Positions 1 to 64,000 of a stretch of DNA of 64,000 bases are shown here, piece by piece. Each line of letters starts with the position of its first letter. The first letter of the stretch is position 1. This DNA comes from Liolophura sinensis (taxonomy: Eukaryota > Mollusca > Polyplacophora > Chitonida > Chitonidae). Position numbers and translations under genes: made by a program. The notes under the pieces were generated by a model. The model saw only the letters and a program-made list of their open reading frames with translations, had not been told where the DNA came from and did no database searches. The stretch spans positions 18,633,764 to 18,697,763 of the forward strand of contig NC_088306.1 in the NCBI RefSeq assembly GCF_032854445.1. The letters are read 5' to 3'.

Positions 1-344
1 CAATTCGTCATCACTCACGGAATGAATTTAAGGGAAGTTTTTTTTTTTAGGGTTTTTTATCCTCACAGCAACGCAGAATTTTCACTGGTCTAATTATTAC
101 AGTGACGGAAATTAAATGTATATCGTGAACATATTCCCTGACGATTTTGTGCCCATAAAAGAACACATACAATTTGATTTGTGAATAAAACGAAAGCACA
201 AGAAAAAATATTAGTCGCATTTAGAGAACATACACATTTCAATAGTAAAGCCACTGTCATTTGTAACTTGTAATTTTTTACATCTTGTTTACGACTACAT
301 ATACATGAGCACATTCATAGCCCCAAGCATGTAGTTTCACCGTA
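1..344. other. 3' flank of TLR-A, no gene seen
   Basis: AT-rich sequence downstream of the minus-strand TLR-A, repeated at 12014-12352 in unit B with several one-base indels. I see no supportable coding region. A short minus-strand reading frame (90-314) is not the same at its end in unit B. Transcript 3' ends of the TLR genes may lie here, but no clear minus-strand AATAAA was found. Confidence 0.5.
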
Positions 345-792
345 GATCAGCGTGCCGTGACCTCCAATAGATGACTGTTGATTAGCCTGTTATATGACCT
401 CGAGCAGTCTATCGCGGATCAGCGCGCCATGACCTCCTGCAAACGGGTATGTATAGCTTAGCGTGCCATTCCCTCCAGCAAACGGGTGTGTATAGATTAG
501 CGTGCCATTACCTCCAGCAAACCGGTGTGTATAGATTAGCGTGCCATGAGCTCCAGCAAACCGGTGTGTATAGATTAGCGTGCCATGACCTCCAGAAAAC
601 GGGTGTATATAGATTAGCGTGCCAGCACCTCCAGCAAACGGGTGTGTATAGATTAGCGTGCCAGTACCTCCAGCAAACGGGTGTATATAGATTAGTGTGC
701 CATGACCACCAGCAGACGACTGTAGATCAGACTGTTCTATGACCTCCAGCAGACAACTGCAGATCAGCGTGCCATGACCTCCAGCAAACGGT
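345..792. repeat. 39-bp minisatellite at the TLR-A 3' end
   Basis: Roughly eleven head-to-tail units of 39 bp (13 codons), degenerate at the left end. Read on the minus strand, each unit contains the equivalent of the last TLR codons (R-L-L-E-V-M-A-R, then TAA or TGA) followed by a short spacer with tctatacacacc. The first unit is the true end of the TLR-A coding sequence (764-792), so the array overlaps and was seeded by the gene end. The plus-strand frame through it (449-742) is a repeat artefact. Confidence 0.9.
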
Positions 793-3208
793 TCCAGAAG
801 ATCCGTTCGTCACCCGGGTCATTGGCCGGCCACAGCAGGAATGTAATGTGATTCCAAAGGTTCAGCAGCGACCGTGGCATTTCCGACACGGGAATCTCTT
901 CCATCATGATCACAATAATGGCGTTTTCATAACCATCTCTCACCATGCGCATGCCCGTCATTTGAATTTCAAATTCACACCAATCGCTTTTCAGGAACGA
1001 CTTGTTGATGACTAGGATAACTTTGCGACTGTTGTTCACGGCGTCCACTATGTTTTGCTGAATACTGACACCCACCGGGAAGTCTCGATCATGGAGACAG
1101 ATCGTGTAGTTGTTTTCATCTTCCAGAAATTGTCGCAGAACAATGCAAGCCCATCGGTAACTGAAGTAATTATACGCTACGAAGGCATCGTATCGGTATT
1201 GTTCATTTGTCACTTCTTCAACGACAGAACCTCTCCTGCATTTTGTCAGAACCCAATATTTGATATTCCACCTGTAACGGTAGGCAAATATTCCTAGAAC
1301 AATTACCACGGCCATCAGACTCGAGCCAACTGTGGAAAATGTCAACCAAAAGTTGCTGACACAAGATACTTCCATGTTCTTAAGCTTTGATTTGAGGCTA
1401 CCAATATCCACGAACGTTCCATTTCCTAGACTGCACGTTAATGTCAAACGTGCTTCAACATTGGCTGAGCCGTCTAGAAGCCATCGCACAAAACTGACGG
1501 TGTTACAAGTGCAGAGGAGGGGGTTACGGTTCAGTGAAACTCTGACAGCATCTTTTGAGTGGGATGAATTGTCAGCGGTCAACCAGTCCATTTGTGCGCG
1601 TGACAAAGATGAAATCACATTGGATGACAAGTCCAAGAATGTCAACGAGACCAAATCATAGATGGACTCTGGTATATGGATCAGCTTATTGTTTGACAGG
1701 ATCAAGGTTTCTAAACTTTGCAGCGGACTGAAGATGAATCTGCTTAGTGTTGTAAAATCGTTACTCGAGAGATCGAGGGTTTTCAGATGTTTCAAACTTT
1801 TGAAGATGACAGCATCTAAATCATAGCGAAAGCCAATGTCCAGTCTACAATTTCTGGCCACCAAAACCTGAAGTGAGGTAAAATAACTGAAGAATCTTGG
1901 AGATAACACAGCACAGTTCCATTTGGATATGTTCAGCACTTTCAAGTTCTCCAGACCGGATACGACAAAGGAACAACCATTGAATCCGTCATATGACAGA
2001 TCAAGAACTTCCACATTTTTTCCATTAGTAAAGTTTACATCCTTATCACTTCTAATCGAACCGGCTAGAAAACTAGCATTCAAAACTACCAAAGATGGAG
2101 GCACCACCAGATTTAATTGAAAAGCAGAGGTCTCCGTCAACACAAGATCGCTGTCCTCTGTCACAGTAAACGCATAATCTCTTCCTGGACTGATATTTAA
2201 ATACTTTAACCTTGTGAAGTGCATCATGCCAATTGCTGCTAAGAAGCTAGTAGCGACTGGCAGATAATTGTTTCCAAAGTTAAATGTTTCTAGACACTCG
2301 GGGTACTGGAATCGGCTGAAGACATCTATTCCCACATGGATTATGGCATTTTTGCTCAAGTCCAGGTGACGAACACAAATAGTCGCCAAGTGAGCCGTGT
2401 TATTTGCAGTGAGAGCCAAGGTTCCTGGGTCCCTGCTGAACCCTTTGTCAGAATTTGTATTTGTGATTGTCAGATATGTCATATGGCGATGGCGCAGGTC
2501 CACAAGAGCTGATAGGGCACTGGGTAGCGATTTTGTTCTCAGATTTAGACTTGTCACGTGCGGAAAATGCTTCAAAGTCCCTTCCTCTAAACTCTGGCAT
2601 CTCAACACCAATGACTGAATTGATAAGTTGGCAAACGCAGCAAATGTGTCTGGTCTGAGGCTGCTTCCAAATTCCCAACAGTAAACGGACAGACTTTTAA
2701 GCTGAGACATGCTCATGACGCCCGGTCCAAATGAAACATTGTGCAACGGCTCGTCAATAGTCAACTCCTTCAGTGATATCAGGCTGCTGAATATCTCGTC
2801 TGGAAACTGATACGCACGGGATGAATAGCCTGGGCTATTTTCATCCATATTTAGGATCTCTAGCTTTTGTGTAGGATGAAATACTGTGGGTGGATAGGAT
2901 TCATACTCCAGCACAAATCGGTTGTTGCTTAGATCCAGGAAGCGTAGTTGTGATAATCCCTCGAACGCTGATGGTTCTAACCTCACAAGTTTGTTGTGAT
3001 TTAAACTCAGTGATATAAGCCTGCTGAGAATTCGAAAGGATCCATTGGTTATCGTCTCCAGAAGATTCCAACTCAAATCCAGGCTTTCTGTTGTTGATGA
3101 GATATTTGTAGGTACGGTCCGCAGTCCTTTGTTGTGGAGATCAACATGGTTGTCCCCATACACCGCGTTAAGAAGAACGGTTCCCAACAGAAATGCGTAC
3201 ACTTCCAT
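764..3208 (-). CDS. Toll-like receptor, intact single-exon gene (TLR-A)
   Basis: Encodes an 814-aa Toll-like receptor, a type I membrane receptor that senses ligands through leucine-rich repeats and signals through a cytoplasmic TIR domain. Order seen: hydrophobic signal peptide (about 1-18, ending NAVYG), many LRRs (about 20-560, with LxxLxLxxN cores such as LKTLDLSSNDF), one LRRCT with CTC motif (about 560-620), a transmembrane helix (about 620-643), and TIR (about 670-812). TIR box 1 is YDAFVAY, box 2 includes LHDRDFPVG, and box 3 is FWNRL. A single C-terminal cysteine cluster and no LRRNT cluster make it vertebrate-type (sccTLR). Several N-glycosylation sequons lie in the ectodomain. The ATG at 3206-3208 directly precedes the signal peptide. 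The stop lies inside the first unit of the 39-bp array. Ligand unknown. Confidence 0.95.
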   Translation of the reverse strand: MEVYAFLLGTVLLNAVYGDNHVDLHNKGLRTVPTNISSTTESLDLSWNLLETITNGSFRILSRLISLSLNHNKLVRLEPSAFEGLSQLRFLDLSNNRFVLEYESYPPTVFHPTQKLEILNMDENSPGYSSRAYQFPDEIFSSLISLKELTIDEPLHNVSFGPGVMSMSQLKSLSVYCWEFGSSLRPDTFAAFANLSIQSLVLRCQSLEEGTLKHFPHVTSLNLRTKSLPSALSALVDLRHRHMTYLTITNTNSDKGFSRDPGTLALTANNTAHLATICVRHLDLSKNAIIHVGIDVFSRFQYPECLETFNFGNNYLPVATSFLAAIGMMHFTRLKYLNISPGRDYAFTVTEDSDLVLTETSAFQLNLVVPPSLVVLNASFLAGSIRSDKDVNFTNGKNVEVLDLSYDGFNGCSFVVSGLENLKVLNISKWNCAVLSPRFFSYFTSLQVLVARNCRLDIGFRYDLDAVIFKSLKHLKTLDLSSNDFTTLSRFIFSPLQSLETLILSNNKLIHIPESIYDLVSLTFLDLSSNVISSLSRAQMDWLTADNSSHSKDAVRVSLNRNPLLCTCNTVSFVRWLLDGSANVEARLTLTCSLGNGTFVDIGSLKSKLKNMEVSCVSNFWLTFSTVGSSLMAVVIVLGIFAYRYRWNIKYWVLTKCRRGSVVEEVTNEQYRYDAFVAYNYFSYRWACIVLRQFLEDENNYTICLHDRDFPVGVSIQQNIVDAVNNSRKVILVINKSFLKSDWCEFEIQMTGMRMVRDGYENAIIVIMMEEIPVSEMPRSLLNLWNHITFLLWPANDPGDERIFWNRLLEVMAR

Positions 3209-3497
3209 AGTTGTTTTGGGTGCTAAGGGAAAAGTTGGCAGTGTTTCTACAAGGAGATGGAGTCGTTTAGCCGTTAGACGCCTGGGTAGATCTGCAGATT
3301 GTCTACTTCATGTACTATATGGTCTCTACAAATAACACTGGTTGTAAATTTGAAATGTTTGTACAAGCGTTACACATCCTTCAACTAGGCAGTAACTCGT
3401 CAGTGACACACCGACATACAGCTGTATTTTGTCATATACACGATCAAGTGTGCTTCCTTGATACCTCATAATGAGATAGTACTAGAATGACCCGCTA

Positions 3498-3505
3498 TAT
3501 TTATA
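3498..3505 (-). promoter_or_regulatory. TATA-like box upstream of TLR-A
   Basis: On the minus strand the sequence reads TATAAATA about 290 bp upstream of the TLR-A start codon. The box is kept in unit B at 15468-15475 despite nearby substitutions. If used, it implies a 5' leader of about 250 nt. This is motif evidence only. Confidence 0.4.
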
Positions 3506-3586
3506 TCTGACAGAGGAATGACGTGTGTGATTTTATGTGGTTATATGTTAAAGGTGGTGACAAATCAGCATTTCGAGTTTTTTTAG

Positions 3587-3693
3587 ATTTATTTATTTAT
3601 TTGATTAATGTTTTACGCCGTACTCAAGAATAATTCACTTATACGACGGCGGCCAGCATTAGGGTAGGTGGAAACCGGGCACAGCCCAGGGGG
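3587..3693 (-). mobile_element. SINE-A fragment (3' part)
   Basis: Antisense 3' part of the common tRNA-headed SINE of this window (called SINE-A here). It has the TTTATTTGATTaaTGTTTTACGCC end and the cggcggccagcatta core. It is duplicated at 15557-15671, so it predates the A/B duplication. It sits just beyond the TLR upstream block. Confidence 0.8.
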
Positions 3694-3949
3694 ACATGCG
3701 TCGAAACAGGCATTCATATATCAGCCGTCAAAAAAGATGAAGGTTTAACAAACGCGACATGTATTCTGCATTCGGAGTGTCTTTTCTTTTGGTTTAACTC
3801 AGGTTAAGCTACGGGACTTCTAAACTAAGCAGATCTCGGCATCCAGCGGATGACGAGATTTAATCGCATGACCTCTTCGTCTGATACAAGAACAACTTTT
3901 AAATGAGAAGGCCGAAGAAAAATGATGGTCGATCCGGTTTCCACCTGCG

Positions 3950-4150
3950 GAAACGGAGAAGCGGAGAACAGTTTTTAATGATGTTTGAAAGACGCAAGAC
4001 ATGTTTTTGACGAATGAGTGAAATCAGTGTTAAAATCGTGTACCATTATAAAAAATGTATCATAGATGAGCTTTGATTGCGACTGTTCATACATTCAACA
4101 TGGTTATCGAATTCAACACGATGAATATAAATCCCCTACCCTCTATGGAC
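3950..4150 (+). repeat. ~200-bp internal repeat R1, copy 1
   Basis: Begins near agaagcggagaacagttttt and continues through ttgattgcgactgttcata and attcaacacgatgaatat. A diverged copy lies 1.66 kb downstream (5610-5825). Both are repeated in unit B (17270-17455 and 18668-18872), and a fifth relative lies at 30935-31135. Class unknown. Confidence 0.7.
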
Positions 4151-4582
4151 TTAAATGAAGTCAAATGATTTTTATGTTTTATGTTATGTTATACGACACA
4201 CAGCACACAAATAAGGGGAGAACTTGACACAAAGAAAGCTGGAATCTGAACAATCAAAGCTGGATTTGAACAGCGGAGCTGCATTTAAACTGTATTGGCC
4301 AAAAAAGCCTATGAAAAACTGTTAGCTCATAATTGTCCGGATCGGTACATATTTAATTTGTGGCATACCGGAAGTGTATTTAAGTAACTTTTAAATCTCT
4401 GTGTGTGTTCCATTGCATCAATGCTATGGATTATTTAACATTTTGTGTACATTCGGAATTTGGAAATACAGATAAGTGTAGTCACGAGTGGTCATTACCT
4501 CAAGTAGGCTTATTACGACTTATAACGACCAGTTGTATCACAGCGATTGCCCATTATCATATATAATAGGGGCATGAAGTCT

Positions 4583-4880
4583 AATTTTTCTGTCTCTGTA
4601 TGACATCGAGGAGTCATTCGGTGTGGGTTCATATACTGTCTTCTTGTAGCAGGACGAGTCCATGACGCCAAAGTGCTGCTCCCACTGAAGTATCATGCCG
4701 AAGACACCAGATATGACACCCCACCCAGTCACATTATACTGACACCGGGCCAACCCATCATGTTTCCTTGCTTTAAGATCTCAGTGCTGCTAGGCAGCAG
4801 CAACAGCCATTTTCAAAGTCTTTGGTATGATCCGGCCCGGGTCTCCCGACTCAGAGGCGGACGCTCTAACCTCATAACTA
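4583..4880 (-). mobile_element. SINE-B element, near full length
   Basis: Second interspersed family of the window (SINE-B here). It is recognised by the motifs gccgaagacaccagatatga and acattatactgacaccgggc. On the minus strand its 5' end reads like a tRNA A-box region (GGTTAGAGCGTCCGCCTC). In unit B only the last part remains (17896-17950), so most of the element was deleted there. Confidence 0.75.
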
Positions 4881-5609
4881 CTGTCACTCATTCTACCGAT
4901 AATAATACACCGTGATAAAATATGAAATAAACTTAAAAATATGTTTTATCACCGTGAGTCAAAATATTAGCCTAGGACACATATGACTGCAACCATGAAC
5001 AGGATGAATATCGCAAAACAGATGCAAGCTATTGACAATACCAGTAGGACATATAAACAGAGAGAAATTATTGAAATACTGTTTTTACAGTAACCGTATT
5101 TTTACATTTTCCATCGTTAATTGTTTTGGTTTTTTTGTGGGAGGGGGGGGGGGTGGGTGGGTGGTACAATGGTAAATGGTAAAATTGCGTAAAATTGTCA
5201 GTTTACCTGTGTGAAAGAAGAATATATTTGCATGTTTACGGCAGTATAGCAGTTACTGATTCTTATACATTTCAATGCTGAGAGATACGGAAGTAAAGAA
5301 CAAAAGAGCGTAGTACGCCACGCTTTCTCTATGTGATTCCTCATTTACGCACTCTTATACACTGGTGCTTATAATCACGGAAACAGCCGATCTCATGTTT
5401 TAATTTATAGACCTTTGTGCCGCAATGCATTCTGATAATTTAAGAAATAATGGATTGGTTTATGCATATATGCTGGGAAGCGGACTAGCCCGCTGCATAA
5501 GGACTAGACAAAAAATCCCTTGTTTCTGTTTTAACACATACAAAATATAGCACATTTTTTAAGTTGTAGCATTTTTCATTAATTCCTTTCCACCAAGGTT
5601 TCATTTCAA

Positions 5610-5825
5610 AAGAGAAGCGGTCATCAGTTTTCAGTGATGTTGAACAAACGCCGGGAATGTCCCAGGAGAATGAATGAAATGAGTTTCCAAATCGTGTGTC
5701 ATGCTTGTGAATTGTCGATAATTAAAATATGTATCTCAGTTGCGCTTTGATTGCAACTGTTCATATATCAAGTATGGCGATCTAAGTCAACACGATATCT
5801 ATACAACCCCTAGTCATGGGGTAAC
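5610..5825 (+). repeat. ~200-bp internal repeat R1, copy 2
   Basis: Diverged copy of 3950-4150, sharing agaagcgg, the gttgaacaaacgccggg-type middle, the ttgcaactgttcatata stretch and the cacgatatctatacaaccc end. Confidence 0.65.
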
Positions 5826-6089
5826 CGGAATTAGACACATTTATGAAGCTCAGTGCCAAGGGGTTCATTTTTACTTACAGCAGAGTTATACTCATTGTAA
5901 AACGTAAGAAGCCTAGGGAGTGGGTGTTTGATGAAATAACCTAGGCACACTAGTTTTTGCACTAATGACCTTGATTTAAATAGTCACATAACACACAGGA
6001 TCTAACAAGTGCTACAATGTGAGACATATTACATGTTTTGATACATTGCTGTTCAGGTAATAACCCAGTCAAAGGACTCATTTCCATGT

Positions 6090-6892
6090 TCCTCACAGTC
6101 AAGCTTTTAACAACAATTGCCGGACTCACTTCCATACGTCTCACACCCCAGGTCCCAACGACTGTAATTGTCGGATTCACTTCCATATTTCTCACGGCCC
6201 AGGTTTCAACATCTGTAATTGCCAGATTCACTTCCATATTTCTCACGGCCCAGGTTTCAACATCTGTAATTGCCAGATTCACTTCCATATTTCTGACAGC
6301 CCAGGTTTCAACATCTGATACAGTAATTGACAGACTCGCTTCCATATTTCTCACAGCCCAGGTTTCAACATCTGTAATTGCTGGATTAACTTCCGTATTT
6401 CTGACAGCCCAGGTTTCAACATCCGTAATTGCCGGGTTCATTTCCATATTTCTGACAGCCCAGGTTTCAACATCTGACACAGTAATTGACAGACTCACTT
6501 TCATATTTCTCACAGCCCAGGTTTCAACAACTGTAATTGCCGGATTCACTTCCATATTTCTGACAGCCCAGGCTTCAACATCCGTAATTGCCGGATTCAT
6601 TTCCATATTTCTGACAGCCCAGGTTTCAACATCTGATACAGTAATTGACAGACTCACTTCCATATTTCTCACAGCCCAGGTTCCAACAACTGCGATTGCC
6701 GGATTCACTTCCATATTTCTGACAGCCCAGGTTTCAACATCCGTAATTGCCGGATTCACTTCCATATTTCTGACAGCCCAGGTTTCAACATCTGATACTG
6801 TAATTGACAGACTCACTTCCATATTTCTCACAGCCCAGGTTCCAACAACTGCGATTGCCGGATTCACTTCCATACTTCTCCCAACCCAGGTT
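6090..6892. repeat. 51/57-bp compound minisatellite, unit A
   Basis: About fifteen units alternating between 51 and 57 bp, each with acttccatatttctcacagc followed by ccaggtttcaacatctg and a spacer. Both unit lengths are multiples of three and stop-free, so long frames run on both strands (5962-6873 minus, 6038-7033 plus) and translate as 17- and 19-residue repeats ending TWAVRN. Unit B has about seventeen units and an in-array stop. A minisatellite is the simplest reading, and coding is not supported. Confidence 0.9.
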
Positions 6893-7281
6893 CCAACAAC
6901 TGCTATCGGCGGAGTGCCTTTGCACTATAAATTGCAGTTAACATTGCTGCATTTTATTACCAAATTGTGCTTAAACCACGGTGCTAAGGTGCGTGTAATT
7001 TGCGACTTTTTATGCATGTACATGAACAGTTAGAATAAAACCCGAAAGGAGGTAAATTGAAAAGATGCGGTATTTCACCAGTTAGGCTACGTGTGACCAT
7101 TTGCCGGTTATCACACCGTCGCCGCGTCTCTGATTTTTCCCTCTATGCTTTACGTCTTAATTATATTCACTTCCATACTTCTTACAGCTCAGGTTCCATT
7201 AACTGCACATAGCCGAGTTGACTTCCATATTTCTCATAACTGCAATTTTTGACCACACGTTCATATTATTCCTCAACGTCA
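6893..7281. other. Non-coding flank with stray array units
   Basis: No gene. Two isolated degenerate units of the 51/57-bp array lie at about 7168-7245. The block 6925-7180 recurs in diverged form at 29947-30215 beside TLR-C. Confidence 0.6.
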
Positions 7282-7536
7282 ATTTATTTGCTTATTTGAA
7301 TCGTGTTTTACACCGCAGTCAAGAATATTTCACTTATACGCCAGCGGCCAGCATTATGGTGGGAGGAAACGGAGAAAGGGCCCAGGGGAAACCCACGACC
7401 TTCCGTAGGTTGGTGTGAGGCCTACCCACTTAAGACCAGATAGGAAGCCAGCATGAGCTGGACGAACTCACAGCGACCGTATTGGTAAGAGACTCCTGTG
7501 TCATTACGCTGGGCTAGCGCGCTAACCAACTAAGCT
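7282..7536 (-). mobile_element. SINE-A copy, near full length
   Basis: Antisense SINE-A. It runs from its TTTATTT tail through the cggccagcattatggtggga core to the tRNA-derived head (gctagcgcgctaaccaacta). It is shared with unit B (20440-20694), so it is older than the duplication. Confidence 0.88.
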
Positions 7537-7825
7537 TCATACATTTAACATGGGCCAGCATGAACTCAGGGTATGACATTGATGAGAATCTTCTGGATCT
7601 TTGCGTCACGCTATTCACCAGGCCACGGAGCCCTCCGCCACCCAGCCAAGATTTAAAGGAGCAGAAAGAAAATGATGCAAATATTTGATGATGGAGCGTG
7701 AAAAGTTATTTGCAAATGTAGTGATTATTATTATGTAGTTTCGTTTTTTTTTCTGTCAGGGAAAAAGGGTATTTGAAACTATATTTGTATGGTGTGTATT
7801 TGGGACCAACTCTTGGTATATTCAT

Positions 7826-7872
7826 TTAGATGATGGGTGTTTTACGCCGTCCTCAAAAACATTTCACTCAAT
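7826..7872 (-). mobile_element. SINE-A tail fragment
   Basis: Short antisense 3' end (gggtgttttacgccgtcctc and following). It is also present in unit B at 20981-21028. Confidence 0.55.
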
Positions 7873-8374
7873 AGACCAAATTTTAGGACAAATCAGCAAT
7901 TTCTGCTATATGAAATCGACATTGTGTACGACATAAAATTTTTATACTGCCGGGTAAAAGCTTCTTTGTCGTCGTTGGACGGTTATAAATTGTTGTAATC
8001 TATGCACCAATGAAAATCTCTCCACATTTGTTCAGTAATCAGGCTTGTAGTACGACGTCTCTTGTCTGTTATTTACGGACCTCCTCCAACCCCTCCTGCG
8101 CCTTCTATGTGAATCATACTGCACTAACAGGCAGAATGGGGCTTGCGATTTACCCCCACTTTATGGCAGCTGTGACATGCCATTAGTACATAATTCTCAG
8201 ATAATTTTATAATCACGTTATTTCTACCAAAACTCAGCTCGGTATAAGTCACTTGCATAAATTTTATTTGTAATTTCATATAAACTGTTTATTCAATGTC
8301 GGATTTAATATAATTTTAAAGATTATATCCTTTCATTAAATTGTCACACTTGGTGGCCTTGTGGTTGGGGGTTC

Positions 8375-8457
8375 GCATTATTGGCGCTTGCTACTTGTGT
8401 CCGCATTATTGGCGCTTGCTACTTGTATCCGCATTATTGGCGCTTGCTACTTGTGAC
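8375..8457 (+). repeat. 28-bp repeat, three copies
   Basis: Three nearly identical tandem copies containing gcattattggcgcttgctac. The same three copies are in unit B (21528-21610). Confidence 0.85.
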
Positions 8458-8544
8458 ATGTTTGGGACGTCATTGACATAATGCTGAATATGCAGTTTTC
8501 CCAAGTGATGGTACATGTACGTTAATACATACGAGACAACGTTT

Positions 8545-8645
8545 CTCACCTTGGCGGAACCAGTTCTCACCTGGTGGGACCAGTTCTCACCTCAGTTCTC
8601 ACCTGGGAGGAACCAGTTCTCACCTGGGTGAAAGCAGTTCCCATT
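8545..8645 (+). repeat. Short tandem repeat, ccagttctcacctggg-type
   Basis: Four to five degenerate units around ccagttctcacctgggagga, shared with unit B (about 21710-21805). It lies in otherwise anonymous sequence (7873-9040) in which I see no gene. Confidence 0.7.
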
Positions 8646-9040
8646 TGGGTGGAAATCTGTGTGCTTGGAGAATGCCTAACCCCAACATTCCCCAAGAACC
8701 CGCTGCACCCAGAGCAGCGCCTTTGCAGCTGAGCCATCGAGGGCTCGTTGTCTTTGATTTTCTGTAGAGTCAAGGTTTTCCTAGATCTGTAAAAAAATTT
8801 TTTTTTTAGGGTGTCTGTCTTTGATAAATTATCATCAGTGTTGTTCTTAATTGATGATGATTATTAATGATTATTGGTGCTTCGTTGCCTTATGAATTAA
8901 TGCAGTAGAATACGTATTTAGAAAGCATCTCTCCAACAGTATTATAATTTCCGGTTTGTGTCGTTCTGCTTGTTACTTTGATTAACTACAATGAATCCGT
9001 AGGAGGTATTGTTTGAGCAATAATATTTATACGTGTGTAT

Positions 9041-9090
9041 TGACTGACTGATCGGTTGAATCGTATTTCACGCCGCGTTTAAAAATATTC
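9041..9090 (-). mobile_element. Old SINE tail at the unit A right edge
   Basis: Antisense fragment gattggttgaat-type followed by tttcacgccgcgtttaaaaa. Similarity between units A and B stops here. In B the element continues (ggctgtcaggtttatccgtg after an inserted SINE-A), while in A a tRNA-like sequence begins. Confidence 0.6.
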
Positions 9091-9094
9091 TAAT

Positions 9095-9167
9095 GGGGGT
9101 CTAGCTCACATGATAGAGCGGTCGCTTTGCATGCGAGAGGTACCGGGATCGATGCCCGGGCTTTCCA
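9095..9167 (+). tRNA. tRNA-Ala(UGC)-like gene, slightly degenerate
   Basis: A 73-nt sequence folds as a tRNA: acceptor 5' strand GGGGGTC, D-arm GCTC/GAGC, anticodon loop TTTGCAT (anticodon TGC), variable AGGTA, T-arm CCGGG/CCCGG with loop ATCGATG, discriminator A. The G3:U70 pair that marks alanine tRNAs is present. Defects are a mismatched pair at 6:67, several G-U pairs in the acceptor and a G-G at 27:43. A run of about twelve T follows within 4 nt, as in pol III termination. It could be a functional gene, a pseudogene or the head of a retroposon. It is single copy in this window. Confidence 0.65.
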
Positions 9168-9230
9168 GTCTTTTTTTTTTTTATTTAAAAAAAAAAAGCT
9201 AAACAATAAAAATGTCCGTCCAGAAGAACA
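9168..9230 (+). terminator. Poly-T tract after the tRNA-like sequence
   Basis: A T-run at about 9170-9182, directly after the tRNA-like sequence, would terminate pol III. An A-run follows (9187-9198), so the region could also be a hairpin or a remnant retroposon tail. Confidence 0.5.
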
Positions 9231-9525
9231 GTATGTATGTATGTATGCTTTGAGGCTTTACGCCGAACTTAACAATTTTTTCTATCATATGACGACGAAG
9301 AGTCGTTAGGTGTGGGTGCATGTACTGTGTCTTCATGTGGTAGGGCTCATTTCATACCGAAGACACCAGACATGACACCCAACAAAATCACATTATACCA
9401 GTCCTGTTTCATTGGTCTAACCTTTCAGTGCTGAGCACCAAGCGCCAAGAGGTAGCCAAAGATTTCTGCTTCCTAAGTTGAGCGTCCAAACAGACATTCG
9501 TTAACCATTCATAACTATCATCAAC
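9231..9525 (-). mobile_element. SINE-B copy, diverged
   Basis: Contains ccgaagacaccagacatgac, acattataccagtcctgttt and the tail-proximal motif tatgacgacgaagagtc, with an internal deletion relative to 4583-4880. Confidence 0.7.
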
Positions 9526-9807
9526 CATAATTTACATTCAGAATTAATAATCGCAGACCAATTTTCAGTTCAACACAATCCATCAAAAAACTAAAATCAG
9601 AAGGTTACAAATTTAGTCCTGTTACAACGCTGGAACAAGATAGTAACAATATCCATCATTAAAGATGTTTCAGGTTTTACAAAGGCACGTTGGAATAAGC
9701 TGATCTAGGTAATAATTGTTTTTTTTTCTGAGCCTCTGTCACATTTTCTGTTGATCAAAAAAATTCCTCTGAATAACTTATATTTATGGACATTTTCTTA
9801 TTTAGCG

Positions 9808-10024
9808 GTTGGGGGTCTCCGTGACCGAGGTGGTAAGCGTTCTAGCGCGGCGCAATGAGCCAAGAGCCTCTCACCAACGCGGTCGCTGTGAGTTCTAGTC
9901 CAGCTCATGCTGGCTTGCTCTTGGTTTGCCTCTGCCCGGTTTCCTTCCACCATAATGCTTTCCGCCGTCGTACAGGTGAATATTCTTGAGTGTGCGGCGT
10001 AAAACACCAATCAAATAAATCAAT
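9808..10024 (+). mobile_element. SINE-A copy with internal deletion
   Basis: Sense orientation. It has a tRNA-like head (gtggtaagcgttctagcgcg, B-box-like gagttctagtccagctcatg) and the 3' end cggcgtaaaacaccaatcaa followed by ataaat. The middle, near the gggaaggtctg motif, is deleted. Confidence 0.85.
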
Positions 10025-10388
10025 ATTAAGGGGTTTGAGTGTGGTGTTTGTCATGCCGGCAGTGTGCGTGTTCAAAGATGTTGCTTTCATGCTACCATCA
10101 ATCGAGAATCGGTGAGATTTTGACTGATGAGTATTGCGATGTTTGATACTTTTCATGTTTCTAGATACGCTTGTCTATTGCTACTGGGTGGGTCATGTCA
10201 ACATTCAATATTCAAACATCGTTGACAGTGATAACGTACATGTTAATTTGTTTTCTGTTTGCGGGTCTGTTATTCTCGATCATTTGCCCTGACGTCATGG
10301 GTGTTATAGTCTGACGTCATCAGTTGTAAATCCACTGATTTGTGCGTTCGGAACGCCTCGGGAGTTTCCGATCAGCCGTCAATGAGAA

Positions 10389-10670
10389 TTTATTTATTAT
10401 TTATTTCTTTGATTGATGTTTTACGCCATACTCAAGAATATTTCACTTATACGACGGCGGCCAGCATTATGGTGGGTGGAAACAGGGCACAGCCCGAGGG
10501 AAACCCACGACCATCCGCAGGTTGCTGGGAGACCTTCCCACTTACGGCCGGAGAGGAAGCCAGCATGAGCTGGACTTGAACTCACAGCGACCGCATTGGT
10601 GAGAGGCTCCTGGGTCATTATGCTACGCTAGCGCGCTAACCGACTAAGCCACGCAGCCCCCCCCTCCCCC
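10389..10670 (-). mobile_element. SINE-A, full length with target-site duplication
   Basis: Complete antisense SINE-A from tail (tttatttattatttattt) to tRNA-derived head (gcgcgctaaccgactaagcc) and a C-rich stretch. It is flanked by a perfect 13-bp target-site duplication, ccgtcaatgagaa, at 10376-10388 and 10671-10683, as expected for LINE-driven retroposition. Confidence 0.95.
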
Positions 10671-10683
10671 CCGTCAATGAGAA

Positions 10684-12013
10684 ACCCGTTCGTACTACGT
10701 CTTTATTTTTTATAGAATTTATTTAGGTTTTGTGCAATGTTATTGCTATTATTGCTTTTTTGTAGCTCTTCAAACATAAAGGGGGCATATATGTTAGACA
10801 AAAATGCATTTTTTCTTGAAAATAAAAGAATATTTTGAAGATAAGACAAAACCTAGATTACATTTAATGGGATTTTAAACACAAGTAAGACTACAAACGG
10901 TGTATTGTAGTCTTAATTGTGTATGTATAATGTGTATACCGATTAATTAAATGCATGAAGTAGTCCTATGACAAGACAGTTGTAATGAGTGAAATATATT
11001 TATAATATGTTATATATTTACAATAACATATAATGAATGAAGTACAAGGAAGGCTAGAAGATTAATATATAGGCCTACACTGCCCTAATTAAAACCCGCT
11101 AAAAACGTTTGGCTTTTTCCACAAGACAACAATATCCCACACATTAAGTTCATACTGTAACGTGATTTGTGTTACTCTAAATGGGTAGAGTAGGTAAATT
11201 CCCTGGACACGAAATGACGCATAACCGACGCCTTAACCTTATTAATTCCTCTTAGGTTATATTGCATAGCTGTATAGCTCCACATTCTTAAGTGTGAAAA
11301 GTCTTTCAAAACGTGGTAACTCCTCAAATCTCTGTAGGCCTATCAGTGTTAAATGTAGAGCTATATACATGCACATTTACCGGTATATGCTGTTTATTAA
11401 TCAAATCTTTCTTATTTTTTTTTAAATTTTTATTTAAAGCCTTTACTCAGTTTGTTTCTTTTTCACCAATACAACAGCATCCAATTTTATGACTGAAATA
11501 GCATATACCGATACCCAGCAAACCTCCTGACAAAGCCGCAACACTAATGAACCGAGAGCGGGATTCGAACACTCGATCAACTGTACTGGTCGTAGTTACA
11601 CATGCGGTGTAAAGCCAATGCTTATTGCGCCTGTCAGCAACACGCAGTGCTCAAAAGGTATTTGGAGAAACGACAGACATCCAAAAGACACCGTGCAGAG
11701 ACAATTCTTTTTTTGTTAAATAAGCAAACCGTTTTTATACACGCACTCCAATATATATTTTCAACTTCCATATGTCTAAAGAACAAATACAAATTTGATT
11801 CCATATGACATGAATGGAAAAAACACACAATGTATATGTTGTGCCTACGAGCCTCCCTTCCCAAACATAGAATACTTTAATAACTATGTTTTTTTTTCTT
11901 TAAGCGGAAGAAATCCATTCCGGATTACTTCTAATTTGGTGTCAGGAACGGATTAACTCATTATTAAAAACGCATTTTCAAGATTGGATTTATGTGTTAC
12001 ATTGACGGAAATG
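10684..12013. other. Spacer between duplication units, no gene seen
   Basis: AT-rich anonymous sequence. Around 11395-11600 is a probable tRNA-headed retroposon on the minus strand: a B-box-like GTGTTCGAATCCCGCTCTCGG on that strand, and an A/T-rich tail at the other end. Short reading frames (for example 11602-11808) show no recognisable domain. Confidence 0.5.
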
Positions 12014-12352
12014 CAATTCGTCCATCACTCACGGAAATGAATTTAAGGGAAGTTTTTTTTTTAGGGTTTTTTATCCTCACAGCAACGCAGAATTTTCACT
12101 GGTCTAATTATTACAGTGACGGAAATTAAATGTATATCGTGAACATATTCCCTGACGATTTGTGCCCATAAAAGAACACATGCAATTTGATTTGTGAATG
12201 AAACGAAAGCACAAGAAAAAATATTAGTCGCATTTAGAGAACATACACATTTCAATAGTAAAGCCACTGTCATTTGTAACTTGTAATTTTTTACATCTTG
12301 TTTACGACTACATATACATGAGCACATTCATAGCCCCAAGCATGTAGTTTCA

Positions 12353-12766
12353 CTGTAGATCAGCGTGCCGTGACCTCCAATAGATGACTGTTGATTAGCC
12401 TGTTATATGACCTCGAGCAGTCTATCGCGATCAGCGCGCCATGACCTCCTGCAAACGGGTATGTATAGATTAGCGTGCCATTCCCTCCAGCAAACGGGTG
12501 TGTATAGATTAGCGTGCCATGACCTCCAGCAAACCGTGTGTATAGATTAGCGTGCCATTACCTCCAGAAAACGGGTGTGTATAGATTAGCGTGCCAGTAC
12601 CTCCAGCAAACGGGTGTGTATAGATTAGCGTGCCAGTACCTCCAGCAAACGGGTGTATATAGATTAGTGTGCCATGACCACCAGCAGACGACTGTAGATC
12701 AGACTGTTTCTATGACCTCCAGCAGACAACTGCAGATCAGCGTGCCATGACCTCCAGCAAACGGTT
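12353..12766. repeat. 39-bp minisatellite at the TLR-B 3' end
   Basis: Counterpart of 345-792, with one or two fewer units and a few one-base indels. It begins within the last TLR-B codons and carries repeated copies of the receptor's terminal codons and stop on the minus strand. Confidence 0.9.
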
Positions 12767-15178
12767 CCAGAAGATCCGTTCGTCACCCGGGTCATTGGCC
12801 GGCCACAGCAGAATGTAATGTGATTCCAAAGGTTCAGCAGCGACCGTGGCATTTCCGACACGGGAATCTCTTCCATCAAGATCACAATAATGGCGTTTTC
12901 ATAACCATCTCTCACCATGCGCATGCCCGTCATTGAATTTCAAATTCACACAATCGCTTTTCAGGAACGACTTGTTGATGACTAGGATAACTTTGCGACT
13001 GTTGTTCACGGCGTCCACTATGTTTTGCTGAATACTGACACCCACCGGGAAGTCTCGATCATGGAGACAGATCGTGTAGTTGTTTTCATCTTCCAGAAAT
13101 TGTCGCAGAACAATGCAAGCCCATCGGTAACTGAAGTAATTATACGCCACGAAGGCATCGTATCGGTATTGTTCATTTGTCACTTCTTCAACGACAGAAC
13201 CTCTCCTGCATTTTGTCAGAACCCAATATTTGATATTCCATCTGTAACGGTAGGCAAATATTCCTAGAACAATTACCACGGCCATCAGACCCGAGCCAAC
13301 TGTGGAAAATGTCAACCAAAAGTTGCTGACACAAGATACTTCCATGTTCTTAAGCTTTGATTTGAGGCTACCAATATCCACGAACGTTCCATTTCCTAGA
13401 CTGCACGTTAATGTCAAACGTGCTTCAACATTGGCAGAACCTTCTACAAGCCATCGCACAAAACTGACGGTGTTACAAGTGCAGAGGAGGGGGTTACGGT
13501 TCAGTGAAACTCTGACAGCATCTTTTGAGTGGGATGAATTGTCAGCGGTCAACCAGTCCATTTGTGCGCGTGACAAAGATGAAATCACATTGGATGACAA
13601 GTCCAAGAATGTCAACGAGACCAAATCATAGATGGACTCTGGTATATGGATCAGCTTATTGTTTGACAGGATCAAAGTTTCTAAACTTTGCAGCGGGCTG
13701 AAGATGAATCTGTTTAGTGTTGTAAAATCGTTACCCGAGAGATCGAGGTTTTTCAGATGTTTCAAATTTGTGAAGATAACAGCATCCAAATCATAGCGAA
13801 AGCCAATGTCCAGTCTACAATTTCTGGCCACCAAAACCTGAAGTGAGGTAAAATAGCTGAAGAATCTTGGAGATAACACAGCACAGTTCCATTTGGATAT
13901 GTTCAGCACTTTCAAGTTCTCCAGACCGGATACGACAAAGGAACAACCATTGAATCCGTCATATGACAGATCAAGAACTTCCACATTTTTTCCATTAGTA
14001 AAGTTTACATCCTTATCACTTCTAATCGAACCGGCTAGAAAACTAGCGTTCAAAACTACCAAAGATGGCGGCACCACCAGATTTAATTGAAAAACAGAGG
14101 TCTCCGTCAACACAAGATCGCTGTCCTCTGTCACACTAAACGCATAATCTCTTCCTGGACTGATATTTAAATACTTTAACCTTGTGAAGCGTATCACGCC
14201 AATTGCTGCTAAGAAGCTAGTAGCGACGGGCAGATAATTGTTTCCAAAGTTAAATGTTTCTAGACATTCGGGGTACTGGAATCGGCTTAAGACGTCTATT
14301 CCCACATGGATTATGGCATTTTTGCTCAAGTCCAGGTGACGAACACAAATAGTCGCCAAGTGAGCCGTGTTGTTTGCAGTGAGAGCCAAGGTTCCTGGGT
14401 CCCTGCTGAACCCTTTGTCAGAATTTGTATTTGTGATTGTCAGATATGTCATATGGCGATGGCGCAGGTCCACAAGAGCTGATAGGGCACTGGGTAGCGA
14501 TTTTGTTCTCAGATTTAGACTTGTCACGTGCGGAAAATGCTTCAAAGTCCCTTCCTCTAAACTCTGGCATCTCAACACCAATGACTGAATTGATAAGTTG
14601 GCAAACGCAGCAAATGTGTCTGGTCTGAGGCTGCTTCCAAATTCCCAACAGTAAACGGACAGACTTTTAAGCTGAGACATGCTCATGACGCCCGGTCCAA
14701 ATGAAACATTGTGCAACGGCTCGTCAACAGTCAACTCCTTCAGTGATATCAGGCTGCTGAATATCTCGTCTGGAAACTGATACGCACGGGATGAATAGCC
14801 AGGGCTATTTTTATGCATATTTAGGATCTCTAGCTTTTGTGTAGGATGAAATACTGTGGGTGGATAGGATTCATACACCAGCACAAATCGGTTGTTGCTT
14901 AGATCCAGGAAGCGTAGTTGTGATAATCCCTCGAACGCTGATGGTTCTAACCTCACAAGTTTGTTGTGATTTAAACTCAGTGATATAAGCCTGCTGAGAA
15001 TTCGAAAGGATCCATTGGTTATGGTCTCCAGAAGATTCCAACTCAAATCCAGGCTTTCTGTTGTTGATGAGATATTTGTAGGTACGGTCCGCAGTCCTTT
15101 GTTGTGGAGATCAACATGGTTGTCCCCATACACCGCGCTAAGAAGAACGGTTCCCAACAGAAATGCGTACACTTCCAT
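12737..15178 (-). pseudogene. Toll-like receptor with frameshifted TIR (TLR-B)
   Basis: Close paralogue of TLR-A, with about twenty amino-acid differences by eye over the shared frame. Signal peptide, LRRs, LRRCT, transmembrane helix and the first half of the TIR (YDAFVAY, LHDRDFPVG) are intact. Relative to TLR-A, single bases are missing near 12951, 12933 and 12811, each in a short run of the same base. The first two shift the frame after NKSFLKSD, giving an early stop at about 12899 and a 759-aa product without the C-terminal TIR half and the FW box. It could be a recent pseudogene or, since all three are run-length errors, an intact gene with assembly mistakes. The TATA-like box is kept at 15468-15475. 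Confidence 0.85.
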
Positions 15179-15467
15179 AGTTGTTTTGGGTGCTAAGGGA
15201 AAAGTTGGCAGTGTTTCTACAAGGAGATGGAGTCGTTTAGCCGTTAGACGCCTGGGTAGATCTGCAGATTGTCTACTTCATGTACTATATGGTCTCTACA
15301 AATAACACTGGCTGTAAATTTGAAATGTTTGTACAAGCGTTACACATCCTTCAACTAGGCAGTAACTCGTCAGTGACTCACCGACATACAGCTGTGTGTT
15401 GTCATATACACGATCAAGTGTGTTCCCTAAATACCTCATAATGAGATAGTACTAGAATGACCCTCTT

Positions 15468-15475
15468 TATTTATA
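15468..15475 (-). promoter_or_regulatory. TATA-like box upstream of TLR-B
   Basis: TATAAATA on the minus strand, about 290 bp upstream of the start codon, in the same place as in TLR-A. Confidence 0.4.
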
Positions 15476-15556
15476 TCTGACAGAGGAATGACGTGTGTGA
15501 TTTTATGTGGTTATATGTTAAAGGTGGTGACAAATCAGCATTTCGAGCAATTTTAG

Positions 15557-15671
15557 ATTGATTTATTTATTTATTTATTTGATTAATGTTTTACGCCGTA
15601 CTCAAGAATAATTCACTTATACGACGGCGGCCAGCATTATGGTAGGTGGAAACCGGGCACAGCCCACGGGA
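15557..15671 (-). mobile_element. SINE-A fragment, unit B copy
   Basis: Same fragment and position as 3587-3693 of unit A. Confidence 0.8.
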
Positions 15672-15768
15672 ACTGCGTCGAAACAGGCATTCATATATCA
15701 GCCGTCAAAAAAGATGAAGGTTTAACAAACGCGACATGGATTCTGCATTCGGAGTGTCTTTTCTTTTG

Positions 15769-17160
15769 GACTGACCCTGTTGACGTCGCACACAGAACCA
15801 TTCACCTGCAAATCATGTCAATGGCAGTTATAGTGTGAGGGTGTGTGAAAGCCCATGTGCTTTCGTATTTTATTTATATATTCGTCGACGAAAGGCAGTC
15901 GGTAAAATGCCGCGACTGACTGCTGCCGACCGAAATATCGCCATTGGTCGTCTTCAAGCCGGAGAAAGTTTTGGTACTATTGCACGACACCTAAATGTTC
16001 ACAAAACAACGATATCCCGGCTTTGGAGCCGTTACAACAACTTTAATTCGACCAACGATCGCCCGAGAAGTGGAAGGCCAAGAATCATGACCCCACTTCA
16101 AAATCGGTACATCCGGGTCCTTCACCTGCGTAATCGGCATGCCCTACCAACCGTGACTACCACACAAATACACAAATAGGTTTGAGGAGAGTGTCGGCTC
16201 AAACGATTAGGAACCGTCTGAAAGAAGCGGGTTTACGTGCCTGTAGACCAGTTGTTGGACGTGTACTACGCCCCTTACATCGACGCCTACGACTCAGGTG
16301 GTGCAACAACGTAAGGATATGAACTTTACAAAACTGGAGGCGCATCTGGTTTTCTGATGAATCCCGTTTTCTTTTGACACGTCACGACGGAAGACAGCGT
16401 GTGTATAGGAGACGTCATGAACGCTTTGCGCCCATCTGCGTCCGGCAGGTGGACAGATTTGGCGGAGGTAGTGTTATGGTTTGGGAGCCATCACGTACAA
16501 CCAGAAATCAGACTTGGTGATCGTTCCAGGGAACCTGACAGCCCAACGTTACATCAACCAAGTCTTACAGCCTCACCCTCTCCCGATTATTGACCGACAG
16601 ACACAGCTTTTTCAACAGGACAAAGCCAGGCGTCATACTGCACGTGCAACAATGAACTTTCTGCAGGATTCCAACGTCAATGTCTTGCCGTGACCCTCTA
16701 AATCACCAGACCTCAACCCTATTGAACACCTGTGGGATACTCTTGATCGACACGTGCGTCAACGTCAGCCACCGCCACAGACGCTTCAACAGCTCGCCGT
16801 TGCGTTACAGGAGGAGTGGAGGGCCATTCCCCAAGAGAGAATTATGGCGTCTTATCCGTTCTTGTCCAAGGAGATGCCGTGCAGTGATTGCAGCTCGTGG
16901 TGGTCATACGAGATACTGAGGAAGACTGAGGAAGGTGAGCAACTGGTGTCTGTGAGATGACTTTTGAAAAGACAGTTTTTAAACATGACCATCTTGATTA
17001 TTATTCTGCCAAATTTCTGACTTCTGTCTTCAATAAGAAAAAAGTTGTGCCGTCCTAAAACTAAATATTAAAATCTCTAAAATACGGGGGTTGCGTTTCT
17101 TTTTGACAGAGTTTAGTTCGTTTCACAGTCTTCGTATGCCTGCCGTAAACCAAGAAGAAC
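15769..17160 (+). mobile_element. Decayed Tc1/mariner-type (DD34E) DNA transposon
   Basis: Unit A and B sequences part after gtcttttcttttgg and rejoin near 17270. The block carries a broken Tc1-like transposase. The right end reads, on the minus strand, CTGTCAAAAAGAAACGCAAC, a plausible terminal inverted repeat, but I find no matching left copy, so the left end is probably lost. Unit A lacks the block but is itself rearranged there, so whether A never had it or lost it is open. Confidence 0.8.
15907..16919 (+). pseudogene. Tc1-like transposase pseudogene
   Basis: Cut-and-paste transposase of the Tc1/mariner superfamily. The start ATG at 15907 begins MPRLTAADRNIAIGRLQAGE, a paired helix-turn-helix DNA-binding part (SFGTIARHLNVHKTTISRLW) with an AT-hook-like RPRSGRPR. 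The catalytic core has IWFSDESRF (first D), FQQDKARRHTA (second D) and SPDLNPIEHLW (E), with 34 residues between the last two, hence DD34E. The full span is about 337 codons, normal for the family. It is disrupted by a frameshift after residue ~90 (stop at 16177-16179), another shift in the middle, a stop at 16691-16693 where the family usually has Trp, and a shift near the end. Not functional as read. Confidence 0.92.
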
Positions 17161-19120
17161 GCTCCAGGTCAATAATCGTAAGGCCAATTCCCCAAACCAC
17201 ATATAACACAAATCACCAAAGATGTAAGGGAATATATAAAGTATGAAATAAGACCGGAATCATGCAAAGAGAAGCGGAGAACAGTTTTTAATGTTTGAAA
17301 GACGCAAGACATGTTTTTGACGAATGAGTGAAATCGGTGTTCAAATCGTGTACCATTATAAAAAATGTATCATAGATGAGATTTGATTGCGACTGTTCAT
17401 ACATTCAACATGGTTATCGAATTCAACACGATGAATATACAGCCCCTACCCTCTATGGACTTAAATGAAGTCAAATGATTTTTATAATTTTATGTTATGT
17501 TATACGACACACAGCACACAAATAAGGGGAGAACTTGACACAAAGAAAGCTGGAATCTGAACAATCAAAGCTGGATTTGAACAGCGGAGCTGCATTTAAA
17601 CTATATTGTCAAAAAAGCCTATGAAAGACTATAAGCTCATAATTGTCCGGATCGGTACATATTTAATTTGTGGCATACCGGAAGTGTATTTAAGTAACTT
17701 TTAAATCTCTGTGTGTGTTTCATTGCATTGATGCTATGGATTATTTAACATTTTGTGTACATTAGGAATTTATAATTACAGATAAGTGTAGTCACGAGTG
17801 GTCATTACCTTAAGTAGGCTTATTACGACTTATAAGGACCAATTGTATCACAGCGATTGCCCATTATCATATATAATAGGGGCATAAAGTCTAATGAGTC
17901 TCCCGACTCAGAGGCGGACGCTCTAACCTCATAACTACTGTAATTCATTCTACCGATAATAATATACCGTGATAAAATATGAAATAAACTTAAAAATATG
18001 TTAGCCTAGGACACATATGACTGCAACCATGAACAGGATGAATATCGCAAAACAGATGCAAGCTATTGATAATACCAGTAGGACATATAAACAGAGAGAA
18101 ATTATTGAAATACTGTTTTTACAGTAACCGTATTTTTACATTTTCCATCGTTAATTGTTTTGGGGTTTTTTTTGGGGGGGGGGGGGGGGGCTACAATGGT
18201 AAATGGTAAAATTGCGTAAAATTGTCAGTTTACCTGTGTGAAAGAAGAATATATTTGCATGTTTACGGCAGTATAACAGTTACTGATTCTTATACATTTC
18301 AATGCTGAGAGTTACGGAGGTATTTGTGATTTAGAAATAACAAAAAAAGTAAAGAACAAAAGAGCGTAGTACGCCACGCTCTCTCTATATGATTCCTCAT
18401 GTACGCACTCTTATACACTGGTGCTTATAATCACGGAAACAGCCGATCTCATGTTTTAATTTATAGACCTTTGTGCCGCAATGCATTCTGATAATTTAAG
18501 AAATAATGGATTGGTTTATGCATATATGCTGGGAAGCGGACTAGCCCGCTGCATAAGGACTAGACAAAAAATCCCTTGTTTCTGTTTTAACACATACAAA
18601 ATATAGCACATTTTTTAAGTTGTAGCATTTTTCATTAATTCCTTTCCACCAAGGTTTCATTTCAAAAGAGAAGCGGTCATCAGTTTTCAGTGATGTTGAA
18701 CGAACGCCGGGAATGTCCCAGGAGAATGAATGAAATGAGTTTCCAAATCGTGTGTCATGCTTGTGAATTGTCGATAATTAAAATATGTATCTCAGTTGCG
18801 CTTTGATTGCAACTGTTCATATATCAAGTATGGCGATCTAAGTCAACACGATATCTATACAACCCCTAGTCATGGGGTAACCGGAATTAGACACATTTAT
18901 GAAGCTCAGTGCCAAGGGGTTCATTTTTACTTACAGCAGAGTTATACTCATTGTAAAACGTAAGAAGCCTAGGGAGTGGGTGTTTGATGAAATAACCTAG
19001 GCACACTAGTTTTTGCACTAATGACGTTGATTTAAATAGTCACATAACACACAGGATCTAACAAATGCTACAATGTGAGATATATTACATGCTTTGATAC
19101 ATTGCTGTTCAGGTAATAAC
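17161..19120. other. Non-coding part of unit B
   Basis: Matches unit A 3945-6085. It contains the two R1 copies (17270-17455 and 18668-18872), a SINE-B remnant (17896-17950) and a G-run of about 17 near 18174-18190. The segment 17161-17270 is absent from A but has a relative beside TLR-C. No gene seen. Confidence 0.6.
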
Positions 19121-19123
19121 CCA

Positions 19124-20060
19124 GTCAAAGGACTCATTTCCATGTTCCTCACAGTCAAGCTTTTAACAACAATTGCCGGACTCACTTCCATACGTCTCAC
19201 ACCCCAGGTCCCAACGACTGTAATTGTCGGATTCACTTCCATATTTCTCACGGCCCAGGTTTCAACATCTGTAATTGCCAGATTCTCTTCCATATTTCTC
19301 ACAGCCCAGGTTTCAACATCTGTAATTGCCAGATTCACTTCCATATTTCTGACAGCCCAGGTTTCAACATCTGATACAGTAATTGACAGACTCACTTCCA
19401 TATTTCTCACAGCCCAGGTTTCAACATCTGTAATTGCTGGATTCACTTCCGTATTTCTGACAGCCCAGGTTTCAACATCCGTAATTGCCAGATTCACTTC
19501 CATATTTCTGACAGCCCAGGTTTCAACATCTGATACAGTAATTGACAGACTCACTTCCATATTTCTCACAGCCCAGGTTTCAACATCTGTAATTGCCGGA
19601 TTCACTTCCGTATTTCTGACAGCCCAGGTTTCAACATCCGTAATTGCCGGGTTCATTTCCATATTTCTGACAGCCCAGGTTTCAACATTTGATACAGTAA
19701 TTGACAGACTCACTTTCATATTTCTCACAGCCCAGGTTTCAACAACTGTAATTGCCGGATTCACTTAAATATTTCTGACAGCCCAGGCTTCAACATCCGT
19801 AATTGCCGGATTCATTTCCATATTTCTGACAGCCCAGGTTTCAACATCTGATACAGTAATTGACAGACTCACTTCCATATTTCTCACAGCCCAGGTTCCA
19901 ACAACTGCGATTGCCGGATTCACTTCCATATTTCTGACAGCCCAGGTTTCAACATCTGATACTGTAATTGACAGACTCACTTCCATATTTCTCACAGCCC
20001 AGGTTCCAACAACTGCGATTGCCGGATTCACATCCATACTTCTCCCAACCCAGGTTCCAA
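19124..20060. repeat. 51/57-bp compound minisatellite, unit B
   Basis: About seventeen units, two more than in A, from expansion of a 57-51-51 block. The minus-strand frame is broken by a stop at about 19765-19770, where a unit reads cacttaaat instead of cacttccat. This argues against a protein. Confidence 0.9.
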
Positions 20061-20439
20061 CAACTGCTATCGGCGGAGTCCCTTTGCACTATAAATTGCA
20101 GTTAACATTGCTGCATTTTATTACCAAATTGTGCTTAAACCACGGTGCTAAGGGGCGTGTAATTTGCTACTATTTATGCATGTACATGAACAGTTAGAAT
20201 AAAACCCGAAAGGAGGTAAATTGAAAAGATGCCGTATTTCACCAGTTAGGTTACGTGTGACCATTTGCCGGCTATCACACCGTTCTCTGATTTTTCCCTC
20301 TATGCTTTACGTCTTAATTATATTCACTTCCATACTTCTTACAGCTCAGGTTCCATCAACTGCACATAGCCGAGTTGACTTCCATATTTCTCATAACTGC
20401 AATTTTTGACCACACGTTCATATTATTCCTCAACGTCAA
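20061..20439. other. Non-coding flank, unit B
   Basis: Same as 6893-7281 of unit A, including stray degenerate array units near 20322-20400. No gene. Confidence 0.55.
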
Positions 20440-20694
20440 TTTATTTGCTTATTTGAATCGTGTTTTACACCGCAGTCAAGAATATTTCACTTATACGCCA
20501 GCGGCCAGCATTATGGTGGGAGGAAACGGAGAAAGGGCCCAGGGGGAACCCACGACCTTCCGTAGGTTGCTGTGAGGCCTACCCACTTAAGACCAGATAG
20601 GAAGCCAGCATGAGCTGGACGAACTCACAGCGACCGTATTGTTAAGAGACTCCTGTGTCATTACGCTGGGCTACCGCGCTAACCAACGGAGCTT
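20440..20694 (-). mobile_element. SINE-A copy, unit B
   Basis: Duplicate of 7282-7536. Confidence 0.88.
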
Positions 20695-20980
20695 CATACA
20701 TTTAACATGGGCCAGCATGAACTCAGGGTATGACATTGATGAGAAGCTCCTGGATCTTTGCGTCACGCTATCCACCAGGCCACGGAGCCCTCCGCCACCC
20801 AGCCAAGGTTTAAAGGAGCAGAAAGAAAATGATGCAAATATTTGATGATGGAGCGTGAAAAGTTATTTGCAAATGTAGTGATTATTATTATGTAGTTTCG
20901 ATTTTTTTCTGTCAGGGGAAAAGGGTATTTGAAACTATATTTGTATGGTGTGTATTTGGGACCAACTCTTGGTATATTCA

Positions 20981-21028
20981 TTTAGATGATGGGTGTTTTA
21001 CGCCGTCCTCAAAAACATTTCACTCAAT
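20981..21028 (-). mobile_element. SINE-A tail fragment, unit B
   Basis: Duplicate of 7826-7872. The sequence from here to 22200 matches unit A and holds no gene. Confidence 0.55.
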
Positions 21029-21527
21029 AGACCAAATTTTAGGACAAATCAGCAATTTCTGCTATATGAAATCGACTTTATGTACGACATAAAATTTTTA
21101 TACTGCCGGGAAAAAGCTTCTTTGTCGTCGTTGGACGGTTATAAATTGTTGTAATCTATGCGCCAATGAAAATGTCTCCACATTCGTTCAATAATCAGGC
21201 TTGTAGTACGACGTCTCTTGTCTGTTCTTTACTGACCTCCTCCAACCCCTCCTGCGCCTTCTATATGAATCATACTGCACTACCAGGCAGAATGGGGCTG
21301 GCGATTTACCCCCACTTTATGGCAGCTGTGACATGCCATTAGTACATAATTCTCAGATAATTTTACAATCACGTTATTTCTACCAAAACTCAGCTCGGTA
21401 TAAGTCACTTGCATAAATTTTATTTGTAATTTCATATAAACTGTTTATTCAATGTCGGATTTAATATAATTTTAAAGATTATATCCTTTCATTAAATTGT
21501 CACACGTGTGGCCTTGTGGTTGGGGGT

Positions 21528-21610
21528 TCGCATTATTGGCGCTTGCTACTTGTGTCCGCATTATTGGCGCTTGCTACTTGTATCCGCATTATTGGCGCTT
21601 GCTACTTGTG
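21528..21610 (+). repeat. 28-bp repeat, three copies, unit B
   Basis: Duplicate of 8375-8457 with the same three copies. Confidence 0.85.
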
Positions 21611-22262
21611 ACATGTTTGGGACCTCATTGACATAATGCTGAATATGCAGTTTTCCCAAGTGATGATACATGTACGTTAATACTTGAGCGACGTACGAGA
21701 CAACATTTCTCACCTTGGCGGAACCAGTTCTCACCTGGTGGGACCAGTTCTCACCTCAGTTCTCAACTGGGAGGAACCAGTTCTCACCTGGGTGAAAGCA
21801 GTTCCCATTTGGGTGGAAATCTGTGTGCTTGGAGAATGCCTAACCCCAACATTCCCCAAGAACCCGCTGCACCCAGAGCAGCGCCTTTGCAACTGAGCCT
21901 TCGAGGGCTCGTTGTCTTTGATTTTCTATAGAGTCAAGGTTTTCCTAGATCTGTAAAAAAATTGTTTTATTAGAGTGTCTGTCTTTGATAAATTATCATC
22001 AGTGTTGTTCTTAATTGATGATGATTATTAATGATTATTGGTGCTTCGTTGCCTTATGAATTAATGCAGTAGAATACGTATTTAGAAAGCATCTCTCCAA
22101 CAGTATTATAATTTCCGGTTTGTGTCGTTCTGCTTGTTACTTTGATTAACTACAATGAATCCGTAGGAGGTATTGTTTGAGCAATAATATTTATACCGTG
22201 TGTATTGACTGACTGATTGGTTGAATGGTATTTCACGCCGCGTTTAAAAATATTTCACTTAA

Positions 22263-22529
22263 TTTATTTATTTATTTGCTTGGTGTTTTACGCTGTACTC
22301 AAGAATATTTCCCTTATACGACGGCGGCCAGCGTTATGGTGGGAGGAAACCGGGCAGAACCCGGGGGAAACCGACGACCATCTGCATGTTGCTGGAAGAC
22401 CTTCCCACTTACGGCCGGAGAGGGAGCCAGCATGAGCTGGACTTGAACTCACAGCGACCGCATTGGTGAGAGGCTCCTGGGTCATTACGCTGCGCTAGCG
22501 CGCTAACCGACTGAGCCACGGAGGCCCCG
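22263..22529 (-). mobile_element. SINE-A, full length with target-site duplication
   Basis: Complete antisense SINE-A inserted into an older SINE tail. A perfect 12-bp target-site duplication, tatttcacttaa, flanks it at 22251-22262 and 22530-22541. It is absent from unit A, so it inserted after the duplication or A was broken there first. Confidence 0.95.
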
Positions 22530-22609
22530 TATTTCACTTAAGGCTGTCAGGTTTATCCGTGGAGGAAGCTGGAGTGACCAGTAAAGCACAGAGTGTGGAA
22601 CTTTTCTAA

Positions 22610-23540
22610 GCTATGGATTTCCGGCTTCAAGCGGCATCCTACCCAATAGAACTCTTCCGTTTACAAGGGGAATCCTACCTAGTAGAACTTTTTCTGCTAC
22701 AGTTAGCAACCTACCAAGTAGAACATTTCTGGCCACAAGTAACAACCGACCTAGTAGAACGTTTTCGGTTACACGTGTTGACTTCCTGGTAGAACTTTCT
22801 GAGCTACAATTGGCAACTTACCTATTATAACTTTTCGGCTACAAGTGGCGATCTACCTAATAGACATTTTTCTGCTACATGGTCAACCTATCTAGCAGAA
22901 CTTTTCCGACTAGAAGTGTAACATGCCTTGTAGAACTTTGCGAACTAGAATTGGTAAGCTACCTAGTAGATCCTTTCCGGCTATAGATGGCAATCCACCT
23001 TGTAGATCTTTTCCGGCTACAAGTGCAGCCTTGCTCATAGAACTTCCAGAGTTACAACCGGCAACCTGTATGTAGTAAAACTTTTCCAACTACGAGTGAC
23101 AAGCTAGCTTGTAGAACTTTTCCAGGTACGAACAAGCTAGCGTGTAGAACATAGATACGAGTGGCGCGGTAGCATGTAGAATTTAGGTACGAGTACCAAG
23201 CTAGCTTGTAGAACTATTCCAGCTACCAGTTCCAAGCTACCTTCTAGCACTTTTCCTGCCACGAGTGTCAAACTAACACGTAGAACATAGATACGAGTGC
23301 CAATCAAGCATGTAGAACTTAGGTACGAGTGGCAAGCTGGCGCGTAGAATTTTTCCGGTGACGAGTGGCTAGCTAGCTTGTAGAACTTTTTCAGCCACGT
23401 GTGGCAAGGTAGCAATTCGAACTTTTCCAGCTACGAGTTGCTGTGTAATGTGTAGAACTTTTTCAGCCATAAGTGGCAAGCGGAAATCTAGCGTATAGAA
23501 CATCCCCTGCTATGGCGGCATGCCAAGCTAGAAAATAAGA
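22610..23540 (+). repeat. Degenerate ~45-bp minisatellite I
   Basis: About twenty poorly conserved units built on tagaacttttccggctac, then aagtggcaa and a variable spacer. Plus and minus frames through it carry no recognisable protein. Confidence 0.8.
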
Positions 23541-23864
23541 TTTTTCTGGCGACTATATCTTAAAAGTATTAAAACATCATGAAATCTTTCACCGGTAACA
23601 AATGACAAACTACAATGAAGCACATTACTGATTATAAGAATAGGAAGCAAGCATGCAGTAGTTTACTGATTCAGGGTGTCAAGCTACAGTGCGGAGTGTA
23701 TTTATGATGGTAAGTTATGGAGAGTTTTGGTTTTAAATTATCCATAAGCGGAGAGTTACAAGTGTCATTCCGACAAGATGTCATCGTCTGTCATCATCAT
23801 CACCTATCATTTGTACAATATTGGAAACCACTATCACTTTCCTTTGTGAATTATAGCGAATCTC

Positions 23865-24110
23865 GGGAGCTTCCGTGGCCAAAATGGTTAGCTTGCCAGC
23901 GCGGTGCAATGGCTTAGGATTCTCTCATCAGTACGTCGCTGTGAATTCAACTACAGCCCATGCTGGCTTCCTCTCCGGCCGTACGTGGGAAGGTCGTTCA
24001 GCAACCTGCGGATGGTCGTGGGTTTCTCCCGGGCTCTGTCCGGTTTCCTCCCATCGTATGAGTGGAATATTCTTGACTGCGGCATAAAACACACATCAAA
24101 TAATCAATAA
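23865..24110 (+). mobile_element. SINE-A copy, near full length
   Basis: Sense copy from a tRNA-like head (ttccgtggccaaaatggtta) to cataaaacacacatcaaata. It separates the two related minisatellites. Confidence 0.85.
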
Positions 24111-24269
24111 ACGTATCTCACACTGCATTTCAACCACATTCATTCGCAAGGCCTGTGGTATAGATTATTTTATTCGGGAACACGCTTGCTTGTTCCCAAA
24201 ACTGTATGTGTATTTGTATGTTTTGTTTTTGGAACACATTTGTCGGCATGGTGATTTTTCTGGCTCGTA

Positions 24270-24860
24270 GAAATTAGCTACGTTGTGGTGCTCTTTCAGC
24301 TACGACTGTCAAGCCATAGCATGGAGAGTTTTACCATATGTGTAAGTGGCAAGATGCAATGAAGTACTTTACTTGCTACAAGTGGCAAGCTACCATGAGG
24401 TACTTTACTAATTACACTTAAATGTCAGTCTGCGATGGAGTACTTTACTACTTACAAGTGTTAAGCTACCATGTAGTGGTTTGCCTCTTGTAAGTGTCAA
24501 GCTACCGTGTGGTAATCTGTACCATGAAATACTTTACTTATTATACAACTGGCAAGCTACAATGAAACACTTTACTTGCTACAAGTGGCAAGCTACGATG
24601 AAATACTTTATTTGCTATACAGGTGGAGAGCTACCATGAAAGACTTTGCTTGCTACAAGTGGCAAGCCACCATGAAATACTTCAATTGCCACAAGTGGAA
24701 GATACCATGAAATATTTTACTTGCTACAGGTGGCAAGCTTCCATGAAATACTTTACTTGCTACAAATGACAAGCTACCATTAAGTGCTTTACCATTAGTG
24801 CCAAGCTGCAGAGGTACATTTTTGGCTACGAATGTCGATCTGTACCATGAAGTTTTTTTA
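24270..24860 (+). repeat. Degenerate ~40-bp minisatellite II
   Basis: About fourteen units around tactttacttgctacaagtg followed by gcaagctaccatgaa. It shares ctacaagtggcaagcta with minisatellite I (22610-23540), so the two are probably one array split by divergence and the SINE insertion. Confidence 0.8.
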
Positions 24861-24903
24861 CTTCACGGTTCTACAAGTTGCAAGCTACCCGGAAGTAGCT
24901 TGA

Positions 24904-25149
24904 TTTATGTGAATGGTGTTTTACCTCGAACTCAAGAATACTTTAATTATACGACGGGTGCCAGCATTATGGAGGGAGGAAATAGAGCATAGCGTGGGGA
25001 AAACCCACGACCATCCGCAGGTTGCCGATGGATCTTCCCACGTACGACCGGAGAGGAATCCAACATCAGCTGGACTCACAACGACCACAGTACTCCTGGG
25101 TCATTGCGCCGTGCTGGAGTGCTAACCTCTTCGGCCACGGACGCCTCCT
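24904..25149 (-). mobile_element. SINE-A copy, diverged
   Basis: Antisense copy with the usual tail (gaatggtgttttacctcg) and a degraded tRNA-like head (gctaacctcttcggccacgg). Confidence 0.8.
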
Positions 25150-25166
25150 ACTTAATTATTACAAGT

Positions 25167-25286
25167 GGATGGTGGTGGGTTTCTACATTGCTCGGCCTGG
25201 TTTCTTCCTATCATAATGTTGACCGCTGTCGTTTAAGTGAAATATTCTAGAGTATTTGACGTAAAACTCCAATCAAATAAATATGT
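25167..25286 (+). mobile_element. SINE-A 3' fragment
   Basis: Sense, 5'-truncated copy from ggatggtggtgggtttct to gtaaaactccaatcaaataa. Confidence 0.8.
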
Positions 25287-25429
25287 AAATATTTGTAAGT
25301 GACCAAGTATACTTCTTATAAGTGTCTAGTCTATCTACGCCAGGCCGTTCTAACCTACCGGCGGTAGACTTACGGCTATACAGTCCTCTGCCCAAGGAGA
25401 GTAAGAAGTATCAAGGTACTATGTAGTAC

Positions 25430-25570
25430 CAGAAGTTTATTACCCAAAAGTATGCAACTTCCCTATAGCTAGTTTCCACGGCATATTACACATATTACAT
25501 CATCTGTAGAAGCTCGTGCCACCTGGTGGATAAATATCTCTTGAGTGGAAATTGTGAACTGAATCACAAT
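25430..25570 (+). mobile_element. Partial copy of a foldback/MITE-like element
   Basis: Contains caacttccctatagctagtt, cacggca and gtggaaattgtgaactgaat. This matches one end of the inverted-repeat element at 35079-35465, read from its right side. Only one terminal repeat is present here. Confidence 0.65.
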
Positions 25571-25740
25571 TTTAAGTCATATGACGACGAAGGAATCTAA
25601 GAGGCTTGTGTTTTTTAAATTATGTATATTAAATCACTACTTTCCTAAAGCAAATAGGCCTATAAGCCTGCTGCAGCATGTATGAATAACTGCTACAAAT
25701 CTAAGCTGCATCATTTTGAGTAAATGCTTCAGTGTAAGGT

Positions 25741-25907
25741 GCTGGCTTCCTCTCCGGCCGTAAGTGGGAAGGTCTGCCAGCAACCTGCGAATGGTGGTGG
25801 GTTTTCCCCGGGCTCTGCCCGGTTTCCACCCACCATAATGCTGACCGCCGTCGTATAAGTGAAATATTCTTGAGTACGGCGTAAAACACCAATCAAATAA
25901 ATAAATA
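25741..25907 (+). mobile_element. SINE-A, 5'-truncated, with probable TSD
   Basis: Sense copy from gctggcttcctctccggccg to ccaatcaaataaataaata. It is flanked by agtgtaaggt (25731-25740) and agtataaggt (25908-25917), a 10-bp duplication with one mismatch. Confidence 0.85.
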
Positions 25908-25917
25908 AGTATAAGGT

Positions 25918-26829
25918 TTACTCATCATTAGTAAAAGTTTACCAATGTAAGTATTAACCTATATGCATCACACAAGTAAACGTATACGTTTATGTGAAGT
26001 GAAGCTTCACTGAATCGGATGTAGCCTAGCAGCACCCTTTTCAGACAAAGATTGCTGGAAAATGTGAAAGGTGATAGCTCTCAAAGCAACTTTGTTGGGG
26101 CCGGGACAGCCTGAATTGTGACTGCTAAGCTGGCTCCGCGTTACCAATAAGTTCATCGCTGACGTCAATTTCGAGAATTTCCGACCATTAGTGGAAATAA
26201 TCATAAAAAGAGTGGTTACATATAAAATATGTCTTATTTTTTTTGTTTGATATAACTTTCTTCAATTCCCATAAAAAATCTTCGTATTAGAGATTCTTTT
26301 ACGTATCTTTCAAGTAAAACGTGTATCATGTCGATCGGCGCTATCGCCACGCTAAGGAAGTCGAACGGCACTATCACCACGCTAAGGAAAGTCGAACACT
26401 AGAACTGGGAAGTTAAAAAGAAACCAACACTTTTCGTTTTGATACATATCCATAGTTAACTATATCAAGGGCTTCTATTTGGCCTATTCACTAATTTCGC
26501 GCAAGTTTAAAAAAAAACACTTATACATACATAACTTCTGAAAGATAAAGGAGAACATTCGCACCTGTCACGAATTTATGTTTCAAAAGGCAAAACTTGT
26601 AAACTGTTAATAATTTATAGTTCCGGGTGCAATCTGTATAAACTACCGGAACATTACCTTCTCTTTTAGTTTCACAGAGTTTCCAGATAGATAGGACCAT
26701 GCTTACCTTATAAGGTGCGATACCACGGAAAAAAATTGTCAGTCCAGAGGCTTAACAACAGGAAGAGGCTCTTCTGAAATGTACTGATTTGTGGTTTAGT
26801 TTCTAAAGTAACCGAAAAACTACCAGAAT
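25918..26829. other. Anonymous sequence 5' of TLR-C
   Basis: No gene recognised. A short two-copy repeat (cactatcaccacgctaagga type) lies at 26333-26396, and small palindromes at 25980-26012. Nothing here matches the upstream block of TLR-A or TLR-B. Confidence 0.5.
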
Positions 26830-26830
26830 A

Positions 26831-27025
26831 CTTCAAAAAGAATCAAATCTGCCATTGAAGTCAACCTGACTAGTTAAAAAAAACAGGTGGACAATTCTTA
26901 AATGAGACAGAAGAATTGCTGACTAAAAACTTCAACAAGAATCAAATCTATCAATGAAGTCAACCTGACTGGTCAAAAACGGACGGACAACTCTTAAATG
27001 AGACAAAAACATTGCTGACTAAACT
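26831..27025 (+). repeat. ~99-bp tandem duplication before TLR-C
   Basis: Two copies, each with agaatcaaatct, gaagtcaacctgact and cttaaatgagacag. The second ends 18 bp before the TLR-C start codon, so any leader of TLR-C would include it. Confidence 0.8.
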
Positions 27026-27043
27026 TTAGTATCCAACACTACT

Positions 27044-29435
27044 ATGGAAGTGTGCACTTTTGTAATGGGGATTGTTATCTTTCATGCGGCGAACGGGGCG
27101 AACCATGTTGATCTCAACAACAAAGGACTGACGGTCGTAGCTACAAATATTCCAACAACAACAGAAAGCCTAGATTTGAGTTGGAATCTTCTGGAGACGA
27201 TGAATCAATGGAATTCTAACTTGTGAGGTTAGAACCATCAGCGTTCGAGGGATTATCACAACTACGCTTCCTGGATCTAGGCAACAACCGATTTGTGCTG
27301 GTGTATGAATCCTATCCACCCACAGTATTTCATCCTACACAAAAGCTAGAGATCCTAAATATGGCTAAAAATAGCCCTGGCTATTCATCCCGTGCGTATC
27401 AGTTTCCAGACGAGATATTCAGCAGCCTGATATCACTGAAGGAGTTGACTGTTGACGAGCCGTTGCACAATGTTTCATTTGGACCGGGCGTCATGAGCAT
27501 GTCTCAGCTTAAAAGTCTGTCCGTTTACTGTTGGGAATTTGGAAGCAGCCTCAGACCAGACACATTTGCTGCGTTTGCCAACTTATCAATTCAGTCATTG
27601 GTGTTGAGATGCCAGAGTTTAGAGGAAGGGACTTTGAAGCATTTTCCGCATGTGACAAGTCTAAATCTGAGAACAAAATCACTACCCAACGCCCTATCAG
27701 CTCTTGTGGACCTGCGCCATCGCCATATGACATATCTGACAATCACAAATACAAATTCTGACAAAGGGTTCAGCAGGGACCCAGGAACCTTGGCTCTCAC
27801 TGCAAACAACACGGCTCACTTGGCGACTATTTGTGTTCGTCACCTGGACTTGAGCAAAAATGCCATAATCCATGTGGGAATAGATGTCTTAAGCCGATTC
27901 CAGTACCCCGAGTGTCTAGAAACATTTAACTTTGGAAACAATTATCTGCCCGTCGCTACTAGCTACTTAGCAGCAATTGGCATGATACACTTCACAAGGT
28001 TAAAGTATTTAGATATCAGTCCAGGAAGAGATTATGCGTTTACTGTCACAGAGGACAGCGATCTTGTGTTGACGGAGACCTCTGTTTTTCAATTAAATCT
28101 GGTGGTGCCGCCATCTTTGGTAGTTTTGAACGCTAGTTTTCTAGCCGGTTCGGTTACAGGTGCGCAGGATGTAAACTTTACTAATGGAAAAAAGTTCTTG
28201 ATGTGTCATACGACGGTCAATACGTCAGTGGTTGTTCCTTTGTCGTATCCGGTCTGGAGAACTGTGCTGAACATATACAAATGGAACCGTGCTGTGTTAT
28301 CTCCAAGATTCTTCAGCTATTTTACCTCACTTCAGGTTTTGGTGGCCAGAAATTGTAGACTGAACACTGGCTTTCGCTATGATTTGGATGCTGTTATCTT
28401 CACAAATTTGAACATCTGAAATCCCTCGATCTCTCGAGTAACGATTTTACAACACTAAGCAGATTCATCTTCAGCCCGCTGCAAAGTTTAGAAACCTTGA
28501 TGCTGTCAAACAATAAGCTGATCCATATACCAGAGTTCATCTATGATTTGGTCTCGTTGACATTCTTGGACTTGTCATCCAATGTGATTTCATCTTGTCA
28601 CGCGCACAAATGGACTGGTTGACCGCTGACAATTTATCCCCCTAAAAAGATGTCAGAGTTTCACTGAACCGTAACCCCCTCCTCTGCACTTGTAACACCG
28701 TCAGTTTTGTGCGATGGCTTGTAGAAAGCTCTGCCAATGTTGAAGCACGTTTGACATTAACGTGCAGCCGAGGAAATGGAACGTTCGTGGATATTGGTAG
28801 CCTCAAATCAAAGCTTAAGAACATGGAAGTATCTTGTGTCAGCAACTTTTGGTTGACATTTTCCACAGTTGGCTCGAGTCTGATGGCCGTGGTAATTGTT
28901 CTAGGAATATTTGCCTACCGCTACAGATTGAATATCAAATATTGGGCTCTGTCAAAATGCAGGAGAGGTTCTGTCGTTGAAGAAGTGACAAACGAACCGA
29001 TACCGAGACGATGCCTTCGTAGCGTATAATTACTTCAGTTACCAATGGGCTTGCATTGTTCTGCGACAATTTCTGGAAGATGAAAACAACTACACGATCT
29101 GTCTCCATGATCGAGACTTCCCGGTGGGTGTCAGTATTCAGCAAAACATAGTGGACGCCGTGAACAACAGTCGCAAAGTTATCCTAGTCATCAACAAGTC
29201 GTTCCTGAAAAGCGATTGGTGTGAATTTGAAATTCAAATGACGGGCATGCGCATGGTGAGAGATGGTTATGAAAACGCCATTATTGTGATCATGATGGAA
29301 GAGATTCCCGTGTCGGAAATGCCACGGTCGCTGCTGAACCTTTGGAATCACATTACATTCCTGCTGTGGCCGGGCAATGACCCGGGTGACGAACGGATCT
29401 TCTGGAACCGTTTGCTGGAGGTCATGGCACGCTGA
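27044..29435 (+). pseudogene. Third Toll-like receptor, mosaic pseudogene (TLR-C)
   Basis: Same architecture as TLR-A/B, on the opposite strand: signal peptide (MEVCTFVMGIVIFHAANG), LRRs, LRRCT (around 28675), transmembrane region (around 28855-28925) and TIR ending EVMAR at 29433-29435. It is broken by deletions near 27200 (stop at 27224), a patch of offsetting shifts at 28190-28270, a lost base before 28417 (stop), further indels with a stop near 28640, and a shift at about 29000 just before the TIR. Codons 1-53 differ from TLR-A at about 17 positions, while the next hundred differ at very few. Residue choices (for example VLVYES, DVLSRF, RWLVE) put it nearer TLR-B. It lacks the conserved upstream block, so it is probably also promoterless. 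Confidence 0.92.
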
Positions 29436-29832
29436 TCTATACACACCAGTTTGCAGGAGGTCATGGGACGCTGATCTGCGGTTGTATGCTGAAGGTAATG
29501 ACACGTCGATCTATACACACCGGTTTGCTGGATGTTATGGCACACTACTCTATACACACCGGTTTGCTGGGGGTCATCGCACGCTAATCTATACACAGCC
29601 GTTTGCTGGAGGTCATAGCACTCTAATCTATACAAACCCCTTTTGCTGGAGGTCATGGCACGTTTATCTATACACACTCGTTTGCTGGAGGTCATGGCAC
29701 TGTAATCTATACACACCCGTTTGCTGGAGGTAATGACACGCTAATCTATACACAGCCGTTTGCTGGAGGTCATGGCACGTTGGTCTATATACACCCGTTT
29801 TCTGGAGGTCATGGCACGCTAATCTATACACG
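29407..29832 (+). repeat. 39-bp minisatellite at the TLR-C 3' end
   Basis: About eleven units of the TLR 3' array, here on the plus strand and starting within the last TLR-C codons. It is bounded on the right by sequence that lies upstream of TLR-A (tgacagaggaatgac at about 29852). Confidence 0.9.
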
Positions 29833-31140
29833 TGCCTTCTTTATTTAAACCTGACAGAGGAATGACACCCCACCAGTGTGATTTTATTGTGATTGTATGT
29901 TAAAGGTGGTGACAAATCAGAATTTTGAGTAATTCTAGACCAGTGACGTCTAATAAATTGCAATTGTCATCACTGCATTTTTATTCTTTAACGTGACCTC
30001 ATTCTGCTTAGGCCATGGTCCTGGTGGGGTGCAAATTTTTACTATTTAAACATTTACATGAACAGTTAAAGTAAAGCCCTCACCGATATAAATTGACAAG
30101 GGGCTGTATTTCACCGGTTACGCGTGACCATTTGTTAGCTGTCACACTGTCGTCGCTGCTCTAGTTTCACTCTCTATGTTGTACGTCTTTAATTACTTTA
30201 TTCCTCACATTCAGCTACACGTAGGAAAATACTAAGAACAATGCGATTATATTCAGTCTGTGCTGCCGATGCAAAATTAAGCCTAGTAAATTTATTTTAT
30301 ACTACATATGGTGGATATATGTATAGAGAGAGAATTATATGTATTACAAAACCCCAAACTATAAGAGAAAACTTTTTTTTTTAAACTTTGAAACTATTTA
30401 ACAGGTTGATATCATGGACTGAGAATGAAGTAAAATTTCATGTTAAAATAAATTTTTAAACAAAGTTATTGTTCATTGGCTGTAACGACTAATGTTAATG
30501 TTGTTATGTCGCCTAGTGGTTAGCGTGCTAGCGCAGCACAGTGACTCAACAGCCTCTCACCATGGCGATGGCTGTGAGTTCAAGTCTAGGTCATGCTGGC
30601 TTCCTCTCTTGTCGTACATGGGAAGGTCTGCCAGGAACCTACCAATGGTCTTAGGTCTCCCCTGGGTTTCCTCTCACCATAATGCTGGTCGCCGTCTTAT
30701 ATGTGAAATATCCTTGGGGGGCCGCGTAAAACACCAATGAAATGTATAGATAATGTACATCGCACAGCGTACAGATGGTGGAATCTATGCGTATTTCAGC
30801 CGCCAACCAATGTAAATTGGACTTTCCATGGCAATCGTGGCAAGTCTAATCCCAAAACAAGGTTTGACACAAACTACCAAGGAACTAAGAAAGTATGTAA
30901 AGTACGAAATTAAGACGGAATCATAAAAAGAGAAGCAGTCCAGTTTTTAGTGATGTTGAAAAGACGCTAGAAATTTTCAAGGCAAATGAATGAAATTAGA
31001 ATTCAAATCCTGAATTTTGTACAATTGCACAATGGTACTTTCAGCAGAATTACTGTACTTCTTGTGGTATCTTCGATAAAACAGTAAATACAAATTTGGA
31101 ACAGCTTCTAATAATGCGATCTCTATATGGGGATTTATGC
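29833..31140 (+). repeat. Rearranged pieces of the A/B unit beside TLR-C
   Basis: Three diverged segments in plus orientation: 29835-29935 resembles the TLR-A upstream block (3500-3570), 29947-30215 resembles 6925-7180, and 30770-31135 resembles 17160-17455 including R1. Their order differs from units A and B, and a SINE-A lies between the last two. No gene is seen in this stretch. Confidence 0.75.
30505..30750 (+). mobile_element. SINE-A copy, near full length
   Basis: Sense copy with head (gcctagtggttagcgtgcta) and 3' end (gcgtaaaacaccaatgaaat). Confidence 0.87.
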
Positions 31141-31298
31141 ACATTTGGAGTCCGGTACTTGCTTCAAAGTATAGGTAGTTATAGAATACAGTGATGTTGC
31201 AGCAATTGTAGTGATAACTCCTCTACAAGAACGTGACAGTAATAATTATATATCTGAATACATGATACACAAAGCCTAAAACTGTATAAGAGTTCATG

Positions 31299-31420
31299 AG
31301 AAGGTCTGTCAGCAACCTGCGGATGGTCGTGAGTTTTCCCCGGGATCTGCGCTGTCTCCTCCCACAATACTGCTGGCCGTGAGATAACATAAAACACCAA
31401 TGAGATAAATAAATAAAACT
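31299..31420 (+). mobile_element. SINE-A 3' fragment
   Basis: Sense fragment from agaaggtctgtcagcaacct to aaaacaccaatgagataaat. Confidence 0.8.
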
Positions 31421-31599
31421 GTAAGATATACATGAACAAGAAAATATTTTTTTTGCATAAAGATTGAAATAATTTGTTTTGTACATAATATTATAGTTTC
31501 CTCTAACCAAAATACTTTTAAGAAACAGACCCTTGATACCAGAGAGTTTGAAGTGACCGTGGCAGGGTTTGGTAATCAAGAGTTACTCATGTACAGATG

Positions 31600-31830
31600 A
31601 CACTGTTCAAAACACTATTTATAAGTGTAGTCGGTTTGACACTAAGGCACTGATTTGCCGTGCGTTACATATAGGTACGGATGACTATATTCTCAAACGC
31701 CATTTATGAGTGCAGTCAGTTTGACACTTTCAAGGTGATGTAGAGATATTGACCTCCCTTGCGTTACTGAGACGTACAAATAAAACACCATTTATGCCTG
31801 TACTGAGTTTGACACTCTCGCGACAGTGTA
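31600..31830 (+). repeat. ~90-bp degenerate repeat, three copies
   Basis: Three diverged tandem units around acaccatttatgagtgcagt then cagtttgacact. No coding potential recognised. Confidence 0.65.
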
Positions 31831-32064
31831 TGGACCTACAGATCTGAGATCTGTTTCATTCTTCTCAGTTTAGCTTTCAGAGATAATGTAAAAGCTAAGC
31901 TGTGGACGTGGTCAACCCGATCTCAGAGCTAATTTAGCTGTATTGTTTAATAAACAAAGCCTCTCTTTCATGGGGCATCATTCGGTGTCATTTAGCGCCG
32001 TTGTCCACAGTTAGGGTAATCATAATCAGAGTAAGTGAGCAGGTAAACTCAGAAATTCAATAAA

Positions 32065-32215
32065 CGTATTTATTTATTCTTTATTAATTTGAGGTATGTT
32101 TTCGCCGCAAAGATGAATAATTCACTGACAGTAATCGTACTTATAGGTGGAGAGGAAACCGAACATTGTCCATGGTAAGCTACCACGTCTCCCCAGGTGG
32201 CCTACATCCCAGACA
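32065..32215 (-). mobile_element. SINE-A copy, strongly diverged
   Basis: Antisense tail (tatttatttattctttatta) and a faint core (ggtggagaggaaaccgaaca). An old copy. Confidence 0.5.
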
Positions 32216-32302
32216 TACATCGTACAATAGTACTATAATAATAGTACTATAGTAAGATATAAGAATGCATTGTATTTATTTATTTATTTTTTTTCTGTTA
32301 AG

Positions 32303-32404
32303 ACCCATCCAGACTACCCAACATCACTTAACTTTTGTTGACTCAACAAGAGTCAATTGAAGTTGAGTCAAAAAGTTGAGCCGGGTTGAGTAGTCTGGAT
32401 GGGC
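32303..32404. mobile_element. MITE-like hairpin element
   Basis: Inverted arms acccatccagactacccaac (32303-32322) and its near complement gttgagtagtctggatgggc (32385-32404) around a spacer of internal inverted repeats of gttgactcaac type. Related GTTGAG-rich sequence continues to about 32510. Superfamily not determined. Confidence 0.6.
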
Positions 32405-32726
32405 TCTTCAACTCCGTTCAACAATACTCAACACCATCCAATTTTGTTGAATCGGAAATGTGCATGTGTATTTTTTGTCAACAATTTGAGTCAAGTTGAG
32501 TGAACGTAGAGCGGGCGTGTAGAAATAACGTGGCCGTCTTAAGACACGTGACCAGGGCAAATATGGCGGCACCAAAGGCGAAAGAGAGAACCTGGTATCC
32601 CGATGACAGGAGTATGGCCATGGCAATAAGCGCAATAAGTCTGGTAAACAAACACAGCTCATCACGGTTCAACACATGATGACAATGTTGGCAATGTTAG
32701 CGTATCAGATTTGTAGTGTGGACGAG

Positions 32727-32874
32727 ACGTTAGTCGTACTTAACAGTTTTTCAGTCAAACGACACGGAGTCAACATTAGGGGTGTGTACATATACTGTGT
32801 CTTCTTGTAGGCCAGGCCGATGCCGCCAAAGTGCTGCTGCCACTGAAGTATTATGCCGAAGACACCATTTGATG
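32727..32874 (-). mobile_element. SINE-B fragment
   Basis: Contains gtcgtacttaacagtttttc, gccaaagtgctgctgccact and tatgccgaagacacca. Confidence 0.75.
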
Positions 32875-33109
32875 AAGGTCATAGTTATGGGAATTTTTGT
32901 GACATGCTCTTTTTTTAATGCGTGTGATCGTTTTTTTAACACCTATGATCGGAGTTAACCACTGACCTTCATCGGTAACCTCCACTACAAGGTCATGGAT
33001 ATGTATGGATAAACGCTGACTCGCTGCAGCCATTAGGGCCTTCACTGACCAACGAGGGCGCGTTTTCGAGTTCAGCTCTCTCATCTCTTATGTCAGAAGT
33101 TTTTTCAGG

Positions 33110-33233
33110 TACCTGGCGATTGGTCTGTTGGTTACGCCGGGGACTCGGTCAGGTTTGTTCCTCCAGTAAACCTACCCAACGTCGTATAAATCAAACATTC
33201 TTGACGACAGCGTTAAACATCAAATAAACAAAG
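33110..33233 (+). mobile_element. SINE-A-like 3' fragment, diverged
   Basis: Faint match through ccaacgtcgtataaatcaaa to gcgttaaacatcaaataaac. Confidence 0.45.
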
Positions 33234-33239
33234 GAATAT

Positions 33240-34409
<1,170 letters not shown>

Positions 34410-34548
34410 CTGTAGGTTTATAAATTTATTTAATGCCAGCATGGGACACATGTCATGTCAAAGGTATGGCTATATGATAAGACTGCTATAATAGACAAGA
34501 AGGTTATATCTCAGTGGTTTTTCGAGGTCATTTTAACTTTTTATCTTC

Positions 34549-34695
34549 GACTGTACGTGGGAAGGTCTTGCAGCACCCTGCGAATGGTGGTGGGTTTCCC
34601 CCGGGGTATGTCCAGTTTCCTCTCACCATAATGTTGGCCGCCGTCGTATAAGTGAAATATTCTTGAGTACGGCGTAAAACACCAATCAAATAAAT
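34549..34695 (+). mobile_element. SINE-A, 5'-truncated
   Basis: Sense copy from ctgtacgtgggaaggtcttg to gtaaaacaccaatcaaataa. A second copy in opposite orientation follows at 34773. Confidence 0.88.
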
Positions 34696-34772
34696 CGTAT
34701 ACAATACGTTAACTGAATGTAATCAACCGTTCAGCCCACTAAAACTGCATGTTTTTTGGGAAGGAAAAGTGT

Positions 34773-34980
34773 ATTTATTTATTTATTTAATTGGTGTTTT
34801 ACGCCGTTTTCAAGAATATTTCACTTATATGCGACGGCGGCCAGCAATGTGGTGGGTGGAAACCGGTTAGAACCCGGGGAACCACGATAATCCGCAGGAT
34901 GCTGGCAGACCTTCTCACGAATGGTCGGAGAGGAGGCCAGCATGAGCTGGACTTGAACACACAGAGACCGCATTGGTGAG
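34773..34980 (-). mobile_element. SINE-A, head-truncated
   Basis: Antisense copy from tttatttatttatttaattg to the head-proximal agagaccgcattggtgaga. It abuts a (TATG)n-like microsatellite (34981-35050). Confidence 0.88.
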
Positions 34981-35050
34981 ATACGTATGTACATATGTAT
35001 GTATGTATGTTACGTATGTATGTATGTATGTTACGTACGTATGTATGTAT
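34981..35050 (+). repeat. Tetranucleotide microsatellite (tatg)n
   Basis: Repeated tatg with periodic tacg interruptions. Any frame through it is a repeat artefact. Confidence 0.9.
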
Positions 35051-35078
35051 GCTTGGGGTTTCACGTCGTATCAGAGGC

Positions 35079-35465
35079 CCATTACCTAGAAGTATGTAAC
35101 TTTCTTATAGCTAGTCCCCACGGCACTTTACACTTTTATTCGATCTCTAACACATTATGTGGCGCATCGGCGCAGTCATGTATTTTTCTTTCTCTCTGTT
35201 GCGCAGCAAACGTTTGAAAAACAACTCATGTATAATGGTTTCGGTTGTGATGAAATAAACGTTAAAAAAAACACACCGGTTTAAAGGTGTGACCAGTTCT
35301 GGTAGCAACGTTTACAATTAGATTCCCCATGATTCTGTTCATAATTTCCACTCAAGAGGTTGGCATATTTCTCCATCACGTGGCGCGAGCTTCTACAGAT
35401 GACGCTACATGTGTACTGTGCCGTGGAGACTAGCTATAGGGAAGTTGTTTACTTCTAGGTAATGG
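35079..35465. mobile_element. Inverted-repeat (MITE/foldback) element with 48-bp termini
   Basis: The left end, 35079-35126, starts ccattacctagaagtatgta. The right end, 35418-35465, is its reverse complement with about six mismatches in 48. The interior (~290 bp) has no coding frame of note. A partial copy lies at 25430-25570, so it is a dispersed element. No clear target duplication was found. Confidence 0.75.
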
Positions 35466-35859
35466 ACTTCAAGGTGTGTCCTGCATCCTAGACGTGTTTG
35501 TTTTTCTGCTATCGGTATTCCTATTTTTACTGTATGCTATCTATATTTAAACATCTGCAAATTTAAATGATTTGTTACTTTAATTGGATGATACGAAATT
35601 AAAATACAGATCTGAAAATATTATCTAATTTAGGCCTACCTCTATCATGCGTATCATAAGTTTTAATTGCTTTTACTATACCAGTTTTCCCCAGATAATG
35701 AGTGCAGGATAATTTAAGCGGAAGAAAATATATATATTAGTATATTGCTGATACCCTAAATATGACCCAGAAATGAAAGACCGTACAAGCCACACAAATC
35801 TGATTTATCTTTTGAAGTCACTATATACTCACTATATACATTCCAGCAGGTCAGACACT

Positions 35860-37345
35860 CTAAACATCGAAATGCTATTATGTGGAAAGCTTCATTATTC
35901 AAAGAGTCTTATTTCTTCATTACGTGGAAAGAGTCTTATTTAGTACAACACTGAGACCTCATTCTGTGCAAAACTTCAGCCTTGATACAAGAGTAAACAA
36001 AAGACGCCATTACGTTCAAAGCTTCTGTTTTGATACAACACTGAAACGCCATTACTTGCAAGGCGTCTGCCTTAGTTCAACACTGAGTCACCATTACGCG
36101 GAAAGCTTCATGTAAAAAAAACCACTAAGGTGAAGTATACGTCAGATTTAAGACCATGAAACACTGTTTGCCAGAACTTCAACCCATTAAAGTGCATTTG
36201 AACCTTCGGGTTCTACAGTGACCTTTTCTAGCCATATTTGGACCATTATCGTCACATCCGGTTTTTACCTCTTAACCACATGTTAGATTCCATCATTCTA
36301 AATGCATATACTGATAAATCTACCAATGCATTCGGCGAATACACTTGAAATGAACTATATGAAGCAAACAATATGAATGTGGCGTCACAGATACTCTCTG
36401 GGTCACAACAGATCACCGTAGAATTTAAAAATCATTTAATTCTGTAGGAAAAATTCTCAAGAATATATCGAACTATTTTCTTGGACAAAGTTTTATGGCC
36501 TTTCATCTGATACATACTTCATTTTAGTGTTTTCTTTCCTTTGGAGTCATACAGTACAAGATTACGCCATTACTTGCATCAGTTAGATAAAACATAGTTA
36601 AAACGCCATCACATGCAAAGCTTCAGTCATATAGAACACAATAAGGAAATCGTAAAACTCCTTCCCGTCTGCATCAAGATGGTCCAAAGCTGTGAACTCA
36701 TGTTCTGTCCTTTATCACGTCACAATTATAGGTATACATGTGCTCACAAAACATATGAAGTGCACAAGCACTGAAACATCACAGAAGGAAACGATGCGTT
36801 CTACTCTCATTTGGACCTTCTACGTAGCTCGTCCTCGAGTCTCCCATTAAGACGCCATTACATGCAAAACTTCACTCATAGTACAAGTCTGAGACGCCAT
36901 TCCCAGCAAAGTTTAATCTTAGTACAAAAATGAAACGTCATTCCGTACAAAACGTTAGTTACCATTTCAAAGCTCCGACACCTGATGCCACTTTCACAAA
37001 ACTTCGTGAGCCATGTTTCTCGTATCTTTGCTCGTAAAAGACGTTATTTAGGTTATAGTGCCATACGGCGACGTCATTTACGAGAAAAGTTACGAAAATC
37101 TGATATACGACATATTGTGAAAGTGGGCCCAGGTGTATTGTATCGAATTGTGGGATCGATGTCAGGAGCTACAGGGAACGTCACCAGCTGTTTAAGCCTG
37201 GTATATCTGCTCTTAGATATGCATGACAAACATACTAAGGGCCAAGACATCAGCTATTTAAAGATCAAGGGTCATTACCAGACGCCATTAAGTGGAAAGC
37301 TTTTGTCTTAATACAATACTGAGACGCCATTACGTGCAAAGCTTG
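35860..37345 (+). repeat. Dispersed ~45-bp repeat cluster
   Basis: Blocks at about 35860-36120, 36550-36640, 36840-36960 and 37270-37345 repeat a core like gacgccattacgtgcaaagc with ttcagtcttagtacaacact. Copies are tandem within blocks and separated by unrelated sequence. No gene recognised in the interval. Confidence 0.65.
36975..37130. mobile_element. MITE-like element, CCACTTTCACAA termini
   Basis: Left end tgccactttcacaaaac and right end ttgtgaaagtgggccc are inverted copies. A related left end occurs at about 54149. The frame 36985-37311 crosses its border and is not taken as a gene. Confidence 0.6.
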
Positions 37346-37574
37346 TTTCAGTGAGAGACGCTCTCAGGTAAGACATTAGCTAATTGAAGATCACGGATCA
37401 TTCATGATGTATGTGTTGATTTATATGATTTGCTGTTTAATGACACATTAATTACTTTTTTAATTTCATACGGTATTGACCAGTTTTATCGGATGAGGAA
37501 TTCGTGTACCTGGAGTAAAGCAACTACTTTGGGCAAGCTACTGGCGAGCTTTTTTACGCGTGACGTACTCTCAT

Positions 37575-37632
37575 CTAATGACTTCACGTCGTCATATGAC
37601 TGAAAAATTGTTAAGTATGACGTTAACCTCCA
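37575..37632 (+). mobile_element. SINE-B tail fragment
   Basis: Sense-oriented fragment cgtcatatgactgaaaaatt then gttaagtatgacgttaac, the 3' end motif of SINE-B. Confidence 0.6.
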
Positions 37633-38164
37633 GGCATGCGTGTATACATACATATATATTTATAGCTGGGAGGCAATTTCCCCACGAACTTTCAGATCAT
37701 CTAGGACTTTACTGAGTTTCGTCGATCGCTTCTTACCATCCAGGCCCCGAGCACAAAGCAAATCTGGGAGCTTTGAAAAGATATCCAGTGACTTATTGAG
37801 TGTATTGTTACTTGGGAGAGAGGATGTGTGTGTGTGTGGGGGGGGGGGGGGAGTGTTGACAAGTTTAATATTATTTGGTAATTTACCGACAGGGGCCCAT
37901 TGCAGCGGGTCCTTCACATTGTGAATGTATTCGCTGTGTTGTCATACCAAAGACATACCATTATGCCATACCTCTCATTTGCAGGCTTATTAGTGACGAA
38001 GAAACAAATTTGTCAATTTTAATACTCAATTTTAAATGTATGCCTGCAAATATTATGGCTAAATATGTGGTTTAATTCTTAATAGATCAAGTATTTACAA
38101 CGTGAATTCGCTGTTGAATTTAGCTGTTTTCGTTTATTTACTTATTTACTCATTTATGTGATTG

Positions 38165-38426
38165 TTTATACGTAGCATTTAAACGATTTGTGTGGGGATT
38201 TGTGTATCACACGTCGGATAATTCGTCAGTTACTTCCTAAAGGTCGGTGGTTTACCCCTGAAGTAAGAGAACAATTCTTGAATGTAAAGTCATATATTCT
38301 TTATACGTAGCATTTAAACGATTTGTGTGGGGATTTGTGTATCACACGTCGGATAATTCGTCAGTTACTTCCTAAAGGTCGGTGGTTTACCCCTGAAGTA
38401 AGAGAACAATTCTTGAATGTAAAGTC
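38165..38426 (+). repeat. 135-bp tandem duplication, near-perfect
   Basis: The sequence starting tttatacgtagcatttaaac at 38165 recurs at 38300 with no difference seen for about 125 bp. It is either a very recent duplication or an assembly overlap artefact. Confidence 0.95.
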
Positions 38427-38429
38427 GTA

Positions 38430-41160
38430 TAGCTTCGGGGGAATTCATAGGTTTGTAGTGATGTCATAGCTGCTTTGAACCAATTAAAAGCCCACTCTTT
38501 GATCACGTGACTAAAGAAGGTGAAATCAAAGTAAATTTAACACGGGCCTGATTGGTATTGAAGAAGATTTTAGCATAAAAAATGAAAAATGTAGCTTTTA
38601 GGTAAATAATTATTTCTGGAAAAACAATCAGAATTTGTCTAGCCTTCAGATATGATGGTTTCAACGTCATGCAGTGATTCGAACTTTATGAATCTGCAAA
38701 AATCAGCACTTCACCCAAAAATAAAATTGATTCGCATGTTCAGATTTTTGCATGGGTGGTGCATGGGTACCTTAACATGGTTAGGGTGAGAACAACTGGT
38801 TGGTTGAACTTACAAGTAAACAAAATGGCAGCAGAGCTGAAAGTTCATGCCGTTCGGCTCGTGTTCACAGGCGTTCAGAAATCAAATGTACAAAAATTTA
38901 ATGAAATCGTAAATATAACAGCCTTTTGGCGGTATAGCCTAGACAAGTATTACTTACGACATATATTTTTGCGAACGTTGCCCCAGACAAAAACAAACTT
39001 AAAGTCCTAAGAGACGTCAGACCGAAATATTTAAATGATATGAAAGAGACGCTGTGGAATATAGCTAGCACCACGGTTCAAAAAAATTTACGCTGAAGAA
39101 GGCTATTTAACCCCTATAAGTGAAGAATCCTAAAAACAAAATCTTCGACAGTTTCCGTAAAATTTTCCTGATGTGACGTAGTAATATTCCTTATGTGACG
39201 ATGGGTCAGGCTGATATGACGTCGCGTAAGGCAGTTATGCTGGAATGAAAGTGCATTTGAAAGTACGAAGTCATTTGTGCTATAATGGGTGACGTCAAGT
39301 GTTCTTGCATGACGTCACACCAGGCAAAGTTGGAAACGGCGGAAAACCTTTGTTTCCGTGTTATTCTCCCGAACTAACAACAACGGCTTTAATACAATGC
39401 GTTTTTTTCTACAATTTAAGAAAGCAGTTCCGACTATTTCGATCCTTATGATTTAACTTTTTTTTTGACGACATACATATTTTAACACTAAAGTAGCTCT
39501 TAATTCCAATCTTAATCGCATTTTCGTATGCGTTCACATTCGGCCAATTTGCCTTCGACAAGACTTTGTTTGCGACATGGGAAGGATAAATGCGTTCTTT
39601 TCATTGAGATATTTTATAGCATGAAAGCAATTACTCGTAATTACAAATCCCCCCTCATCTTCACCACTCCATGAGTTTCCTGTGTACGCGAAAGCCGACA
39701 ATTCGTCAGCTCTGTTTGCGCATGCGCGAACCGCTTCGGTTATTTCGTTTGCCTCAGGAGACTTGAACAAAATTGGAATCCCTTTTTGACTGTTAAAACT
39801 ATGAGTTTTAATATTGTGTACGAAAAAAATTTAGACACTTTAATTCGCTCAATTTTTTTTTCAATTAAATTAAAAAAAGTTTAATTAACCACCAACAATA
39901 TTAAAATATTGCTTTCTACATGTACCGTATTATCTAGTTCGATCGGAAAAAAGCTAATTAGTATAGGGAGCTATGTGAGAATAGTTCAAAGGAGTTTTGT
40001 AAACAGCTGTGCTTTGACAAACTTTCGTGTTTTTCTAATCCAAAAATCTGATCTTTCATGAAGCCTTATTTGTATTGGACATATGCACCCCTCTGTCATA
40101 ACTTTATTAGGTTGGACGATATATAAAATGTTATTCTTTGTTGAAAACTAGTCTATTCTTTGCTGAAGACAAGTCTCGTCTGTGAACGACTGGGAATTAC
40201 TGCTAAGTAACTTAAGTGTGATGTCATAGGCCCCTTAAAATACAGTCGTGATAATGCTACTGAAATTCTACGAAGTTCCCGAAGCGGACGCTCTACCAAC
40301 TGTGCTATCGGAGTCGGTCTCTGAGTTAGAGAGCGGCTCCTACTGCAACCCAACCGCGATCGTCTTGTTCTCATAATCTGTTGTGTTTTGGGAAAACCGA
40401 GCTGGTGACCGACTCTGGATAAAGCCCACGACTGTTTGCGAACAGGTCACGGCAAACATTGAACAAGTTCAGGTGTTCACGTTCTCAGCAGTAGGCCTAC
40501 TTAGACCTGAGTGTCATGTGTTCTTATAACGGCTCATATAAACCTGGCACGTCTCAGTGCGGTGTCTTTCGGCTGGAATCACCATTCTTTTAGTTTATGT
40601 ATACAGTTAATTGGTGCCACTGTAGTTCACAATAGGCTCGAATGCACGACTGGTTATACTACACCAGCGTTCAACTGACGTAGCATACATGAACTATATA
40701 CCTTGCATAGGTGCATTCCCCACCCCCCCTAAAGCTCAGACAGAGAAGAAGGCATGGTGTCACACTCCTTACAGCGGATGCGCCAATATCTACATTCGCT
40801 TTACATCACTGAAACAACTAGCAAATTTTTTTTTACAGAAATGTTGAACAACACCGATGTCACTGGGCTCACGACGATGATACAGGAAGTTATGTCAGGA
40901 AAGACAAACAATCCTCGTGAACTTTTGATCTAATTATAATTTCTACACGTGCAATCTCATTATTTAAAGTATGCACAACAGAATTCTGACCAAAACTTGA
41001 AACAAAATTTATCGATGATTTCTGATTAAATTGTTCCACGCGAGGACAAGTGGTGAGGCTAAAAAAGTCTCCAAAGGTCAAGCTTGTCTCGTGGTGACAG
41101 ACGTGTAAAGCGAACTTAGACAGCGGAACACGCGATATAAGGGATAAGGATGTCACACAT
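38430..41160. other. Anonymous sequence with a tRNA-like remnant
   Basis: No gene recognised. At about 40254-40330 the minus strand reads like a tRNA 5' half (CCGATAGCACAGTTGGTAGA, then GCGTCCGCTTCGGG) that loses tRNA character afterwards, consistent with the head of another tRNA-derived SINE. Frames at 38756-39010 (+) and 39534-39770 (-) have no known motif. Confidence 0.45.
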
Positions 41161-41165
41161 TTTAC

Positions 41166-41314
41166 ATATATCACCGTGTTTTTAAAAAAATAATTCGATA
41201 TAAGTTGTCTCTTAATATATCACCGTGTTTTTAAAAAAATAATTCAATATAAGTTGTCTCTTAATATATCACTGTGTTTTTTTTTAAAAAAAAATTCAAT
41301 ATAAGTTGTCTCAT
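41166..41314 (+). repeat. ~62-bp tandem repeat, three copies
   Basis: Three units of tatatcaccgtgtttttaaa then ttcaatataagttgtctc, differing mainly in T- and A-run lengths. Confidence 0.9.
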
Positions 41315-41706
41315 GCTTTATTCCGATTATTAAGCTTAACGTTGGATACAATGTTCTTCGGGGCATCGACGACAGTGACATATAGTTGGAAAATTGTCAC
41401 ACGTAACCATCAGGGAAATACAGCCTCTTGTCAATTTACCTCTGACAGTTCGCACTATGGCTTAAGCAAAACAAATGATATAAGCAAAACTGTGTTATAT
41501 AATTGCAACATTTTAGACGTCACTCGTCTAGAATTGCTCATAATGGCTCATTGTACTTTATGTATGTCATGGACGACTGCAAGATTTTCCTCCGGTCACG
41601 TGGTATTCCAGGCTCCATTTTCCACTTCGGGTCGTCTCGATTAAGAAGTGTTTGCTCTGACACCGGAAACGTGGCTCGTGCATCTGTACGGAAACTTGCT
41701 CTGCTC

Positions 41707-41847
41707 ATTCTGGCTTTCTCTCCGGCCACACATGGGAATGTCTGACAGCAATCTGCAGATGGGCGTAAATTTCCCAGCACAATGCTAGCCGCCATCGTAT
41801 AAGTGGGATATTCTTGAGTACGGCGTAAAACATCAATGAGATGAATC
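41707..41847 (+). mobile_element. SINE-A, 5'-truncated
   Basis: Sense copy from ctggctttctctccggccac to cggcgtaaaacatcaatgag. The overlapping frames (41306-41745) run into it and are not taken as genes. Confidence 0.82.
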
Positions 41848-42589
41848 AGATAAACATATACACTACAGTATATACATTATGCACTAAATCCAGATCATTT
41901 TCCAAAATCAAGAAAGGTTCCAGAAGTACTCAACCAGTCTTGACAAATGAAGTGTGTACAGACATAATTAGTCAATGAACACACAATTCAGGCTTTTTCA
42001 TATCGATATGGCCATCCCTTATACTTGAGCTTGACAGAAAAATACCTGGAAGTACGGACAGAATTAATGCATTTTAGGTCGTTCCATGTTGTCAGTCTCT
42101 TGTGTTCAATTAGTCTGGGTACTAATGAGGTTCTTCCGTATCTGCAGAGAATTCCCAAAGGCGTGTCACGACTAGTTTTCCTCTACTTATTGGTCTACCT
42201 GAATCCAGTCTTCACACGAGTCCAGCGCGTGACATGTTACTCCTGGAACATTGTGGTGTGCTTTGCGCTAGCAGTCGTGCTTGTATGTAGGACAGTCGGG
42301 TGGTCTTGTGTTTACCGGGGAATGTATACTATGAGAAATACCCTGGATCCATTTTGTCAGTTGTCACGTTGTCTAGGTTTGAAAAGGCTGTAAAGGCTCA
42401 GGTCAGATCAATCAGGGTGAGTAGTTTATTTGGCATTGGTATGCGTTAATGCGGAGCCTAGAATGCTACTTGGGACATTTAGTATGTGGTGTACGTCGGT
42501 ACAAGCATCATGTCGGTACATGGAAACTGTGTGACACATAAAGCTGGGAAGCGCCCTGAGAAAACCGCTATCTTTTTTCGAATCATTTG

Positions 42590-42690
42590 TTGGACAAAAA
42601 TCCCGACGACAAGACATCGAAATTTCAGAGACACCAGGATTAGAACTCACGACCTCTTGGTGAAAGGATGAGGTCATGTGCAAACCGCTT
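42590..42690 (-). mobile_element. tRNA-like SINE head remnant
   Basis: ccaggattagaactcacgac on the plus strand is the complement of a B box (GTTCTAATCC), next to ctcttggtgaaaggatgagg, as in tRNA-derived repeats. Family unclear. Confidence 0.4.
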
Positions 42691-42868
42691 CCAGCGTAAT
42701 CAAATTTGCCATGATTTATCCATGTCCATTTTGAACGTTTATATCTATTAGTTTATGATGAGTGAGGACTAAATAAGAATAGTACATTTCAGACTTAGTC
42801 CGTCACCAATGGCGTTTATCACCAAATGCATTGTGTAAATTAATGAATGAGTGTATAATCTTTAAGAA

Positions 42869-43050
42869 TTAGCGTTTTAGTATGACGTCAGCACTATATT
42901 AGCGGTTTAGTATGAAGTCAGCACTATATTAGCGGTTTAGCATGACGTCGGCTCTATATTAGCGGTTTAGTATGACGTCAGCACTATATAAACGGTTTCG
43001 TATGACGTCAGCACTATATTATCTGTTTAGTATGACATTAGCACTATATA
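42869..43050 (+). repeat. 30-bp array with CRE palindromes, six units
   Basis: Six units with exact 30-bp period, each like agcggtttagtatgacgtca followed by gcactatatt. Three units (first, fourth, fifth) hold the perfect palindrome TGACGTCA, the consensus site of CREB/ATF bZIP factors. The others carry one or two changes. No promoter or gene is seen next to it. Confidence 0.95.
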
Positions 43051-43389
43051 CTATGCTGTATGCCAAAATCTCGGTGATTTACGCGAGGCACTCCATATTC
43101 GTCCATCCATGAAACGGAACGCCATCCTATAAGTGAAAAATGATTGAGAGATTAAACAACAATGAAGTATTAAAAATAAAACAGCACCCTATGTCTGCAG
43201 TGGAGTATAGTATCGGGGAATTATTCGTATTCCACGAGCCGGTCAGCGTTTTATGCAAATGAGATAATGTCATCTCTCGTCAACTCATCGTCGGTTTGAC
43301 GTGGAGCGGAGGGCGCAGTATAATGGACGCGAATTCTTTCTGTTTCTGAAAAAAGGACGATACTAGGAATTCTATACGGTTTATTACTT

Positions 43390-44985
43390 GAAGAAGCATT
43401 ACGTTGTTTGGAGAAGCTTTCGGCTATTTAAAGGAACATTGTGCTATTTGGAAAAACTTTTTGTCTTGTTTAGGAAAGCATTGTGCCATTTAGAGGAATG
43501 TTGTGCCGTTTGCAGAAGCATTGTGCCGTTTGCACAAGCATTATCTTGTTTAGGGAAGCATTGTGCTGTTTAGAGGAACATTGTGCTGGTTGGAGAAACA
43601 TTGTGTCGTTCGGAGAAACATTTTGTTGTTTGGAGAAGCATTGTGCCGTTTCGAGAAGAATTGTGCTGTTTAGAGAAATGTTGTGTTGGCTGGAGAAGTT
43701 TGTGTTGTTTAGGGAAGCATTGTGCCGTTTAGAGGAACATCGTGCTGGTTGGAGAAACATTTTGTTGTTTGGAGAAGGATTGTGCTGTTTAGAGACATAT
43801 TGTGTCGGTTGGAGAAGCTTTGTGTTGTTAAGGAAAGCATTGTGCAGTTTGGAGAATCATTGTGTTGTTTGGCGAAAGACAGTGTTGTTTTGAGGAGAAT
43901 TGTGTTGTTTGGGAAAGCATTGTGCCGTTAAGAGAAAAATTGTTCTGGTTGGAGAAGCTTTGTTTTGTTTAGAGAAGCATTGTGTCGTTTGGAGAAACAT
44001 TGTACTATTTGGAGAAGTTTTGTGTTGTTTGGAGAAACATTGTGCTATTTGTAGAAGCAATATGTCGTTTTGAGAAGCATTGTGTTGTTCGGGGAAGCAT
44101 TGTCCTGTTTAGAGAAACATTGTGCTGGTAAGAAAAGGTTATGTTGTTTGGGGAAGCATTGTGCCATTTAGAGAAACAGTGTGTTGTTTGAACAAACATC
44201 GTGCTATTTAGAGAAGAATTGTGCTGTTTGGTGAAGCATTGTGCCGTTTGGAGAACCATTGTGCTGTTTAGAGAAACATCATGGTGGTTGGAGAAGCTGT
44301 GTGTTGTTTAGGGAAGCATTGTGTCGTTTAGAGAAACATTGTGTTGTCTGGAGAAACATCGTGCTGTTTAGAGAAGCATTGTGCCGTTTGAAGAAACATT
44401 TTGTTATTTGGAGAAGCATGGTGCCGTTTGGAGAAGCATTGTTTTGTTTAGGGAAGCATTGTTCTGTTTAGAGAAACATTGTGCTGGATGGAGAAGCTTT
44501 GTGTTGTTAAGGAAAGCATTATGAAGTTTGGAGAATCATTGTGCTGTTTGGAGAAGCTGTGTGTTGTTTAGGGAAGAATTGTACTGTTTAGAAAAATATT
44601 GTTTTTGGGGAAGCATTGTGTTGTTTGGAGAAACATTTTGTTGTTTGGAGAAGCATTGTGCCATTTGGAAAAGCATTGTGCTGTGTCAAGAATCCTTGTG
44701 CTGTTTAGAAAGGCATTGCATCATTTGGGAAAACATTGTACTTTTCAGGAAAATGTTGTGTAATGTGGAAAAGAATTGTGCCGTTTGGAGAATTATTGTG
44801 CTGTTTAGAGAAACATTGTGGTGGTTGGAGAAGTTTTGTGTTGTTTGGAGAAGCATTCTGCCGTTAAGAGGAATATTCGGAGAAGTTTTGTGCTGTTTAG
44901 GAAAGCATTTGGCTGATTAGAAAACACTGTGTTTCGAGAATCATTGTGCCCTTTGGAGAAACATTTTGTTGTTTGGAGAAGGATT
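43390..44985 (+). repeat. 20-bp minisatellite, ~1.6 kb
   Basis: Close to eighty units of about 20 bp of the type gtttggagaagcattgtgcc, with substitutions and small indels. Three units make 60 bp, so frames on both strands stay open for 60-136 codons and translate as 20-residue repeats rich in Cys, Leu and His. These are not taken as genes. Confidence 0.93.
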
Positions 44986-45454
44986 TATGCGACATAAGCA
45001 AGTACTCTTGTTATTGTCCGTTCTTTTCGATGGTGATTGTAGTATGAATGTATCATAGAGACTTACATTGGCGCAGGGGTTATGGATTAAGGCTTATGCT
45101 TCCGTGAACATTTCTCTGTGCGTTAGGAAAGAAGTATTACGTGGACTGTATCGTGACCCACTTTCATGAATGCTTATCTGTATTATTCAAAAAATTGGCG
45201 GATCTAATTGCTGTTTAACAAACCTTACTTTTCATATCCTACTTATATTTGTACAGACTTTTCAAGATGTACTTGGAATAAAATAGAGGTGCGTATCACA
45301 GAAGGACTGGTCAATTGCGTGGATAAAGACCATTCAACCCCGCTTTATGTAAAGCCCCAGGTGAACGTAATCTTAGATCGGGTTTGCGCGCTCATACAGG
45401 TGTGTAAATGAATATGGGTATAGCTCAACCCTACATGTGTTTGTTTGCTTCCAG

Positions 45455-45720
45455 GGGGCGCCTCGATCTAGAGCTGGAACATACTGTTATGGTGGTTTAC
45501 CTAGGACCAGGGGACGGAGACGCTGTCTACAAGTTCTGACATGGGGACGGCTTTCGTTACACCACAGAATCCGTTTCTCACGTCAGGGTCGGGTAGACCT
45601 GTGCCTGAATGAGATGCTGCTCCAGGTCTGCTGAAGCCGGCGCCCTCCTCGCTTCGTCACTTCCCCACCCTCGGATCTGCCCCTCCTCTCCATCCTACAC
45701 CGCTAGGCAGTGCATCCAGG
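45455..45720 (+). other. Probable 5' leader exon of the SLC16-like gene
   Basis: A splice acceptor-like ttgcttccag precedes 45455, and no acceptor is needed between here and the start codon at 45721. The stretch is less AT-rich than its surroundings. The upstream promoter or first exon was not located. Inference from splice motif and composition. Confidence 0.4.
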
Positions 45721-48700
45721 ATGTTCCCCAGGGACAGAGCACGTGACGTGGACCGCGGCTGGGCCTGGCTTGTTATGCCAGCGGCAATCCTCGCTCAAAT
45801 CATCATTGCCGTGTTGTTGTATAGCTTAGGCGTCATACAGATCGTCCTGCTAGACACGTTCGATGAGGGACTGGTGAAAACATCCTGGGTACTCAGTATC
45901 ACTTCCTGTCTCCTCAGTCTACCAGGTAACACGGATTAACTTAGCCATACGCTTAATACATATCTTCTTCTTTCTGTTATTGGAGTGGATTGTACCTCTA
46001 CAGCTCCATGGAGATAATTAATGATAGTGACTTAATGAACTTCAATAGACTACATCAGGCAGTTTGGATTGGCTTAATTTTAGATTGATCTTTACAAAGA
46101 TACAAGATAATCGGTTATTCATCTCCAAACAAATTTAATTCTAAAACCGAGAAACATTTGTTGGAAAAATGTTTAAATAATTTCTGCTTCGAGCACTGAC
46201 GGGGTTTTATTTCTGCGGCCGAGTCGTTAGCGAGCTAGTGCAACACAATGATTCAGGAGCCTCTCACCAATGTGGTCATCGTGAGTTCTAGTCCAGCTCA
46301 TGTTGGCCTCCTCTCTGTTAGTATGTGGGAAGGTCTGATAACGGCCTTCTACACCATAGTGAGTGAGTGAGTGAGTGTTTGGGGTTTAACGTGATACTTA
46401 ACAATTTTTCAGTCACGAAGGAGACCTCAGACACACCATAGTGCTTGCTCTGTCGTATAAATGAAATATTATTGTGACGTAAATCATCAATGTAATAAAT
46501 AGATAAATCCAATTAGTATACTACCACGATAACTACCAGAGATACATCACCTGAATACGTTTTCCTGCATATGGGCATAACGTTGTCTTTGTTTCAAAGG
46601 TGGACTGAGCTATTGTTTTCTTTCAATAAGGGATGTGCACTTCTGTATCATTTCTGAATCCGTCTTGATTGTGTGAACATGGAAAGGTCTTGCAGCAACC
46701 TGCGGATGGTTAGTGGGTTTCAACGGGGCTATTGTCCTGTTTCTTCTGACCACAATGCTGGCCGCCGTCGTATAAGTGAAATATTCTTGAGTACGGCGGT
46801 AATTAATTTCATGCTTTCTTAGCTCTTTGGTAGTTTGTTTTGAGCGTTGTTTTGTGAATTGGCCTTGCAACTATTGACGTGGAACGTCAACTTTGGTTGA
46901 CAATATACCATAATGTCTGTTTCGAAGCTTACATAACCTGGCCTACCGATAAACGTCCAGGCAAAGACAGGAGCAAAAGTCTTTTTTATATGCATTAAAG
47001 ACAATCCCTGGAATGCCATCTTAGATGGATGGTTGCCGTCGTATAGGTGAAATATTCTAGAGTACGGTGTAAACACCAATCAAATAAATAAATACCGTTA
47101 CCGTTGTAGGTCCGTTCATTGGATTCTTGACAAACATGACCAGCTGTAGAACGACCATGATGCTCGGCAGCCTCCTCATCTTCATGGGCTGTACATCCAG
47201 TGCATTTGTCACAAGACTGGACCACCTGTACGTCACTCTCTCCCTAATGACAGGTGAGGAAATCAGCAGAAACCAAGGGGAACATTAATCTAAAACATCA
47301 CTTTCTCCTTAATGACAGGTTAGATAGAAACCAGAAACCAAAGGGAAGATTGATTTAAAATATCACTTTCTCCTTAATGGCAGGTGATGTAGTCAGCAGA
47401 AACCTACGGAACCCTTAATCTAAAACATCACACTGTACTTAATCACAGGTGGTGTACTGAGCAGAAACCAAGGTGAACATTAATCTAAAACATCACTCTC
47501 TCTATAGTGTCAGCGTAAACCTGCGAAAGCTTTAATGTAAAACATCACACTGTACTTAATCACAGGTGGGGTACTGAGCAGAAACCAAGCTGAACATTAA
47601 CCTAAAATATCACTCTCTCCTAAATGACAGGTGAGGTAGTCAGCAGAAACCTACAGAAGCCTCCTAATCTAAAACATCACACTGTCCTTATTCATACGTA
47701 GGGTACTGAGTAGAAACCAAGGTGAACATTAATCTAAAACATCACTCTCTCCATAATGACAGGTGATGTAGTCAGCAGGAACCCACGGAAGCATTAATCT
47801 AAAACATCACACTGTCCTTAATCACAGGTGGGGCACTGAGCAGAAACCAAGCTGAAGATTAATCTAAAACATCACTCTCTCCTTAGTGATAGGTGAGGTA
47901 GTCAGCAGAAACCCACGGAAGCATTAATTTAAAACATCACATTGTCCTGAATCACAGGTGGGGTACTGAACAGAAACCAAGGTGAACATTAATCTAAAAC
48001 ATCACTCTCTCTATAATGTCAGCGTAAACCTGCGAAAGCTTTAATGTAAAACATCACACTCTCCTTAATGGCAGGTGGTGTGCTGAGCAGAAACCAAGGT
48101 GAACATTAACCTAAAATATCACTCTCTCCTAAATGACAGGTGAGGTAGTCAGCAGAAACCTGCGAAAGCTTTAATGTAAAACATCACACTTTCCTTAATC
48201 ACAGGTGGGTTACTGAACAGAAACCAAGGTGAACATTAATCTAAAACATCACTCCCTCTATAATGTCAGCGTAAACCTGCAAAAGCTTTAATGTAAAACA
48301 TCACACTGTGCTTAATGGCAGGTGGGGTACTGAGCAGAAACCAAGGTGAACATTAATCTAAAACATCACTCTCTCTATAATGTCAACGTAAACCTGCGAA
48401 AGCGTTAATGTAAAACATCACACTGTTCTTAATCACAGGTGGGGTACTGAGCAGAAACCAAGGTGAACATTAATCTAAAACATCACTCTCTCTACAATGT
48501 CAGCGTAAACCTGCAAAAGCTTTAATGTAAAACATCACACTGTCCTTAATGGCAGGTGGGGTACTGAGCAGAAACCAAGGTGAACATTAATCTAAAACAT
48601 CACTCTCTCTACAATGTCAGCGTAAACCTGCGAAAGCTTTAATGTAAAACATCACACTGTCCTTAATGGCAGGTGGGGTACTGAGCAGAAACCAAGGTGA

Positions 48701-51700
48701 AGTTTAATCTAAAACATCACTCTCTCCTTAGTGATAGGTGAGGTAGTCAGCAGAAACCTTGGGGAAGATCAATCTAAAACATCACTCTCTCCTTAGTGAC
48801 AGGTGAAATAGTCAGCAGAAACCAAGGTGAACATTAATCTAAAACATCACACTGTGCTCAATGATAGGTGAGGTAGTCAGCAGAAACCTACAGAAGCCTA
48901 ATCTAAAACATCACACTGTCCTTAATCACAGGTGGGGTACTGAGCAGAAACTAAGGGGAACATTAATCTAAAATATCACTCTCTCCATAATGACAGGTGA
49001 GGTAGTCAGCAGAAACCTTGGGGAAGATCAATCTAAAACATCACTCTCTCCTTAGTGACAGGTGAAATAGTCAGCAGAAACCAAGGTGAACATTAATCTA
49101 AAACATCACACTGTGCTCAATGACAGGTGAGGAAGTCAGCAGAAACCTACAGAAGCCTAATCTAAAACTTCACACTGTCCTTAATCACAGGTGGGGTACT
49201 GAGCAGAAACCAAGGGAAACCTTAATCTAAAACTTCACACTGCCCTTAATAACATGTGGTGCACTGAGCAGAAACCAAGCTGAACATTGATCTAAAACTT
49301 CACACTGACCTTAATCACAGGTGGGGTACTGAGCAGAAACCAAGGTGAACATTAATCTAAAACATCACTCTCTCCTTAATGACAGGTGAGGTACTCAGTA
49401 GAAATCCACGGGAGCCTTAATCTAAAACATCACACTGTGTTCAATGACAGGTGCGGTAGCCTCCAGAAACCCACGGGCTTGATAGCCTAGAACATCACCA
49501 TGTCCTTATTGTCAGCTATGTAGAGAACAATTTTCAAAGACCTTTTAATCTAAAGCCTCACCCCTGTCCTTAATGTTAGCTAAGGTGAGTGAAAAGCTCA
49601 CATTCCTCTTGGTCCAAATGATCTCTGAAGGTGACATTTTATTATTATGACGTCACACATTCGATACCAAAAAAACGGGGCATGAAAACCAGAGCACTCA
49701 TTACTGAAGTCTCGTTTTCGACAAAAGATTGTAATCAATACCACTTTAAATTTGTACGTCTTCATTGAAAATGGAATTTATCTGTTTTGCAGGCATGGGT
49801 GCGAGCATGGTATATACACCTTGCCTGGTGGTTATAGGGTTTTACTTCGACAAGTATCTGAGCGTGTCCATTGCTTTAGTTGTCACGGGTGGAGGAATTG
49901 GTATGGTAGCTGGGGCTCCACTAATTGGATTCTTCGAGAATGTTTTCGGCTGGCGTGGGATGTTTATGATGTTGGCTGGGATTAGCGCCAATCTGATTCT
50001 CTCCGCCATGATCTGCCGACCGAATAGCGTGGAGAGGTCCCATTGGGGAAATCGTGCTGATGATTCCGACCCTTCAGGAGCCCTCAAGGAGAAACCATCT
50101 CTGGATGACCCTCCTTCTGCGCCGGGGTCTCGCTGGAAGAAAACGATCAAAACTTCTCTGAAAGTCGTTCTTAGCGTGCCTATGCTTTTGTTTTGTAGCA
50201 GTATTTTTCTGTGGAGTATAACCATATCATTGGTGAACCTGTATTTACCCAGCTACGTGGTGTTCAACGGAGCCACCATGACACAGTCTGCCCTTCTCTT
50301 CACCGTCATGGGCGTCTGTAACATTGTCTCGCGACTTCTCGCGGGATTTACCGTGGCCTTCGTGGACAAGTTTGTTTTATACTCTGCTTCCTTTGCCGTA
50401 ATGGCCGTGTTGGTGACAGGGTTTCCCTTCATTCCTCCCACTTTCACAATGTCCATGGCATTTGCGGGTTTAATGGGACTGTGCACTGGAGGACCTTACG
50501 TAGTGTTGACGTCAATGACGAAAGAGTTGGCCGGACTGGCGCACCTTGCCACAGCCTTTGGCATCGAAATGATGGTATCGGGAACTGGCTCCTTGATAGG
50601 ACCTCCTGTGGCAGGTAAAAATCCCAAGGCTCTATTTGCATTTGTTGTCTTCTTGCATACCGTTATGGTTTTTAAGAATCACTTGGCAGCAGCCTCTGTA
50701 TGGCAAGGCTTTGTTTCCATTTTGTCCAGTCATACTACTGACTGCGATGTTTTGAGTGAAAAAGTGGCGTGTATGACGTTAAACGAGACATATATAATAA
50801 TCCAGTACGTGGGAAGGTCTGACAGCAACCTGCGGATGGTCCTGGGTCTCTGCCCGGTTTCCTCCCACCATAATGCTGGCCGCCGTCGTATAAGTGAAAT
50901 ATTCTTGAGTACGGCGTAAAACACCAATCAAATAAATATAATAATCCATTATTTCTCTTTAGTCACAATCATTTTTTTTTGGTGTATTTCAGCTCTCTTG
51001 GCTGAGTCCTCTGGGTCTTACCTGTGCAGCTTTTTGTTTGCAGGTAAGTTAAAGACGTATCATAATGACAGCGCAGGACACACAATGGCCATGTGCATTG
51101 AGCAAAATGAGATGGTGTGTTAATAGGTTCTATTACTGTTGCCTTAAAACTGAAGTGTTACCTTTAACACTGTAAAGACCACGAGGAGTGACTGCTTTTT
51201 TAAACTCCGTTTGAAGTGGCGATTTAAAGAGTTGGAATGTGAATGTGTCGCACTTCGGCTAGTGTTAAAACATTAACACTTTATAGATGTGCAGTCACTC
51301 CTAATGATCTTTATAGTGTTAAAGGTAACACTTTAGTTTTGAGAGTGTTGTGTTTGCGCTGGCATTGACGAAGTCAGTAGGACGTGTCTGAATCCACTGG
51401 CCGCCATGTTGCCTGGTATTATCTATCAGGAAACTTTTCAGAGATTTAGTTTTCTGTCCGACATGGGCCGACTCGTCCCCAGGACCGCCTTGAGGAAATG
51501 AACTTGGGGTTGTGTATTTGAATCCAGCTCTTTCTACCTGGTTTGGTATTTTAGGTCAGGAGCTTTTCCAGGTACCTGTGAGTTTCTATATCAGGCACTG
51601 CTCGATTTCTTTATCCAATAATGGAATGGTATCAGCGAAATATTCTTTAGTACTCCCACACCAACAAAATCCCAACCAAGTAGAAAAGTTTCCCCGGACT

Positions 51701-52687
51701 ATAATTTTCGTATAATAAGCGAAAGTATAAGCTGGTTTGCCTGTGTCTGTGAACTGAGACCAACCACCATCGTGTAAATGGAAAACTCTTCAATGTGGTC
51801 GGAGACAGTAGAATAGTCTAAATGTGGCTTCAATTAAGCTCATAACATCCAACAGCTAGACCCGCTTGCGCAAAGAGATTGCACCTACAGTTGATTGTAG
51901 ACCCTACAGTTTAGTTTACAGTTGATTGTGAAAATAATTTGGGTCGCTTGCCCAAAAGTATTGTGAGGCGATTGTAATTTTTTGAAGTTACAATCGCGAT
52001 ACCAAATTTGACTCGTACATTGACAATGTCAATGACTTTTATTGCCTTATTTTCCAGTTCTACATCATAATGATTCAGCAGCTAGCAACAACAACATGTG
52101 AAAAAAATGTTCGTAACATCTTTTTATGACAATTTTACATTGCACATCAAGTCGAGTTGAAAAGTACTAACTAACAGTCTATCTAAAGCAAATATTTGTA
52201 CATAAAGTTAATTTTAGGGCGATTGTAAATATTTACAACAGGGTGGATCCGATTGTAATTTCTGATTGTAAGTTACCACTATCGTAGCTTACAACCCTTT
52301 GGTGCAAGAGGGTGTCTACTGTAAGCTACGATCGAGATCTTTGTACAATGAACTTATGCCTACGATCCCTTTGTGCCAGCGGCCTACACTAGAGAATTCG
52401 CCGCTCTAGTAGTTGGATGACAAGGCAGCCTAGAGCAACCATTTGTCTTGTCTGTTGCAGGTATCTCCTGTGCATGTAGCGCAGTCTTGGGTTTCGTTCT
52501 CATCAAGTTCAAGCACCCCAGGGACGTCGCGGAGCTAGACATTAACAACCCGGAGTGTGTAAGCCCTCCCCATTCGCGGCCCAGCAGTGTGCTATACGCG
52601 AGCCAGTTGTCTATACCAGGAGTTCCGTCCCCTTACCTCGAAATCAGATCCAGAACTGTCCAACTGCAAGTTCCCAGCGCTGATTAA
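45721..52687 (+). CDS. Monocarboxylate-transporter-like protein (SLC16/MFS), five exons
   Basis: Predicted 482-aa, 12-helix plasma-membrane transporter of the SLC16 family. Exons: 45721-45925, 47110-47253, 49793-50614, 50993-51043, 52461-52687. All junctions are AG/GT and all introns phase 1. Family signatures: DRGWAWLV before TM1 (the D-G-G-W-G-W motif), FYFDKYLSVSIALVVTGGG (YFxKRRxLAxGxAxAG) in exon 3, and GPPVA with SGSYLCSFLFAG in TM11-12. A hydrophilic loop between TM6 and TM7 (RPNSVERSHWGNR onward) and a cytosolic tail are typical. Residues 293-297 read NIVSR where MCT1 has D302-x3-R306, so the Asp is Asn. The TM1 lysine of MCT1 also seems absent. This suggests an orphan-type member, not a classical lactate/H+ carrier. 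Exon 2 is 144 bp. Introns 1, 3 and 4 contain transposons, and intron 2 a minisatellite. Confidence 0.9.
46214..46508 (+). mobile_element. SINE-A in intron 1, split by a SINE-B insertion
   Basis: Sense SINE-A (head gcggccgagtcgttagcgag, tail cgtaaatcatcaatgtaata). It is interrupted at 46362-46432 by a short SINE-B piece with an 11-bp target duplication. Confidence 0.88.
46362..46432 (-). mobile_element. 5'-truncated SINE-B nested in SINE-A
   Basis: 71-bp piece with gagtgagtgagtgtttgggg and acttaacaatttttcagtca, the antisense 3' end of SINE-B. It is flanked by acaccatagtg at 46351-46361 and 46433-46443. Confidence 0.93.
46676..46800 (+). mobile_element. SINE-A, 5'-truncated, intron 1
   Basis: Sense copy from aacatggaaaggtcttgcag to attcttgagtacggcg. 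The final tail is lost. Confidence 0.82.
47012..47093 (+). mobile_element. SINE-A 3' fragment next to the exon 2 acceptor
   Basis: Ends gtaaacaccaatcaaataaa then taaatacc, only about 16 bp before the AG of exon 2 (47108-47109). The branch-point region of intron 1 therefore lies in or right beside SINE sequence. Confidence 0.8.
47230..49610 (+). repeat. ~65-bp minisatellite filling intron 2, seeded by the exon 2 end
   Basis: About 37 units (counted by the recurring aacatcac core), each of the form ctaaaacatcactctctcc, ttaatgacag, gtgaggtagtcagcagaaac and a short spacer. The first unit contains the true exon 2 end (ctctctccctaatgacag at 47236-47253) and its donor gtgagg. Several later units keep CAG/GTGAGG exactly (near 47629, 48137, 48985, 49122, 49382). 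Others read GTGGGG, GTGAAA or GTGATG. Alternating unit variants (tctctcc and cactgtcc types) show higher-order structure. Confidence 0.95.
50805..50935 (+). mobile_element. SINE-A in intron 3, 5'-truncated, with TSD
   Basis: Sense copy from gtacgtgggaaggtctgaca to acaccaatcaaataa. The 13-bp duplication atataataatcca flanks it at 50792-50804 and 50936-50948. A reading frame from exon 3 into this SINE is an artefact. Confidence 0.95.
51143..51343. mobile_element. MITE with 53-bp terminal inverted repeats, intron 4
   Basis: Left arm 51143-51195 starts cttaaaactgaagtgttacc. The right arm, 51291-51343, is its near complement and ends ggtaacactttagttttgag. The element is about 200 bp with no coding capacity. 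Confidence 0.82.
51858..52385. mobile_element. Possible second MITE-like element, intron 4
   Basis: The ends gacccgcttgcgcaaagaga (left) and ccctttgtgccagcggcc (right) are imperfect inverted copies. The interior has repeated gattgtaa and ttacaatc motifs in both orientations. Boundaries approximate. Confidence 0.5.
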
Positions 52688-52728
52688 ATACGGAGCACAG
52701 CGTGTAGCGGATGTATTTCCTTCCGCAG

Positions 52729-52876
52729 CATTTATTTATTTGATTGGTGTTTTACGCCGTACTCAAGAATATTTCAATTATATGACGGCGACCAGCACGA
52801 TAGTAGGAGGAAACCGGGCAGAGTCCGGTGGAAACCCACGACCATCCGCAGTTTGTTTCCAGACCTTGCCACATAC
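52729..52876 (-). mobile_element. SINE-A in the SLC16-like 3' UTR, with TSD
   Basis: Antisense, head-truncated copy 41 bp after the stop codon. The 10-bp duplication ccttccgcag is at 52719-52728 and 52877-52886. If the transcript extends past it, the 3' UTR contains this SINE. Confidence 0.93.
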
Positions 52877-52887
52877 CCTTCCGCAGT

Positions 52888-54890
52888 AAACATATTTCAT
52901 ACAGTTTAGTTTTTATTCTGAATGTTCCTCATTTCTGTTTTTTTTGCGCTTTGCGATATAACAAAAACGTTTGCAATGTTTCTCGTCTCTAACAGTTCAT
53001 GTCACAAGCGTATACGTCATCATCGAATACATTCTATCAGTAGCCTATCAACGACATAGGTGTTTTCGTTTTCACATCGAATCGAACGTTTATTTTGTAT
53101 GCATTTTATCTGTTTTGAGAAGTGTACATTCCGCGTTAAAACACTGACATTACAACGTTACAACGCAAGGGCAAGGCTCCGCTGATGGCTCCCGACGTTT
53201 CAGCGGTGCCATACGGACCTCTACGCCCCTGCGCGTTCATACCCGGCTCTCACACAGGAGGAGAAAACATTCAAGGTCGTGACCAATTTAAATATTCAAA
53301 CCACAGACCTGGAATGTACCCAAGCTTTTTACTTCGTGCCACCGAGTTTGTCCGCCATAACGCATAATAAGTCAAATCTTAGTGTATAATATGAGTGTAT
53401 AATGACAAAGATTTGTAATCCACAGGTTTTTATATTTTGGTAAATGTGATATCAAGTCTACATACATCAATCTTAATCAGTTTAACAGTTCCACAATGAC
53501 AAATGTTAAACAACTAAACTTGCGAATGCTGTGATGCGCACTGTTAGCCTTAAAAGTTTCAAGTGATGCATAACAAAGACCCAAGCCTAGCCAAAGTCCA
53601 AACACTGTTGATTTGTAACAGTGAAAAGTTTTACAGCTTCTGTTTGCTGTAATTTTTTAACCATGAAACTTACGGCACCTACTTGTTGTAATTTTGTAAC
53701 TATCTGTTTGATTTTGTGGCTTGGTTTTTATGGATTACATTATATATACAACTGAAAACTCGATTTTTATCTAATCAGAAAGCCACAAGACAAGTGCTGC
53801 AGGGAGTCATATGGGCGTAGAACTGTAGGAATAGGATTGCCGTGGAAAAGTGAAATATTCTTCAGTACCGCGTAAACATTCTTCAGTCAACCAATCAGTT
53901 AATAATTCATTCCCAGTATATAAAGTGACTTACTGCTGTAATGATAGTTGGAGGTGATTGTGTGTCAGGAGAATTATTTAGACCTATACACCAGATTAAA
54001 CCAGATCTTGCTCGTTGGTGTTAACTTAATTGTGTCTAGAGAAAAGAAGAAAAATTGTATTGCAAACGTAGTGGCGTTTTTTGTGTTGGTTAATGTCATG
54101 ATGGCATTCTGACATGTACAAAAACCTGCCTCCGTTTGTAGACCTGGTGCCACTTTCACAAAACTTCATTAATCAGATTTACCGTGACATCTTTTCGTAC
54201 ATAGCGTTGTCAAGGTTATAATACAATAAAGCTACGTGGTTCACGGGTGAAATTTAGGAAAAAATTGACTTACGAAGTTAGGGGAAAGAGTCGCCTTGTC
54301 TGAGAAGGAGGCGTCTAGTCTAAGAAAGAGGCGCCTAGTCTTAGAAAGAGGCGCCTCGTGGAATAGAATTCATATTCTACCTCCGTGATCTGAGAAACAC
54401 GCGCTAATGGGAAGAAAACATGGGAACACTCAGAACAAACAATTGCCAAGATGCCTCTTATTTAAGCGGGAAGACAAAAATCGCTCTTATGCAAATAAAC
54501 TGTTCATCGTAATTGGTTCCGTAGACTTTTCATTTTCTATACTACTAGTCGTTCAATGGTCTTAAACCATCCAAGGAACAAAGGGTGAAATCCCCCAAAA
54601 TTCATTAAACAAATAAATGATAAATAAATAAATAAATAAAAATATAATACGTGACATAGGTACATACTGATGTTCCGGTGAACAAACTAGGAGTTAGGAA
54701 GGTGAAGAAAGACGAACTGTTGTTAATCCACGGACCAGTGAAGGTCTATTAATATGTACATATGTGTGTTGTAAATGTCTTTTATTTTCAGTATGAAGGA
54801 AATTCCACACGAATCATTGTGGCGTAATGCCACTTAAAGTCCTAGTGATATTTAAATTCTTTATTCCATTAGAGAATCAAGATTTGATCT
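52888..54890. other. Intergenic, repeat remnants only
   Basis: A faint SINE-A tail lies at about 53832-53900, a MITE-type left end (gtgccactttcacaaaactt) at about 54149, and a three-copy gaaagaggcgcctagtct repeat at 54298-54358. No gene recognised. Confidence 0.5.
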
Positions 54891-54894
54891 CTTA

Positions 54895-55330
54895 CGCTTG
54901 GAAATCTAGATTTGGTTCCATGCTGTAGCTGACAAATATGGATTCAACTACATGTACTGTAGCCAGTCGTATTGGGAAGTCTGGGGTCAGTAGTATTGGA
55001 AAGTCTAGAGTCAGTCGAACTGGGAAGTCTGGAGTCAGCCGCATTGAAAAGCCTGAAGTCAGTCGTACGTAGAAGTCCGGAGTCATTCATATTGGAAAGT
55101 CTGGGGTGAGTAGTACTGGAGTCAGTCGCACTGGAAAGTCTGGGATTAATCGTATAGGGAAACTCTGAAGTCAGTCATACTGGAATGTCTAGAGGGAGTC
55201 GTACTGGGATGTTTGGAGTGAGTCGTACAAGGATGGCTGGATTTATTGAAATACTTTGAACATGGATTTGATACAGCAGGGAAAATTTTGATCTCATGTA
55301 TTGGAAAGTCTGATTGTAATACTTTAGAAA
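54895..55330 (+). repeat. Degenerate ~25-bp tandem repeat
   Basis: Repeated variants of ggaagtctggagtcagtcgt and aaagtctg, irregular in spacing. Frames through it are not taken as genes. Confidence 0.75.
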
Positions 55331-55842
55331 CTACTATAGTAATTGTAGTGGGTATTTGTTTCATTGGAAAATCTGTGTTTTATGCAGATTGGAAAATTTA
55401 TATTCGATTCCTTCGGGTAATCTGGATGTAGATTAATTACTTGTAATTATATGTTTCATCCAACTGAAAAAATCCGTATGTGATATTGGTTGGAATTTTG
55501 AACACACTGGAAACTTTGTATGTGAACTGAATTGAAATTTTACGTTTCATCATACTTAGAGCTTTTAGTTTGATTCCAGCTGGAAATCGTCACTTCCTCT
55601 ACCTTATTCAGACTGTGTTTTGTGTTGTTTACTCTGGCACGTGATACTAATAGAGGTTACTATCGTAATATCGTGGGGCCATCAGGTATAGTTAGTCTGG
55701 ACATATGTGAGTGGCAAACTTGGGCCACCTCAATTGTCATCAGTTATTCATGCCCGTGTTACTCAAGTCACAAAACATCAGCATGAGATATGAGTCGTGG
55801 ATTTATGAAATCTTCCCAGTCTCTGTTGTGTAAATTAAAGGT

Positions 55843-56066
55843 TTTAATTTGACCGTACACGTAAAGTACAAAAGCATGATCCTACACGTGAAGGTCAAAA
55901 GCCTGAACATACACGTGAAGGCCAAAACTCTGGCCATACACTTGAAGGTCAAAAACCTGAGCATTCACGTGAAGGCCAAAAGGCTGACTGCTCACGTTAA
56001 GGTCAAAAGTCTGACCATACACGTGAATCCCGGAAACCTGCACGTACACATGAAAGTCGAAAGCGT
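55843..56066 (+). repeat. 27-bp array carrying E-box palindromes
   Basis: Eight units of 27 bp (nine codons) of the type acacgtgaaggtcaaaagcc then tgaccat. Most contain CACGTG, the palindromic E-box core. The plus frame 55849-56106 translates as 9-residue repeats (HVKVKSLTI type). Start and end codons give no support for a real protein. Confidence 0.88.
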
Positions 56067-56534
56067 GATTGGCCTAATGGCAGATAGCACTGTCGCTCTC
56101 TCTTAGCATTACGCACACATAAGATGAAAATCATTTGTATATTATAACATATCTTGCCATATCAATCGTACCGCCATTGTTTCATTAATACTCCATGTGA
56201 CAATCCATCGTGATGAATATACAGTTTATACAGCAATAAAGTTTCTTGGCATGACTTTCTGGAGTCTTTTTTGAGAACGTCTCCTCTTTGCATGATTCGG
56301 TCCTAATTCCGTACTTTAAATACTTTCTTAGTTCTTGGGTGGTTTGTGTTAAATGTCGTTTTGGGAAATACCCTATGAATATTGACCAGAGACGTCCTTA
56401 TTGATCTACTGATATACGCTAGCTCATTCACTTTAAGTATTGGCGGCGTCGTGGTCCTAGGCCCCCGATCACTTATCACTGAGGTCCCAGGATCTAATCC
56501 AGCCATCGCTTGTTCATTTATATATTTATTTGTT

Positions 56535-56668
56535 TTTTATTTATTTATTTATTTGATTGGTGTTTTACGTCGCACTCAAGAATATTTCACCTACACAACG
56601 GCAGCCAGCATTATATTAGGATGAAACTGGGCTCATGCCGCAACCATCCAAGATGATTTTTCCGAACG
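56535..56668 (-). mobile_element. SINE-A fragment
   Basis: Antisense tail and core (gattggtgttttacgtcgca, ggcagccagcattatattag). A SINE-B tail piece follows at about 56683-56718 (agtgagtgagtgcttggggt). Confidence 0.82.
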
Positions 56669-56719
56669 TTCGTGGGCAAATTAGTGAGTGAGTGCTTGGG
56701 GTTTAACGTCGTACCGTGG

Positions 56720-57915
56720 GCAAATAAGGGAAATCCCTATGGACCAGGTGATGTGACGTCACATTATTTAAACGTTATCCGAAATGGCCAGCGTATTTTA
56801 TCCAACTTTAAATTCATTTATGACACATCACAAATTCTGAAAAAAATTTATTTAAACGGCTTTGTCATATACTTTATATTTGGTTATTTCAAACTTCCGA
56901 AAAGAAGAAAATTTGCAATTAAGATTGTTCCTAATAACACATTTTCCCTCATTTCTCAAATTCAAAAGAAACATTTGCAACACCTACTTGTGATGGTTTT
57001 GTGACATTTGATAATTAATTCTTCAGTCACTGAATAGAAATAAATTCCTTGAGAAGGATGTAAAACAGAATATACCTAAATCCTACACGTTTCAAGAAAT
57101 ATTACACTGCATGCGAAAGATAAACTTATCTTGTAACCTGTGAAAATCAACCTACATATCTCGTTGAAAATGTCACAATTCTCAGCACATGGTTTATCTG
57201 TGTTAGGCCTTCGCCTTCCTGAGTAGACTTAATAATAACATTCAAAGAAATCCAACTATGCGATTGAAGAAACAGGACTTCAAGCTGTGTTTTTCTTTAT
57301 TTGATGGTAATTTAACGTCATGCTAAACAATTTTTCGACGTTTGACGTGGCGTACAGATTTGAAAGAGCCGTCGATGCCCGATTTTGACCACAGATATTC
57401 GCTGACCTGGCAGAAAACAGTAATACATACCTTGTCCAAACCGTCGTGGTGAGCTCATGCTTGAGTGGACGACTAAGAGGAAGCGGTCCGTAACACCACA
57501 AACTTTCGGGACACACAGAACAGTGGTAGCCTGGAGATTTTTGTCCGTGGTATGCATAATTTTCATGGCTATTGCTGGTATTGCAAGCCAAAACAGGTGC
57601 ATAGATCTGAAGGTCTATACACATATATAGCAGAGAAGTTCTCTGCCCAGCCGACATACACGTCAATATCTCCAGCACGAAAACCCCTCACAACTGATTT
57701 CTCTTATAAAATGCTACTAACACTCGTTAGGTGATAGGTTCAGAGCTGGTTAGGACGCAACTCAAATCACCTCAACTCGTACGAGTTGGTCCCATTCACT
57801 GATGGCCGTGCGACTTCAAGACTTGCTAGCACACAAATAACGACTATAGTACTCCAGTACAGTCTCTTCGTTAGTTCCCATACATGAGCGCTCAAGACCC
57901 GACGGAACCGACCAG
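56720..57915. other. Anonymous sequence with a SINE-B tail trace
   Basis: A SINE-B tail-like stretch (gtaatttaacgtcatgctaa, acaatttttcgac) lies at about 57305-57345. The minus frame 57280-57678 (132 codons, Cys-rich) overlaps it and matches no family I recognise. Confidence 0.45.
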
Positions 57916-58137
57916 CGGCCGATTTCTCAAAGACATTTTTGACTTATGTCAAAATTTAAAACCTTGTCACAATGGTTAGATTTTGCTAATGGAAGTTGAA
58001 ATTTTGAAACATGTGACCTCAGATAACATTTCTGAGGTGGTCGAAATTTCAATTCCTTGGGCCTCGAAAAATAAAATTTAAAATCGTATTTCAGGTGTAG
58101 ACTTAAGTCAGAAATGCCCATGTGGAATCGGCCCCAA
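57916..58137. mobile_element. MITE with ~35-bp terminal inverted repeats
   Basis: Left end ggccgatttctcaaagacat, and right end, read on the minus strand, GGGGCCGATTCCACATGGGC then ATTTCTGACTTAAG, are inverted copies. About 220 bp, no coding capacity. Confidence 0.75.
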
Positions 58138-58401
58138 GTGAGTCGAGTAGGGTCTTAAGGTCTCGTGTAATGTCATGTGAAAGACGCATTCGTTCAATGG
58201 ATCAAGCAAAAAATATAAATTTGACATCACTAATATCTCTGTGTCACCACAGACCACGGTATTTGATATTTTAAAACCTTTTTACTGGTTTACAAAAGTG
58301 GCTTAAGAACATAAATCGTTGTGCCGGACAGTGTTTAATGGCTTTAAGTAATACAATCTTTGTACTTCCATAGCTTGGTGTACAAAATCGGACGTAGTCC
58401 C

Positions 58402-58540
58402 GAGCCCAGTTTCACAAAGATGTTGTACATGTACGATAATCGCACATGTGGGACAAATGTGCGAGAATAGTGACGTCCAAATGTCATACCACAAATGAAC
58501 GATATAAAATGTTGCTCGCCGCCTTGTGAAACAGGGCCCT
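58402..58540. mobile_element. MITE-like element, GCCCAGTTTCACAAAG termini
   Basis: gagcccagtttcacaaagat at the left and ttgtgaaacagggccct at the right form an inverted pair about 140 bp apart. Confidence 0.65.
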
Positions 58541-58802
58541 GCATGGTGTCTGTGAAAAGTGTCTTCGGCATGGCGCTCCAGTGAGGCGCCTTGTATACAT
58601 GCCTGCATTGTGATTGGCTTGCTATGATACACGTATGTCCAAAATAATGCGACGTTTAAACCCCAATCTTAAGATGGAGAACGGTGAATGTTCGTAATAT
58701 TAATTTTTCAGTAGAACATATTCAAACCTGGAATCACGAACAAATTTACCACAGCATCTGTTCGCATGCATTAACAAACTGCAAAACTCGACAGGTATCT
58801 GT

Positions 58803-59057
58803 CTAAACATTTTGGTCGTATGAGGCAAACTCAGCATTACAGGCATTTATACCGTGATACTGACCGTCTTTGGTTTTTTGTTGGCGTCGACTGTCCACCA
58901 AGACGCACCTTCCATGTGTTACCAGTCTCAGAAAGTCCCTATATGGAAGTTTACATGTCGAAAAACACCTGTTAGATGCGATTGTCAGCGTTTGTGTTGA
59001 ATTTTCCTTAAAAGATTTCTGCCAAGAATCTTTAAATTTTCTGCCTTCGAATAATAA
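58803..59057 (-). pseudogene. Gal3ST-like sulfotransferase C-terminal fragment
   Basis: The minus-strand frame contains STQTLTIASNRCF, then CKLPYRDFLRLVTHGRCVL and VDSRRQQK. This lines up with the end of the Gal3ST-like gene at 63200-63370 (NQTLRIASSKF, KVPYRDCQWMATRGRHVL, QDIRRQQ). Only about 60 codons match. Upstream it runs into an AT-repeat, and no sulfate-donor-binding motifs are found nearby. Probably a remnant of a second, inverted family member, or a last exon of a gene reading leftwards. Confidence 0.7.
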
Positions 59058-61473
59058 TAATATATATATATATATCATATATATAACACCTGCACTGAAT
59101 TTTCCATTTTTGCAGAATTCCCTAAAGAATCACTGCCTTAGATAGTAATATTGACAACTGATTTCCACCTGTTCTTATTTTAGATCGTACAAAAAGTATC
59201 ATTTGTCGTCTGCTTGAGTAACTATTTAGTTTCTCTAAAGTCAGCACCATGCCGAGTTTCTAATCAGCTTCGGCTATGGTTTTCTTGAATTTCATGAACC
59301 GAAGAATGACATAATGGGGTTATGAATGAAGGACCAATTTCTGGCTCATACTTCTCAGGATTGTATAAATAATTCCTTCCTTTGATTTTTTCGTTAAATG
59401 TTTAAAATAGAGATAACAGATTGTTGAATAAAACTGGTTCATAGCAGCTCAAGCTAGCCTACCTCTTCTTATGTAGGGCCATGTTTTGAATATTAACCTT
59501 CTGCCCAAATAGTACCCAGCTATGCACCCTCTACCACCAAGGCTGAAGAAGAATAAGGAAAAAGTAAATACAGTGATGCTACCCGCAATTAAATAGACGT
59601 CATTGTCTATTCTAGAATTATTCAAAATGCTGTGTGGTGTTCACATTTAATAAATAATAACATGAAAACGATGCAATAGGACGAGACCTCGAGAATGCTT
59701 AGTCCACCAGCGGAATTTTGGTTTATGCTTAGCGAATAGAAAAATCTTCCTAATGAGAACGTATACGCTGTCTGCCAACTATATCAACTTCGCGACCTGC
59801 AATGCAGAATCGCCCCTGGTAGAAATCATAGAAATTATGCATACCACGAGCTAGGACAAAAATCTCCAAGCTACGACCATTCTGTGTGATCCGAAAGCGT
59901 GTGTTCTTACGGGCCTGCTCTCAGTTGCCCACTCAAGCATGGACTCGGTAAGACGACGTTGGGTTAGGTATGTATCGCTACTTAATGCTGTTCAGAGAAC
60001 GTCTGCTGTCAACATTGTCGCATAGGGGGACGCAATCGGGTATCACGACTTATCCGCTGATTGCTGAAGTAAACGTGTAAAATTACAGGATTTATGGCAT
60101 AATTAAGATATCTAAGTCCTTACACTGTAATAACAATCAGTGTGTTTTTACTGTAAAATTTGTTAGATTTGGGCTACAGCGCTTTTTTACTGCTGATAAA
60201 CAGCTCTCCCATAACTGTAAATTTACAGTTAAGTACGTAGTTAAGTAACCACGGTGCTGTAAAAGCTCGGCATCGTCTCATTTTTATTAGCAGTCCGGGT
60301 GCTGTAAAAGTATACATACAAGTCAAGTAGATGCATGGTGTATAGTTACAGCTGGTGATCGGTACATTAAAGTCAACAAAGTCTGACAACATTTTTCACA
60401 AGTCACATGACACAGTAGGGCTGTTTTTACCTCTGATTACAAAAGAGTTCTAGCGCGAAACTCCGCTATTCTTGGGGGTTTTAAAGCCATACTTTTCACT
60501 AGCAGACATGTTTCTGAGGCAGAAAAAAAAAGGAATCCTCCTCGACATACTTTAGACTTAGATTGAATGATTGGTGTTTTACGTCACATGTCATAGCTTT
60601 ACCGTGGCGAGAACAGTTACATTCAACAAATAAAGAACACAACGCTTGTAGACATGACATGTAAATGACAACGTCTAGATCCGTCACCTTTTACTATATG
60701 CTTTCTAGACAACTGGAACCCTATTGTTTTGACGCTCAAGGCCCCACGGGGCCTTTAGCTTTGTCCTCTTGGGACAAGCCATAACAGGAGAGTGTACGGT
60801 GGTCAACGTCATACTTAATGTAGCTGAGACAGATTTCCACAGCGCTTTATTTAGAGAAAGAAGCCATAAAAGTCTTGAAATAGGTTGACCGTCAAAATCT
60901 GAACCTTTCTATGCCGGCAGCTGGGAGGGGTGGCTAGCAACCCCGATGGGAACGTCACTCGCAGCCTCATCACCACCTGTCTCCTTGTGTCCTCTCCCTC
61001 AGAATTTCAAACTTTCATCATTAAAACTCATACCTGCCCAAAGCTTAGACAATTTCCATTATTTTGATACCAAGCATGCACCTGTACACCAAAAACGGCA
61101 GGCTGGCAGCAAAAAAAAAAGACTTTACACCCTAAAATACACAGAACTACCCTACTGAAAAACGGAAGTTGTAATGGGGTCCGTGTCCAGTACAATACCA
61201 CCGGATGGGAATGAAACAAAGGAGAGTTGCTGCCCTTGACTGCCGACGACACTGCGTTGCCGGAAATGATTTCGTCATGACGCAGCAGTCATAAGTTGAT
61301 CATTGCAAACAAAACGTGATTACTGTCATTCCTCATTAATCTTGCAAATGATGCTGTCTAATTTCTTTTAGTCGAAATAATATAGTTTTAAGCATATTTA
61401 TTACATTAATGCATAAATAGCAAATTGTGGAGGATTTACCCTGTTAACATTCATTTTATATGTTAAAACAAGA
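59058..61473. other. Intergenic, no gene seen
   Basis: (TA)n tracts lie at 59058-59085. A region of ctgtaaatttacag-type palindromes at 60110-60315 may be an old inverted-repeat element. A SINE-like tail (gattggtgttttacgtcaca) is at about 60570. Short frames have no recognisable motifs. Confidence 0.45.
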
Positions 61474-61475
61474 TC

Positions 61476-61630
61476 GTAAGTGGGAAGGTCTGTCAGCAAC
61501 CTGCGGATGGTCGTGGGTTTCCCCCGGGCTCTGCCCGGTTTCCACCCACCATAATGCTGGCCGCCGTCGTATAAGTGAAATATTCTTGAGTACGGCGTAA
61601 AACACCAATCAAAAAAAAAAAAAAAAAAAA
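61476..61630 (+). mobile_element. Young SINE-A, 5'-truncated, poly(A), perfect TSD
   Basis: Sense copy from gtaagtgggaaggtctgtca to accaatc followed by about 20 A. A perfect 12-bp duplication, taaaacaagatc, lies at 61464-61475 and 61631-61642. The body has few differences from the other copies' shared sequence, which with the long A-run suggests recent insertion. Confidence 0.96.
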
Positions 61631-62170
61631 TAAAACAAGATCAATTCATATTGATATCCCCTCGAAAAACGCCTGGCGAGGGGTCTAGAAAATAACGCAA
61701 ATATTTGCAAAAAATATCATCCATGTTTAAAAGACGGAATTGTAATTTAAAGATCAGAATCCAGGAATATAAAAAACGGAATTCCGTTTTAAAACGTAAG
61801 AATATCATATGTGGATATCCTTAGATATATTCATCTTGTGAAAACAACTTCATCACTTTGGACAGAGCAGCTAAACTCCCCTATTAGCTGCTTTTTAAAG
61901 CTTAATACCTTTATCATTTACTTTATCATATTTTTTAATCGAGAATTTGTCGAAACACAGGATATGTCCTCTTTTTTACGAACTAGAAGCAGAATGTAAA
62001 ACTAAACTTCTACTGTTCATGTATTACATACCGGCTTTGACTAAAACCTGTTCAACAGTTAGCTTTTTTTGTTAAAATCTTTTTGATTCCGTTTGCAATA
62101 CAGAATGAATTTAAACAGTTTCTAAAACAATATTCATTATGGTTAGTATAGCCACGTGATTTCATTACAG

Positions 62171-63375
62171 AAATGCCGCCTCACGTCGGATGTTCGTGTG
62201 CCTGATTACATGTGTGATGCTCCTTATGATAGCCATTATGCGGTCAGAGACAGTTTTCTGCTACTTCTCCAAGGCGACACCGAGTTTAACACGCTCAATT
62301 GTCCAGAGTCTTTGGTCTGATCGCGACAAACAGAGCGCAGTGTTTTCTCTTCCCCCTAAAGTATCCACGTCATCCTTCACTCCTGAACAGTCCCATAGAA
62401 ACGCGCATGCCAAGTGTAAGGAAAAACGTCACGTGATCTACGTCAGAATCCCCAAAACTGGAAGCAGCACGATGACCTATCTCATTTGGCGATTTGGAAA
62501 TTCCAGAGGTCTCAGGTTTTTGCTTCCAAGGCCAGGTTTTCAAGACACCCAACACAAACTCACGTTCAGAAGGTTTTACTTACCAAATGCGAACAAATAT
62601 TGCGATTTGATGGCCAATCACGTGATCTATGGTTACGCAAATTTCAAACGATATTTTCCTGCTGATGTTGTCTTCGTTTCTCTGTTACGAGAACCAATGG
62701 ACCAGTTATATTCAACCATCTATTACCTGAACTATAACATTCCTGGAGAAAACAAAGTAAAAAATTATTTACTCGACCCTGTAAAATATGAACCCAAATC
62801 TGGTTATCGATTCTTCACCCATAACCCAATGATGTCATATTTTGGCTTAGCTCCGAGTTATTTTCGAAATGTTGATAAAATCCGTCAAAAAATCGCAGAA
62901 GTTGATGACAAATTTGCAATGGTGTTGATTTTGGAGAAATTTGACGAGTCGCTGGTGTTACTCAAACGTAAGCTCTGCTGGACGACAAATGATATTTTAT
63001 ATATGGTCCAAAATGAGAACAGAAAAAAAACCAGTTGTAAATATTACCGCACAGGACAAAGAGAACCTAAAAAACTGGTCAATGGCGGACTACACTTTGT
63101 ATGAACACTTTCTTAGTAAACTTCAACGATCCATTGAAACCGAAGGGGAAGACTTTCAACAGGAACTCTCATTGTTCCGTGCTATTCAACGACAATTCGT
63201 GGAATTTTGCCGAAGTCCAAACTCTAACCAAACGCTGAGAATCGCGTCTAGTAAATTTTCTGCGAAATTTAAAGTTCCATACAGGGATTGTCAGTGGATG
63301 GCAACACGTGGACGGCACGTGCTACAGGACATTCGACGTCAACAAAGTCTGACCAATTTTTGTAATTATGAATAA
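62171..63375 (+). CDS. Galactose-3-O-sulfotransferase-family protein, one probable frameshift
   Basis: Golgi type II sulfotransferase of the Gal3ST family, which moves sulfate from PAPS to galactose on glycolipids or glycans. The ATG at 62190 opens a signal-anchor helix (MFVCLITCVMLLMIAIM). An AG acceptor at 62169-62170 and an open frame back to it suggest an upstream exon adding N-A-A-S-R-R, which would suit the cytosolic side of the anchor. 5' PAPS-binding motif RIPKTGSSTM lies at about residue 85-95, and 3' motif SLLREPMDQLYSTIYYL at about 163-180. Frame 62190-63104 ends early. Homology continues in the next frame (to 63375) after an A8 run at 63023-63030, where one extra A would explain the shift. 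Joined length is about 394 residues, near family size. Recent pseudogene or run-length error. Confidence 0.85.
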
Positions 63376-63376
63376 A
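63371..63376 (+). terminator. Poly(A) signal overlapping the stop codon
   Basis: AATAAA overlaps the TAA stop (63373-63375) of the sulfotransferase and is followed by an A-run to 63384. Whether it is used is unknown. Confidence 0.4.
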
Positions 63377-63384
63377 AAAAAAAA

Positions 63385-64000
63385 CTCTGAGCATGTATGC
63401 TAAAATATTAAGGTGGATTTGTAATTCGTTTATCACTTGTATCTGGCATATATATATTTATTATCTACCTATTACCAATATTTCACAAAGATATGACCAA
63501 AGTTGTCCATAATGACACAAAAACTCGGTGACAAGGAGCGGAGACAATGAGGTTTACTCGAAGTCTCTAGAAACTTTTCCCAAGATACCATAGCTCCAGA
63601 GCTGAAAAACAACACAAGAAAAACTATTTTTGTATTCTATATTTCGGCGTGACTTCAGGGATTAGTGAAGAAACAAAACCTTTCTCTCCTTCAGGAAACA
63701 GAAACAAACAGTTTTTTGTACATGGCCACATACTTACTTTGAAATATAGAACACCAAAACTTGGTGTTGACTTTAATGTTAGTCAGAAAAAAATATTGTT
63801 TTCACTGCCTATTAAAATGAGAAACGGTCATAATGAAAACGTTGTATGTAATGCAAAGCAATGAGTCCACAGTGAAAGAAAGTATGTATCCGCTATACAC
63901 TAAATGTTTCTCGTCTTGTGCCCAGTTGTTAATCAGCGCTGGGAACCAGCAGTTCGACAGTTCTCGGTCGGATTTCGAGGTAAGCGGACGGAACTCCTGG
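63385..64000. other. 3' flank of the sulfotransferase, no gene seen
   Basis: AT-rich sequence. The plus frame at 63649-63864 has no recognisable motif. Confidence 0.5.

Follow-up and report, generated by a model that had tools for sequence, protein, structure and literature searches.

Intron 2 of an SLC16-like gene in the mollusc Liolophura sinensis consists for the most part of tandem units in which a sequence resembling a 3' splice site passes directly into one resembling a 5' splice site. The question raised by this locus is whether such units act as recursive (ratchet) splice sites, as the original prediction proposed, or whether they are copies of an exon end that multiplied as a minisatellite and leave with the intron mainly in one step. 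The window, i.e. the whole stretch of DNA analysed, comprises 64,000 nucleotides of contig NC_088306.1 and has a GC content of 40.8%.

The gene and its boundary-spanning array

The assignment of the gene as SLC16-like (monocarboxylate-transporter-like) holds: the best PDB match of exons 2-4 is MCT2 (E 6.9e-20), with an alignment that is gap-free around the exon 2/3 junction, and the gene product matches MFS_1 in Pfam (E 4.7e-34). The gene and the parts of the array are located as follows.

45721..45925, + strand: coding part of exon 1, from the first likely ATG (start unproven); donor CAG|GTAACA at 45925
47110..47253, + strand: exon 2; donor CAG|GTGAGG; its last 21 nt (47233-47253) are copy 1 of the exon-derived part of the array
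47254-49792, + strand: intron 2, 2,539 nt, mostly 65-bp tandem array
49793..50614, + strand: exon 3; the real acceptor of intron 2, with its end at 49792, lies outside the array
47233..49557, + strand: boundary-spanning tandem array of 37 segments (u00, 29 full-length units, six 52-bp units, u36)
49558..49619, + strand: last segment u37, strongly decayed, holding AAG|GTGAGT at 49584
48301..48651, + strand: three 117-bp pairs, each of a 65-bp unit and a 52-bp unit without AG|GT; neighbouring pairs identical at 110/117 and 113/117
48717..49234, + strand: duplicated four-unit block of 259 bp, identity 248/259

The tandem nature of intron 2 was confirmed by TRF, which reports 47233-49458 with a period of 130 (score 2447) and shorter rows with a period of 65; the rows extend to 49575. 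About 37 units of approximately 65 bp had been predicted, and we count 38 segments in total if the exon copy and the two decayed ones at the 3' end are taken into account. The array starts within the final 21 nt of exon 2, which agrees with the proposed derivation from the exon end: unit 0 (u00, the exon copy) is made of these 21 nt and 44 nt of intron, and is then repeated. The 29 full-length intronic units measure 64-67 bp and the decayed u36 63 bp. Six units (47493, 48002, 48249, 48366, 48483, 48600) have only 52 bp owing to a common 13-bp deletion; at the unit position they read CAG|CGTAAA (five) or CAA|CGTAAA (one) and therefore lack a donor there. Recognisable units stop near 49557-49578, and 49579-49792 is largely non-array sequence. 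The best identity per unit falls to 0.75 in u35 and 0.67 in u36 and u37 at the 3' edge and is 0.80 in u01, the first intronic unit, while the other intronic units reach 0.89-1.0. The window as a whole is rich in minisatellites, with 29 TRF loci, merged by hand before counting, that make up 15.6% of its bases.

Splice-site character and conservation of the units

Every unit had been described as carrying a branch-like motif, a pyrimidine tract, CAG and a donor. This is true of many units but not of each, since AG|GT is present at the unit position in 28 of the 38 segments (bare GT in 30) and CTAAAAC occurs 23 times. The exact motif CTCTCTCC is found ten times, and the putative branch-point segments of the array are TAATCTAAAAC. 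CAG|GTGAGG occurs six times with the real donor included, in line with the at least six GTGAGG donors that were predicted, and AGGTGAGG nine times. In 30 of 37 segments the stretch from the TAAAA element to the unit AG is free of any other AG, as is expected of a working acceptor.

The fusion of an acceptor to a donor with no exon between them was borne out by score. With a dual site defined as donor and acceptor of at least 4 bits each under approximate PWMs, 25 of the 38 unit sites are dual if exon 2's own end is counted, which amounts to 10.5 per kb. In the window outside 47225-49600, dual AGGT sites number 25 of 226 on the + strand and 17 of 198 on the - strand (0.41 and 0.28 per kb). Random 65-mers, drawn outside the 11 larger array regions with smaller TRF loci still included, were made tandem (n = 16,996); 358 of them (2.1%) carry a dual site, and 8 of the 16,996 (0.05%) combine a donor of at least 11 with an acceptor of at least 8 bits. 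The exon 2 end, which is the seed of the array, has a donor of 11.3 and an acceptor of 8.2 bits. Since all copies stem from this one seed, their dual sites are not independent, and what the array presents is one unusual seed amplified.

With these approximate PWMs, the 28 AG|GT sites have a median acceptor score of 6.91 (maximum 9.53) and a median donor score of 8.77. By the same approximate measure the authentic intron 2 acceptor scores 7.86, and the acceptors of the gene's own introns score 2.9, 7.9, 11.0 and 11.2. None of the 37 other unit-position donors outscores the real exon 2 donor (11.34 bits), although five tie with it, and this could reflect constraint. The sole donor match in intron 2 above the real donor is AAG|GTGAGT at 49584 in u37 (12.2 bits), a place that is absent from the acceptors of at least 4 bits.

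Conservation was assessed by circular shifts over 29 of the 38 units, that is, all but the exon copy, the six 52-bp units and the two decayed ones. Among these 29 units, the whole site CAG|GTGAGG does not clearly stand out in conservation (30 of 65 shifts give a diversity equal to or below that observed), nor do donor positions +3 to +6 (57 of 65 shifts), and positions +4 and +5 vary freely. Diversity in the same units is low in the AG|GT core (mean 0.033 vs 0.187 overall; 6 of 65 shifts are equally low) and in the branch-like TCTAAAAC (0.085; 11 of 65 shifts), which leaves room for weak maintenance of these two elements. Overall, the sequence does not clearly indicate that the copies are retained to serve as step-by-step splice sites.

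The split of the units into types A and B (11 A and 15 B units compared) was also considered as a trace of coding drift. This was rejected, since the differences at unit positions 5, 8 and 17, within the exon-derived part, are majority differences only and none is fixed; all three fall on third codon positions, for which the chance is 2.6%, calculated post hoc.

Origin of the array and competing explanations

We consider it very probable that the array is a 'mirage'-type minisatellite seeded at the end of exon 2 and that the intron is removed mainly in one step. The start of the array inside the exon, the 65-bp units, the multi-unit blocks and the decayed 3' end are directly visible. A short tandem duplication would have covered the final 21 nt of exon 2, the donor and the next approximately 44 nt of intron; the array would then have grown through unequal exchange or slippage and have been homogenised. 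The 259-bp block, the 117-bp pairs and the decayed 3' end are typical of tandem turnover, and a class of six units spread despite the loss of its AG|GT. The exon end codes for V-T-L-S-L-M-T-G, a transmembrane stretch, and is pyrimidine-rich, so that its copies inherit both donor-like and acceptor-like character. Because exon 2 aligns to MCT2 without gaps across the junction, the exon is likely the source of the array and not its product; the reverse origin, in which the exon end was built from the array, was rejected on the same ground.

Copy 1 remains the working exon end, and the protein is therefore unharmed. Most likely, intron 2 is mostly removed in a single step from 47253 to 49792. If exon 2 were now and then joined to an AG|GT of the array and spliced onward from the same point, no harm would result, since the donor is rebuilt at the same exon end and the mRNA is identical. 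Such detours may account for the tolerance of so long an array, which need not be under selection for stepwise splicing. Stepwise removal may occur at a low level.

That stepwise removal is the normal route, with exon 2 joined to one or more AG|GT points of the array, the donor rebuilt each time, and finally to 49792, seems very unlikely to us. It would agree with the many unit sites that are donor and acceptor by score, with the AG-free interval in 30 of 37 segments and with the low diversity of the AG|GT core; the product would be the same whichever path is taken, and human AGGT sites are reported to be dual 3.1-fold above expectation (PMC10809524). However, the intron has just 2.5 kb, mostly in 65-bp steps, the whole site shows no clear excess of conservation, and the acceptor outscores the donor at only 6 of the 28 AG|GT sites (approximate PWMs), the opposite of what is described for recursive sites of the fly (PMC6110457). 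Moreover, the mirages of amphioxus are reported to leave splicing undisturbed (PMC3087553, PMC3902484). In view of the short intron, the middling acceptors and the conservation pattern, the recursive function originally put forward is not supported.

Still less probable is that the array yields alternative splicing, in the form of longer exon 2 variants or small extra exons. Of 139 tested cassettes (acceptor at least 4 bits, donor at least 7 bits, length 9-300 nt), ten keep the frame and contain no stop, each with a length of 24 nt; this candidate micro-exon (CAG, 24 nt, AAG|GTGAAC or AAG|GTGAAG) would add eight residues. However, its donors are weak (7.2-7.6 bits, without G at +5) and 24 nt is a very short exon. 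The alternative exon 2 ends that had been suggested are predicted to be non-productive, since all 38 donor matches of at least 7 bits in intron 2 (38/38) bring a stop codon into the extended exon. These 38 matches would suit a sink for splicing factors, or a poison region under regulation whose stop-containing isoforms cut gene output. We regard this as the least likely of the readings: it concerns a single gene with approximately 40 sites, the donors are free to vary at +4 and +5, and the single 260-nt piece that was folded has no RNA structure beyond that of shuffles (z 0.47).

A 39-bp array derived from the gene's last codons and stop is found at each of three TLR copies within the window.

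417..790, - strand: 39-bp array at a TLR gene, last codons and stop (RLLEVMAR*); copy 1 within the coding end (stop codon 764-766), further copies downstream
12429..12759, - strand: the same array adjoining TLR copy 2
29408..29831, + strand: the same array adjoining TLR copy 3

These arrays suggest that similar seeding occurs at stop codons, and together with the SLC16 array they indicate that seeding at coding ends may be a wider pattern. More far-reaching is the idea, which we hold to be rather unlikely, that such arrays represent a general way in which genes of this genome change, with SLC16 intron 2 removed by many stochastic paths towards one mRNA. In that case, a duplication over a donor, as in SLC16, or over a stop codon, as in TLR, would grow harmlessly, because the functional end is preserved in the first copy, and a pyrimidine-rich exon end would give rise to an array of dual sites used now and then; changes in array length would be splice-neutral. 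Independent of this, a boundary array of approximately 37 copies is a natural test of how the spliceosome chooses among near-identical donors and of whether dual AG|GT copies allow an intron to grow without harm. Should stepwise use be demonstrated, minisatellite growth, mirages and recursive splicing would become linked.

Comparison with known systems

Among open-licence papers, we did not find 'recursive splice' and 'minisatellite' paired. Recursive sites in Drosophila are described as common in introns of more than 40 kb, with segments of 9-15 kb, unusually strong 3' sites and junction-read evidence (PMC6110457). The array shares with them the direct fusion of a 3' with a 5' site and a product that does not depend on the path. 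However, it lies in an intron of 2,539 nt with spacing of mostly 65 bp, and by the approximate PWMs its acceptors are mostly below the donors and not above ordinary acceptors.

The dual-specific sites of UBC and VCX3A are reported to lie in tandem units, each with an AG|GT that can serve as either donor or acceptor, and it is argued that such an expansion is tolerable because the repeat can be spliced out (PMC10809524). The SLC16-like array resembles them in its tandem AG|GT-bearing units, which are dual by score, whereas the units of UBC belong to the coding sequence and their dual use was demonstrated by RNA (PMC10809524); the units described here are intronic and their 65 bp are no multiple of three. 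A segment with AG|GT that is duplicated in tandem is also the basis of intron gain in the Rogers model (as cited in PMC3087553) and in the potato RdRp case (PMC4974935). In contrast to these, an existing intron was lengthened here and no new intron is seen.

The closest match is provided by the amphioxus mirages, minisatellites across exon/intron boundaries with AG/GT in many units, which are described for Adh3, the globins BflGb6 and BflGb9, troponin C and PGBD5; unit lengths of 10-72 bp are reported for Adh3, and BflGb6 haplotypes with six and three repeat units (PMC3087553, PMC3902484). As in these, the units in the SLC16-like gene span an exon end and the adjoining intron, AG|GT is kept in many but not all of them, and concerted evolution acts inside the array and excludes its edges, where u35-u37 and u01 have diverged. 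The differences are the transporter gene, the 38 segments, the class with the 13-bp deletion and the similar arrays at TLR stop codons. Since the boundary-spanning anatomy is the same, we class the array as of the mirage type and regard it as a long representative of a kind of repeat already known from lancelets.

The SLC16-like gene and the array in its intron 2

The SLC16-like gene is monocarboxylate-transporter-like, and its exons are predicted from the sequence as follows.

~45721-45925, + strand, predicted exon
47110-47253, + strand, predicted exon (exon 2)
49793-50614, + strand, predicted exon (exon 3)
50993-51043, + strand, predicted exon
from 52461, + strand, predicted exon

These exons encode an MFS protein (Pfam MFS_1, E 4.7e-34), and exons 2-4 match monocarboxylate transporters in the PDB (best match MCT2, E 6.9e-20). 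The exon 2/3 junction falls within a gap-free stretch of the PDB match, and therefore 47253/47254 as donor and 49792 as acceptor of intron 2 (2,539 nt) are credible. A dispersed repeat, SINE-like by eye, shares a core at ~46750-46800, ~47033-47100 and ~50880-50940 (GTCGTATAAGTGAAATATTCTTGAGTACGGCGTAAAACACCAATCAAATAAAT at the last place); one copy adjoins the intron 1 acceptor.

The original prediction of a ~65-bp tandem array with ~37 units in intron 2 was borne out. Cutting at TCAC, the start of every copy, delimits 38 segments, namely unit 0, 29 intronic units of full length (64-67 bp), six of 52 bp and, at the 3' end, two decayed ones. TRF reports period 130 (score 2447) at 47233-49458, shorter period-65 rows, and other rows to 49575. 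Unit 0 joins 21 nt from the end of exon 2 to 44 nt of intron, in agreement with the proposed descent from that exon end, the presumed process being tandem duplication and unequal exchange. The 52-bp units have a 13-bp deletion in common, which removed AG/GT. Multi-unit blocks also recur: 48717-48975 and 48976-49234 are identical at 248/259 positions, and adjacent 117-bp pairs at 110/117 and 113/117.

The majority letters of the two unit types, A and B, differ at exon-derived positions 5, 8 and 17, all third codon positions in the exon frame. This is a post hoc observation with 0/3 fixed, and fixed A/B differences in the exon-derived 21 nt were rejected, these positions showing majority differences only.

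Splice-site content and conservation of the units

Donors and acceptors were scored in bits with approximate PWMs throughout. At the real exon 2 end the donor score is 11.3 and the acceptor score 8.2. Across the gene, the four donors range from 7.1 to 12.7 and the acceptors from 2.9 to 11.2; three of the four donor sites also exceed 8 as acceptors, probably a consequence of exon ends encoding hydrophobic, T/C-rich stretches. That each unit fuses an acceptor to a donor holds for part of the array: AG/GT is kept at 28/38 unit sites and deleted in the six 52-bp units, and 25/38 sites, exon 2's own end counted, score at least 4 bits in both roles. Elsewhere in the window, 25/226 AGGT sites on one strand and 17/198 on the other are dual at this threshold. 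When 65-mers from the window outside its larger arrays were made tandem, a dual site of at least 4 bits arose in 358/16,996 trials, and 8/16,996 gave a site of at least 11 bits in the donor and 8 in the acceptor role; the seed, that is the real exon 2 end, is therefore unusual as a dual site. The array copies were inherited from that seed and should not be counted as separate evidence.

Diversity along the 29 full-length units was compared with circular shifts (n=65; overall mean 0.187). It was 0.185 over CAG/GTGAGG (30/65 shifts at or below), 0.216 over +1..+6 (39/65), 0.324 over +3..+6 (57/65), 0.226 over the pyrimidine tract (48/65), 0.085 over the branch-like TCTAAAAC (11/65) and 0.033 over AG/GT (6/65). 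Diversity is thus lowish at the AG/GT core and the branch-like element, not at the remaining splice-site parts, and the splice site taken as a whole was no more conserved than the rest of these units. Nor did one 260-nt piece show RNA structure above shuffles.

Alternative exon 2 ends, which had also been suggested, would be non-productive: all 38 intron 2 donor matches of at least 7 bits introduce a stop when taken as exon 2 ends. Small cassettes are open and in frame in 10/139 cases, each of 24 nt.

47448-47472 and nine similar places, candidate 24-nt micro-exon, predicted from splice motifs and frame

This in-frame, stop-free candidate consists of an acceptor CAG, 24 nt, and AAG/GTGAAC (nine) or AAG/GTGAAG (one). 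Of all donor matches in intron 2, AAG/GTGAGT at 49584 scores highest. It lies in the last decayed segment, 208 nt upstream of exon 3; at 12.2 bits it exceeds the real donor, is absent among acceptors of at least 4 bits, and is a possible cryptic donor.

TLR arrays and other repeats of the window

Three paralogous TLR genes or remnants (copies 1-3) all end in ...RLLEVMAR-stop and carry 39-bp minisatellites.

417-790, - strand, TLR 39-bp minisatellite, last codons and stop, on into the 3' flank
12429-12759, - strand, the same
29408-29831, + strand, the same

The arrays start within the coding end and continue beyond the stop, their units comprising coding end and stop region. Copy 1 has LRR and TIR domains by Pfam, and in copy 3 the part that was searched contains a TIR domain; copy 2 was assigned by sequence reading only, and its TIR-coding end is divided between frames. 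Copies 2 and 3 have no single open frame and may be remnants. Since the three copies are paralogous, we count their arrays as one presumed seeding event and the SLC16-like array as a second. Among merged TRF loci of the window, 4/29 have their first base in the final 21-28 nt of a coding segment, which, noticed post hoc, is a lead and not a tested rate.

The stretches ~400-9000 and ~12400-22000 hold TLR copies 1 and 2, respectively, together with several tandem repeats in matching order at an offset of 12-13 kb, and a segmental duplication is therefore likely. A 51-bp repeat (17 codons) with long open stretches on both strands lies at 6115-6902 and 19171-20066, ~13 kb apart.

Removal of intron 2 and comparison with known systems

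Recursive splicing is very improbable as the normal route of intron 2 removal. A study of flies argues that such a site has to compete successfully as an acceptor first, and it reports very strong 3' sites there, whereas here the acceptor outscores the donor at only 6/28 AG/GT unit sites. Fly recursive sites, as far as the excerpted literature goes, also lie commonly in introns over 40 kb with steps of 9-15 kb, far from the 2,539 nt of intron 2. We rather suppose that intron 2 is removed mainly in one step, and occasional stepwise removal would be harmless because the product is the same. A broader reading, in which arrays are commonly seeded at boundaries and the intron is now and then removed stepwise along stochastic paths, seems rather doubtful.

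As far as examined, the SLC16-like array has the sequence features of a mirage, the term used in amphioxus for exon/intron-boundary minisatellites (PMC3087553, excerpts). That source describes AG/GT in many, not all, mirage units, cluster edges that escape homogenisation, and two BflGb6 haplotypes of 6 and 3 units; to judge from the RT-PCR and Adh3 data that it cites, the repeats do not seem to disturb splicing. Excerpts of other papers add mirage cases in PGBD5 and troponin C (PMC3902484) and dual-specific sites within tandem repeats of human UBC and VCX3A (PMC10809524). The amphioxus mirages and the SLC16-like array are alike in their boundary-spanning units and in carrying AG/GT in part of them, here 28/38.
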